Origin: Platanthera guangdongensis
Lineage: Eukaryota > Streptophyta > Magnoliopsida > Asparagales > Orchidaceae
DNA: 64,000 nucleotides
Reading direction: 5' to 3'
Assembly (NCBI GenBank): GCA_039583875.1
Contig: CM077159.1
Location: 828,812-892,811, forward strand
Translations under genes and position numbers: made by a program
Part shown: in pieces, positions 1 through 64,000 of the stretch
How the letters are laid out: every line of letters starts with the position of its first letter
How positions within the stretch are numbered: position 1 is the first letter of the stretch
The notes under the pieces: generated by a model
Told to the model about the DNA's origin: nothing
The model's input: only the letters and a program-made list of their open reading frames with translations
Database searches by the model: none

Positions 1-1741
1 TCCTGTGTCGATGGAGGAACATGCCCAGCTACACGGGCGTGTACTGGTAGACACAGGCATGTCAAGTTGGACACAGGCGTGTCGAGAGCCCGTGTACTTT
101 TCGGGACGTGATGGTTTCGGGGTCGAATAGGGCACACGACCTTGGACACGGGCATGTCACAAGCCATGTTCGGCCCAGGTTTTGGATTTTAAGTGCGAAT
201 CGTGGCCATCCGTTTCCTTATTTTGGGATCCATTAGTTCAGGGCTGTTCTGGATGGGTTATACCCGAGAATAGGGTTTGGATGTCTTCATTTCATCCAAG
301 CAATCTCTTTTTAAAGTTTCAGAGAGAGGGGAGAGCAAGGAAGAAGAGGGAAGATAGATCCGGCCGCCGGTGGAGCTTTGGAGCCCCAAATCGCGAGCCG
401 ACTTTGGATCTACGGAGGCAAGGACATTGCGGTGCTTTTCATCCACATAGATTTCCATGGCGCTGAAGAGGAATGCTAGGGTAACGATTCTCATCCTAGG
501 ACATGTGAAGTCCTCTTTTCCTTTGCATAGGAAACCCGCTCTCGCGAGTTTGCGGTGAGTGTGAGGTGTCCTACGGGTAGACATGAATAGTCCCCATTGT
601 TTAGCAAGTAGAGTCCGTAATCGAGAAACAGACGTAGGCATGATGTGTGAAGCCTACCTGGAAAAGTTAGTCTGGATCGGTGATGTTGTATTGCATGAAT
701 GGCCGGAGAAGACTCCGTGCGGATGTTTGTTTTTTGGGTTTTCTACGTATTAGATTGCAACAGGGAGACATGGAGACTAACTCCAAGGTGTACCCGGAAA
801 ACTAGGCAGATGCGTAATTTTGCCAACATGGTGGCCTGGGAGCCAACTTGCACATAACTGGGTTATGTGAACTGTGTGATTCGGATTGGGACTCAGGGAA
901 GTTTGACCCGCGCCCATGTCTTAAGGTGACAGGGTGGTGTGAGCAACGAGTTAGGAGGAATCGTACCCGCTCTATAACGTTCGGCTAAAGCGACCTAAAG
1001 GAACTTGGCACTTGTTGTTGGCATAGATGGAGGGTCTTAGGCATTGGCCGGAAAGACCATAATGTTCAAGAGATTTGTTGTCCAAGGGGCGGTGGTGAGA
1101 CCACGAACTTTGACCAGGTTCACCGAGAATGTGCCCTAAGAGCACGGGGTGTGTGGTCGTGCGTGCCCACGCTTGTGATAAAGTGTTTTTATACTATACT
1201 ACTTGGTTATGCTAACAAAATGCAGGGAAGTTCATCGCTGCCCCGAGTTCGGGGGCGGGGTCATTATAATTTGGTCAGCACAGCTGACCGTTGTTTTTGT
1301 TTGCCACCGTTGCGGTGGATTGTTGCCTGCAACTGCTGCGGAGCCAAGTGGTAAATAGCGAGCAAAAGCCCATGCTGCTAAGCCGGCCCTCGAAGGCATA
1401 ATTATTAATGTTTAATTGTATTATTCATGTGTGACTGGCATGCGTGCCGAGGTTTGTAAAACACTTTAATTTGAGTAAACTATTATAAGGCCATAAGGCC
1501 AAGTACTGGTGTATTGTACATTCATTCCTATTGGGTTTTTATTAGTGGAAATTCATGCTGTTGGCTGGGTTCTTTACTTTGCAACTTTTAAATTGCTTTC
1601 GCTAGAATGTACTCTGTGTAGGACGTTGGTTATTGGAAGGTTGGTTTCCATTACGTAACCTTCCAGTCTGTCTATGGTATATGGCGTCGGGCCCCGGCCG
1701 GACCTACTGCTATATGCTATTCGGCAGATTGGGGTGTTACA
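1..1741 (+). repeat. 5' LTR of Tekay-like element (partial)
   Basis: This is homologous along its length to 6962-8704. It ends GTTACA at 1741, immediately before the primer binding site. Positions 1-170 hold several copies of the ACACGGGCGTGT-type near-palindrome described for the 3' LTR. Short open frames inside the LTR, on either strand, are not supported as genes. Confidence 0.9.
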
Positions 1742-1744
1742 ATT

Positions 1745-1763
1745 TGGTGTCAGACTACTGGTT
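1745..1763 (+). other. Primer binding site, initiator Met-tRNA type, diverged
   Basis: TGGTGTCAGA followed by CTGGTTT lies 3 bases after the LTR. It resembles the plant initiator Met-tRNA site (TGGTATCAGAGC...) with a few changes. Minus-strand DNA synthesis would start here in an active element. Confidence 0.75.
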
Positions 1764-1964
1764 TCGGTCAACTTAAATGACTTCGTGGACGAATTCTTTT
1801 AAGGGGTGGTGAGCACATGTGTGTGTATCATCATTATAACATAAAAAGAACCCATGAATGTCCACTTAGGAATGAAAATACATATGTTTGGGGAACCGGC
1901 GTGTTCCTATAATTGCTTTTTGTAATTTTTTATGGTCACTTAACGGTGTTTTGTACAACTATAG

Positions 1965-2954
1965 GTGACCAGAAGTGGTGCAGGGCCGTCAGAACGCCCG
2001 GTTTCTGAGGCTAGTAGCGCACCAAATGATGCTCCTAAAACACCTCCCTCGGCTGAAACAATACGATTGGTGGCCGAAGCGGTGTTTGTTTTGATCAACG
2101 CACAGCATGCAAGGCAAATGCAGCGGCCCGCACCTTCGATGAAGCAGGTACCGCTTCAAGCGGCTGAACCGAGAAGGGTAGAATAGGTAGTGCTGGAGAC
2201 TTTGGTGCCTAGGAGAGTAACCGAAAGGCAGCTCAAACATGTTATGGGATTCAATCCTCCAGTATTCTCGGGGACCGGAACCCCATCCCAAGCTGAAGAT
2301 TGGCTCTCCCGAGTGAAGAGAGTCTTGACAATGATGGAAACAGAAGAGTGGCAGATGACCACTATAGCTACATTCCTGTTGGACGGAGATGATAAGCTGT
2401 GGTGGGAAGGTTTTGAGGTACATAACTTGAGGGGAAAGCAACTCACAGACGTCTTGATGGATAAATTTTCGAGATTGTTCTTGGTAAGGTACCTTCCCTC
2501 GGCTTAGAGGATAGCATTGGAGAATGAGTTCCAGAAGCTGACACAAGGAAAGAGTAGCTTGGATGAGTATCTCCACGAATTTACTCGGTTGGGTCGGTAC
2601 GCTGGCTCTACATTTCCGGATGAGGAGTGTAATACAAACCGATTCTATGAAGGTTTGAGAGATGACTTAAGGCTACTGCTCTCGAGCCCTATAACGTAGG
2701 GCTTCTTGACCCTGGTCAATACGACTCAGTCATTGGAAAAGGATTTGAAGAATGTGTAAGCGAAGAAAAATTCTGGTGATAAGAAGACTGAGTTCATTGT
2801 GCCGGCTATCTCAAAGCCTGTATACGATAGGTGGTCTAAGAAGGCTGGGACTTTGGGTCCAGCCCCTTCTTCTGCTGCTTCTGGGGCGACTACGGGTCGA
2901 ACCCCGAGCGCATGCTTTACTTGCGGAAAGCTAGGACATTTTGCCAGAGACTGC
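1965..2954 (+). pseudogene. gag: gag (capsid and CCHC nucleocapsid), broken
   Basis: Three adjacent open stretches (to 2186, 2190-2507, 2517-2699) read as one retrotransposon gag core. Visible hallmarks are FNPPVFSG, AEDWL, KLWWEGF and the EYLHEFTRLGRYA segment. The reading then continues to a CCHC knuckle at 2913-2954 (C-x2-C-x4-H-x4-C), which is followed at once by a TGA. No ATG opens the frame; the first open codon is GTG at 1965 after a TAG. Stops at 2184, 2505 and 2697 each sit where glutamine CAG would fit, so they look like C-to-T changes. Confidence 0.85.
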
Positions 2955-3095
2955 TGAAGCGGACGTCCCAAGTCCGAGAGGAAGCTGGGAACAACCTATG
3001 AGGAGAAGGGCAAGGCGGTGGAGTCAACCGTATCCCATTATGCTTAACCTAGAGTTTATAATCTTGGCCAGCAGGAGACTATTAAGCAAGTAGAT

Positions 3096-3650
3096 GTGGT
3101 GACAGGTACGGTTTATATTTATAGCAAGTTAATTTTTAAATACTTGTTATGCACGTGTTACCTTACCTCTGCTTGTATAGACTTTGTTTTGAATTATGAT
3201 AATCCGGTGAGAGCACTCTTTGATACAGGAGCTTCGCACTCCTTTTTGTCTGAAGGATTCATATCGCGCATCGGAGTACCTTCTTTGATGGCGAAGGACA
3301 AACTGGATGTGTTGTTGCCGAATGGGTGTTTGATGCGCGCGGATAGAATCTGTGGCGTTAAGATTCGTATTGGGAGTCAAGAGTTCGATTTGCAATCATT
3401 GTTACTACCACTGGTGGATTTTGATGTGCTATTTGGTATGGACTGGCTATCAGAGCAGCACGCATATATCGATTGCAGTCACAAGGTGGTCAAGTTGGGA
3501 ACAGGTCGTGAGACAATGTTTACGGGCTTGAAGGGGTCGAGCAAGACTTTGATGTCTGCTCTTCAGGTGGTGAAGGCTGTTTGTGCAGTAGCAAAGCTGT
3601 TCTTCACACTAGTGGAAGTTGCAAATCCTAAGCCTACATTGGACAGTATT
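3096..3650 (+). pseudogene. Retroviral-type aspartic protease of Tekay-like element
   Basis: The catalytic motif DTGASHSF is intact at about 3221-3244. It is followed by the LLPLVDFDVLFGMDWL segment that closes the protease fold in chromoviruses. The domain runs directly into the RT linker, with no stop until 3810. It would cleave the gag-pol polyprotein. It is called a pseudogene because the surrounding polyprotein is interrupted on both sides. Confidence 0.85.
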
Positions 3651-5104
3651 TCAGTGGTATCTGAATACCCTGATGTGTTCCCTAATGATCTTCCTGGAGC
3701 CCCACCTCAACAGGAGATTGATTTCACCATCGAGCTAGTGCTAGGTGCGAAACCTGTGTCACACTCTCCGTATCGGCTAGCGCCTAAGGAGATGGCGGAG
3801 CTAAAGGTATAACTTCAAGAGTTGTTGGAGCAGGGTTATGTGCGTCCAAGTTCGTCGCCTTGGAGCGTACCTGTCCTTTTTGTTACAAATATGGACGGAA
3901 GCTTGAGACTTTGTATCAATTATCGAGAACTAAACAAGATAACGGAGAAGAACAAGTACCCGATCCCAAGTATTGATGATCTCTTTGATCAGTTAGTTGG
4001 GTCAACGGTGTACTCGAAATTGGATTTGAAGTCCGGGTATTATCAGATGAGGATAAGGGAGAGTGATATCCCCAAGATAGCTTTTAGTACGAGATACAGG
4101 TATTATGAGTTTACGGTCATGTCGTTTAGGCTGACTAATACGTCGTCAGTGTTCATGGATCTGATGAATAGGACTTTCAGGGAGTACCTAGACCACTTTG
4201 TGATCGTCTTCATCGACGATATATTGGTGTACTCACAGAGTGAGGAGGATCACTTTAAGCATCTGCATTTGGTGTTGGAGACGCTGAGGAGGAATCAACT
4301 GTACGCCAAGTTCTCCAAATGCGAGTTTTGGTGGTTCTCAGTAGCGTTCCTTGGTTACATAGTCAGTGGAGAGGGAATTGTAGTGGATCCGGTGAAGATT
4401 GTTGCTATACGAGAGTGGCCTGTGCTGTCTACGGTAGCCGAAGTCCGGAGTTTTCTGGGGCATGCCGGCTACTATAGGCACTTCGTGGAGAACTTCTCGT
4501 GGATAGCGTTACCCCTCACGACTCTGACGAGGATAGAGCAGAAGTTTGTTTGGACCCCGGAGTGCGCACGAGCTTTTGAGGAGATGAAAAGTTGGTTGAC
4601 CACGGCGCCTGTGCTGAGTTCGGCGCATGGGACCGAAGGCTTTGAGATCGACAGCGATGCTTCGGGCAGTGGATTGGGTTGTGTACTACTACAGTATGGA
4701 AGTGTGATAGCGTATGGCTCGCGACAGCTAAAAGTGCATGAGAGGAATTATCTGGTCCATGACTTGGAGTTAGCGGGCGTGATTTTTGCCTTGAAGCTGT
4801 GAAGACATAACTTGTATGGGTGAAGTTCGATATCTATACCGACCACAAGTGCCTGAAATACTTGTTGAATCAGAAGGATCTGAACATGCGACAGCAGAGA
4901 TGGATGGATTTCCTGGGGGACTACACATTCAAAATTCATTATGTGCCTAGGAAAGACAATGCAGTTGCGGATGCGTTGAGTCGTAGGGCCCCAACTCAAG
5001 CCAACTGGCTGTCAGTCCATGACGAGCGTTTGGTTCAGGAGTTAGAGGCATTGGAGATTACGTGTGTAAACAAGCAGTCTAGTGCCGAGGTGCTATTGAA
5101 CTAG
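3651..5104 (+). pseudogene. Reverse transcriptase and RNase H of Tekay-like element, broken
   Basis: RT motifs appear in order: [20 protein letters not shown], the catalytic FIDDILVYS (gypsy form of YxDD) and [11 protein letters not shown]. RNase H follows with [16 protein letters not shown] and TDHKCLKYLL. Breaks are TAA at 3810 (CAA expected by comparison with the family A element), TGA at 4799 (TGG expected), a one-base loss near 4817 and TAG at 5102. RT itself is uninterrupted from 3822 to 4798. Confidence 0.9.
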
Positions 5105-5230
5105 ACAGAAGTTCAGTGTGACCTGGTTGATCGAATTTGGCAGTCTTTGGATATGGATGGCCGCATGAAGCAAATCATGGTTGAGGCTTTGGATCAGTAA
5201 AATTCCCAATTTGAGGTCGTAGATGGATTG

Positions 5231-6560
5231 CTATGGAAGGACAGTCGTTTGTGCGTCCCGAATGTGAGCAATTTGCGGGTGGAATTGTTGTACTAGGCTC
5301 ATCACACCAAGTACTCGATTCACTCGGGGAGCACGAAGATATACCGTGCTGTGAAGAAATTGTTCTGGTGGACAGTACTTAAGAAGGATGTGCCACTCTA
5401 TGTGGCGAAGTGTCAAACATGCGCCTTAGTGAAGGTAGAGTGCCAGAAGCCTGGAGGATTCTTGAAGTCCTTCCCTATTCCGGAGTGGAAGTTTGACGAA
5501 ATTACTATGGACTTTGTGCATGGTTTTCCAAGGTCGCAGAAGGGAAACGACGCCATCTGAGTGGTCTCGATCGTTTGATGAAAGTGTCGCACTTCATTCC
5601 GCATATGAAGGATGAATCAGTGGAGAAATTGGCAAAAGTATATATGGATAATATTGTATGGCTTCACGGTGTGCCCCGCAGCATTGTGAGTGTCTGAGAT
5701 GGGCATTTCACGTCCAGTGATTGGGGTTTGTGCAGCAGATGTTGGGAATAAAGCTGAGTTTCAGCACATCCTTTCATCTACAGACAGATGGTCAGACCGA
5801 GAGGGTCAACAGGACGATGGAAGACATGCTTCGCATGTGCGTTCTGGATTTTGGGAAGCAGAGGGAAGATTACCTATACTTGGTGGAATTCACTTACAAC
5901 AATAGCTACCAGTCGAGCATTCAAATGGCGCCCTTTGAGGAACTTTATGGTAGAAGATGTCGCATATCATTGTCTTGGTTGGAAACGGGTGAGTCAAAGT
6001 TGTGCAGGCTCCAAGAGGTGGAAGATGCAATGTCATTGGTTCAAACGATTCGAGAGAGATTGCTAATCGCTCAGGACCGCCAAGCTAAGTACTATAACTC
6101 CAAGCATATGAATGTGGAGTTCGTTGTTGGCGACTGAGTGTACTTGAAGATTAAGACGTTCAAGGGTGTCTCGCGGGTACGACGCTTGAAGAAGCTAAGC
6201 CCGAGGTACCTGTGACCGTTTGAGGTTCTGGAGCGGATTCGCAAAGCAGCTTATCGTTTGAGGCTATTAGTGGAGCTACGTGGTCTACACGACGTATTCC
6301 ACATATCAGTGCTGCAGAAGGCAGTGCAAGAGCCTTTGCAAGTGATTGCGGTCGATCATGTGCCGGTCGATAATGGGTTGACGAGGAAGGTCAAGCCTAT
6401 ACGCATTGAGGACTCTGAAGTCAAGTGATTGCGTATCAAAGCGATCAGAATGGTCAAGGTCTATTGGGACAACTGCGGTCGGGAGGAGCTCTCGTGGGAG
6501 CGAGAGCGAGCCATGCTTACGGAGTACCCGGAGTTATTCCACTCAAGTACCGTTTAAGTT
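5231..6560 (+). pseudogene. Integrase with chromodomain-like tail, broken
   Basis: The zinc-binding HHCC region runs from HHTKYSIH to CQTC (about 5298-5425). The core shows MDFVHG, a second Asp after a TGA at 5696, and the glutamate region in TERVNRTMEDML. The C-terminus reads VKVYWDN...SWERE...EYPELF, as in Tekay-type chromodomain integrases, where this tail targets integration to chromatin. Stops at 5295, 5558, 5696, 6136, 6214 and 6426 break it. Most fit CGA-to-TGA or TGG-to-TGA transitions. Confidence 0.85.
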
Positions 6561-6605
6561 TTGTCTTTATCTTTCCTCTATGTAATTTCGGGACGAAATT
6601 CTTAT

Positions 6606-6618
6606 AAGGGGGAGAGAG
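6606..6618 (+). other. Polypurine tract
   Basis: AAGGGGGAGAGAG is followed by one T and then the 3' LTR beginning TGTAACGCCCC at 6620. This is the expected site of plus-strand priming. Confidence 0.85.
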
Positions 6619-6619
6619 T

Positions 6620-8704
6620 TGTAACGCCCCGAAACTCAAAAGAGCGACGGGAGGCATTTTGAGCCAGGTCTGGGACTTGGTAGAGGTCACACGGCCTAGG
6701 ACACGGGCTTGTCCCAGGGGCGTGTCATGCTCGGGTTCAGCAATGATCATGTGGTCGACGAATTTGCAGTCGATGATCGTCGAACAGCGAACACGGCCTG
6801 AGATACGGGCGTGTCCCAGGCCGTGTCCTACTCGGGTGGTTGGCCGAGTTGTGTCGGGGGTGAAACACGGCCTGGAGCCGAGGTGTGTTCAACCTGACAC
6901 GGGCGTGTCACATTCGATACGGGCGTGTCAAATACCCTTGTTCTTCTCGAGTGGATGTTGATCCTGTGTCGATGGAGGAACACCCTGAGCTATACGGGGG
7001 TGCACTGGTAGACACGGGTGTGTCAAGTTGGACACAGGCGTGTCGAGAGCCCGTGTACTCTTCGGTACGCGACGGTTTCGCCGTCAAATGGGGCACACGG
7101 CCTTGGATACGGGCATGTCACAAGCCGTGTTCGGCCTAGGTTTTGGATTTTAAATGTGAATCGTGGTTGTCTATTTCCTTATTTTGGGATCCAAAGGTTC
7201 AGGGCTGTTCTGGCTGGGTTATACTTGGGAATACGGTCTAGATGCCTTCATTTCATCCAAGCAATCTCTTTCTAAAGTTTTAGAGAGAGGGGAGAGCAAG
7301 GAAGAAGAGGGAAGATAGATCCGGCCGCTGGTGGAGCTTCGGAGCCCCAAATCGCGAGCTGACTTCAGATCTACGGGGGCGATGACATTGCGGTGCTTTT
7401 AATCTGCATAAATTTCCATGGCACTGAAGAGGAATGTTAGGGTAACGATTCCCATCCTAGGACATTTGAAGTCCTCTTTTCCTTTACATAAGAAGCCCGC
7501 TCTCGCGAGTTTGCGGTAAGTGTGAGGCCTTCCTACGGGTAGACATGAATAGTCCCCGTTATTTTGCATGTAGAGTACGTAATCGAGAAACGGGCATAGG
7601 CATGATCTGTGAAGCCTAACCGGACAAGTTGGTTTGGATCGGTGATGTTGCATTGCATGAATTGGCGGAGAAGACTCCTTGCAGATGTTGGTTTTCGGGT
7701 TTTCTACATGGTAGATTGCAACAGGGAGCCTTGGGGACTAACTCCAAGGTGCACCCGGAAAACTGGGCAGATGTGTGATTCTACCAAGATGGTGGCATGG
7801 GAGCAAACTTGCACATAACTGGGTTATGTGAAGTGTGTGATTCGGATTTGGACTCGGGGAAGTTTGACTCACGCCCATGTCTTAAGGTGACAGGGTGGTG
7901 TGAGCAACGGGTTAGGTGGAACTGTACCCGCTCTATATCATTCGGTTAAAGAGACCTAAAGGAACTTGGCACTTGCCATTGGCATAGATGGAGGGTCTTA
8001 GGCATTGGGTGGAAATACCATAATGCTCACGAGATTTGCCGTCCAGGGGGCGGTGGTGAGACATCGGACTTTGACCGGGTTCACCGAGAATGTGCCCTGA
8101 GAGCACAGGGTGTGTGGTCGTGCTTGCCCACGCCTGTGATGAAGTGTTTTTATACTATACTGCTTGGTTATGCTAACAAAATGCAGGGAAGGAGCATTGC
8201 CGCCCCGAGTTTGGTGGTGGGGTCGTTATAATTTGGTCAACATAGCTGAGCGTTGCTTTTTTTGCCACCGTTGTGGTGGATTATTGCTCGCAGGTGTTGC
8301 AGAGCCAAGTGGTAAATAGCGGGCAAAATCCCATGTTGCTGAGCCAGCAATCGAAGGCCTAATTATTAAATGTTTACTTGTATTATTCATGTCTGACTGG
8401 CCTACGTGCCGAGGTTTGGTAAACACTTTAATTTGAGTAAACTATTGTAAGTCCATAAGGCCAAGTACTGGTTTATTGTACATTCATTCCTGTTGGGTTT
8501 TTATTAGTAGATATTCATGTTGTTGGCTGGGTTCTTTACTTTGCAACTTCTAAATTGCTTCCGCTAGAATGTACTCTGTGTAGGACATTGGTTATTGGCA
8601 GGTTAGTTTCCATTGCGTAAACTTCCGGTCTGTCTGTAGTATATGGTGTCGGGCCCCGGCCGGACCTACTACTATATGCTATGCGACGAATAGGGGGAGT
8701 TACA
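6620..8704 (+). repeat. 3' LTR of Tekay-like element, 2085 bp
   Basis: It begins TGTAACGCCCCG after the polypurine tract and ends GTTACA, giving TGTAA/TTACA inverted ends. The first 500 bases (6670-7130) are a loose array of CG-rich near-palindromes of the type GACACGGGCGTGTC. The rest has no internal gene. The 5-bp target duplication cannot be tested because the left end is outside the window. Confidence 0.9.
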
Positions 8705-9600
8705 TATAACATATCATTATGCATTGATGAAATTACAATCTCTCTTAAAGTTCTATCAAGTAATGATCTGATTCACAAGCCCGCGAAAGTTTCTAATGTC
8801 TCATGGAGTCTTTCCTTATTCTTGGATTGTAATATTTCCAAGCGTGCAAACCTCTACGTATATCCCAAACTTCTAGGGAGAGTTGATTATCTTGTCGATT
8901 ATGCGAATACAAAACCTCATCTTTACTTGAGCAACATTTGAATAAATCAAGTCTTGTAGATCACTATGTTTGTGACACATGTTTTATAAACTGGGTCTAG
9001 AGAAATTCAAGTCGTTACCAATTTAGCACAATAAACAAAAGGATAAGCCTCCATACATTTTGGGCTAAATTTCTTTAATACCTATAATACATTCATCCTA
9101 GACATGCACTCAATCCTTACGGCTAACAATCTTAGACTTAGAGTTCCACCTTGAGTCTTATTGATATGCTACATATCTTAAGCCCTTGAGATTATTATTT
9201 ACGATAATATTCTCAAGATCAACATGTGACCCAAACAAAAATGGGTCTCTTCTGAAACTTGATTTATTATTATTATTATTTTAATTCGACCATTGGTATT
9301 TGTCACTGTGGTTGTCTCAACGTAATCAAGTCATCGGTACGGGGGTTAAGTTTATGAGTACCCTACTATTCCACTAATATACTATAGACATCAATTCTCC
9401 TTGAGTCATTCTATCAGCTTGGGTAAGAAGTGATAATATCACTTAATAGGTGGAGTAGGGGCATCAGAATTTAAGCCTTAAGTAGTGACGCTATTATTAA
9501 ATTCTCCCCCTAGTATATTTGGGTATCCTCGAAACTTAATCAATCTATATACGAGGTCGATTTTAGATTAGGACACGCTACAAAATCCTCTTGGTAAGTA
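8705..9600. other. Unassigned AT-rich intergenic DNA
   Basis: I recognise no gene here. An 86-codon open frame from 8681 starts inside the Tekay LTR and has no recognisable motif, so I do not call it. A (TTA)n tract lies near 9264-9282. On the minus strand, TGTAGCGTGTCC around 9580 could begin another degraded LTR, but I cannot find its partner. Confidence 0.5.
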
Positions 9601-9789
9601 AGACTAAGGTGGTGTCCTAATTAGATTAGACTAAATCATTGTTTTAATGGACGATTTTCTGTGAATTTTTACACATAGGCACACCATTGCTTCTGCTGCA
9701 TAGTTTGTCCACAAACTATTACTCGAGCGCGGTGACCCAGTGTTTTGGACTTCTTTGTCAAATGATCGTTTGTTCAAGTGATACCAGTT
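9600..9789 (-). mobile_element. Interior stub and primer site of family B gypsy element
   Basis: On the minus strand, just inside the LTR boundary, is CTGGTATCA (Met-tRNA-type primer start). It is followed by a leader resembling positions 37004-37110 of the family A element; both share an AAAGAAGTC block and an AGTTTG-GGACAAACT block. The coding part is missing and the leader ends against unassigned DNA near 9600. Confidence 0.6.
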
Positions 9790-10095
9790 TGTAAGACCCC
9801 TCCCCTTACCAAGGAGGTAACCCGGTCTTATGCCCAGAACCACCGCCTTACGGTAACACTAACTCACAGGTTAGTCGACAACGCAAGATGCTGATCTTGC
9901 CAGCGAGTACGATCATTCAACCAGTTTCTGTCAATCGATAATAGAAGTAAAACAAGTAGTAATAACTAACAAGTCCACAAAGATCACAGTACATATCATA
10001 TATATATGAAAATGAAAGGTACAACAATAGTCCACAATGAGTACAGAAAGAGAAAAGGGCTTATGCCCGTGCATGCCAAAAATAAATAGTAAAGC

Positions 10096-10113
10096 TCTCT
10101 CTCTCTCTCTCTC
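10096..10113. repeat. (CT)n microsatellite
   Basis: About nine CT units in tandem inside the family B LTR. Confidence 0.9.
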
Positions 10114-10576
10114 ATTATAACACTATACGGAAGCAAACTCTAAACAGGCACACTCGTCATCACATGACACTGAGCTACGGTAGTAGCACATGGTATCTGC
10201 TCCTCAAGTCTTGTCACCTCATCCTACTGGTCATACTGGTGCTCCAGCTCCTCGAGCTCCTAAAATGATACGGTCACAACCGACCGTTAGTCATAAAGAC
10301 TAAGTTATTATCGTCCTCACCTCACCCATGCGACTCCTAGGCACCGAGCGGGAGGACAAAAGCGGAGGACAACAAAGCAGTATCAAAATAGAAGCAGGTG
10401 ACGGTGGATCTATTCTATCATGGATATATTTCTAACAGTTATGTCATTACATTAGCAGTTCTATATATATAGCACATGTAAAGTAAGTAAGCAGAGCTGA
10501 AAGAAGAGTGCAGTAAGTAAAGTAAAGAAAGAGCAGAAAGTAAACTATCTACCGCTACACTAACATCACAAGAGTA

Positions 10577-10672
10577 CCTTAACTTATATGAATGCTCATA
10601 CAAACTTATTAGTTAAGGTTTCAGAAATATAACTTATCATATAAAAGAGACCATACTAATTTATATGATAAG
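10577..10672 (-). other. Two tandem hairpins in family B LTR
   Basis: The first pairs 10577-10590 with 10605-10618 (imperfect, 14-nt loop). The second pairs CTTATCATATAAA (10633-10645) with its exact complement at 10660-10672, again with a 14-nt loop. They match in layout the two hairpins at 36256-36356 of the family A LTR, and the loops share a TTxGTATG core on the sense strand. Confidence 0.75.
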
Positions 10673-11142
10673 GATCCATGGTGCGTATGACCTAAATATG
10701 TATGTATGTTATATATGCAGGTTATGATTCATGCAAGTGCAACTCACACACACGACTCTGTGATCACAGACCTTTAGTTCCTGCTTTTTGGAGCTAGCAT
10801 CACTCTCTGGTACCACCATTGTGGCTAAGGCAGCAGTGGAGCGAGCGTCTCCACTCCTAGGCGGGTATATACACTACCAGGACTAGACCTCCCATACGCC
10901 TTTGTACACGTCCTAGGTGCACTCTAGAGTCTTTGCGTACTATTTCCTGGGTACCTACCAGTCTTTTCTGTCGAGTATGTATTTTTGGAGATCGTACTCC
11001 AAACCTCAGTATAAAATAACCCACTGGCCCCTCAAACCATCACACATCGCCAGAGTCACCGTACTGCCATCGGTGTGACGATTGGCCCAGTACTGCATGA
11101 TCCGCCACAAATTAATTTCAATGCACATGCAAGATATTCCAA

Positions 11143-11270
11143 CCCGAGCCTCCAGCTCGCAGGACCAAACCTGTCCTGATATCAAACTCCCGAGCCTCCA
11201 GCTCGCAGGACCAAACCTGTCCTGATATCAAACTCCCAAGCCTCCAGCTTGCAGGACTAAACCATCTTGA
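11143..11270. repeat. 46-bp tandem repeat, about 2.8 copies
   Basis: Units start CCCGAGCCTCCAGCTC at 11143 and 11189, and a diverged third begins at 11235 (CCCAAGCCTCC). Each contains a CAGGAC...GTCCTG inverted pair. Confidence 0.85.
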
Positions 11271-12482
11271 AACCATCCAACCCATCACGGGTGAGATTGT
11301 AAATCAGTGCTTTATTTCTGAATCCCTCCAACCTTCACGCGTGAGAATGTTACCTCGTTCTCTTAGCATATTAGACTACTCTTGTCTAATGTTTGTTATT
11401 CCTATCAATTTAAGGTTCATCCCAGGACTGCCCAGGGCATGCCCAGTGAAGGGCTCTTGGGGGTACTAGGAATTACGATTGGCTGAAGCCCAAAGCTCCC
11501 TTTCTCAAGGATATTTACTTTTTTTAATGTCTACCCATGATCCATACCAACTCTCATTGTTACTCTGGGACAAACCTAATAGTTTAGAATATTATCAGGA
11601 GAGTGGCGGTCTTCCACCGATCTCTGTTCTAGCCACTATCCTTGGGATTTTGCACTCTACCACTCGTTATCAAGAAGTGACATATTGGACACCAACCAGT
11701 GTTTATCTTCCCAACATAGATTCCTTCTCAACCAACAACCTTATCCCTGGTGGGTCCTAGTATCATATGTTATATGTACTAAGCGCACCCATAACCTAAT
11801 GTTGACCCGTATGACGTGTCTTTCAAACTCTTCGATCAACTGCCCCTAATTATTTATCATAGATTGCTTTAGTGTATGATGTTAACCATCCTATGTTTCA
11901 CTATTTTTCTAAGGAGTTAAGTGCCTAAATTAATTCTTTTAATTGAGCGACCTGGGACACCTTACACAAGATATACAATCTATAATGGTCCAGCCTATCT
12001 AATAAATTTATCAGATGTTCCATGAGGTTAAATATGATTTCCTACCAAGTTTCATAATTTTTGCATGTGAAATTCCATTTAATATCTATTTAATAATAAA
12101 CCACAAATTGACTACTTTCCAAAGTCAGCATAGTATTTGTACAATCAAAAATTCTAGGAAAATTACTGAGCCTCCATGTTTATATAATAAAGCTAAATAC
12201 AGAATTTCAAAATCCTAAACAGTGATTTGAAATAACTAATATCCATATGAACAATATTACCAAAATGCCATTATTAGGGTTTTCAGCATATAGATACATC
12301 CAAAAATTCTCAAATAATTTAACAGGGATTGAATCATAGAAATAAACTACTGTAAAGTTTTTCATCATATTTTAAATAGTGATTTCAAATTTTCAATATC
12401 ACAGATTAAATCTTCTAATTACAAGAAATTTCCTGGAACTTCTTCTTGTCCATTTGCCAGGTAGGAGTTTTTGTTGGCCTAT

Positions 12483-13714
12483 GGACATACCTTCCCAGTG
12501 TACTTGGGTTCTTCTTCCTCATATGTTTATACCATTAGCCCAAAGTAGGCTTCCTCCTCATAACTAGACTAAGATGAGTCAGTGTCACTGAGGGTCTTGC
12601 ACTTCTTGGCTACCAGGCTTCTTTCAGTCTTCTTCTTATTATAAGAAGTTTTCTTCTCATCTCTTCTTCCACCCTCCTCCTTGTGAGGGCAGTTTGTACT
12701 TATATGCCCTAACTTATTACAACAGTAGCAAACAACATTAGATGAAACATGTTTGTTCGGTTTAGATTTATACCTGTCAAATGTGTGACTTTTCTTTTGA
12801 TAGTCATCGTCGTGACGTGATCTTTTGAATGACGATTCATTTCATCTCATTTGTTTCTTCTTGCTGAGAAACTTCTTAAATTGTCTGGAGAGTAGGAAGA
12901 ACTCTCCATCAGATAGCTCTGAGCCTGAGGTGCTTGGCTCTGAGTCTTCTTCTTCATAGTATTCTTGAGTAGAAGCAGAAGATGCAGCTTTGGCCTTTCT
13001 TGAGTTGTCTGCCTTCATTGCAACAGACTTATCTTTTGACGAAGATCTGTTGCCCTCTTCTTCATCTTTTCTTATATTGATTTGAAGCTCATATGACATA
13101 AGCTTCCCGAAGAGATTCTGAGGGTCGGTTTCAACTAATCTGCCGAACTCCCTGATGGCACGTATTTTGTTATCCCATTCCTTTGTCAAGGATCTCAGGA
13201 ACTTGTCGTTTAGTTCACCATCTGTGAACACCCGGACGTAGTTCCTTAGGCCATTGATGACTTTGAAAAAGATTTCATTTGTGTCGGCAATTGCTTCCTT
13301 AAGGCCTTGCTTGAAGGCCTCATACTTCTGATTTAGAAGTGATCTTCTGTCATCCCTTACTTCTTCTGTGCCTTCCATCAAGATGATTAGAGACTACCAC
13401 TTCTCCTTGGCAGAATTGCAGTGAATGAGGTTCTACAACATAGAGTTATAGACTGCACTTGCGATGATGTTTTTGGCTTTCTTGTCAAGAGAGACAAGTG
13501 CATTCTCATCTTTGTTGGGGTCCATCAATTTCTTTGGCACCTTCTTAGTAGGATCAATAGTGGAAGCAGTCATAGGCACATGAGGGCCTTCTTCCACTAT
13601 CATGAAGATGCGGGGGTCAACAGATTCCCTGAAGAACTTTACTCTTTCTTTCCACATGGGAAAGTTTGCATTATTACACACTGGAAGCTTAGTGGAGTCC
13701 TTGGATCTGTCCAA
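12483..13714 (-). pseudogene. gag: gag of SIRE-like copia element (SIRE-B), broken
   Basis: On the minus strand this reads as the copia gag family: KLPVCNNANFPMWKERVKFF, then MEGTEEV...RRSLLNQKYEAF, then FLRSLTKEWDNKIRAIREFGRLVETDP and a Ser/Glu-rich tail. It is closely related to the gag at 61178-63481. The expected ATG is TTG at 13712-13714. Two TAG codons near 13390-13435 sit where the related copy has CAG. A knuckle-containing tail continues to about 12483, where similarity stops. Pol is absent. Confidence 0.85.
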
Positions 13715-14516
13715 GCTTAAAACACTCAAAATATAACTTGGGGCAGATCTGTTCAAAGTGTTAACCTTTTGATGAACAACCTTCTTCTGATAACAATCGA
13801 AAAATGTTTAAGTTGTCTAACTAAATCACCTAGATGGGGTGAATAAGTGAGTTCTGCGTCTTTTTGTGCAATAAAAATTGAACCAGCGATGTACAGAAAA
13901 ATAAGCGAGCATTTACAGATGACACCAATAATTATAGTGGTTCCCCAACCTTGGGTACATCCACTTTCCACCACACCGATCTAGCAACGCACTAGACTCG
14001 GCCACTCGACTATTCTTGGGTTGAAAACAATCCTACCACTCGGATCAATGCCCATATACCTCGGAGTAAAAACTCCTACAAATTAGAGAAGAATCTCCAA
14101 CAACTCGATCCTGAAATAGGATCTACACTTGGAAGAAAAACTTCTTACAATACTCAGAGACAAAATCTCCTACAAGAATTGAAATAGATTTACAATAACA
14201 GTAAAATAATCTTCACTTCAGATCTGAGAACTTCAAACTTCTTCCTTCTTGAAAGTGGAAACTCTGTCAGGAATAGATCGAGGAAGACTGCTGAAATCTC
14301 TGGATTTGAAACTCTTAAGATCAACGCGATCCAGAAAGAGATCAGCAGAAGTTAAACCCCTTGATCTGTTGATCGATTCTTGTTCTTAACTTCTTGAATC
14401 GGAGAAGAGCAGCGGCGAGAATGACAATGAGGAGCCGCGGCTTTCCCGATTTAGAATGAAAGGGCGATTCAAAAAACTTATTTTCGCATGTTAGGGTTAG
14501 TAGAAATTCAAAGGAC

Positions 14517-14524
14517 CTTTTATA
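14517..14524 (-). promoter_or_regulatory. TATA box of SIRE-B LTR
   Basis: TATAAAAG on the minus strand matches in sequence and setting the box at 60336-60343 of the related LTR. The palindrome array lies immediately upstream. Confidence 0.65.
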
Positions 14525-14639
14525 GGACAAGCCTAACGGTCATAATCATAAATGACTGCACACGTCGACCAATTAGAGTCGAGATTAAATTTGAACTCAT
14601 TTCAGTCTGGACTTAACAAAATTTCAGAAAAATTCCCTG

Positions 14640-15195
14640 CATTTCTCTAGTGGTTTATAGACTACTCAAGTAATAACTTCTGTTTATTGAGAACGATACT
14701 TAAATAAATTTCGGAAGTGATTACTGGCTTCTCGAGAAGTGACTTCTACTACTCGAGAACTATAGTAAGACATCTCAAGAACTACCACGACTTCTCAAGA
14801 ACAAGACTTCTTCTCGAAACTAAATTTCTTCTTACTCGAGTAATGGTCCTAGGACTTCTCGAGACAGGGTATGGCCTTCTCGAGTACTGGCTTCTGTTAC
14901 TCGAGTACAACACTTAGAAAATTTCTGAAATGAATTATTGAGTAAACTCGAGACATAGATAAGTAGTACTCGAGTACTCCATGGCTTACTCTAATATTGG
15001 ACTAAGCCTTCTTGAGAATGATTTCTATTACTCGAGAACTGTACTTAGTATGCTCGAGAATTCATTCTAGCACTACTCGAGTACAATAAATACTACTCGA
15101 GTAATGTACTAGGAAAATTTTACTTTCTCAAAATTATTTTCTTCAAGGTATATAATAACTATTCTTTCTTCCATTTCTTTAGTACTCGAGAATGA
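14640..15195 (-). repeat. TACTCGAGTA palindrome array in SIRE-B LTR
   Basis: About seventeen irregularly spaced CTCGAG-centred copies, many extended to ACTCGAGTA, with some TTCTCGAGAA variants. Spacing is roughly 15-40 bases, with unrelated sequence between. Confidence 0.9.
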
Positions 15196-15303
15196 AGTGT
15201 GTCCCAATAGAGAGGCTACACATGAGTTAACACCATGGATCACACAATGAGGGATTACATTGTTTGGTCCTGTGTTTGATAACTCATTGTAGGATGACAT
15301 TTG

Positions 15304-15308
15304 TCTAC
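15304..15308. repeat. Target site duplication TCTAC, left copy
   Basis: TCTAC lies directly before the Athila LTR at 15309 and is repeated at 33413-33417 directly after the other LTR. Confidence 0.9.
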
Positions 15309-16285
15309 TGATTGGCCCGCGAACAGACTCTTACTGTGGTTGGTTCGGTGAGTCGATCGCCGCGGGCTTGCTAGGGTAGGCAAGTGCACCTATCGCAAGT
15401 AGTACTCGATATTCGGGAGAATACCGAGGTCGTATTATTCCCGGGAACGGGTTGATTACCCCTACTCCTCCGAAAACACTATTATTTTACCGAAATAGAA
15501 GTTGAGGGTTTTAAGTAAAATAGGAACGAAAATAGATTTTAAGAAAGTAGTCGATGAAGAGATAACTCCCGGTATCGAATTGCGTTAGGATTAAAAATAG
15601 ATTTGAATAACTAGATATCTAAAGTTTCAATTTAATTAATGCGGAAACTTGGCCGTGGAGGTTCAAAATAATGAGCTCACCTATCTCTAGGAATATCGCT
15701 CACCTAGACATTAAGGCTATTCGACCGGGCTCTCGTCCGACGAAGGATTCCCCTTAATGCCCGCAGTACGCTAAGAACCCCGCTATTGGGTGGGGAACCC
15801 GATCCGGTAGAGTTAGCGCGCCTCCTCTCTCGAGGGTTAGTGCGGAACTCTATCTACCCAGGGGTGATCTGTCCATATGCACGGCCTCTCGGCTAGCTAG
15901 CGTATGGATAACGGAAATAGAGCCCACACATCGATATGTGGGTCTACGCGTCGTTAACCCGGGGTAAACCTTAAGTTTTTAATTAAATTGAAAAATTAGA
16001 CATTTGGTTATTTAAAACATTTTAGATCCCAAAGCTCTTCGATACCGAGGGCTAAAAGCAATTAGCCACTCATCGGAATGGGGATAGCTTATATGTTTAG
16101 TTATGCGAGCGTCCTAAACTATTCGCTGAAAGGTTATAAAGAAAATAAGAAGAAAAGCAAAATAACCTAATTTTAGAAAAGTTGTTACAAATAAACACAC
16201 CCGCACTCATTCAAACATATAATAAAAGGAAGAAATAAAACTAATTTACACATAAGAGAAAATTGCATAATTGACATTTGCAGGT

Positions 16286-16730
16286 CCCACTCAAACGAGT
16301 GGGGGCGAGAAATAAAAGCTGAAAAGTGCATAATTGAAATTTGCAAGTCCCACTCAAACGAGTGGGGGCGGGAAATAAAAGCTGAAAAGTGCAAGTCCTA
16401 CTCAAACGAGTAGGACTGAAATGAAAGTGAGTCCTACTCAAACGAGTAGGAGAAAATAGATGCGATTACATGGCTATCTTAAATATTTACATCAAAATAC
16501 AGTCCGACCATTTAACTCCTAGCGAGTAGGCGGAAAATCAAATCCAGCCATTTAACTCAAGTGAGTAGGCGGAAAAATAAAGAATGAAAATTACAAGTCC
16601 TACTCAAACGAGTAGGACTGAAAATACAGACCGGCCATTTAACTCAAGTGAGTAGGCGGAAAAATAAAAACTACAAACACTTGCTTGAATCAAATCCAGC
16701 CAATTAACTCAAATGAGTAGGCGGAAAAAT
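16286..16730 (-). repeat. Array of short hairpins in transcribed part of Athila LTR
   Basis: Copies with an AAAC loop on the plus strand are 16286-16303 and 16349-16366 (CCCACTC/GAGTGGG stems), and 16394-16417, about 16431 and 16596-16619 (up to ten pairs, CCTACTC/GAGTAGG). Weaker relatives of the form TTAACTC-GAGTAGG occur near 16515, 16549, 16637 and 16706. The same series is in the other LTR at about 31308-31750. C-G and T-A alternate at the same stem position. Confidence 0.8.
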
Positions 16731-17644
16731 AAAAATTACACACGCACTCTACTTGAAAGTAACTACTCACGCACTCGACATAAATAAACACACACACACA
16801 CACTTGCATAATTTAACTTAGGAGCTGAAAAATATCTCATACACGCACACACTCGTGCTAAAATAATTGCAAAAATCAAAGTTATCGAAAAATTAAAATG
16901 ACTGCATTTCTACCGCTGGAATGCAGTAGAAATGCATAAAAAGGCAAAATAAAAATTGTTTGAGCAAAAAGTTTTCAAATTAAAGTGAGAAGGGCAAGTG
17001 CCCGAAAAATTAAAACGTTTACATTTTACCGTTAGATTTTGATAGAAATGCTTAAAAAGTGAAAATAAAAATTGTTTGAGCGAAAATATTTTTTGTGAGT
17101 ACTTAAAATGCAAGTTTATGAAAAATAAAAATGACAATTTATATATTATTATAGCCTTGTAAAATGGTTTAAAAAGAGAGAGTAAGCTAAAAAGAAGCAG
17201 TAGTTTTATAGCTAAAACAAAGTAAAAGAAGTTAAGCGGAATGAAAACTACCTTTTTTAATGTTTTACAAGTTCATAAAAGCGCATTTTGAAGCATGAAA
17301 ATCCTAAGTCTAACCAAATTTAAAGAGTTAGAGAATGAAAACGGCCATAATAACGGCTATAAGTTTTGTTATATTTGGAAAGAAAACGAGAACATTTGCG
17401 TTTTAAAACATGAAAGTGTATAAGATTGAAGTAAAGGAGGTCTTTAGAGAAAATTCAGAGCATATGAGGATGAGAAAAATATCTATTTTATTAATAAAAG
17501 AAGTTGATTACAGGAGCTTAAACAAACTAAATTCAAAAAGGGGAAAAGAGAATCCTTACATAGCACTAAAGCAGCTCTAACGGCAGCCCTTATACATCAA
17601 AATGGTTCGGATTTTTGGAACCCTGAACTCATACAGCAGCTGCC

Positions 17645-17652
17645 TTTTTATA
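17645..17652 (-). promoter_or_regulatory. TATA box of Athila 3' LTR
   Basis: TATAAAAA on the minus strand, inside an inverted CCTATAAAAAGG context, lies about 27 bases downstream of the palindrome array. The partner in the 5' LTR is at 32668-32675. Confidence 0.65.
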
Positions 17653-17678
17653 GGCAAAAATTTCCAAGTACACGCCCT

Positions 17679-18240
17679 CCGACACGGGCGTGTCGGGGGG
17701 CGTGTCAGCACTATTTTACCGCGGGATTCGGCGACCTGACGGATTTGACGGCGATTTGACTTTCCGGCCGAAAACGCGGCAGTCACGCCCCAAGTCACGG
17801 GCGTGACGGTGGGCGTGTCATTCGGCGCTTTAAGGCGATGTTGACTTCGGGATTCGCCGGCGGCAGTTTGTCGGGCGGACACGGGCGTGGCGCACATCGG
17901 ACACGGGCGTGTCCCTCTTGGGTTCGACGAACGTTGAGCGCGAAACATTAACCTGGCTGGCACGGGGCGTGTCGGGATGCCACGGGCATGTCGCACATCA
18001 GACACGGGCGTGGCCCTCTTGGGTCGACGAAAGTTGAGTTGAAATCATCAAGCGGGATGGACACGACTGGGTCACGCCCCGTGTCGGATTGACACGGGCG
18101 TGTCGGATTATGGAACACGGGCGTGTCGGGCTTTCCTCTTCAAAATTGGCCTCTTTTCGGGATTTTGAGCTGTCACGTCCTGGTCACGGGCGTGACCAAT
18201 ATGTCACGGGCGTGACATGTCATTTTTGCAGATTTTGACT
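17679..18240 (-). repeat. GACACGGGCGTGTC palindrome array in Athila LTR
   Basis: Copies of GACACGGGCGTGTC and relatives (CACGGGCGTG; GGTCACGGGCGTGACC) are spaced irregularly over 560 bases, upstream of the TATA box in the sense of transcription. The region is markedly GC-rich against an AT-rich LTR. The 5' LTR copy spans 32702-33245. Confidence 0.9.
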
Positions 18241-18388
18241 TTTTTTCCTGACAAATAAAATAAAGCAAGTTAGTATAATATTTACAAAAATAGGAGCATT
18301 TTATTGAATAAAACAAGTAGAAATGACAAAAAATAAATAAAACGACTTAAGTAATGTACATAAAATTAGGTATATTTACAATTCATCA

Positions 18389-18400
18389 AATACCCCCATA
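18389..18400 (-). other. Polypurine tract of Athila element
   Basis: TATGGGGGTATT on the minus strand directly precedes the 3' LTR. A CTTTTGC/GCAAAAG inverted pair lies next to it at about 18407-18430. Confidence 0.8.
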
Positions 18401-20256
18401 CTTAAGCTTTTGCAATTCCAGAGCAAAAGTTTGAGATGAACTTATAAGGAATAATAAAAAAAAACTCTAAGTTTAGCTACCGCTTAATCAATTATAAGAG
18501 AGATCTAAATAAATAAACGGGGCGTAAGAGTTAAGTCCTAAATTTATGAAGATGATTTAAATAGCGCAAAAGTTTTGGCCAAAAGACTTCTTGATATAAT
18601 CAAATAGAAAGCAATAATTGTAAAGGTTAGATTAACAAGAATAGTTTGGAATTATATGAACTTTTAGCCTATAGGAGTTTTACTGGAAATAATGCAATTT
18701 ACAAATTATGCTCTCAAAACGATTTTTGAACTAAATCTAGAATCGTGAAATTGACTAAGGGGGTTGATGTTGGTTTATGAAGAGAGTTTTGATTTTTGAG
18801 GCGAGGTAGTTTTTTTTCTCGAACCTCCATGTTTTTTTTTTGATTATTAGGAAAATGAAATCTTATTTTCCTAATATTGATTTTTTTTTTCAACTTCATA
18901 ATAAATGTTAACCCAATGTATATGTGTAGGAGTAATGAATTTTATCCTCTTACTCCATAGCATATAATCTTTTAATCTATTGGGTGCCTATGTTTACGGA
19001 ACGAAATCTTATTCCCATGGACATAGGATCTTTTAAGGATAACAATTTTATCATGCCAAGTCAGTCATGATAAGGACGGTGAGTAAAGAAAACTAGATTT
19101 TTTATTAAAAAACAATTTTGAGAGCAACCTTAATAAATTGTAAGTTCCAATTTTTCAGAAAGCTAAAAGTAAAAATAATTGAATCCTATAATCGTTATTT
19201 TCTAACATAATACACGTGCTCCTATCAATGAAAAATTAGAAGTAGTGCCTAAAACGAGTTCGCTATTTTTAACAAAGCATAATGAATTCTTTAAAACTTA
19301 ACCCCGAATATTTAAATTTTTCAATCAATAATTAACAAACGAATAACAAACAAAGAATTAATAAAATTCACATATAAATAAACTCAAAGCAAAATTTTTG
19401 GATAACAAAAAAATTAAGGATGGTATATTTGATTTATTTGTTTCAAAATATTTTTTGGTTTTTTTAGAGTTTTTTTTTGTTTTTTTTTTCATCATTTTTT
19501 TTTTGTGTTTTTTTTTATTTATTATCTCTTTTTTTGAAGTTTAGTGAACTTATTATCTTTTTTAGATTTTTAAGGTTTTGCGGAAAGTGGGAGAAAAAGA
19601 GATGGTATGAGAGAGAAAAGGAAGGGGGAGAGAGAAGATTATTTACAAAAAAATATTTACACAGATTTTTACAAAATGAAACTAAACATGTTTTTGGAAT
19701 TTTGGTTTTATGAATTTTTTTGGAGTTTTTGTTTTATAATTTTTTTTTTTGAATGTTTTTTGTGTTTTTTGGGATTTTTGCTTTAAAAAGACATAAAACA
19801 AAAACATTTTAAAGACAGAAAAAAAACTTAGGTTTTTGGGATTTTGTTTTCATTTTCAAATTTTTTTTGAAGTTTTTGTTATTTTTATAGTTTTTTTTTT
19901 GTTCATATATATTTTTTATGTTTAAAGTGCAGAAAATAGAAAGACAGTGCAGAAAATAGAAATATGAAAAAGAAAGCGAGAAAACACCCCCATACTTAAG
20001 TCCAACATTGTCCCCAATGTTGTAACGTAAGTATGCGGAACAAAACAGGGAAGATAATATATACAAAGAAAAGAAAGAAATGGGGGGGGGGGGTAGAAGC
20101 TTCCCTGAGAGGAGGTGGGGGAGGCGCAGTTTAGGAACCCTGCATTAGGAAGAAAAATAGCAAAGAAAAAGGTAAAGAGATAGCGAAAAAGATAAACATG
20201 GGGTGCCTCCCAGGAGCGCTTTGTTTATAGTCGCGTAGCTTGACTATGTTGGCGGT
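18401..20256 (-). other. AT-rich 3' untranslated region of Athila element
   Basis: This lies between the integrase stop and the polypurine tract. It has long T and A runs, a G run at 20081-20092 and no credible gene, so the env-like ORF known in some Athila elements is absent. A second polypurine-like copy, CACCCCCATACTTAAG on the plus strand, ends at 20000. It is followed by a hairpin, CAACATTG (20003-20010) with CAATGTTG (20015-20022). Confidence 0.75.
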
Positions 20257-21861
20257 TTATATATCTAGGAGGGTTATGGATTCGAAATTACCGTCCACAG
20301 GATCGCCTGCTATGTATAATTTTAAGCGATGACCGTTCACTTTAAACGAGCCTTTATCCGGGTGGGAGACGAGTACGGTCCCATAAGGCCAAACCTCTTC
20401 AACTTTGAAGGGGCCGGACCAACGTGATCTAAGTTTCCCGGGGAAAAGTCTAAGTCGTGAGTTATAAAGAAGGACAAGATCGCCCCGAGAAAAAGTTTTT
20501 GGGGGCTTGAGTTTTCGGTCGTGATAAAACTTAGAACGCTCCTTATAGAACTTATTGCTCTCGTATGCGTTGGCACGCCATTCATCGAGCTCATTTAGTT
20601 GCAGTTTTCTATTTTGGGCGGCTAAGTTAGCGTCGAGATTTAAAAGTTTTAAAGCCCAAAGTGCGCGATGTTCTAATTCGACGGGTAGATGACACGCTTT
20701 GCCGTACACTAATCGATACGGCGTACAACCAATTGCGGTTTTGTATGCGGTACGATAAGCCCACAACGCATCGTCGAGCTTGATGGACCAATCTTTCCTA
20801 TTAAGTGAAACGGTTTTCTCTAATATGCGCTTTATCTCCCGATTTACTACCTCTACTTGGCCACTAGTTTGCGGGTGGTAGGGGGTGGCAAGTTTGTGCG
20901 TGACGCCGTATCTAGCTAACGTCTTAGCCATCTGGGTGTTGCAGAAATGCGTCCCCCGATCACTTACAATAGCGCGCGGAGTGCCGAAGCGAGAAAATAG
21001 CTTTTTAAGAAATGTAACGACGACTCGCACATCGTTGGTGGGGAGAGCTTGCGCTTCCGCCCATCTCGATACGTAGTCGACCGCTACTAAAATATACATA
21101 TTTTTGAAAGACGGAGGTAGGGGGCCAACAAAATCTATGCCCCATAAATCGAAGACTTCGCATTCTAAAAACATGTTTTGGGGCATCTCGTCGCGACGAG
21201 AGATGTTACCCAACCGCTGACAGCTATCGCATGCGCGCACAAAATTGTGAGCGTCTTTGAATATAGTGGGCCAAAAGAAGCCCGCCTCTAGCGTCTTCCG
21301 CGCGGTCCGGTTAGCTTGATAATGCCCACCAGCCGGACCCTCGTGGCAGTGCCTAAGGATTTGCGTGCACTCCACACCCGCGACACATCTTCGGACTGCT
21401 TGGTCCGCGCAGAGACGAAAAAGGAAAGGGTCCTCCCAAAAGAAATATTTCAAGTCAGAAAAGAATTTCTTCTTTTGCTGGCTTGAAAAGTCTTTTGGAA
21501 GTACCCTCGCAACTAAATAGTTTGCAAAATCTGCGAACCAAGGCGGGGAAGAAGAACTAGTAGTTATGGCAAGGAGGCGTTCCTCGGGGAATCTGTCATT
21601 TATGTCAGATTCGACGAGCGCTTCCGCAGCGGGATTTTCTAAGCGGGAGAGGTGATCGGCGGCTAAATTTTCCGCGCCCCTCTTATCCCGGATCTCTAAA
21701 TCGAACTCCTGCAAGAGGAGGATCCATCGAAGAAGGCGGGGTTTGGCGTCCGTTTTTGCTAACAAATATTTTAAGGCAGAATGGTCGGTAAATACGATAA
21801 CTTTGGATAACGTTAGATACGAGCGAAACTTATCGAAAGCAAATACGACGGCTAAAAGTTC
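20257..21861 (-). CDS. Integrase and end of RNase H, Athila (disrupted polyprotein)
   Basis: A 502-codon open stretch (20257-21765), extending in frame towards 21861, encodes [10 protein letters not shown] of RNase H and then integrase. The zinc-binding [10 protein letters not shown]...CDSC, then [14 protein letters not shown] and QVEVVNREI supply the DDE residues. The C-terminal [12 protein letters not shown] region lacks a chromodomain, as expected for Athila. It has no internal stop, but its upstream part (RT, protease) is separated by the nested copia, so it cannot be translated as part of the normal polyprotein. Confidence 0.85.
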
Positions 21862-21914
21862 CTTTTCCGTTGTCGTATAATTTCCTTGTGCGGAAGTGAG
21901 GGTCTTGCTAGCGT
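21862..21914. repeat. 53-bp duplication flanking nested copia, left copy
   Basis: Identical to 27401-27453. It is Athila RNase H sequence (minus-strand ...[11 protein letters not shown]) present on both sides of the copia, so it is a target duplication about ten times longer than the usual 5 bp. Confidence 0.9.
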
Positions 21915-22266
21915 CTGATCCAGCGGTTTGTTAACCGAGCGGTCTGGCGGTCTATCTGGTGCCTGGAGACCGGGCGGTCTATCGGTCTACCTCTGCGGCC
22001 TGTTCTATCCTGCTGGAGTTGCCGAGCGGTTAGCCCATCTGTCTAACCGCGCGGCTATGCGGTCTCCATTATTCTAGTCCGCCGCCCAGTACTGTAAATG
22101 TTTAGTCCCACATGTGTTTGTATACTCTCTTTCTTATCTCCTCCATTCTATATAAGGGAGGCCATACCTTTGTAAATGATATCTTTATTGGATAATAAAA
22201 TTTCAATTATTCAAAAGTTTATTCGCTTGTCTTCTACTTTTCGCTTCTTTTCTCTACTTTCTAACA
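21915..22266 (+). repeat. 5' LTR of nested copia, 5'-truncated
   Basis: It starts inside the LTR at CTGATCCAGCGG and ends CTAACA just before TGGTATCAGAG (primer site from 22267). Positions 21930-22065 are rich in GCGGTCT units, including AGACCGGGCGGTCT. A TATATAAG box lies at 22149-22156. Confidence 0.9.
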
Positions 22267-22277
22267 TGGTATCAGAG
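22267..22277 (+). other. Primer binding site of nested copia
   Basis: TGGTATCAGAG directly abuts the LTR end. It matches the initiator Met-tRNA type. Confidence 0.85.
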
Positions 22278-22946
22278 GACACGGTCATTTCCCTCTGATT
22301 CTGTGCGCTCTCTGTTGTTCGCGGCTTGTTGTCCGCATTCTGCGACTTGCTTCGCGACTTGGCTTCTCTCTATCCGCACGGCTTGTTTCTATCCGCGCGG
22401 CTTGTTTCTGTCCGCTGCCCTGTTCGCGCGGCTTGCTTCTTCTTCTCTTCTCCTACTGCTCTTTGTTGCAGTCAGCGACCTGTTTCCTGTCGCCGCGCTC
22501 CTTGTTCTTTCCTCCCGCTCCGACTTCCTAGTCGTTGCGGTCTGTCCCTATCCGCGTGTGTTGTCTCTCTACTCGCGGCTTGCTGCTGTGATCTGCCTGA
22601 CCGTGCGGGTTGTTCCTTTCTCACCCGCATCTTGGTCGCGGTCATCAGCTCTTCTCCTCTCTTCTGTTCGCTCGGCCTTTAGTCCGCGCGACCTCTTCCC
22701 CGCTGTGCCTTTGACCGCCTTCTCTCCGCTGCTGTGATCTGCCGACCGTGCGGGTTATTACTTTCTTACCCGCATCTTGGTCGCGGTCACCTGCTCTTCT
22801 CCTCTCTGCTGTTCGCTCGGCCTTTTCAGTCCGCGCGACCTCTTCCCCCTGTGCCTTTGCCTGTTTCAAGCCGCTACTGTTCGCGCGGCTTCGTCTGCTT
22901 TCTAACCGCTTCAGTTCGCGCGGCTTTCTTCTGCTTGCCGGGTTCT
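22278..22946 (+). other. Leader of nested copia with GCGCGGCTT repeats
   Basis: A CT-rich leader containing repeated CGCGCGGCTT units (around 22395-22440 and 22870-22925) and a duplicated block (22590-22690 versus 22738-22850). Long open frames here are low-complexity and not supported as genes. Confidence 0.6.
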
Positions 22947-25900
22947 ATGACTACCTCCGGTCTCACCACTACTCCTGCAGCTCCTTCTCCTCCGTTGGTT
23001 TTTTTTTTTTTTTTTTCCTCCTGATTTTTTTTTTTTTTTTTTTTTTTTCTTTTTTTAGGGCAACCTTGGCACTCTGTCCAAGCTTGTTGGCTCCAACTAT
23101 CCGATTGGAGTGTTCTTTCACCTTTCTCCTTCGTTCTCAACGCAAGCGTCATCACCTCACCGATGACCCTCCTCCTCGCACCTCTCCTGAGTTGATGACT
23201 GGGATGCGAGTGATGCTCTTGTTCGCACCTGGCTGGCCAACAGCCTTTCTGATGAGTGCCTTCCCGTCATTCGCCATGATGAGACGGTCAAGGCCGCATG
23301 GCTTCACCTCGCTGCTCTCTATTCTAAGGGGGGCCAGACGTCCCGCATTTATACTCTCTATGCGGACCTCTTCGCCCGCCCTTCCATGTCCCCAGCTGCG
23401 GCTTATCAGCAGGTTCAGGCTCTTGGGGCTGAAATCTCCAGAATCGCCCCTTCTCCGCGGACTTGGCCGACCAGCACAAACACTTCCAGGAACTCCTGGT
23501 TGTTTGTTATCTTCTTCGTCTTCCCGACTCTTATGATTTGATCCGCCAGCAGATCTTGGGTGAGGCGGAATCTCCTACTTTGGATGCCACTGCGGCTCAC
23601 ATTGCCGCCGTTACTTCGCTCCTCCAGCGGCCTCGTTGGCCTCCCCCCCTTCCCAGGACTCCTTTGCTCACCAAGCTCAGCGGGGGGGCCCTAGTGGCCG
23701 TGATCCTCTGGCGGACGGGGTTCCTCCCGGTTCTTCTAGCTCTCACTGTGGTCGTACTGGCCATACTGTTGACCGCTGCTGGCAGAAACATCCTCATCTT
23801 CGCCCTTCCGGTGATGCTCCTTCTCGGCCTCCGCCTCTTCTAGCCGTCTGCCTCTGTGGCCACGACGTCAGGTAGTGCCCACGTCGTTACCCAGGTAAAT
23901 GGCTGATTGACTCCGGTGCCACCAATCATATGACGGGCAACCTCATTGCTTTCTCCCGTCTTGAGACCCATGACCGCTTACCCCCAGTTCGTGTGGCGGA
24001 TGGTCCCCGTCTCCGGTTCATGGGGACGGGCATGGTTCAACTCACTCCTTCGCTTTGCTTGGAGGATACCCTCTGTGTCCCGAAGTTCCCGTGCAATTTG
24101 TTATCAGTTACTACTTTATGCCGGCAACTTCAGTGCTCCGTTTTATTCACTCCCACTACTTGTTCTTTTCAGGACCCGAGGACCCAGCGGCGATTGCTAC
24201 TGGGACTGAGAGCGGCGGCCTCTACTTCCTCGACGATGTTTCAGCTCTTTCTGCCTACTCCTCCTCCACCGATCTCCTTCCAGTGGCATCTTCGTCTTGG
24301 ACATCCTCCTCCTCGGCTCATTCGTCAGCTTCTGCCCCACTTACCTCCCACCAATTCTCCGCTCAAACTGTGATGCGTGTCAGCTTGGCAAACATCATCG
24401 CTCCTCCTTCCCACCGAAGCAAGGCCGTGGCTCCTCTCGCATTTTTGATCTTATTCATTCTGATGTATGGGGGTCCTGCTCCTACCCTCACAGTTGGTAG
24501 GGGCAGTTTCCTATTTTGTCACTTTTATCGATGATTTTACTCGATGTACCTGGGTGTATCAATTAAAGGATCGCTCTGAGCTATTTTCTGTTGGCAATCT
24601 TTTTACTTTATGATTAAGACTCAATTTGCTATTTCTATTAAGGTCTTAACATTCTGATAATGCCAAGGAATATCTGTCTCATGAGTTTCTCCGCGTTCTT
24701 TCACCAACACGGCCTCATTCATCAAACGACTTGTGTTTACACTCCCAACAGAATGGGGTGGCGGAGCGTAAAAAACCGTCACCTGCTTGATGTTGCGCGT
24801 ACTCTCATGACGCAGATGCACGTCCCTCGCTCCTACTGGGGCTACGCTGTGCTTCTCGCTTGCTATCTCATCAATCGCATTCCCTCCACGGTCCTCCAGG
24901 CCGCGACTCCTTCTCCCTTCTCTACCCCACCAGGAACCTTTTCCTCTTCCTCTCGTGTCTTTGGTGTACGGCCTTTGTTTTTTTCACGCTCCCTCCGCTA
25001 CCCGCGACAATCTTTCCCCCCGTTCCACCAAGTGTGTCTTTTTGGGGTACTCTTACCACTCAAAAAGGCTATTGCTGCTTTGACCCCTTCTCCGCAAGCA
25101 GTTTGTCTCCGCAGATGTGACTTTTTTCGAAAATGCTTCCTATTTCTCTCCTTCCTCTTCTCTTCCTTCTCTCCTTCTGATATCTCCGTTTCTTCCACAC
25201 CTCTTCACGTTTTCCCACTTCGTCTCCTCCTCCACCCACTCCTTCCCAGTCCGTCTCCACACCCCACCCCTCCACCCTCCTCTCCGCTGCCGTCTCTCTC
25301 TAGTCCGGGCCAGCCTTCTCCGCCACGGACGCTTAGGTCGCTGACGCTCCTGTCGCCGACGCTCCCGATGATCTGGAGTTCCCATTGCCCTTCGCAAAGG
25401 GGTGCGGGCGTGTACTCAACACCCGCTCACGGCTGTTGTTTCTTATGATCAGCTTTCTCCTTCTCACAGGTCGTTTTGCCTTGGCTATCTCTGCTACTTC
25501 TACTCCCCGTACTTACCAGGAGGCTCTCCGCTCTCCCTCATTGGAAGTCTGCCATGGATGAGGAGATGGCTACTCTTACTGAACGGGGTACCTGGACTCT
25601 GGTTCCTCCTCCCGTGGGCACTGATGTGGTGGCTGTCGCTGGGTCTTTGTTGTGAAGTTTCGCCCCGATGGCACTGTGGATCGCTACAAAGCCCGGCTGG
25701 TGGCCAGGGCTTTACTCAGACTTATGGCGTTGATTACTTTGATACCTTCTCTCGGTTGCTCGCCTCAGCACAATCCGGTTCTCCTTTTCTGTGGCCGTTA
25801 ACCGGGCTTGGCTATTTTCCCAGCTTGATGTGAAGAATGCCTTTCTCTATGGCGATCTTCAAGGAGGACGTCTATATGGAGCAACCTCCTGGGTATGTTG

Positions 25901-27028
25901 CTCAGGGGGAGACACGTGTTGTCATTTGAAGAAGGCCATTTATGGCCTAAAGCAGAGCCCTCGGCATGGTTCGAAAAATTCAGTGGTATTGTGGCAACCA
26001 TCGGCTTTCAAAGGAGTTTCGGCCGATCAACCTTGTTCATTCGCAAAACGGCCTCGGACTGGTGGTTTAAGCCGTATATGTGGATGATATTCTCCATACT
26101 GGTGATGACCAAGATGGGGTGGACTTGACGAAGAAGCACCTCCGTCAGCACTTGGTCACGAAGGATATGGGCTCTCCAAAATACTTTTTGGGATAGAAAT
26201 CTCTCGGAAGCCTGACTCCTGGTTCTCTCTCAACGGAAGTATGCCCTTGATCTTCTTCAAGAAGGCAGGCTTGACAGGTGCCAAACCAGCTCATCTTCCC
26301 ATGGCTGTTGGAGAGGACAAAAACGTGGACGGATGAATCGCCTCCTCTATCAGATGTCACACGGTACAGACGTTTGGTAGGCAAACTCATCTATCTCACG
26401 GGTGACTAGACCCGACATCGCCTACGCTGTAGGAAAGGTCAGTCAGTTTATGCAAGCTCCCAGGGAGTGTCATCTTCAGTCCGCCCTGAAGATTTTAGAG
26501 TATATCAAAGCAGCAACGGGCAGTAGGGTTACTCTTCCAGAAGAATGGCCATCTGAGGGTTGAGGCCTACTCAGATTCCAGTTACGTTAGATGACAAAGG
26601 CGATCGTAAATCCACGTCAGGTTTTTGTACCTTTGTTGGAGGTAACTCGTAAGTTGGAAGAGCAAGAAACAGTCTGTTGTTTCCAGATCCAGTGCCGAAG
26701 AAGAATACCGGAGTATGGCGTCAACTACGTGTGAGTTAAAGTGGTTGCGGGCTCTCATGCTTGACCTGGGCGAGGTATATGATTGTCCTCTCCCTATGTT
26801 CTGTGACAACAAGGCCGCTATACACATATCCAGGAAATCCGGTCTTTCATGAGAGAACGAAGCATATAGAGGTTGACTGTCACTTCATTCGGGAGGAGAT
26901 TTGAAGAAACAGATTTGTACTCCTTTTGTCACCTCTGACAAGGAGTGGCAGATATCTTCACCAAGCCGGTTTCTACTTCCTTCTTCCGCATTTGTGACAA
27001 GCTGGGCATGATTGATATCTATGCTCCA
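22947..27028 (+). pseudogene. gag-pol of nested copia, multiply frameshifted
   Basis: The ATG at 22947 opens a gag interrupted by long T runs (about 22998-23048). Gag continues with AALYSKGGQTSRIYTLYADLF-like text and a knuckle lacking its first Cys (23747-23779). Protease DSGATNHMTG is intact at 23909-23938. Integrase shows CDACQLGKHH, HSDVWG and QNGVAERK across frames. RT shows QLDVKNAFLYGDLQ, KKAIYGLKQSPR and YVDDIL (26077-26094). RNase H shows SRSSAEEEYRSMA and CDNKAAIHI. At least a dozen frame changes are needed to follow it. Confidence 0.85.
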
Positions 27029-27041
27029 GCTTGAGGGGGAG
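27029..27041 (+). other. Polypurine tract of nested copia
   Basis: GCTTGAGGGGGAG sits immediately before the 3' LTR, which begins TGTTGAAG. Confidence 0.85.
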
Positions 27042-27400
27042 TGTTGAAGTATTAGACCGGGCGGCTTAGCGGTCTGATCCAGCGGTTTGTTACGGTCTGG
27101 CGGTCTATCTGGTGCCTGGAGACCGGGCGGGTATATCGGTCTACTCTGCGGCCTGTTCTATCCTGCTGGAGTTGCGAGCGGTTAGCCCATCTGTCTAACC
27201 GTGCGGCCTATGCGGTCTCCATTATCTAGCCGCCCCAGTACTGTAAATGTTTAGTCCCACATTGTTTGTATACTCCTTCTTATCTCCTCCATTCTATATA
27301 AGGGAGGCCATACCTTTGTAAATGATATCTTTTTTGGATAATAAAATTTCATTATTCAAAAGTTTATTCGCTTGTCTTCTACTTTCGCTTCTTTTCTCTA
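27042..27400 (+). repeat. 3' LTR of nested copia, 3'-truncated
   Basis: It begins TGTTGAAGTATTAGACCG and contains the same GCGGTCT-rich U3 and TATATAAG box as the left LTR. Its last bases are replaced by the 53-bp duplication. Against the left LTR I see about 14 events, most of them one-base indels and only about three substitutions. Confidence 0.9.
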
Positions 27401-27453
27401 CTTTTCCGTTGTCGTATAATTTCCTTGTGCGGAAGTGAGGGTCTTGCTAGCGT
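27401..27453. repeat. 53-bp duplication flanking nested copia, right copy
   Basis: Exact copy of 21862-21914. From here the Athila reading frame continues to the right. Confidence 0.9.
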
Positions 27454-28484
27454 AGTAAATAGGATGAAAATATTTGTTTATACGTTGGCCAAGAACGGCT
27501 CCTACAGCAATATCACTAGCATCGCACATAATCTCGAACGGAAGGGTCCAATCGGGCGCCACTAAAATAGGTGAATTGATAAGTTTTTCTTTTATGAAAT
27601 TAAATGCAGACTCGCATTCGCTATCAAAGACAAAATTTGATTCCTTTTCCAAGAGGCGAGTTAGCGGCTTTGTTATTTTTGAAAAATCTTGAATAAAACG
27701 TCTATAAAAGCCCGCGTGCCCTAAGAAACTCCTAATTGATTTAACGTTGGAAGGCGGGGAAAGTTTTTCTATAATTTCAACTTTGGCCTTATCGACCTCC
27801 ATCCCCTTAGACGAAATCATATGGCCGAGAACCAAACCTTCTCGAACCATAAAGTTACATTTTTCCAAATTTAAAACAAGATGCGTGTCCTCGCATCGCT
27901 GAAGGACACGGTCTAAATTATGAAGACAGGACGGGAAAGAGCTTCCGAAAACAGAGAAGTCATCCATAAAGACTTCCATAATGTCTCCTACCAGCTCGCC
28001 AAAGATCGCCAGCATACATCTTTGGAATGTAGCGGGCGCGTTGCAAAGGCCAAATGGCATTCTTCGATATGCGAAGGTACCAAACGGGCAGGTAAAAGTT
28101 GTTTTCTCTTGGTCATCGGGGGAAATGGGGATTTGGAAAAACCCCGATAATCCATCGAGAAAACAAAAATACGGATGACCAGACAAACGCTCTAAAATTT
28201 GGTCTAAAAATGGTAGTGGGAAATGATCCTTACGGGTGGCGTCATTTAGTTTTCTATAATCGATGCACACCCGCCAACCCGTAACAGTACGAGTTGGGAC
28301 GAGTTCATTGTGCTCATTCTCCACTACGGTAAGACCGCCCTTTTTGGGCACCACGTGAATGGGACTAACCCACGTACTATCCGATATGGGATAAATAATC
28401 CCCGCATCTAATAATTTAATAATTTCGGCCTTAACGACGTCTTTCATGTTTGGGTTAAGACGTCGCTGCGGCTGAATAGTTTTT
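27454..28484 (-). pseudogene. Reverse transcriptase and start of RNase H, Athila
   Basis: The motifs are typical of Athila: WVSPIHVVPKKGG, WRVCIDYRKLN, FGLCNAPATFQRCM, catalytic FMDDFSVFG, then FLGHAGFYRRFI and the RNase H start IMCDASDIAVGAVLG. RT is open for about 340 codons. Upstream, one extra base in the A run near 28478-28483 puts it out of frame with the protease linker. Downstream, the copia insertion cuts RNase H. Confidence 0.9.
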
Positions 28485-29578
28485 GCGGCAATTATCTAGA
28501 AGAAAAATCTTATGGGTGCAGAAAGACGGGTTAATCCCTTTGAGATCAGAAATTTTCCAAGCAATTGCGTGGCGATGTTTAAGCAAAACTCCCAATAAAT
28601 CGGAAGTCTCCGATTCACTCAAATGCGAAGAAATGATAACAGGGAGTGTATCATCTTTCCCCAAAAAGGCGTATTTGAGTGAATCGGGTAGGGGTTTGAG
28701 TTCAAGGTAGGGCGGTTCTTCTAACGAGGTTTTAATTCCTATGTCTTTCTTACCAATTGGTTCGAAAGACAAGTCTATAGAGGTATCCTCATCGCAGTTA
28801 AAATTTTCGAGTGCAAAAAGATCGTCGTTTAAAAACGTAGACTCAAAAATAGGGGAAGAACAATCTCCGAGATATGTGTCTAAATTATAACAAAAGTCAT
28901 CGCTCGATGACGAGTCTCCTATGGAGGGATTAATAGAGAAAGTAACTTCGTCATCTCCTACCCGAAGGAGGAGACGACCGTTACTGACATCAATTAATGC
29001 GCGGGAGGTGGCGAGAAAAGGGCGACCGAGTATAATTGGTACATCGGTGTCCTCCTCGATGTGCAAGATGACGAAGTCTACCGGAAGATAAACTTATCAA
29101 CTCGGACAAGTACGTCCTCCACTACCCCGACGGGAAACTTAACCGAGCGATCCGCTAGTTGGATTCGCATTTTAGTAGGGGCCGGAGTGCCCAAACCTAA
29201 TTTTTGAAAGAGCGAGAACGGCATCAAATTAATGCTCGCGCCTAAATCTGCAAGAGCGTATTTTACTAATATATTGCCAAAAAGGCACGGGATGGAGAAC
29301 CGTCCCGGGTCATTTCTTTTTAGGGGCAATTTATTAGTAAGAGCCGCTGAGCAGTCAGCATTAAGAGAAATATGCGAAATATTTTCTAATTTTTATTTAT
29401 TGGAAAGAAGTTGTTTTAGGTATTTCGCATATTTAGGCATCTGAGAGAGTGCCTCGCAGAATGGAACATTAATATGAATTTGTTTTAATAATAAAATAAA
29501 TTTTTCAAATTGCGCGTCCTTACGCTCACTATTAAGTTTATGCGGATACGGCAAGGGCGTTTTAATAATTTTTTTCAT
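28485..29578 (-). pseudogene. Protease and PR-RT linker, Athila
   Basis: The protease reads FSIPCLFGN...ADLGASINLMPFSLFQKLGLG...VEDVLVRVD (29078-29329). The DLGA form of the active site is normal for Athila. A one-base loss near 29080 shifts frame before EEDTDVPIILGRPFLAT. Upstream, PYPHKLNSERKDAQFEKF...EALSQMPKYAKYLKQLL is the conserved Athila segment between gag and protease, ending at a stop near 29393. The linker up to 28485 is an acidic, unstructured-looking stretch. Confidence 0.85.
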
Positions 29579-30302
29579 TTAAAATTTGTAAAGGCGGCGA
29601 AATCAAAGAAGGGGGAAGAGGGGTCGGAGGTGAAATATGTACCTGAGGATCGGTCCGTTTTGGATCGATCACCTCCTTTCCGCTACGGAGGGTTATAGCG
29701 TTGATATTTTCCCGCGGATTGGGCTCCGTGTTTCCCGGCAGTGCCCCGAGCGCGCGCTCGAACATCATTCGCGCTAGCTGTCCAACCTGGAGTTCTAAGT
29801 TTTTTAGCGATCCGGTGATGTTCCGGATATTTGACTCGTTGGAAGCTATATATTTAGAAAAATTATCCTCCATCGGGGAGGGTTTTGGAAGAGGGGGAGG
29901 CGGCAGAAATCCAGGCGCGAAAGAATTGGGGGGGCGCTACGCATTATTCGGATTGCTCCATGAGAAGTTGGGGTGGTTCCTCCAACCCGGATTATAGTTA
30001 TTGCTATAAGGGTTGTTATTGGGGTTGAAGGAAGGTCGCCCAGCATTTCCCACGTAGTCTACGAATTCATTTGCTACGCCGGCATTAGGGGGAATCGCCC
30101 AAGGAGGAGTGGTGGAGGCAGCAGACATCTCCGCCACCTGCTTTGTCAGCCTTTCAACTTGAAGGGCTAAGTGGGCAGTGGCATCCACTTTGAAGAGGCC
30201 GGCCGCCTGCTTGGGACGTCCCCGAGGGACGTTCCATTGGTAGGCGTTCATAGCCATCTCTTCAATAAGAGCTTGGGCAGCCTCGGGGGTCTTATTATTC
30301 AA
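29562..30302 (-). pseudogene. gag: gag C-terminal remnant, Athila (N-terminus deleted)
   Basis: The reading begins NNKTPEAAQALIEEMAMNAYQW, the part of Athila gag that follows the capsid core, only a few bases after the primer binding site. It then has a Pro/Asn-rich stretch and LKNLELQVGQLARMM...ITLRSGKE. The capsid domain and usual leader, which should lie between primer site and this point, are missing. A frame change near 29930 separates two open parts. Confidence 0.85.
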
Positions 30303-30306
30303 GGTA

Positions 30307-30324
30307 TCCCCGGCAACGGCGCCA
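30307..30324 (-). other. Primer binding site, Asp-tRNA type
   Basis: TGGCGCCGTTGCCGGGGA on the minus strand is complementary to the 3' end of plant Asp-tRNA, as used by Athila elements. It is six bases from the LTR. Confidence 0.9.
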
Positions 30325-30330
30325 AAAACT

Positions 30331-33300
30331 TGATTGGCCCGCGAACAGACTCTTACTGTGGTTGGTTCGGTGAGTCGATCGCCGCGGGCTTGCTAGGGTA
30401 GGCAAGTGCACCTATCGCAAGTAGTACTCGATATTCGGGAGAATACCGAGGTCGTATTATTCCCGGGAACGGGTTGATTACCCCTACTCCTCCGAAAACA
30501 GTATTATTTTACCGAAATAGAAGTTGAGGGTTTTAAGTAAAATAGGAACGAAAATAGATTTTAAGAAAGTAGTCGATGAAGAGATAACTCCCGGTATCGA
30601 ATTGCGTTAGGATTAAAAATAGATTTGAATAACTAGATATCTAAAGTTTCAATTTAATTAATGCGAAAACTTGGCCGTGGAGGTTCAAAATAATGAGCTC
30701 ACCTATCTCTAGGAATATCGCTCACCTAGACATTAAGGCTATTCGACCGGGCTCTCGTCCGACGAAGGATTCCCCTTAATGCCCGCAGTACGCTAAGAAC
30801 CCCGCTATTGGGTGGGGAACCCGATCCGGTAGAGTTAGCGCGCCTCCTCTCTCGAGGGTTAGTGCGGAACTCTATCTACCCAGGGGTGATCTGTCCATAT
30901 GCACGACCTCTCGGCTAGCTAGCGTATGGATAACGGAAATAGAGCCCACACATCGATATGTGGGTCTACGCGTCGTTAACCCGGGGTAAACCTTAAGTTT
31001 TTAATTAAATTGAAAAATTAGACATTTGGTTATTTAAAACATTTTAGATCCCAAAGCTCTTCGATACCGAGGGCTAAAAGCAATTAGCCACTCATCGGAA
31101 TGGGGATAGCTTATATGTTTAGTTATGCGAGCGTCCTAAACTATTCGCTGAAAGGTTATAAAGAAAATAAGAAGAAAAGCAAAATAACCTAATTTTAGAA
31201 AAGTTGTTACAAATAAACACACCCGCACTCATTCAAACATATAATAAAAGGAAGAAATAAAACTAATTTACACATAAGAGAAAATTGCATAATTGACATT
31301 TGCAGGTCCCACTCAAACGAGTGGGGGCGAGAAATAAAAGCTGAAAAGTGCATAATTGAAATTTGCAAGTCCCACTCAAACGAGTGGGGGCGGGAAATAA
31401 AAGCTGAAAAGTGCAAGTCCTACTCAAACGAGTAGGACTGAAATGAAAGCGAGTCCTACTCAAACGAGTAGGAGAAAATAGATGAGATTACATGGCTATC
31501 TTAAATATTTACATCAAAATACAGTCCGACCATTTAACTCCTAGCGAGTAGGCGGAAAATCAAATCCAGCCATTTAACTCAAGTGAGTAGGCGGAAAAAT
31601 AAAGAATGAAAATTACAAGTCCTACTCAAACGAGTAGGACTGAAAATACAGACCGTCCATTTAACTCAAGTGAGTAGGCGGAAAAATAAAAACTACAAAC
31701 ACTTGCTTGAATCAAATCCAGCCAATTAACTCAAATGAGTAGGCGGAAAAATAAAAATTACACACGCACTCTACTTGAAAGTAACTACTCACGCACTCGA
31801 CATAAATAAACACACACACACACACTTGCATAATTTAACTTAGGAGCTGAAAAATATCTCATACACGCACACACTCGTGCTAAAATAATTGCAAAAATCA
31901 AAGTTATCGAAAAATTAAAATGACTGCATTTCTACCGCTGGAATGCAGTAGAAATGCATAAAAAGGCAAAATAAAAATTGTTTGAGCAAAAAGTTTTCAA
32001 ATTAAAGTGAGAAGGGCAAGTGCCCGAAAAATTAAAACGTTTACATTTTTACCGTTAGATTTTGATAGAAATGCTTAAAAAGTGAAAATAAAAATTGTTT
32101 GAGCGAAAATATTTTTTGTGAGTACTTAAAATGCAAGTTTATGAAAAATAAAAATGACAATTTATATATTATTATAGCCTTGTAAAATGGTTTAAAAAGA
32201 GAGAGTAAGCTAAAAAGAAGCAGTAGTTTTATAGCTAAAACAAAGTAAAAGAAGTTAAGAGGAATGAAAACTACCTTTTTTAATGTTTTACAAGTTCATA
32301 AAAGCGCATTTTGAAGCATGAAAATCCTAAGTCTAACCAAATTTAAAGAGTTAGAGAATGAAAACGGTCATAATAACGGCTATAAGTTTTGTTATATTTG
32401 GAAAGAAAACGAGAACATTTGCGTTTTAAAACATGAAAGTGTATAAGATTGAAGTAAAGGAGGCCTTTAGAGAAAATTCAGAGCATATGAGGATGAGAAA
32501 AATATCTATTTTATTAATAAAAGAAGTTGATTACAGGAGCTTAAACAAACTAAATTCAAAAAGGGGAAAAGAGAATCCTTACATAGCACTAAAGCAGCTC
32601 TAACGGTAGCCCTTATACATCAAAATGGTTCGGATTTTTGGAACCCTGAACTCATACAGCAGCTGCCTTTTTATAGGCAAAAATTTCCAAGTACACGCCC
32701 TCCGACACGGGCGTGTCGGGGGGCGTGTCAGCACTATTTTACCGCGGGATTCGGCGACCTGACGGATTTGACGGCGATTTGACTTTCCGGCCGAAAACGC
32801 GGCGGTCACGCCCCAAGTCACGGGCGTGACGGTGGGCGTGTCATTCGGCGCTTTAAGGCGATGTTGACTTCGGGATTCGCCGGCGGCAGTTTGTCGGGCG
32901 GACACGGGCGTGGCGCACATCGGACACGGGCGTGTCCCTCTTGGGTTCGACGAACGTTGAGCGCGAAACATTAACCTGGCTGGCACGGGGCATGTCGGGC
33001 TGCCACGGGCGTGTCACACATCAGACACGGGCGTGGCCCTCTTGGGTCGACGAAAGTTGAGTTGAAATCATCAAGCGGGATGGACACGGCTGGGTCACGC
33101 CCCGTGTCGGATTGACACGGGCGTGTCGGATTATGGAACACGGGCGTGTCAGGCTTTCCTCTTCAAAATTGGCCTCTTTTCGGGATTTTGAGCTGTCACG
33201 TCCTGGTCACGGGCGTGACCAATATGTCACGGGCGTGACATGTCATTTTTGCAGATTTTGACTTTTTTTCCTGACAAATAAAATAAAGCAAGTTAGTATA

Positions 33301-33412
33301 ATATTTACAAAAATAGGAGCATTTTATTGAATAAAAACAAGTAGAAATGACAAAAAATAAATAAAACGACTTAAGTAATGTACATAAAATTAGGTATATT
33401 TACAATTCATCA
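30331..33412 (-). repeat. 5' LTR of Athila element
   Basis: 3082 bp, nearly identical to 15309-18388. The TATA box is at 32668-32675 (minus), the palindrome array at 32702-33245 and the hairpin series at about 31308-31750. Confidence 0.95.
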
Positions 33413-33417
33413 TCTAC
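33413..33417. repeat. Target site duplication TCTAC, right copy
   Basis: Matches 15304-15308 and confirms the outer limits of the Athila insertion. Confidence 0.9.
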
Positions 33418-33536
33418 ACTTGGCAATTATAACCTGCAAGCACATCTAAACAAACATCATCAAATACAACTATAATTCACCTTAGTTTTAGGGGGACTTC
33501 TTCAAATCAGGGTTATTGTGGTAATAAAATCCAACA
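33418..33536 (-). repeat. SIRE-B LTR, second part
   Basis: Continues the LTR interrupted at 15308. It resembles the U3 end of the SIRE-A LTR (53395-53498), including ACTTCTTCAAATCAGG, and ends CCAACA at 33536. Confidence 0.7.
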
Positions 33537-33885
33537 AAAAGGTATTCTAAGAAGATCTTATTTAATGTTGATGAATATATGAGCTTACATCCAGAAGCTG
33601 TAGTACCAAGGAAAACATCTTTAAAGATATTTGGCTCTCAAGACTTGAAAGTGAAGCTGTAGATCCTAACAGAAAGCTGGTCTTCACAAAACCTTCATCT
33701 GATAACTCTAAGAAAGACTGTTAGTTTGTGATTTACATTAATTGTATTTATATTGTTAAACTCTTAAAGCACCTAAACTTTATATCTACTGAAAGTTTAT
33801 TTTTATGCCAGATATTTATTGATTTTTATTTTTCTATTTGTAGATAGTATCCTCACCCAAATTGCAGGAGATTGTTGGAACCCTT
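33537..33885 (+). mobile_element. 3' tail of another copia element (fragment)
   Basis: AAATTGCAGGAGAT followed by TGTTGGAACCC at 33874 looks like a degenerate polypurine tract and the first 12 bases of a copia LTR. The family A gypsy element interrupts it at 33886. Upstream, 33537-33660 has an open stretch (VDEYMSLHPEAVVPRK) that I do not recognise, then AT-rich sequence. Confidence 0.45.
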
Positions 33886-34009
33886 TGTAACGTCCCGAAT
33901 TGCACTAGGCCCCTCGTGCATGTTTTTGAGTTAGGAGAACTGACTAGGGTTCATGGGGAGTGCTGACAACTGGGCAGCACATGTGGACAGGAGGAGAAAT
34001 CAGTCAAGC

Positions 34010-34580
34010 ATAGTACACGGGTAGAGATACGGCCGTGTCCCTACCCGTGTGTGAGTGGCCAGCTCTAGAGTCGAAGACTCGAGTATGTCTAGAGAAGGAC
34101 ACGGGTAGTGATACGGGCGTGTCACTACCCATGTGAAGTGATACAGGTAGAGACACTGGCGTGTCCTACCTGTGTGCATGTGTGTCGAGTTACACTCGAC
34201 GAGGCGTGTCGAGATCGACGAGGTGTGTCGACATTGTATGACACGGGTAGCGACACGGGCATATCCCTACCCGTGTATGTCGAGTTAAACTCGCCAGAGC
34301 ATGTCGAGATCGACGAACTACGTGTCGAGATCGACGGATTGTATGACACGGGTAGAGACACGGGCGTGTCCCTACCCGTGTGCTGTTGTGTCGAGTTGAG
34401 TTCGTCGAAAGGTATCCAGAGAAGGACACGGTCATGGAACACGACCATGTCATGTGGACACGGGTCGGGACATGGGTCGGTCCCTACCCATGTCGAGTGC
34501 TGAACCGACGTTGAAATTGTCGTTGACGCTTTGCCCGAGGCAGGACACGGGTAAGGACACTAGCATGTCCCTACCCATGT
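34010..34580 (+). repeat. Compound palindrome array in family A LTR
   Basis: ACACGGGTAG / GACACG...CGTGTC / CTACCCGTGT units nest into long inverted repeats. The best is 34346-34381, 36 bases with only one arm mismatch. Shorter TGTCGAGATCGACGA units alternate with them. Confidence 0.85.
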
Positions 34581-34589
34581 CAATTTTCC

Positions 34590-34597
34590 TATATAAG
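34590..34597 (+). promoter_or_regulatory. TATA box of family A LTR
   Basis: TATATAAG lies about 10 bases after the palindrome array. The inferred transcript start is about 30 bases downstream. Confidence 0.65.
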
Positions 34598-36255
34598 GGG
34601 AATAGAAAACCCTAGACATTTCCATGCTCATTTCATCCCATATTTCATGAGAAAAACTTCTGTAGAGAGTGAACTGCTGGAGAAAGTTTTGGAGGAGAAG
34701 ATCTGTCGTCGCCGTGAAGGAGAAGATGCCGCCAAGAAGAGTTACACGATCCATGGCCGGAAATATTGGAAATGCCAGAAATGAGGTGAGCTTCCTCCCA
34801 TCTCCCTTGGTGCTAGATCTATAGTTATCTAGGCGAGATGTCGACTCAAAAGTGTCTAGACTTGCGAGATGGTGATTTCTCTAGGAAGAGGCCGTCCTAG
34901 GGCTTGTGCTCTAAGGCTAGTTGTGTCTTCAACCTCTCCAACCTTCTATTGGAAGATGAGGGATGGCTTCGTGAAGAGTAAAGGCCTCATGAGTGTGAAT
35001 AAGGGTGGAGGAACTTCTGGACATGATTTTGGAGGATCGACTTGAGGAGGAAGATGAACCGATGCTGTTCATTCCTCTTTAAGATGCGTGCAGAATCTGT
35101 GTTCTGCGCGCAGTAATATTCTTGGCCATTTTCTGATGTGATATTTCCAGATCTGGGCTTTCTCCTAAACACAAAAGTATAAGCCCTTGAAAATACCTTT
35201 ACAACGAGTTGTTGCACGTCTTCATGCGATATCTATAGCCACAGGAAAGTCTGAACGAACATGACATCCGATAAATCCTGCATGCAGAAATTGTGTCCTG
35301 TACGCAGCAGACTTCAAGGCTGATTTCAAGTTTGATACTATTGAATCTGGGTTGTGGTCTGAACATAAACGTTGTAGCCCATGGAAAAACCTTTCCATCA
35401 AGGGGTTACACATCTTCACCGGTTTCCTGTAGCTTAAGCAATCTCCTGTTGAAGTTGCTATCCGGATTTATTCTGCACATAAATTCTGGGCTTTTATATA
35501 ATATGAATTTGTATTCAGTGGGATTGATGTTGCAAATTAACTCGAGATTTTGGTGAACTATTTTATGCTAACCACCATAGTGCTTGAATGTTGAAGATTA
35601 CTAATTGGATTTCATATGAGTGAAGCAAGCTTATTTAAACAAAGTGACTTGTTAGAAATTGGTAGACTATTATTTATGCGCATTATGTTAAATTATGTTG
35701 AAATCATTTGGAATGACATATAGAAAGATAAACTATGGCCATGAGTATATTTGAGGGTTGGAATGAAATTTAGTAGTCCAATACTTAGAGCGTAGTCTCC
35801 CTACGGGTAGTATTGTGGAGGGATGTAAGTGCGGTGTTGACCATCACTAGTTGGGTTAGTGTTGAGATGAGGTAGAGATGAACGGTTGGGTAGTGTCCTC
35901 GTGCTTTAATTCTTCTGAGACCCCTTCCGGTTCACACTCGGCCAGCTCGAGCTGTGTTCTCGGTGCACATCTACCCGAGACCCCGCTGGGTCATAGTATG
36001 CAAGGGCTCCGTTGTTGTGTTCTTAGTGTTGAGGCGTATGGAGGCCTAGGTGAAGTAGTATGGATACCCGCCGAGTAGTAGAGATTCTCGGTCCATTGTC
36101 ACCTCCTGGCCACGGCGGTTGATTCCTGAGAGGTTAGCTACCTGCTTGAATAGTGAGAGCTATAGTCTGTGTCGACATGGCAATTGTATGTGTGTGATCA
36201 TGGTTAAGTCATTGCATAACATACATACCATTACATAGGATTGCACAACAAGATC

Positions 36256-36356
36256 CTCATCGTATAAGTTTGTATGGGAACTCTTATACGATGAGTTACT
36301 TTTATGTAACCTGATCCTTAACTTATAAGCTTGTATGGGCATCCTTATAAGTTAAG
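36256..36356 (+). other. Two tandem 13-bp-stem, 14-nt-loop hairpins
   Basis: Hairpin 1 pairs CTCATCGTATAAG (36256-36268) perfectly with 36283-36295. Hairpin 2 pairs CTTAACTTATAAG (36317-36329) perfectly with 36344-36356. Both loops are 14 nt and share TTGTATGGG. Both hairpins are preceded by GATCC and followed by TTACTTT. They lie in the transcribed part of the LTR. Confidence 0.85.
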
Positions 36357-37003
36357 TTACTTTCCTGCTGTAGACACATGTACTTGATAGTTTGTTATTG
36401 TTTATATAATACTGCTAGAATAAAATGCTATTAATCATATTGTATCATTACCACAAGCTTGTACCTATTACACTATTTATTATACTTGTACCCTTGCTCT
36501 TTTCTCCACCCGGTGCTGAGGAGTCGCCGGGGGAGCGGATGTGGAGCCACTTAGTCTTTTTGACTAACGGTTGCTACGTCTTCCATTTTAGGAGGTCACC
36601 CCGCAGATAGAGCAGCTGCAGACCATGCAGCAGGGTAGCCAGGCCAGGGCGACAGGGCCTGAGGTGACGGTGCTGTCGCTACCGTCAATTACAAATGTGA
36701 GTGTTGTGAGATTCTGATGTAGCCCGTTTGGGAAACTTTTATAGTTGTACTCTGATATTGTAGAAGCATGTTTTAGCTTCTCTCTTTTGTTGTATTTGTA
36801 CTATATACTTGTTGTGGATTTGACTTCTCTATTTTATATTTTGGTTGTGTTGGCATGTATATATTGATATTGGTTGTAGCCGGTGGAATAGGCGTCTTGT
36901 GGTACAGGTTAGCCTGTGTGCTAATGCTACCGTAAGACGGCTGTTCCGGGCATAAGACCCACTTCATGCCGTGTTTTGGGATCCGGGAGGGGGGTCTTAC
37001 AAA

Positions 37004-37016
37004 TGGTATCAGTTTG
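37004..37016 (+). other. Primer binding site of family A element
   Basis: TGGTATCAG starts two bases after the LTR end (37001). The rest has diverged from the Met-tRNA complement. Confidence 0.75.
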
Positions 37017-37217
37017 CCACGATCCTCAACTAAAGAAGTCATTCAACAATGGTACCACACCCATTCGATTAGTCAGTTTGGGGACAAACTGACTTAGTGG
37101 AAGAAGTGGTCTGCCAAAATGTAATTCACACTAAGTTTGTCCAACTTTGACCTTAGTATTAGCTAACCTGACCATATGTTTGTGTTTTACGTGTAGATTC
37201 CAGTACACGCTGAGCCG

Positions 37218-38130
37218 ATGGGGGGGCACTCCTGCCCCTTCCATACCCACTTAATTCCAACAAGCTGAGTTGGGGCAGATGCGCACCGCCATCCTCGATG
37301 CTTTTAGGGCGCAGCAGCCTCCGGTGCAACAACAGGCCCCGGGCTCTAACTAGTTGAGCACCTTTCGGGCCCTCTCCCCTCACACCTACCTCGGGACGGA
37401 GTCGGCCGTATGCATGGAGGAATGGCTTGACATGGTGTAGGAGTTGCTGGCAGGGATCTGTTGCCCGGACAACATGGTTGTATCGTTGGCGGTGTCCATC
37501 TTGGATCTACATGCTAAGATATGGTGGAAGTCATTCTTGGGCTCCACGTTCCAAGGATGAGTGTATACCGAGATAAGTTGGAGCGAGTTCTCGGTTATCT
37601 TCTTGGAGCACTTCATTCCTACATCAGCTCAAGACGAGCTCGAGCAGAGGTTTCTACAACTGAAGCAGGGATCAAAATCGGTTACACAATACCAGCGAGA
37701 GTTCCAGCATCTCGCAAGATTCGCAAACTCATATGACCTAGATGATAGAGGATACGCCAAGCATTTCTACAAAGGGCTGCGAGATCCCCAAAGGCATGCC
37801 CTTTTGTTTATAGCGGACGCTATCTTGGCGGAGATTATCGACATGGCGAAGATATTGGAGGCGGATCACTTGAGTAGTGGTAAGAGGCCTGTGAAAGATG
37901 TGATGGAAGCTGGTCCAAGCAATAGAAGGAGGCGGGACTTCAGAGGAGGAAGAGGACATCAAAGAGGTGGAGGACGTTTCCACCGAGACTTTAGAGTGGA
38001 GCATCCGGTTCCATAACCGCCTGTGTTGCCTCCACCGCCTCAGCCTCAACAATTTCAGCAACATGAAGGTCGTCATGGTCTAGCGTGTTTTGAATGCAAC
38101 TAGCTGGGCCACATTCGACGTTTCTTCCCG
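37218..38130 (+). pseudogene. gag: gag of family A gypsy element, broken
   Basis: The reading opens near an ATG at 37218 and shows EEWLDMV, the KIWWKSF motif, then FLEHFIPTSAQDELEQRFLQLKQGSKSVTQY and FYKGLRDPQRHAL. This is retrotransposon gag, followed by an Arg/Gly-rich RNA-binding stretch. A degenerate knuckle (CFEC...LGH, final Cys lost) lies at about 38085-38125. Stops interrupt at 37438, 37558 and 38014. Confidence 0.8.
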
Positions 38131-38394
38131 CGGTTGTATAGGAATTTCCATCCTGCTCCCCCTCCGGCAGCTCCACAGGGGCGTGGTTACATGCATGGTC
38201 GAGGACGAGGACCGCGAGGAGGAAACCCCGACCCTGCCCGGAATAAAGTGTACGAGCTGGACATGGTGCAAGAACGGAATCCCCGAGATGTGATTCTAGG
38301 TATGATTTAAGTAATTATCACATTTTCATTGTTTAACTTGAAGTTGCTTGAGACTAGACACTTAACAATAAGTTTTAGTTATTGGTACTTAGGC

Positions 38395-39546
38395 ACCGTG
38401 ATAGTTGGTGGGAAGATGGCCTATGTGCTGTTTGATACCCGTGCCTCGCACTCCTTTGTGTCTGAGGATTTCATTAAGGACATGGAGGGCGTATAATACT
38501 TTACTGGTATAGCCCGACGAGTGCGTCTACCGGACGTCTCGGAGATGATTGCAACCGCTAAGTGCGAGTTCAAGATATTCATTGAAGGAAAGTCCTTTGA
38601 TACACCTTCCACGGTCTTGAGAATGTCGGAGTTTGACATCATTTTGGACATGGCGTGGTTGGACTGGCACTTTGCAAGGATTTATTGTGCAGAGAAACGA
38701 ATCTACTTGAGACATGGGGACTCCGATGTCATCTTCCAAGGTATTAGCTTCGCACCTCGCATGTTGCTATCTTCAGTTCAGACAGTAAAAGCCCATATGA
38801 AGGGGGATGAAGTCTTCATGATCTTGTTCGAGTTGAAGAAGATAGCCTTGGATATAAAAGACGTACGGGTGGTGCGGGACTTCCCCGAGGTATTTCCCGA
38901 GAAACTGCCAGGATTACCCCCGCATAGAGAGGTTGACTTCCAGATTAATCTAGTACCAGGTGCCAAGCCGGTATCCAAGTCACCTTACCAAATGGCCCCA
39001 AAGGAACTCACGGAGTTTAGAGTTCAATTGCAAGAACTGGTGGAGTCCGGGTTCGTTTTCCCCAGTTTGTCACCCTGGGGAGCCCCTGTATTGTTCCTGA
39101 AGAAGAAGGATGGAACCCTGCGTTTGTGCATAGACTATCAGGAACTCAATTGGCTGACGGTGCGGAACACTTATCCGCTACCTCGTTTCGACGAGTTGTT
39201 CGATCAACTAGTGGGAGCACATTGGTTTTCTAAGCTGGACTTGCGCTCAGGGTATTATCAGTTGAGAATACAAGAAGGTGACATCCAGAAAACGGCCTTT
39301 AGTTCAAGATATGGACTGTACGAGTTCACGACAATGCCATTTGGGCTCATAAAAGCCCCGTCGGCCTTCATGAGCCTGATGAACAACGTGTTTGAACCTT
39401 ATTTGGATGTCTTCATCATTGTTTTCATCGACGACATCTTGGTCTACTCAAAGATGGAGGAGGAGCATGTTGAGCACTTGACCTTGGTATTAAAGAAATT
39501 AAAAGAGCACGCCTTGTTCGCCAAGTTCAGCAAGTGTGCATTCTAG
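38395..39546 (+). pseudogene. Protease and reverse transcriptase, family A
   Basis: The protease motif reads DTRASHSF. Codon 38440-38442 is CGT, so the catalytic glycine of DTG is arginine. From 38521 a 341-codon open frame carries the end of protease and [25 protein letters not shown] and catalytic FIDDILVYS (FIDD at 39424-39435). TAG at 39544 falls where TGG is expected. Confidence 0.85.
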
Positions 39547-40223
39547 CTTAAAGAGGTTGCTTTCTTCGGGCATGTGATCAGTGGAGCAGGACTAGCGGTG
39601 GATCCGGCCAAGGTGTGTGTCGTAAAGGAGTGGTCTCCCTTGAAGTCGGCGGCCGATGTGAGGAGTTTCCTCGGACTTGCCGGATACTACCGCAAGTTCG
39701 TAAAAGGATTTTCAAAGATTGCTCTTCCTCTTACTTCATTGACGAAGAAAGGTGTGCCATTTGAGTGGACACCCCAATGTGAAGCGGTGTTCCAGGAGTT
39801 GAAGGATAGACTTACCTCCGCCCCCATCCTTGCACTTCCGTTTGGGAAGGAAGGATTTATAGTTTACACTAACGCATCATATCAAGGGATGGGAGCGGTG
39901 TTGATGCAGCACGAACACGTGATTGCCTATGCTTTAAGATAGTTGAAGAAGCATGAAATCAATTACCCGGTCATGATTTGGAATTAGGAGAAGTGGTGTT
40001 CGCCTTGAGGGTTTGGAGGCATTATCTATACAGCATCCACTGCAAGATGTTTTCAGACCACAAAAACTTGAAGTACGTTCATACTCAGATGGAGTTGAAC
40101 CTGAGGCAACGGCGGTGGTTAGAATTTCTATGCGACTATGAGTTCACCATGAACTACCACCCCAGAAAGGCGAACTCAGTGGCCGATGCATTGAGTAGAA
40201 AGGTACCAAGTTCTAGCCCATAG
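39547..40223 (+). pseudogene. RNase H of family A element
   Basis: FFGHVISGAGLAVDP and VRSFLGLAGYYRKF lead into the RNase H core and YTNASYQGMGAVLMQ. There is a TAG at 39940 (CAG expected) and a one-base loss near 39970, then [10 protein letters not shown] and the conserved NSVADALSR end. Confidence 0.8.
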
Positions 40224-41640
40224 TCTCGGTTGATGAGTATGGAGTTGGCTCGGATGATTGAGGAGATGGTTATTACGTTTATATTTAAGGCTCCTTCGAC
40301 AGAGTATACAGAGTACTTGACAAGCATGAGCATTGTTTGTGATATCCGGGACCGAACCAGAGTGGAGCAAGGAATGGATGCGGCTCTGGCCACTCCAATC
40401 AACTTAATCGAAGATGGGACTACGGATGAGTATACGCTAAAAGATGTCCTCGTTTATTTTCGTGGCCGGCTCTACATTCCTAAAGGCGGTAAAATCCGGG
40501 AGGATATCTTGAGAGAGGCTCATTGCTCTCAATATTCAGTGCACCCGAGCATTGCTAAGATGTATGCAGGCCTACGGAAGACCATGTGTTGGCCGGGAAT
40601 GAAAAAGGATGTCTGATATTTTGTTACACATTGCGAAGCTTGTCAAAGGATGAAGGCGGATTGCAAGAGTCCTGGTGGTTTGCTACAATCGTTGCCCATC
40701 CACGAGTGGAAGTTTGAGGATATCTCCATGGACTTTGTCCATGGGTTACCTCGCTCACGCTCAGGAAATGATTCGGTGTGGGTGATAGTTGATCGCATGA
40801 CAAAAGTAGCCCGGTTTATCCCAATGAAGAAAGAAGCTCATGTGGATGTCTTAGTACGCCTCTTTGTGGAGCAATTCGTACGGTATCATGGCGTGCCTAA
40901 GACGATCATGTCTGATCGTGATGGTCGGTTTACATCCAAGGAGTGGAAAGCGGTACAGGCTTATTTGGGATTGCGCCTTACCTTCAGCACCGCGTTTCAT
41001 CCTCAGATGGACGGGCAACCTGAAAGGACCATCCGGACATTGGAAAATTTGTTGAGATTATGTGTGTTGGATAGAGGAGATTCGTGGGAAAGACTCTTAC
41101 CATTGGTAGAATTCTCCTACAACAACAGCCACCAGGCTAGTATCGGCATGGCTCCTCATGAAGCTGTTTATGGAAGAAGGTGTAGAACCCCCTTGTCTTG
41201 GGTGCAAGATGAAGACTCGAAGGCTTTGGGTGTTGAATATATTGATGATACTGATGCGGCGGTTAGACTGATACGGGATCGCATGTTGGAGGCTCAAAGT
41301 CGGCAGGCAAAGTATTATAATGCAAGTCACCGGATGGTGGAGTTTCAAGTGGGTGATAGGGTGTTCCTGAAAATCCGACCAATGCATGGAGTGATACGTG
41401 TGCATGGTGTGAAAAAGCTCAGCCTAAGGTATGTTGGGCCTTATACTATATTGGAAAGGATTGGCCCGTTGGCCTATCGGTTGGAGTTACTGTCCTAGCT
41501 AGAGAACCTCCACGACGTGTTCCATGTGTCGTCGCTTCGGAAGGCGCTATTCCAGCCCGATCAATACATCCCCATAACTGATGGATTTGAATGCTTTTCT
41601 CCCCATAGCCTAAGCCTGATTTCGGGGACGAAATCTTTTA
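40224..41640 (+). pseudogene. Integrase of family A element
   Basis: A zinc-binding HHCC region (HCSQYSVH to CEACQR, broken by TGA at 40614) precedes an 282-codon open frame from 40650. This carries MDFVHG, SDRDGRFTS and ERTIRTLENLLR (DDE core), then VGDRVFLKI and the LSLRYVGPYTILERIG domain. TAG at 41496 precedes LHDVFHVSSLRKAL. The chromodomain seen in the Tekay-like copy is not present. Confidence 0.85.
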
Positions 41641-41656
41641 TTTTGTTTATAGGATT

Positions 41657-41761
41657 TGTAGTGTCCCGAATCGCACTAGGCCCCTCGTGCGTGTTTTTGA
41701 GTCGGGAGAGCTGACTAGGGTTCATGGGGAGTGCTGATAACTAGGAAGCACATGTGGACAG
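41657..41761 (+). repeat. 3' LTR of family A element, first 105 bp only
   Basis: TGTAGTGTCCCGAATCGCAC aligns with 33886 onward and stops abruptly where a minus-strand Tekay LTR begins. Confidence 0.9.
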
Positions 41762-44040
41762 TGTAACACCCCCTATCCGTCACATAGCATATAGTAGTAG
41801 GTCCGGCCGGGGCCCGACGTCGTATGCCACAGACAGACCGGGTGGTTACTCATGGAAACCATCCAACCAATCAACGTCTTATACAGAGCATTCTAGCGGA
41901 AGCAGTTTATAAAAGTTGCAAATAAGAACCCAGCACTAAAGCATGAATGTCCACTAATCCAAAATAGGAATGTTATACAAGTACCAACATAAGCCTTAAG
42001 GCCTTACAAAATATTTCACTTGATATTACATGATTTACAAATCACGGCACGCAGGCCGGTCATACATGAATAAAATAGTAAACACTTCCAAATAGGCCTT
42101 CGAGGGCCGGCTTCGCACTTGGGCTTTAGCCCGCTATTGACCGCTTGGTCCAGCAGCACCTGCAAACAACAAACCACCGCACGGTGGCAAAACAAGGCAA
42201 CGGTCAGCAATGCTGACCAAATTATTACGATCCCGCCCCCAACTAGGGGCAGTGATGCTCCTTCCCTGCAATTCATTAGCATAAGCGATCAATATATATA
42301 ACCATTTCATCACAGACATTGGCTCGCACGGCCACACGCCCCGTGCTCTTAGGGCACATTCTCGGCGAACCGGTCGATGTCACGTCAATTAAAGCCATAG
42401 ACATTCCGGACTCACCACCGCCACTTTGACGGCCAAACCTAAGAGCAATTTGTCTTCCTGGCCTGGGTCACGACAATTTAAGCCATTGACCGCCGAAGAC
42501 CCTAATCTATGTCAACGGCAAGTGTCACGTGCCTTTAGGTCTCTTTAACCGAACGACATAGAATGGGTACGGTTCCATCTAACCCGTGCTCCCATCGTAA
42601 CGACAATTTAAGCCATTTGCGCGGGTCAAACTTCCACCGAGTCCCATTTCCATCACAATTCACATAACCCGGTTATGTTCAAGTTGGCTCTCAGGCCACC
42701 AAGTTGGCAAGATCTCGCATCCGCCCAGTTTTCCGGGTGCACCTTTGGGTTAATCCCCAAGGCTCCCTGCTGCAATCTACCGTGTAGAAAACCCGAAAAA
42801 CAACCAATAGCACGGAGTCTTCTTCGGCATTATGCAATGCAACATCACCGATCCAGACCAACATGTCCGGGTAGGCATCACATATCATGCCTATGTCCAT
42901 TCTCACTTACGGACTCTAAACAATGGGGACTTCACATATCTACCCGAAGGAACACCTCCAACTCTCCGCAAACTCGCGAGAGCGGGCTTGCGCCAAGATG
43001 AGAATCGTTACCCTAGCGTTCCTCTTTGGCGCCATGGAAAATTAAGCGAATGAAAAGCACCGCACTAGCTTTGCCTCCGTGGATCCGGAGTCGGCTCGCG
43101 ATTTGGAGCTTCGAAGCTCCTCCAATGGCCGGGTCTAGCTCCTTCTTCCTTCCTTAGCTCTCCTCTCTCTCTAAGGTTTTAGAAAGATATCCACTCATGA
43201 AAAGTGAGGGTTTCTAAGTCCAATCCCGGGTATATCCCTTCAGGAACAACCCCCAGTCGTTGGATCATCTATTAAAGAAATGAACGGCTTTGATTCGGGA
43301 CAGAAATGCACAATCTGGACCGAACATGGCCTGACACACACCCGTGTACAGGGTCGTGTGCCTCATTCGCCGTCAAAATCGGCTCGCTTGGGACAACACA
43401 CGGGTATCGAACACACCCGTGTTCGACCTGACACGCTCGTGTTCCACCTGACACGGCCGTGTGGCCGGCCGTGTACCCCCATCATTTTTCCCCAAAAACA
43501 ACCCGAGCACTGTATGGGTTCTAGGACACGCCCGTATCCTTGCCCGTGTCACCTTGACACGCCTGGGCTCCAGGCCGTGTACACGGTCTCGACACTCGAT
43601 ACACCGTCGAGCGAAGATCGTCGACCTGATGACATGGCCTTGGACACGCCCGTGTCCTAGGCCGTGTACCTTGTCTCGACATAATGTCGAGACCAAAGTG
43701 TCGACTCCCGGGATGAGTGTCGACACGGGCTGACACGCCCTGCGACACGCCCATGTCGCAGGTCGTGTGCCATGTCTCGACACTTCGTTGAACTCAGAGT
43801 GTCGCCTACGCGGGCTATGTGTCGACACTGGTCGACACGCCCTGCGACATGCCCGTGTCGCAGGCCGTGTGCCCAGTCTCGACACAATGTCGAGACCAAA
43901 GTGTCGACTCCCGGCTCAGTGTCGACACAAGCTTGACACGCCCTGGGACACGCCCGTGTCCCAGGCCGTGTGCCTGCAGCCAGAACCCAAAACTGGCCCA
44001 AAACGTCCCCCGTCGCTCCTTTGAGTTTCGGGGCGTTACA
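41762..44040 (-). repeat. LTR of Tekay-like remnant, 2279 bp
   Basis: On the plus strand it runs TGTAACACCCCC to GGGCGTTACA, the reverse of the LTR form at 6620-8704. Positions 43320-43980 hold a mixed palindrome array in which both GACACGCCCGTGTC-type and GTGTCGACAC-type units occur. Confidence 0.9.
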
Positions 44041-44650
44041 ACTCTCCCCCTCTTAAAAGAATTTCGTCCTCGAAATTATATAAAGCAAAGATATGTACAA
44101 AACCAAAATTTGTACCTGAGCGGAACAACTCCGGATACTCGTCAAGCATAGTCTGCTCTCGCTCCCAAGAGAGCTCCTCACGACCGCAATTGTCCCACCG
44201 GACCTTGACCATCCTGATCTCTTTATTGCGTAGCCGCTTGACCTTCGAGTCCTCAATCCGCATGGGCTTGACCTTTGTCGTCAACACACTAGCTCCCAAC
44301 TTGACTTCCTTCCGACCGCAATCGATATAGGCTTGCTGCTCCGAGAGCCAGTCCATGCCAAATATAACGTCGAACTCCACCAACGGAAGTAAAGATGCCT
44401 GCAGGTCGAACTCCTGATTCCCAATACGAATATTAACATCGCAGATCCTATCCGCTCGCATCGAACACTCATTGGGCAACAACACATCCAACTTATCCTT
44501 CGCCATCGAAGAAGGGACTCCGATGCGTGATATAAATCCTTCGGACAAGAAGGAGTGTGAAGCTCCCGTATCGAAGAGTGCTTGTGCCGGATTTTCACAA
44601 ATCAATACAAATCCTAAACAAGCAGTGGTAAGGTAACATGTGCATAACAA
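44036..44650 (-). CDS. Protease-chromodomain fusion ORF created by internal deletion
   Basis: A 204-codon open frame. Residues 1-110 are an aspartic protease with intact DTGASHSFLSEGF and DVIFGMDWL. From about residue 118 it switches to the integrase C-terminal tail (RIEDSKVKRLRNKEIRMVKVRWDN...SWERE...PELF). In the related element at 1-8704 these parts are about 2.9 kb apart. The joint keeps frame and has no stop, unlike its relatives. I see no evidence that it is expressed. Confidence 0.8.
   Translation of the reverse strand: MLCTCYLTTACLGFVLICENPAQALFDTGASHSFLSEGFISRIGVPSSMAKDKLDVLLPNECSMRADRICDVNIRIGNQEFDLQASLLPLVEFDVIFGMDWLSEQQAYIDCGRKEVKLGASVLTTKVKPMRIEDSKVKRLRNKEIRMVKVRWDNCGREELSWEREQTMLDEYPELFRSGTNFGFVHIFALYNFEDEILLRGGEL
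44041..44056 (-). other. Polypurine tract of Tekay-like remnant
   Basis: On the minus strand, AAGAGGGGGAGAGT directly precedes the LTR. Confidence 0.8.
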
Positions 44651-44692
44651 GTATTTAAAGAAATTGACTTGCTATAAATTAAACCATACCTG

Positions 44693-44943
44693 TCACCACA
44701 TCACCCCGTTTGATGGCCTCCTGTTGGCCAAGATTATAAATCCTTGGTTGGGCCGGAGCATAATGGGATGCGGTCGACTCCACCGCCTTTCCCTTCTCTT
44801 CATAAGTAGCTCCCGGCCTTCTCTCGGACTTAGGACGTCTGCTCCAATAGTCACGGGCAAAATGCCCTGTCTTTCCACAAGTAAAACACGCGCCCGGGGT
44901 ACGACTCGTAGTCGCCCCGGAAGCACCAGAAGGAGCTGGACCC
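44693..44943 (-). pseudogene. gag: gag C-terminal fragment of Tekay-like remnant
   Basis: The minus strand reads CFTCGKTGHFARDY, a knuckle with its last Cys changed to Tyr, then KSERR and TYEEKGKAVES, matching 2867-3050. Similarity ends at about 44943. Confidence 0.75.
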
Positions 44944-46407
44944 GCCTTGTTGGACTAAGGAGTGTTGAGCAACAGTTTGTAGAGCCTTTTTGTAGCTCTG
45001 ACTCATTCTTTTGAATACAAAGAACTGCTTCTTCTTAGCTTGCTCAGCTTCATCATCCTCAGACTCTGAGGTACTGGCTATATTCACCCTGTCCTTAGGG
45101 CTTTCAGGCCTTGCAGTCTGCACACCAGGTGCTTGCTCAGTTTCCAGCCTAATAGGCTCTTCCACAACTTCCAGATTCTCCCCCTCAACAGCAGCACCCT
45201 TTACTTCATCAGCAGCAGTCTTGTCCATGTCAAAATCTTCTTGATCTAAATTCAGAAATAGATCTTCCATTGTATATTCTAGGGGTGACTGAGCAGGAGA
45301 TGTACTGGGTACATTAACTACAGCAGATGTGTCTTGGAGAACAACATCTGGTGCTTGGTTTGCTTGCTGAGTTTGCTGATGAATATCAGACAAATCGGAA
45401 TCTATTATAGAAAAATCTAAAGTTTTGAGGTCAGAAAGTACCTCTTGGATAATGAGAGTAGCTTGCTCACTCTCCAGTGTAGAGGGTTGTTCTACAGCTG
45501 GAGGCTCCCCCTGGATGTCAGCTGGCTCTTGAGGAGCAGGTGACTTCTCTGCAGCCACATCTATTGGACTATCAGGAGTGAAAACAACATGTTCTTCACT
45601 GCCTGAGCTGCTGGAGGACTCCTGAGTCACAGCAGCAGTCTTCCTCTTCTTCCTGGGAGGAGAGTCTTTCTTTGAAACTTGCTTTTCTGGGGTTGGAACT
45701 TCTTTGGACAGCACTCTTTCCCATCTAGAGAATATCCTTGAATCCATTCTCCTCATGCGATTGATTTTAGTTCCAGCAGCAGTGCTCATTACCTCTGGAA
45801 TTGATCCAGCCAGGTAGAGACTTAGTATCCTGCCCAGATTGGGCTTCTTCAGACTTTCCTTCACTTTCTCAAATACAATCATAGACCAGTCTGTTTTGAG
45901 GTTGAAGATGATTCTGGTCATAATACTGAACATAGAGGCTGACACCCTGTCATGTCCTCCTGGTTTGCTTAGTATAACTTTGCCTACAACTTCAGACAGG
46001 AATTTGCCTTGATTATTCATTCCTTTCCTGTTGAAAACTGATCCTATTTTCATCTTAGGATCAAGACCACACCAGGTAAGTGCTTCTCTGGTCTTAGATG
46101 TGGTCACCTCCTCTTCTTCTTGAACTTTAGGTAGCTGAAGTACCTTTCTCAAGGACTTGGGTGAAATCTTGACCTTGGTGCCATGCACCCTTGACTTAAT
46201 TCTGTAGCCTGAGTCATCTACAGACGCTCCAGTAAGGAATTCAATAACTTCCTTCTTCCAAATTTTGGTTGGTTCTGAAACCAAGAACTCCAATCCTGAA
46301 TCGGTGACTAGGGTTATCACCGATTTGATTTCTTGTTCGCCGTCGTCGAATGCGCCACGCACCAGTTCATAGCCTTCGTTAACGTTCTCTTCCAGCTTGG
46401 GAGCCAT
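44851..46407 (-). CDS. Third ORF of SIRE-like element, truncated and fused to Tekay gag sequence
   Basis: ATG at 46407; 518 codons, of which about 488 belong to the copia element. The last 30 are Tekay gag DNA read in another frame. The N-terminal half (IWKKEVIEFL..., KISPKSLRKVLQLP, SEVVGKVILSKP..., NLKTDWSMIVFEKVKESL) resembles the 'putative plant transposon protein' domain often found in plant repeats; this is a recollection of family pattern, not a search. The rest is Ser/Glu/Pro-rich with a basic KKDSPPRKKRK stretch that could be a nuclear signal. Position after pol matches the extra ORF of SIRE/Maximus elements. Function unknown. Confidence 0.75.
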   Translation of the reverse strand: MAPKLEENVNEGYELVRGAFDDGEQEIKSVITLVTDSGLEFLVSEPTKIWKKEVIEFLTGASVDDSGYRIKSRVHGTKVKISPKSLRKVLQLPKVQEEEEVTTSKTREALTWCGLDPKMKIGSVFNRKGMNNQGKFLSEVVGKVILSKPGGHDRVSASMFSIMTRIIFNLKTDWSMIVFEKVKESLKKPNLGRILSLYLAGSIPEVMSTAAGTKINRMRRMDSRIFSRWERVLSKEVPTPEKQVSKKDSPPRKKRKTAAVTQESSSSSGSEEHVVFTPDSPIDVAAEKSPAPQEPADIQGEPPAVEQPSTLESEQATLIIQEVLSDLKTLDFSIIDSDLSDIHQQTQQANQAPDVVLQDTSAVVNVPSTSPAQSPLEYTMEDLFLNLDQEDFDMDKTAADEVKGAAVEGENLEVVEEPIRLETEQAPGVQTARPESPKDRVNIASTSESEDDEAEQAKKKQFFVFKRMSQSYKKALQTVAQHSLVQQGGSSSFWCFRGDYESYPGRVFYLWKDRAFCP

Positions 46408-46506
46408 TAGGGTTTGGAGAATTAGTCTTTAGAGAAGAGAAATGGCGACACAAGAGTTTTGGTCTCGAAACTTTTGAAAGCGTGTCGACAAACAAAGACA
46501 GAACCC

Positions 46507-46514
46507 TATTTATA
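46507..46514 (-). promoter_or_regulatory. TATA box upstream of third ORF
   Basis: TATAAATA on the minus strand lies about 100 bases before the ATG at 46407. The stretch between has no upstream ATG and reads like a plant 5' leader (CT-rich, ending CCAAACCCTAATG). The LTR box of the same element (52395-52402) is the same octamer. Confidence 0.6.
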
Positions 46515-46552
46515 CCTTTCTTGTTTGAAGACGAACAGGCGGGATGAATTTC

Positions 46553-46890
46553 TAAAGATGTGTCGACACTGTCAATAAGTGTCGACACTGACTTATAATG
46601 TCTCGACACACATATGTCGACACAAGTTTAGTCAACAGATTTTATGTGTCGACACTTGGTTAAGTGTCGACACCACACTACTCGACATGTAGTCGAGACT
46701 TTACTTAGAAAATTCTGAGTAAAACTTAAGTGTCGACACTACATTGGATGTGTCGACACCTACTCGACATGTGTCGACACTAACATTCTGAAGTGTCGAC
46801 ACCAGCTTCCTAGATGTGTCGACACCATTTTCCTGAAGTGTCGACACTTACTATTCTGTGTCGACATAGACTTGTCTATGTGTCGACACC
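46553..46890 (-). repeat. GTGTCGACAC palindrome array between pol and third ORF
   Basis: About eleven exact GTGTCGACAC copies plus degenerate ones, spaced about 20 bases apart, between the pol stop (46923) and the TATA box at 46507. It is the same motif as in this element's LTR. Confidence 0.95.
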
Positions 46891-46922
46891 TTTTTACTTA
46901 GCCAATTTTTAGTTCTGTAAAC

Positions 46923-49900
46923 TTAGTCTAAGTTTATCATACCTAGTTCAATTTTGAACCTATTGAACTTAGCTTCTTCTAAGGGCTTAGTAAACATATC
47001 TGCTATCTGATTATCAGTTTTAACATATTCAAGTGCAATATCATTTCTTTCTACATGCTCCCTAAGAAAGTGATATTTAATCTCAATATGTTTAGTTCTA
47101 CTATGTGATACAGGATTATTAGCTATTGAAATAGCACTTGTAGAATCACAGTAAAGTGGAGTTCTACTTACCTGAAATCCATAGTCAACTAGCTGATGTT
47201 GAATCCATAGAAGTTGAGCACAGCAACTTCCTGTAGCTACATATTCTGACTCAGCTGTGGAAATAGCCACACTAGTCTGCTTTTTACTGCTCCATGAAAT
47301 TATTCTTCCACCTAGGAATTGATAGGATCCAGTAGTGCTCTTTCTATCTTCTTTGCATCCTGCAAAGTCTGCATCTGAATAGCCTGTTAGATCAAAATCT
47401 CCATTCCTAGGGTACCAGAGGCCTAGATAAGGAGTGCCCTTTAGATATCTCAAGATTCTCTTGACTGCAGTCAAGTGAGACTCTTTAGGGCAGGCTTGAT
47501 ACCTGGCACAAACACATGTAGCATACATAATGTCAGGCCTACTTGCAGTCAAATATAGTAGGGAGCCAACTATCCCTCTATACAAGGTTTCATCTACAGG
47601 TTTCCCTGCATCATCCTTGCTTAGAGACATACTTGACCCCATAGGAGTCTTCATGGTACTGGAGGAATCCATACCATATTTCCTTATGAGTTCTAGGGTG
47701 AACTTGGACTGACATATGGATAAACCATTTTCAGTCTGTTTAACTTGGAGACCCAAGAAAAACTTCAGTTCTCCCATACTACTCATCTCAAATTGACTTT
47801 GCATAAGCTTTGCAAACTTTTTGCAAAGGCTACTTTCAGTAGACCCAAATATAATGTCATCTACATATATTTGGACAAGTATGACTTTGCCTCTAGATTC
47901 CCTAAGGAATAGAGTCTTATCTATTTTCCCCCTTGTGAACTTGTTCTCAATGAGGAAACTAGATAGGGTTTCATACCAAGCTCTAGGTGCTTGTTTTAAC
48001 CCATATAATGCTTTCCTAAGTCTATACACATAATGAGGTAAAGTTGAATCAACAAAACCTGCAGGCTGCTCCACATAGACTTCTTCTTTCAAATTACCAT
48101 TTAGGAATGCTGACTTGACATCCATTTGGTATACCTTGAATCCTTGATAGGTTGCATAGGCCAAGAACATCCTTATGGCCTCCAGTCTGGCTACTGGGGC
48201 AAAGGTTTGATCAAAATCAATACCTTCTTCTTGCCTATATCCTTTTGCAACCAGTCTTGCCTTATTCTTAATGATGACACCTTGTTCATCTAACTTGTTC
48301 CTGTAGATCCACTTTGTTCCTATCACATTGTGATCTTTAGGCTTAGGAACCAGATCCCAAACCTTGCACCTTTTGAACTGATTAAGCTCCTCCTGCATTG
48401 CTTCAGTCCACTGTGGATCTTGTATAGCTTCTTCAAATTTCTTTGGTTCTATTTGAGACAGAAAACTTGAATATACTACAGCATTCTGATTTCTGCTCCT
48501 AGTCTGAACACCTTGTCTTGGATCTCCAATGATCAGCTCTACTGGATGATCTCTTAGATGCCTGTTGGCTGGTGGCATCCTTACTTCTGGTTGAACTTCT
48601 TCAGCATCTTCATCAAGCTGAGTTCCTTGTACTTCTTCAGTTCCTGGTACATGTAGTTCTCCCCCTGGACATAAGCCATCTTCTTCTACTTGCTGTCTTG
48701 CAGCTGGTACATCTTCTATGGTAAGCTTGTCCATCTTCTTAGTAAGACCTGTGGGGCTGCACACACTACTAGACAACTCATTGTTAATTAGTTGTGACTC
48801 ATCAAAAACTACATGCACAGACTCCTCTACAACTTGAGTAGTCAAGTTGTAGACTCTATAAGCCTTACTATTATTGTTGTACCCAACAAACACTCCCTCT
48901 TGGGACTTGGCAGCAAACTTAGTTAAGTAAGACTTTCCATTGTTAAGTATGTAGCATTTACAACCAAAGATCCTAAAGTAGGATAGATTTGGTTTCCTGC
49001 CTTTCACAACTTCATAGGGGGTCTTGTTTAACCTTTTAGTGATGGTAGCCCTATTTATCACATGGCATGCAGTGTTAACTGCTTCAGCCCAGAAATATTC
49101 TGGCAGTGATGAATCACTTAATAGGGTTCTACCAGCCTCTATCAAGGTCCTATTTTTCCTTTCAGCAATGCCATTTTGCTGAGGTGTTCTAGGTGAAGAG
49201 AATTCTTGAAATATCCCATAGTCTTCACACAGCTTTGTCATGCTTTCAGACTGAAACTCAGTACCATGGTCACTTCTAATTTTGACCACTGTACAGTTCA
49301 ATTCATTCTGAATTTGCTTAACAAAACTATAGAAGACACTAGGTGTTTCAGATTTCTGCTTTAAGAAGAACACCCAGGAAAACCTTGAGTAGTCATCAAC
49401 AACTACAAAGGTGTAGACCTTCCTACCTAAGCTGTGAACTGGCATTGGACCAAATAGATCCATATGCAAGAGGTATAAACACCTCACAGCATCTTTGTTG
49501 TCTAAGCTTCTAAAGGTGGATTTAGTCAGCTTGCCCTTTTGGCAAGCTGAGCAAATGCCATCTTTGGCATACTTAACTTGAGGACCATTCCTCACTAACT
49601 CTTTGCTAAAGAGTTTGCTAATAGTCTTGTAGTTAAGATGAGCTAGCCTCTTGTGCCACTTGACACAATGAGAGACTGTCTCATCAGCTACAAGACAAAC
49701 AGGAGAACCATTGTTCTCAATCATAATGTCTAAGCAGTAGACATTCCTCTTTCTATATCCTGTCAAAATGATCTCTTGATCACTTGACCTCTTGATATGA
49801 CAACTATTTTTAACAAATGAGATGTCATACCCTACATCACTTAACTGACTTATACTAATGAGGTTGTGTTTCAACCCTTTAACATAAGCCACTTGAGTAA

Positions 49901-50075
49901 TGGTAACAAGGTTTGAAGAGATGTTACCAAACCCTTTGATGATTCCTTTTTCAGAACCACCAAAGGTCACTTTAGGACCATTTTTGATTGGAATGTAGTC
50001 CTTCAGTAGTCCCCTTGTTCCAGTCATATGTCTGGAACATCCACTATCCAAGTACCATGTAGGGGTATGGCCCAC
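46923..50075 (-). CDS. pol: Pol polyprotein of SIRE-like copia: protease, integrase, RT, RNase H
   Basis: Open for 1050 codons; the frame opens after a TGA at 50084-50082 with no ATG. Protease [10 protein letters not shown] is at residues 10-19. Integrase zinc site is H141, H146, C175, C178; the catalytic triad D206 (HMDLFGP), D269 (RSDHG), E305 (AERKNR) has the 35-residue spacing. RT (roughly 580-830) shows [24 protein letters not shown] and YVDDIIFGS. RNase H (roughly the last 150 residues) shows [18 protein letters not shown] and IADMFTKPL. The order integrase before RT defines copia. It overlaps gag in another frame. Confidence 0.95.
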
Positions 50076-51402
50076 TTGGATTCACCTGACTAGGTCCTGG
50101 CTGCTCCAGGATTTTGGTACTTTCAGTCAATGCCATCAGTCCTTGGCACTGACACTCTTCTTGTTCATAGATTGATTCCATGATCTGCATAAACTCTTCT
50201 TCTTCTTCAGCAAATAGCCCTATGTAGGCTTCAGCATCTGTCTCAGTATCTGAAGAAGAAATGTCTGAAAGAGTCTTCTCATTCTTTGCAACAAAGGACT
50301 TCTCCTTCTTTCCTTTGAAGTGAGTCTTCTTTTTGTCACTGGATTCTTTTCTTCTCTCAGGACAATCTGCAATAACATGACCCTGTCTATTGCAGCAGTA
50401 ACGCACAATCTTAGACCCAGTTGCCTTACTAGTCTTTGTCTTTTTCTTATCCTTCTTTGAAGGCTTCTTCTCCTGATACTGGACTTCTTTCCCTTTGGAA
50501 TATGAAGGTCTGGACCTCCACTGTTTCTTCTTAAGGAATTTCTGAAAATGTCTGGTGAATGCAGCAAAATCTTCATCACTTTCACTGCTTGTAGATTTAG
50601 TGCTAACAGACTCATCAGATTCTGATTCAACTACCTCTGGAGGAGGAGTTGATGACTTAGTCCTGTTCTTTCTAGGTACTTCTGACTTAAAGGCAACAGT
50701 CCTTTCCCTGTGTTCAGTCCTTGTTGACTTTTCCTCCTCTTTTCTTACTGACAATTGCATCTCATAAGATAACAACTTGCCAAACAGTGTGGGAGGAGGA
50801 ATTTCTCCCAACTTTGCCATTTCCCTTATGGCACAGATCTTGGTGTCCCAATCTTTAGTTAGGGACCTTAAGAATTTATCATTCAATTCATAGTTAGAGA
50901 ACTCTCTTCCATAGGACATGAGTTCATTAACAATTCTATAAAATTTCTTGTAGCATTCAGTGATGCTATCTCCTCTTCCTTGCCTAAAGCTCTCATATTC
51001 TTGATTAAGCAAGGACTTCCTATCTTGTCTTACTTCTTCAGAACCTTCCATGTAGACAATGAGGGTATCCCACATTTCTTTTGCTGTTTTACAGTGGATA
51101 AGGTTCTGGAAGGTGGCATCATCAATTGCACTAACTATGATGTTCTGTGCCCTTTTGTCCATTGTAGCTAGGACAATCTCATCCTTGGTCATCTCAGAAA
51201 AATCCTTTGGAGTTCTCTGTGTAGCATCCAAGACTGAAATCTTCATGGGCACATAAGGCCCTTCTTTGACTGTGATGTAGATCCTAGGGTCAGAGGCCTC
51301 CATGAACAGCCTTACCCTTTCTTTCCAGATTCCAAAAATCTCTTTTCTGCATATGGGCAGTTTCATTGAACCCAATTCCTTGTGATTCTCTGAAGACCCC
51401 AT
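50044..51402 (-). CDS. gag: Gag of SIRE-like copia
   Basis: ATG at 51402, 452 codons. The N-terminal gag core shows [52 protein letters not shown] and [23 protein letters not shown] Ser/Glu-rich linker and a basic patch follow, then a knuckle [12 protein letters not shown]. Compared with the copy at 61178-63481 it is shorter and lacks the second knuckle region. It ends TAG at 50044, 32 bases inside pol, in a frame from which pol is reached by +1. Confidence 0.95.
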
Positions 51403-51483
51403 GTTTCTTGATTTTCTTGAAACTGTTTCCTGACTTACACTGAATCTGCCAAACTGGATCTCCTCAGACAGTTAGTCCTTTTT

Positions 51484-51505
51484 GAGCAACCTGCCTCTGA
51501 TACCA
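51484..51505 (-). other. Primer binding site of SIRE-like element
   Basis: The minus strand reads TGGTATCAGAGGCAGGTTGC two bases after the LTR. It is the initiator Met-tRNA type. Confidence 0.9.
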
Positions 51506-52394
51506 CTTGAAAGATATGGTACCTAAACAACTAGAGGGGGGGGGGGTGAATAGGTGACCAAATCCTTTTTAAAACTTTGTTGGCAGCACAACAGTTTATA
51601 ACACAGATTTCTGAATAAGTTCTCACAGCAAACACAGCAATTCACAACACAGCACAATCACAGCACAGAATACACAAGATTTTATAGTGGTTCCCCAATC
51701 TTTGGGTACATCCACTTTCCCCCTTCGCCTATCTAGCAGTGTACTAGATTCGGCCAAACTTCTCCACTAGCTCAGAACCCAACTAGGTTCCTACACCTCA
51801 GGCCCAAAGCCTTACACTCAGCCAAAAGGCCTACACTCAGCCACCCAGGCCTACACTCAGCCAATTAAGGCCTACACTCAGAGTTCTTCAACTCTTACAC
51901 TCAGACAATCAAGCCCTACCCTCAGCCTTTATAATATAGGCTTACAATTCTCTCAAATCCAATGGATCCTACAAGTTAAAATAGAAATACAATAGCTAAC
52001 TCTACAACTCAGAAAATAAGAGAGAAGTTGAGAGTTTCTTGAAGAGTTCTTGGAAGAACTCAGCTAGATCCAAACTGACTTAGCTTCCCTCAAAGCTTCT
52101 TGATTAGAACTGAATTAGTCTGAATCTTCTGCAGTTGTTCCTTGACCTCTGCTTCTTGAAATCCAGATGTTTCTGAATCCTTCTTCTCAGCCTTAGTTCC
52201 AAAGACTGAATTCTTGGTTGGAGCTCTCTCTCTCCAACTTCTTAGATCTGCAGTTGAACTGACAGACCTTCTTGTGTTGATCCTCTGTGTATCACTTCTT
52301 GATTTAATTTGATCAACTACTTTAAATATTCTCTCAAGCTGTAACTCTTGTTTCTCAATCACAACTACAACTGTTTCTGTAAACTAAGGATGCC

Positions 52395-52402
52395 TATTTA
52401 TA
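52395..52402 (-). promoter_or_regulatory. TATA box of SIRE-like LTR
   Basis: TATAAATA on the minus strand lies within an inverted GCCTATTTATAGGC context. The palindrome array lies 155 or more bases upstream. Confidence 0.7.
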
Positions 52403-52556
52403 GGCTTCCTTCATGGTAACCGGCTGGTCCGGTTCATAACAAACTTCTGATTCCTCTGACAGTTGCTGTAGACCGGCTGGATCGGCAGCTGTCATGTCAA
52501 CCAGTCACTTCTTGAAATTCTCTAACTGTCAGATAGTGTCGAGACTTTCTGTTCTT

Positions 52557-53353
52557 AAGTGTCGACACTTATAGGCTAAGTGTCGACACATGTTGTGTAA
52601 GTGTCGACACAAGTCTACAAGGTGTCGACACAATTCCTTGTATGTCTTGACACAGATTCTTCTGCATGTGTCGACACTGAAATTGAGTGTCGACACAAGT
52701 ACTTGTACTTCATTCATTAACTGTATTCTTCTAAGTGTCGACACATCTCCTTTGTGTCGACACATCTTTATGTGTAGAAACTGTCAAGTGTCGACACTGC
52801 TTCTTGGTGTCGACACAAGTCTTCAATCTTGATTCTTCAGCTGAGTGTCGACACATTCCCTTAGTGTCGACACTTGTACTTAGAATATTTTGTAAACTTT
52901 TCTGTTCTTTGCTAAGTGTCGACACAGCTCCTTGTGTCGACACTTTCTTCAAGTGTAGAGTCTTCAACTAAGTGTCGACACATTGTGCTGGGTGTCGACA
53001 CTTTCTTCAAGTGTTGACTCTTCTGGTTATGTGTCGACACATTGTGTTGAGTGTCGACACTTTTACTTAGACTCTGCAGACTTTTGCTGAGTGTCGACAC
53101 AGCTCCAAGTGTCGACACTTTCTAGTGTAGACACAGCTCTTCTAGGTGTCGACACTTCTGCTAAGTGTCGACACAGCTTTTCTGCATACTTCTTCACTGA
53201 GTGTCGACACAGCTCCAAGTGTCGACACTTTCTGTCTGGTGTCGACTCTTCATCCCAGGTGTCGACACAATGACTCCAAGTGTCGACACTGCTTGTCTGG
53301 GTGTCGACACAAGCTTTCTCAAGTGTCGACACTTTCCCTCTGGGTGTCGACAC
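52557..53353 (-). repeat. GTGTCGACAC palindrome array in SIRE-like LTR
   Basis: Close to thirty exact GTGTCGACAC copies in about 800 bases, often in pairs 16-20 bases apart, with a looser 35-45-base step between pairs. Intervening sequence is partly repeated (CTTCTT, CAGCTCC). Open frames through it are repeat translations, not genes. Confidence 0.95.
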
Positions 53354-53498
53354 ATGGACTTAGAAACTTTTAGCTTCAGTCCAGTGTATACCTAACCTGC
53401 ACAAGTAACTCAAACAAACATCAAATACACTATGATGTATATCATTGAGTTAGGTGAGGCTTCTTCAAATCAGGTACATTTGACCAATGTACCCAACA

Positions 53499-54411
53499 AT
53501 TACGGAAAATACAAGTACACAACGGGGACTATTCATGTCTACCCGAAGGAACGCGTCAACTCACCGCAAACTCGCGTGAGCGGGCTTCCCTATGCAAAAG
53601 AAGTAGAGCTTCACATGCTCAAGTAGAGAACCGTTACCCTAGTGTTCTTCCTTGGTGCCATGGAAATGTAAGCGGATTAAAAGCACCGCCCTCTCCTAGC
53701 CTCCGTAGATTCGAAGTCGATTCGTGATTTGGAGCTCCGAAGCTCCGCCGGTGACCGGATCTAGAGTTCTTCTTCCTAGTTGCTCTCCTCTCTCTCTAGA
53801 ACTTAGAGAGAGAACCAATGAACAAAAGATAAGGGTTTTGGAACCCTACACTTGGGTATATCCCAATAGGAATAGCCTCCAGCCGTCGGATCCCAACATA
53901 AAGAAATGTACGGCCACGATGTAGGTCTGACATGGAAAAACTGGGCCGAAACACCGCACAGTTCACAAACCGGTGCAGGACACGTACGCGACAAACTTAA
54001 ACTGTGTCGGGACATTTAGTCAAGACCCTATCAAGACCCCTATGTCGACACTCTGTGTCGACACACTGTGTCGACACAGCACAACCTGTGTCGACACCGT
54101 GTGTGGACACAGCATAACCTGTGTCGACACTCTATGTCGACACCCTGTGTCGACACAGTACAACCTGTGTCGACACTATGTGTCGACACAACATGCCCTA
54201 TGTCGACACAGCAGGCCCTGTATCAACATAGCGGGCCCTGTGTCGACACAGTAGACCCTCTGTCAACACAGCAGACTGTGTCAAACATGCCACAACTCGC
54301 CAAGGACATGACCTATGACATGCCCGTGTCCCAGGCCATGTGACCCCTACCAAATTCCTAACCTGTCTCAAAATGCCTCCCGTCGCTCTTTTGAGTTTCC
54401 GGGCGTTACAA
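53499..54411 (-). repeat. Tekay-like LTR fragment
   Basis: Matches 42906-44040, ending GGGCGTTACA at 54411. It starts abruptly at the end of the SIRE-like LTR. Its array (54040-54290) consists of CTGTGTCGACACAG-type units rather than the GACACGGGCGTGTC-type units of the copy at 6620-8704. Confidence 0.85.
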
Positions 54412-56190
54412 TACTACCCGTAGGAAGACTATGCTCTAAGTATTGGACTGCTACCCTCAAATATACTCATGGCCATAGTTTATCTTTTTATATGTCATTC
54501 CAAATGATTTCAACATAATATAACATAATGCGCATAACTAATAGTCCACAAATTTCTAACAAGTCACTTTGTTTAAATAAGCTTGCTTCACAATTCAGTT
54601 ATATGAAATCCAATTAGTAATCTTCATCATTCATAGCACTACGGTGGTCAACATAAAATAGTTCACCAAAATCTCGAGTTAATTTGCAACATCAATTCCA
54701 CCGAATCCAAATTCATATTATATAAAAACACAGAATTTAAGTGCAAAATAAATCTGGACAGCAAATTCAACTAGAGATTACTGAAGCTACAGGAAACTGG
54801 TGAAGACGTGTAACCTATCGATGGAAAGGTCTTTCCATGGGCTACAATGTTTATGTTCAGACCACAACCCATATTCAAGAGTATCAGACTTGAAATCAGC
54901 AATGAAGTCCGCTGCGTACAGAACAAAATTTCTGCATGCAGGATTTATTGGATGTCATGCTCGTTCAAACTTTCCTGTAGATAAAACTTCGCATGAAGAC
55001 GTGCAACCACTCGTTGGGAAGTTATTTTCAAGGGCTTCTACTTTCGTGTTTAGGCGAAAGCCCAGATCTGGCCATATCACATCAGAAAATGGCTAAGACG
55101 ATTACTGCGCGCAGAACACAGATTCTACATGCATCTTAAAGAGGAATGAACGACATCGGTTCATCTTCCTCCTCGATTCGATCCTCCAAAGTCACCTCCA
55201 GAAATTCCTCCACCATTATTCACCCTCATGAGGCATTTATTCTTCACGAAGCCATCCCCCATCTTCGCATAGAAGGTTGGAGAGGTTGAAGACACAACTA
55301 GCCTTATAGCACAAGCCCAAGGATGGCCTCTTCCTAGAGAAATCACCTTCTCGCAAGTCTAGAATATTTTGAGTCAACATCTCGCCTAGATAACTACAGA
55401 TCTATCACCAAGGGAGAGGGGAGGAAGCTCACCTCATTTCCGGCGTTTCCACTATTTCCGGCCATGGATCGTGTAACTCTTCTCGGTGGCATCTTCTCCT
55501 TCATGGCGGCGGCGGATCTCCTCCTCTAGAATTATCTACAACAACTTTCTTCTCTCAATAGGAGTTTCTCTCAGAAAATAGGGGATTAAATGAGCATGAA
55601 AATGGCTAGGGTTTTCATTTCCCTTTATATATGAAAAGTGACACGGGTAGGAAAACGCCTGTGTCCTTACCCGTGTCTTGCTCGGGCGAAACGGCAACGA
55701 CGGTTTCCATGTTGATTCAATACTCAACACGGGTAGGGACACGCCCTTGTCCCGACCCGTGTCCACATGACACAACCGTGTTCCCTGGATGTGTCCTTCT
55801 CTGGATGCATTTCAACGAACTCAACTCGATACAACGGCACATGGGTAGGGACACGCCCGTGTCGCTACCCATGTCATTCAATTCGTCGATCTCGACACGT
55901 AGTTCGTCGATCTCAACACGCTCTGTCGAGTGTAACTTGACACACATGGGTAGGGACACACTTGTGTCGCTAACTGTGTCATACAATGTCGACACACCTC
56001 GTCGATCTCAACACGCCTCGTCGGGTTCAACTCGACACAACGGCACACAGGTAGGGACACGCCCGTGTCTCTACCCGTATCATACAATTCGTCGATCTCG
56101 ACACGCAGTTCGTTGATCTAGACAAGTAGTTTGTCGATCTCGACACACACATGGGTAGGGACACGCCCGTGTCTCTACCTGTGTCACTAC
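54412..56190 (-). repeat. Family A-like LTR fragment
   Basis: Reverse-oriented relative of about 34110-35815. It keeps the transcribed part, a minus-strand TATATAAA at 55624-55631 and a compound palindrome array at 55633-56190 upstream of it. Both ends are abrupt: a Tekay LTR edge on the left and another LTR (TGATG) on the right. Confidence 0.85.
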
Positions 56191-57753
56191 TGATGTTAAA
56201 GATCACGATAGTGAACCGGTCGCACAAGTAATATAAAGTGGGTGAGTTTTCCCAAGTATCGATCTCTCAAGGAACACAGCAAGATGGAGATAATTTCGAG
56301 GAGAACTTGAGATTGAAGTCCTTAGGTCGGAGTTAACTAAGGGGGTTTTGATATTTGCGGAAAAAGGAAGTAAAAATCGAACAACTACTCCTATGCACTG
56401 CCGTTATGCGATGCTTCGCCATGCGGGATGGAAGACTAGTCGGGCCGCTATACACCGAATCACTAGGCGGATGGGCGAGTAGGCTTGCAGATGAGGTGAT
56501 GAGAATGACAGAATGAGGGTCATGAGCACCTCTTCGCTACGCATGCCACTAGCAATTGTTAGTGCGGCAAGGGCAGATGGATGGTGGATGAAATATGGCA
56601 CACCTCAAACAACTATAGCGTAAAATAATACAGAATCACATAGACATGAATCTAATAAAGTTTACATCTAAAGTGCAACAACATCAATATAAATGAAGTT
56701 TTAACACACATACAAAAATAAAGGAAGAACAAGTCAAGAGATCGACTGAATCCGAAGTCTTGCTAAGGATTCACGGTTGGAATCGTCGGGTTGTCAATCC
56801 GCGTCCAAGCTCGGTCCTCAACTGCGTCCGGGGTAGAGAAGGGCAGTCACCACCTTCCAATGGGCCGTCTTCTTCGTGTCACGATAGCGGACGAAAGTTG
56901 AAAGCTTCACTTTGCTTGATGGCTATGTCGTTGAAGCTTGAAATGAACCCAAGAGATGATGGAGGAGGCCGAGAGGAAGCTCTGGCTTGGATTTGGAGGT
57001 GAAAGCTTGCCCGGAGCACCTCTCTAGGGTGGAAGATGATGAAAAATAGCGGAGAAGGCGGAAAACGGCGGAGAAATGTCGAGCGGTCCAAAGATTCCGA
57101 ATTAGGGCAAGACCTACGATATTTATACAAAGCAGAGTTGAACAATGCGCACGATCACTGGCGCACGACCAGTGGTCGTGCGCACTATGTCCAGTGATCG
57201 TGCACACTGGCATGACAGATTAGGAAGAAGAACTGGGATAACGCACACGAGCAGTGGCGCACGACCACTGGTCGTGCACACTAAGTTCAATGGTCATGCG
57301 ATTACCCCAGACAGGACTCCAGGAAAAGAGGAATCAATGCACACGATCAGTTGCGCACGACCAGTGGTCATGCGCACTATGTCCAGTGGTCGTGCGATTA
57401 CCCCAGGCAGATTTTGGAAATCAGGGTACATTACGCACGATCATCGGCGCATGTCCAGTGGTCATGCACACTATATCCGATGAGCGTGCGCAGTATTCCT
57501 GCTTCCAAACATCCCCGAAACACACACACGACCCCTAAACCCCGCATTGATATGTGCAGACATTCCAAGCAATCACAAAATGGAGTACAAATAATAAAAG
57601 TACAAAAATACACAACCACGGGCCAAAGTGTGCACTTCCTATGGAATTATAGACAAGATGAAATATGAACGATATAGAACTAAAAGTGAAGTGCAAACGC
57701 GTGAAAACTAGCCTAGATGAGTCAGAAAAACCTTATATAAATCGGACTCATCA
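56191..57753 (-). repeat. Gypsy LTR, Athila/Tat-like, 1563 bp
   Basis: TGATG...CATCA with a polypurine-like tract just outside at 57754. Its U5 end (GTGAACCGGTCGCAC, TTTTCCCAAGTATCGATC) resembles Athila/Tat LTRs. TATAAATA is at 57120-57127 (minus). No partner LTR is present in the window. Confidence 0.65.
57145..57500 (-). repeat. Palindrome array in Athila/Tat-like LTR
   Basis: Units of CGCACGACCA and TGGTCGTGCG form inverted pairs. The best is 57161-57183, 23 bases and palindromic except at its centre. Several diverged copies (GATCGTGC, CAGTGGTCATGCG) follow up to 57500. Confidence 0.85.
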
Positions 57754-59104
57754 TACCCCAGACTTAACTATTTGCGCATCCCGAGCAAACAAAATCTAAG
57801 TAGATAGGGAAAATGATTTAGCTTACAAGGAAATTGCGATATGGAGTACCATGCGAAGTTGCATGCTCGCACGCATAAAAATATAATAGAAGAAATTTCT
57901 AAGTATACAAAATAGTTTATACTTTTCACCATGCGTATCAACATTTTATTATTACTCAAAAATGGAATCACGGTGAATCATCCGGTCATACGTATGGAGA
58001 AAGTAGACTATTCACTAAGCGAGCATTGCCAAAGATCGGGGCTCGGGATAACCTCCAAAGGAATCCACCAATGTCGGTGACCATATGCTTTCCCTTTCGC
58101 ATTCTCTCCACGGCACTGGTTTGGTTCACACACGAATCAGTAGGACTTCAGGTGAGGAGATGAGGCTTGGGTTTTGGTGAGGTAAACAAAGATAAACAGG
58201 AAGGCTATGCACCTAACCCAAATGAGCTATTAAAGAAAAAATCCATCAGCTAACCAAAATATATGCGGGTACACCACACCCCCAGACTTAACTTTTAACA
58301 AATGGGTGTGTGCACCGCCTACTCCAAAAATACTCACATCTCAAATAGGATTTTCAATTGTACTTTTACTTTTCACGTTTTCACAATTAACATTATTTTT
58401 TTAACTTTTCTTTTTCTTTTTCAAATTAATTCTCTTTTAACAATTTCAACAAATATAAGCTTTGGAGCACATCCACATATTCACATGTTAAAGCACCACA
58501 TCTACACCCCAACAAGAAAAATGTAAAACTCTAAAGATTGACTTAGGAGTGCGACTAGTATTGCTTTGAGGCTTTGGTGAAATAAAGGTGGAGCTGAATC
58601 AAAAGAATGGGTAGGCACAACGGGGCTAGCGAGGACAAGACGTTAGGAACGGAACAAAGGTCAATCGGGCCAAAATGATGGCCAACATCACGCTCATGCG
58701 AGTGAATTAACCTATACCCATGCTTCAAGAATAGCTTGGGGCAAGTTCTTAGCCAACGAGAAAGAGTATCCATCCTCCCGACTCAAGCAATACAAAACTA
58801 ACGTCCGTCTACACACATCCCTAAGCTACCGTCGGATTCACACCAGATTCACCAATTTTTGACTAGAATAAAAAGTATTTACGCAATTAGGAAAATATAA
58901 AATAAAAGCATACAGAAAAATTAAATTTACTCTAATTTCTACACGAGACGAGAGCACTCGACTAGGAGCACAGCAGGGTCAACATTTTACTCCGTCTCAC
59001 AATCCTATGTCAGCACCATAATTTTCCCAAATCTAACGAAGAAATGAGTTTAACTCGCGGCACACTAACAACTAAGCACGCGCTCAAGTGGGTGCAGTGG
59101 TGTG
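57754..59104 (-). mobile_element. Interior stub of Athila/Tat-like element
   Basis: Begins with the polypurine-like plus-strand ACCCCAGACTTAACT and repeats it as CACCCCCAGACTTAACT near 58275. The rest is AT-rich with no recognisable coding motif. It ends where a copia LTR starts at 59105. Confidence 0.55.
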
Positions 59105-59449
59105 TGTTGGGTATTGTATCCACACTAACCCAGATTTGATGAAGTCACCCGTAAACTAAGATGAATTAAGTTGTATTTGATTCTTGGTTTGAGTTATGTG
59201 TTTGCAGGATTCTAATGGGAAGTGTAGACCAATGTCAGTCTACAATGGGTCACCAAATACAAGACCATACAATGTAATCCCTCATTATGTGTTCCAAAGT
59301 ATTGACTCATGTGTAGCCTCTCTATTGGGATACACTTCATATTCAATCTCTAGGACTATGTGAAAAGACTTGATGTTGATTTCCCTTAGAAGAAAAAAAT
59401 CTGCCAGCAACTTTTTTCCTAAGTAAAGTAATCGAGTACCTTCTTAATT

Positions 59450-60215
59450 ACTCAAGTAAGTTACTGAGTTTATACTCGAGCAGTAATTCACTTACTCGAG
59501 TTGTTAAGATGTACTCGAGTAGTCCAAATATGGCTCTCGAGTAATTCATCTTGTATACTCGAGTAATTTCCTCTTATCTCTCGAGTTTTCAGATTTTCTC
59601 TTCTCAAATTTGTCTAAGTGAAATACTCGAGTAGTATTATATATACTCGAGTAGTTCTATCTTCTATCTCGAGTAAATTGTATTCTGACTCTCATGTAGT
59701 TCCTACTTACTTGATTAGTCTAAATCATATACTCGAGTAGTTCATCTACTACTCGAGTAGTCAAATGCTTTTACTCGTGTAATCCAGAATTCTATTCCAG
59801 AAAAACTTCACTAAGTGAATTACTCGAGTGGTTCATGTTATATACTCGAGTAGATCATTCTGTCTCGAGTAGTTCATGTTACATACTCGAGTAGTTCAAT
59901 TTTTCATGTTCCATAAATTTTCTACGTGTTTGTCTCGAGTAGTCTCTTATATACTCAAGTAGTGCATTTCTATATACTCGAGTAGTACTTCTTGAACTCG
60001 AGTAATATACTCCACCTCTCGTGTAAGTACTTAAGTACTCGAGTAAGTCATTTTTGTTACTCGAGTAACTGAGTTCCTCCAATTCTTATTTACTCGAGTA
60101 GTTGACTCCATGTACTCGAGTAATGATTTCTTTTTCTCCCGAGTAAGTTTTCTCATGTACTCGAGTAGTCACTTTCTACCTACTCGAGTAGTCCTGCTTG
60201 ACTCGAGTAATTTAC
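59450..60215 (+). repeat. TACTCGAGTA palindrome array in SIRE-B2 LTR
   Basis: More than twenty ACTCGAGTA copies, about half extended to TACTCGAGTA. Variants include CTCGTGTA and CTCAAGTA. Spacing is roughly 20-30 bases, directly upstream of the TATA box. Confidence 0.95.
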
Positions 60216-60335
60216 TTTGACCATTTTCAGAAATTCCTTAAGTCCAGACCTAACGGTCTTATTCTTAAACTCTGACGTGATTGGTCCACGTGTCTTTCTC
60301 TTTATGAATCATTTAAGTCTAATCTTCTTATCTCC

Positions 60336-60343
60336 TATAAAAG
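60336..60343 (+). promoter_or_regulatory. TATA box of SIRE-B2 LTR
   Basis: TATAAAAG in a CTCCTATAAAAGG context, about 120 bases after the last array unit. Confidence 0.7.
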
Positions 60344-61097
60344 GTCTTATCAAACCGACAAACACTAAGTTTTCAAAGAAAATTATTCTAATAAAGTTTT
60401 TGCAGCCGTCTCTCTCCAAAAATATTTCTGTCTCCTCTCTCTCTCTGCAAGAACCGGAAACTCGCCGCCACCGCAATCTCTATTTTCCGACCCGCTAGGG
60501 TTTCTTCTTTTCAGAGGATTCAGATTAAGAAGACTCTACAGATCGAGATCTCCGCTCAACGCTTCATCTTCTCATTCGATCGTGTAAAGTCGAGAAGTTA
60601 CAGATCTGATATTGTCGAAATTCTACTTCAATATTCTGATAAAGCCGCACGCCTAGAAGAAGGATTTTCTGATTTTCTGTGGCAGATCTGAACCAGATAA
60701 TTTATTGTTTGTATTTCTATACTACTTTATTTGATTATTGTAGGAAAAGATTTCTCCGAGTGTAGGGGTTTTTTCAACTCCGAAATTATTGGAAGTTTTG
60801 CCTTCTGAGTGTAGATCCATTTGTGGATCGAGTTTGTAGGAACCTTATTCGGAGGGTAGGATTGTTTTCCAATCTGAGATAGTAGAGTAGCAGAGTCTAG
60901 TATATTGCTAGATCGGTGAGGGAAAGTGGATGTACACAAGGTTGGGGAACCACTATATATCTTGCCTCGTCTGTGTTTGCTTGTTTGGTAGATAGATCTG
61001 TGCTTTGGTTGAGATTTTTTTTATTCCGCAAAAAGACGCACAACTCACCTTTTCACCCCCTCTAGGTGATTTAGGTTGGCAACTAATATCTTTCAAT

Positions 61098-61116
61098 TGG
61101 TATTAGAGCCAGGTTC
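61098..61116 (+). other. Primer binding site of SIRE-B2
   Basis: TGGTATTAGAGCCAGGTTC lies two bases after the LTR. It matches the initiator Met-tRNA type with one change. Confidence 0.9.
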
Positions 61117-61177
61117 ATCGTTAAAAGGTTAACACCTTTATCAGATCCTCAAATAGTTGTCATTTGAAATCTACCAA

Positions 61178-63481
61178 ATGGACAAGGCTAAAGATTTTAC
61201 CAAGCTTCCTTTGTGCAACAAAAATAATTTCCCTATGTGGAAAGAAAGAATCAAGTTCTTCATGGAAGCTGTGGATCCAAGGATCTTCATGATGGTTGAA
61301 TAAGGTCCTTATGTTAACATGATCGTCTCCACTATAGATCCAACTAAGAAAGTCCCCAAGAAACTTATGGATCTAGATAAGGATGAGATTGCACTTATCT
61401 CATTGGACAAAAAGGCAAAAAATATCATAGCAAGTGCAGTCGATGATTCAATGCTGCAAAATCTGATTCACTATCAGTCTGCAAAGGAGATGTGGCAGTC
61501 ATTAGTTACCTTGATGGAAGGTACCGAGGAAGTGATGGACTATAGAAGATCCCTACTTAATCAGAAGTATGAGGCTTTCCGAGAAGGAAACAAAGAAACC
61601 ATTGCTGACACATTTGAGAACTTCTTCAAGATAGTGAATGGGCTAAGGGTATACGACAGAGTCTTCACTAATGGAGAGCTAAATGATAAGTTCTTGAGAT
61701 CCCTGACTAAAGAATGAGATAACAAGGTCTGTGCTATCAGGGAGTTTGGAAAACTGGCCGAGACAGATCCTCAGAATCTCTTCGGGAAGATGATGTCCTA
61801 TGAGCTCCAACTTAACACCAGGAAGGCTAAAGAAGAGAAAAACAGGTATGCATTCAAAGAGAAGTCAGTCGCTTTAAAGGCAGACACCTCTAAGAAGTCC
61901 AAGGCTGTTCATCCTACTCCAGCACCAGAAGTTAGTGAAGAAGAAACCTTAGAGCCAAGCACCTCAGGCTCTGAACTATCAGAAGTAGAGTTCTCTCTAC
62001 TCTCTCGGTAGTTCAAGAAATTCTTGAACTAGAAGAAGTAATGGAAAGGCAAGGATGCCTCTTATAGAAGATCACGACATGATGGTGATCGGCAAAGAAA
62101 AGGCTCAAGCAGCCATGACAGGTATAATACTAAACATAACAAACATATTTCGACTGACATTATTTGCTCTTGTTGTAATAAGCCAGGACATGTCATCGCT
62201 GACTGCCCTCACAAGAAGAAGGAGGGTGGTAGAAGAGAGGAAAAGAAGTCCTTGTACAGTAAGAAGAGGACAGAGAAGAGCTTGATGGCCAAAAAGGGTA
62301 AAACTCTTAGTGACTCTGACTCATCTGAGTCGAGTGAAGAAGAAGCCTATTTTGGACTCATGGCTCAAACTGATGATGAACAAGAGCCCTAGTTCACTGG
62401 GAAGGTAAACTCTCATACTCCTCTCTCTGATTCTGAATTCTCTGAACATGATTGTGAGGATAGCTCTTCTGACGATGAGTAAGAACTCATGGCCCAATAT
62501 AAGGAGTTAATCATGGCTTGCGACAAATGTCGCCGAGTCGTGAAAACTCAAGCTAAAGAGATAAAGTCTCTCAAAGATGAAGAGAGCATCTTGAGAGAGA
62601 AAGTCGCAAAGACTGACTCCCTCGAAGAAAACTTCAATTATGCTATTGAAGAATATAACAAGGCTCTTGAGCACCTTCACCTCAAAGAGAAAATCATCAA
62701 GGAACTAGAAGCCCAACTTGCTGCTGAAAAGAAACTAGTTGAAAGTTTCTCGAAGCCCAAGATAGTTCTTCCATTCGTTGCTGAATTCTCAGCCAAGGCC
62801 AAGGGTGCTGAATTAGGCCATGAAGAAGCTCCTAGTATATCCTCTAGGAGAAATAAGGCTCAACGAAAGAATAAGGCCGCCAAAAAGGCCTTATCTATGG
62901 AGAAGGGGAAAGCCCCTCAAGATCAGACCATGTTCAAGAAGGTTATATTTCCTTCAAATGAGTTTGATTTTGACTCATCATACGGGCACTTTACTAGGCC
63001 TACATATGTAGAGCCAAAGTCACGTTATCTAGGATGGACTCGACCCATAAACTTTGGCGAAAGTGTCTTTAAGGCACCTTATGAAGAAGTCATTCTTCAG
63101 AGCTATGGCCCTTTCAATCATGGCCATAACTTCAAGAAGGCACCAAAGACAATGCTTGTTGTAGAAAAGCCTGTAAAGGAGAAGAAGCCATGTGATTGCC
63201 ATCATCATGAGCCATCTTCCTCCAAGAATGCTGCCCCTGCTAGAGCACAATTCAAAAAGATCAAGCTGGAGAACTTAAGGCGAAGATACAAAAGATTTGA
63301 CTGTTGGTGTTGTGGCAGAATTGGTCACTTTGCCATTGATTGTTTGTTTAATCCTAGAAATACTACGACCCCACATGTTGGCAATATGAGGAAGACCACT
63401 CCTAATGCTAATATTTGTAGGGGGAGTGTTCTAACCCGAGACCAAGGACCCAAATGTATTTGGGTTCCTAAGGCTAACTGA
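61178..63481 (+). pseudogene. gag: gag of SIRE-B2, two zinc knuckles, broken
   Basis: ATG at 61178 opens MDKAKDFTKLPLCN. The gag core continues past TAA at 61301 and TGA at 61715. Further stops follow near 62009, 62029, 62390 and 62480. A first knuckle CSCCNKPGHVIADC lies near 62170-62212. A long coiled-coil-like Glu/Lys-rich part (62489-62760) follows. A second knuckle CWCCGRIGHFAIDC is at about 63302-63343. The last open part, 330 codons from 62489, ends at 63481. Confidence 0.85.
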
Positions 63482-64000
63482 TTGTGATTGCAGGAATGTC
63501 CAAAGGCAGACAAAACGCCAATCTGGTATTTGGACAGTTGATTCTCTCGGCATATGACCGGGACAAGAAGCCTTATTCAGAACTTTAATCCAGTTATGAA
63601 CGGACGAAAGGTCATCGTTGGAGGTTCAGACCGTGGAATTACTAGAGGCTATGGTATGATTACTAACGACAATGTATCCTTCTTAGATGTGGCTTACGTT
63701 GATGGTTTGGAACATAACCTTATAAGCATAAGCCAACTCTGCGATAAAGGATACATAGTTGAGTTTCACGCTGACAAGTGCTTGATAAATTATGTTGACA
63801 ATATAAAAACGATTCTATCCGGCACTCGAAGCAGAAACATTTTCTGTTTGAATTTCATTTATATAGATTCTTCGACACCAGTGTGTTTTTAGCAAAAGAT
63901 AGTGCGTCTCTTGGTGACCAATGGCACAGGAGATTATCACATATTAATTCCAAAACTATAAATAAATTATTTTCAATGAACTTAGTACGTGATGCCCCAA
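63482..64000 (+). pseudogene. pol: Start of pol (protease) of SIRE-B2, runs off window
   Basis: After PIWYLDS, the protease motif is damaged: a stop and a Phe replace the Gly-Cys of DSGCSRHM, while SRHMTGT is intact from 63545. GGSDRGITRGYG and [17 protein letters not shown] match the pol at 46923-50075. A TAG near 63892 and frame breaks follow before the window ends. Confidence 0.8.

Follow-up and report, generated by a model that had tools for sequence, protein, structure and literature searches.

Palindromic box arrays upstream of TATA boxes in LTR retrotransposons of Platanthera guangdongensis, and a Sirevirus-like family nearly devoid of CpG outside its candidate promoters

The closest described counterparts of the arrays reported here are the RM boxes of Sireviruses, which are palindromic, occur at high copy number in the upper half of the LTR upstream of the TATA box, form CpG islands, and are accompanied by further RM boxes that precede the envelope-like gene (Bousios et al. 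2010, PMC2829016). A role in regulation was proposed in that report, the available text of which states that an internal promoter was not conclusively found and that no common binding factor was found. Maize Sirevirus LTRs likewise contain a palindrome-rich cis-region (Bousios et al. 2016, as described in PMC5311732 and PMC10760457), which the available accounts discuss as a small-RNA hotspot and a variable region, while the boxes described below are conserved relative to their spacers. A single maize palindrome is reported to rank first among motifs of structured regions, in copia elements as well as in Helitrons (PMC10760457), indicating that sharing across superfamilies has already been reported. 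Among gypsy elements, the CpG islands of Del/Tekay (Cruz et al. 2014, PMC4029996) are similar in forming a 5' CpG-rich, length-variable LTR stretch; in contrast to our arrays, the accessible text does not mention palindromes, and its eudicot Del elements are without a CpG island. Finally, the VANC targets of VANDAL elements (PMC5735166, PMC10398659) resemble our arrays as dense assemblies of a short, family-specific motif in several non-coding regions, but VANDAL is a DNA transposon, its element-encoded binder is known, and the motif is not described as palindromic in the available text of PMC5735166.

We analyzed a 64,000-nucleotide window (C13:828812-892811, forward strand) of the P. guangdongensis genome (4.25 Gb, 274 contigs), most of which is filled by nested LTR retrotransposon DNA. 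Like the RM boxes, the palindrome arrays of 2 Sirevirus-like families, hereafter family A (SIRE-A) and family B (SIRE-B and SIRE-B2), are located upstream of the LTR TATA box as well as before an extra ORF. In contrast to the RM boxes, the main boxes of both families are centered on TCGA and are without the CGG-CCG core, although Tnd-1 in PMC2829016 lacks this core too; in family A the core is represented only by 2 CGG..CCG-type boxes near the TATA box. Whereas the text of PMC2829016 presents the boxes as specific to Sireviruses relative to classic Ty1/copia elements, here gypsy LTRs share the layout. Thus, the palindrome-array layout was largely known for Sireviruses already (PMC2829016). New here are the abundance and spacing of the boxes, the second arrays bearing each family's own motif in A and B, the comparison of boxes with spacers, and the near absence of CpG from family A.

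The Sirevirus, Athila and chromovirus labels are provisional, deriving from the initial annotation, similarity of the ORFs and several Pfam matches. The SIRE-A 5' LTR array (52536..53354, minus strand) contains 35 boxes of the GTGTCGACAC type, 29 of them exact, at distances of mostly ~18-22 bp. Between this array and the TATA box (CCTATAAATAGG; 52393..52404, minus strand) lie the 2 CGG..CCG-type boxes (52415..52490, minus strand), namely AACCGGACCAGCCGGTT, which is present in locus L011 too, and a degenerate one. Family B is represented by SIRE-B (14640..15195, minus strand; 13 TACTCGAGTA boxes, 5 exact; TATA at 14518) and SIRE-B2 (59425..60215, plus strand; 30 TACTCGAGTA boxes, 15 exact; TATA at 60335). 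The gypsy LTRs bear an Athila array of GACACGGGCGTGTC-type boxes (17679..18240, minus strand; TATA at 17646), long hairpin-capable boxes in the chromovirus-type LTR that the initial annotation called Family A (34010..34580, plus strand; TATA at 34589), and an Athila/Tat-like array with the odd-centered box GCGCACGACCAGTGGTCGTGCGC (57145..57500, minus strand; TATA near 57120). A nested copia element possesses at most 4 ACCGnGCGGT-like sites, identified by eye, at 21930..22065 (plus strand), upstream of a TATA box at 22148. At 34010-34580, 43330-44000 and 55640-56180, the arms of the gypsy GACACGGGCGTGTC sites stay complementary while their sequence varies between sites, in the manner of a hairpin.

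The initial annotation had proposed that these 7 LTRs of unrelated families share an array of CG-centered palindromes just upstream of the TATA box. An array upstream of TATA in the proposed orientation was found in 7/7, with a TATA pattern matched in 6/7 and the TATA box near 57120 read by eye; since SIRE-B and SIRE-B2 share a motif and align, the 7 LTRs represent fewer families. We compared palindrome density with 200 dinucleotide shuffles of each stretch, and 8 control stretches gave z scores of -0.4 to 1.7. Enrichment was clear for SIRE-A (z 13.9), SIRE-B (z 5.9) and SIRE-B2 (z 7.8), moderate for the Athila LTR (z 3.7; 1/200 shuffles as high), and marginal for the annotation's Family A (z 2.3; 8/200) and the Athila/Tat-like LTR (z 2.6; 6/200), but palindromes in the nested copia stretch (21930..22065) were at chance level (z 0.6; 67/200). 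Two stretches with diverged boxes, 6640-7250 (z -0.3) and 1-300 (z 0.0), showed no palindrome enrichment. Arrays beyond the original 7 were found at 46440-46890, which is internal to SIRE-A and discussed below; in another Athila LTR at 32700-33265 (TATA at 32669; z 3.9); in a reverse copy of the annotation's Family A at 55640-56180 (z 2.2); and in 2 chromovirus-type LTRs on the minus strand, one mixing GACACGGGCGTGTC and GTGTCGACAC in a unit of ~100 bp (43330..44000; z 5.4) and the other bearing 14 GTGTCGACAC boxes (8 exact) at a spacing of 13/20 (53990..54290; z 9.5). Downstream of these last 2 arrays, just a weak TATA-like string was seen by eye.

The proposed CG center held for the TCGA-centered main boxes of SIRE-A, SIRE-B and SIRE-B2, but not for the remaining LTRs of the 7; both the GACACGGGCGTGTC box shared by Athila and the annotation's Family A and the nested copia box contain a GG spacer. 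The view that unrelated families share motifs was borne out, with GTGTCGACAC occurring in copia and chromovirus-type LTRs, and GACACGGGCGTGTC in Athila and chromovirus-type LTRs, a sharing that could reflect either convergence or exchange. A recurring position relative to the TATA box, likewise proposed, was observed in the Sirevirus-like families but was not general elsewhere. Of 8 loci surveyed, only L008 and L011 displayed a TATA pattern no more than 300 bp from an array, while none was found in L001, L005, L006, L007 (which overlaps L006), L016 or L021. L001, which represents another context and yielded no TATA box, entered only this survey; L007, together with L002-L004, which overlap L001, was removed before counts. 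In another set of LTRs, the pattern was found in L035 and L036, and not in L037, whose piece may end too early. Taken together, these results support array-TATA adjacency well for families A and B only.

In SIRE-A, the order on the minus strand is LTR, gag, pol, a second GTGTCGACAC array, TATA box and an extra ORF that starts at 46407. The gag ORF (50044..51402) matches PF14223, as expected for a copia-type gag (E 8.4e-21), and contains 1 CpG, while the pol ORF (46923..50075) contains 0; a family B gag fragment matches the same Pfam family at E 1.1e-5 and 25.4 bits, slightly under the 27-bit cut-off. Between pol and the extra ORF, the second array (46440..46890) contains 17 boxes (11 exact; z 6.5) and adjoins a TATA box, GGTATAAATAGGG, at 46504..46516, all on the minus strand. 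This arrangement of array, TATA box and extra ORF recurs in L011 and L030. The extra ORF (44851..46407, minus strand) encodes 518 aa in the window, where nested gypsy DNA apparently cuts it, and 947 aa in L011. It matched PF20167 (Transposase_32) weakly, under the cut-off, and no convincing relative was found among solved structures (best E 0.93); a single-sequence fold prediction of its first 230 residues gave a mean pLDDT of 37. An extra ORF of sunflower Athila is reported to match the PF20167 family (PMC11728184).

Family B repeats its own motif, TACTCGAGTA, ahead of its extra ORF. In L029, pol ends directly before the middle array, as judged by eye, and an open frame follows; TACTCGAGTA sites at C1:6279291-6279891, 6286438-6286679 and 6289867-6290467 belong to this family. 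Boxes of the RM type thus precede an extra, putatively envelope-like ORF in both family A (46440-46890, L011, L030) and family B (L029), and the LTR and internal arrays have a motif in common within each family, while the motifs of A and B differ. Across C1:6279291-6299706, family B arrays run in the order LTR-internal-LTR-internal-LTR, with the first 2 LTR arrays and both internal arrays repeating at ~10.58 kb, an order that recombination between elements could leave. A string taken to represent the polyC-rich integrase signal, CACCCCCCTC, was found in L016 only, 1 of 8 sequences searched.

The boxes are abundant genome-wide. Exact GTGTCGACAC occurs in 2,076,908 copies compared to 2,228 for its reversed control, TACTCGAGTA in 263,017 compared to 7,045, and GACACGGGCGTGTC in 176,758 + 177,813 compared to 2 + 2. 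A sample totalling 200 kb, taken from 1-2 Mb of 20 contigs, contained GTGTCGACAC in 3/20 stretches (17 copies), below the number predicted from the genome-wide average, indicating that the motif is distributed unevenly along chromosomes. We counted exact GTGTCGACAC pairs genome-wide in 2 distance bins, and found 939,392 at 18-22 bp versus 23,525 at 28-32 bp. Among 235 neighbor distances in ten arrays of families A and B, a set that includes related copies, 175 were 18-24 bp and 9 were 25-35 bp; of the remainder, 33 were 36-52 bp, 8 were shorter and 10 were longer. Families A and B therefore differ in motif and agree in box distance. This period of ~20 bp fits 2 helical turns, although tandem duplication can produce it too. 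At C1:18192409-18192561, copies of GTGTCGACAC follow one another closely in tandem, with a 14-bp unit, which may represent a young satellite-like array.

The initial annotation had suggested asking whether palindromes decay at the same rate as spacers. In the LTRs of both Sirevirus-like families, the boxes outlasted their spacers, which supports function. Four comparisons among 3 SIRE-A elements gave 8/350 differences in boxes versus 53/453 in spacers, 6/350 versus 49/465, 6/350 versus 49/465, and 9/360 versus 48/546, corresponding to 1.7-2.5% versus 8.8-11.7% (p 7e-5 to 1.5e-7; 8.5e-4 to 3.7e-7 with another box marking). The corresponding values in 3 SIRE-B comparisons were 16/288 versus 71/286 (p 4.6e-11), 30/243 versus 54/246 and 18/192 versus 49/220, or 5.6-12.3% versus 22.0-24.8% (p 0.021 to 1.7e-8 with the other marking). 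These comparisons re-use sequences (3 elements in each family), and the alignment of arrays may inflate spacer divergence. Protection of the LTR boxes of both families persisted when CpG positions were left out. L036 and L037, which are apparently the 2 LTRs of one element and are ~1% apart, showed 5/360 differences in boxes and 5/551 in spacers (p 0.53), indicating, on small numbers, that boxes are not intrinsically less mutable.

Box protection was less uniform elsewhere. Internal arrays of family A displayed it between the window and L011 (p 0.011) and between the window and L030 (p 0.001), and not between the window and L031 (p 0.16) or L030 and L011 (p 0.53); at non-CpG positions, only one of these 4 comparisons (window-L030) was below 0.05. 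Boxes compared with sequence beyond the array differed significantly in 4/8 comparisons, neither of the 2 internal comparisons being among these. In the chromovirus-type family, protection was weak or absent: GGGC-type boxes had 13/126 variable columns versus 75/412 in spacers (p 0.04), GTGTCGACAC boxes showed no conservation (28/140 variable), and with both types pooled, none of 6 pairs showed a difference between boxes and spacers. The Athila LTR pair had 1 of 7 array substitutions in boxes (140/562 bp), too few to judge.

Family A was also nearly devoid of CpG outside its arrays and their surroundings. Its gag-pol region in the window (46900-51402) contains 1 CpG in 4.5 kb, where base composition predicts 175, and pol uses zero codons containing CpG. 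All 31 CpGs of the LTR array are located within boxes, leaving 0 in spacers compared to 13 expected. Depletion is milder in the extra ORF (22 versus 80 expected) and absent from the internal-array spacers (6 versus 7.2 expected). Across 45101-53490, a span that omits the terminal part of the extra ORF, where nested gypsy DNA adjoins (44851-45100; 9 CpGs), 48 of 74 CpGs lie in GTGTCGACAC boxes and 20 beside the 2 promoters, 4 of these in the CGG..CCG-type boxes by the LTR TATA box and 16 around the putative internal promoter and the beginning of the ORF (46302-46765). The other non-box CpGs, which bring their number to 26, comprise 2 between gag and the LTR TATA box, 1 in gag and 3 deeper in the extra ORF. 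The 2 in the gag-TATA interval, 51726 and 51751, have counterparts at equivalent positions in L011 (9311 and 9336), which suggests a required site.

Other copies agreed with this picture. The pol side of L011 has 4 CpGs versus 249 expected, L032 and L033 have 0 versus 58 and 60, and L031 has all 22 of its CpGs at positions 14-431, the internal promoter stretch, with 0 in its pol part. A diverged relative in L016 has 0 CpG in 3.25 kb (4250-7500) and 25 CpGs in 250 bp of an array with another motif, TCGTCGA/TCGACGA; a separate LTR fragment with GTGTCGACAC adjoins it. Arrays of these half-sites in this CpG-poor Sirevirus-like element occupy L016:3920-4200 and 8620-8790, one of them apparently within an ORF across pol, on its other side. 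Other elements had CpG observed/expected ratios of 0.51 (SIRE-B2), 1.29 (Athila pol) and 0.77 (chromovirus-type). Within the window and 20 sample stretches, runs of at least 3 500-bp steps with a ratio below 0.1 were confined to the window element, L011 and L016, and shorter low-CpG runs were seen near 12001 in the window and in L013, L023 and L027.

Conserved boxes upstream of 2 TATA boxes, phased at ~20-21 bp, identical in motif within a family and different between families, point to a dimer bound to DNA. We therefore consider it reasonably probable that the arrays serve as promoter boxes recognized by a dimeric factor with sequence-specific DNA binding, probably of the host, and that CpG elsewhere in family A was selected against. 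Such a factor would bind the array sites as upstream promoter elements. Each Sirevirus-like family would use one family-specific site twice, once in the LTR U3, to drive genomic RNA, and once ahead of the extra, putatively envelope-like ORF, with binding sites ~2 helical turns apart, and the bound dimer would activate both promoters. In family A, selection would have removed nearly all CpG outside promoters, CpG being presumably costly since CG methylation is heritable.

Boxes of this kind could instead be bound by a protein of the element itself, such as the product of the extra ORF, that counteracts silencing as VANC does, motif and protein changing together between families. The use of one motif per family in both non-coding control regions, with A and B differing, agrees with this idea, as do the dense tandem arrays of VANC-target motifs in several non-coding regions per element (PMC5735166) and the survival of CpG chiefly at sites that such a protein would occupy. 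However, boxes persist in Sireviruses without env (PMC2829016, Table 3), chromovirus-type LTRs carry the same 10-mer GTGTCGACAC, and the extra ORF has only its sub-threshold PF20167 match and no convincing structural relative, and we regard an element-encoded binder as unlikely. We consider somewhat less likely still that the palindromes act as RNA, with hairpins that feed small RNAs into host silencing or serve dimerization or packaging. Two array pieces do fold far better than shuffles (z -11 and -10), gypsy-type units form strong hairpins of -10 to -32 kcal/mol (the unit of the annotation's Family A in an idealized symmetric form), the arms on either side of GACACGGGCGTGTC complement each other (245 pairs versus 146.5 permuted, 0/2000 as high, at 48 window sites that include some related copies), and maize Sirevirus palindromes are reported as small-RNA hotspots (PMC5311732, PMC10760457). 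Single SIRE boxes, in contrast, are poor hairpins (-2.3 and -1.1 kcal/mol), pairing alone needs neither a ~20-bp spacing nor a TATA box beside both SIRE-A arrays, and a source of silencing small RNAs would be a cost, leaving conservation unexplained. RNA hairpins are thus a fair rival for gypsy-type boxes, and less so for single SIRE boxes. Neutral expansion of a tandem repeat by slippage, with recent homogenization mimicking conservation, might account for the ~58 bp duplicated units seen by eye in the SIRE-A array, but homogenization would have copied spacers as well, yet spacers differ, and the same motif occupies 2 separate places within one element; we judge this explanation very improbable. 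An insertion-site preference for palindromes was rejected, because the available account of such preferences concerns ~5-6 nt at target sites (PMC6911290).

The scarcity of CpG in family A could reflect mutational decay of methylated CpG, the boxes being spared because bound protein keeps them unmethylated. Consistent with decay, TG+CA is raised in gag-pol (1.25), and the half-depleted SIRE-B acquires new CpGs at slightly below the level given by random placement (13 versus 19.9, a value equally low in 19/500 runs). Copies of the decayed box GTGTTGACAC are few, 104,938 (reversed control 18,987) against 2,076,908 intact, a count that is uncalibrated against the non-CpG transition control GTATCGACAC. 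In contrast to these observations, 393 gag-pol substitutions between the window and L011 created 0 new CpGs in L011, compared to 36.5 +/- 5.1 by random placement (0/500), and 305 substitutions to the ~29% diverged L016 relative created 0 compared to 22.4 (0/500), while the chromovirus-type control gave 10 versus 10.0. Two near-identical copies were uninformative, with 0 versus 1.2 expected each. Decay would also have to run more than ~100-fold faster at CpG, by a hand estimate, and LTR box conservation holds at non-CpG positions too. Third codon positions of pol differ by 13.5% between the window and L011 and second positions by 2.4%, indicating that the frame was under constraint, although the L011 pol frame is broken today. 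Retention of CpG mainly at promoters and the lack of newly made CpG favor selection acting against CpG over decay alone, and we view decay as an unlikely explanation. We tentatively propose that selection may have cleared CpG from the functional lineages of family A and of at least one relative diverged by ~29% (L016), so that the element bodies would be unable to hold heritable CG methylation; CpG would be kept mainly at factor-binding sites, chiefly the boxes of the 2 promoters, and evasion of silencing may lie behind their large numbers.

No near-total loss of CpG of this kind was found in the available passages of PMC2829016, the main text of which is without words starting with deplet, deamin or methylat. 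A search of open-licence literature likewise returned no report of a plant LTR element nearly free of CpG, which is no proof of absence; one or more of 4 motif strings occur in 1,174 papers, and the 40 matches listed appear, judging by title, to concern cloning or primers, with GACACGGGCGTGTC in none of these 40. For the Sirevirus boxes, sequence now provides a test of selection, a spacing rule and matched motifs at 2 places per element. The GTGTCGACAC 10-mer makes up ~0.5% of the 4.25-Gb genome, and any host factor that binds it would therefore meet an enormous sink of sites. An element with almost no CpG outside its promoters would represent a natural experiment in escape from heritable CG methylation through loss of CpG.
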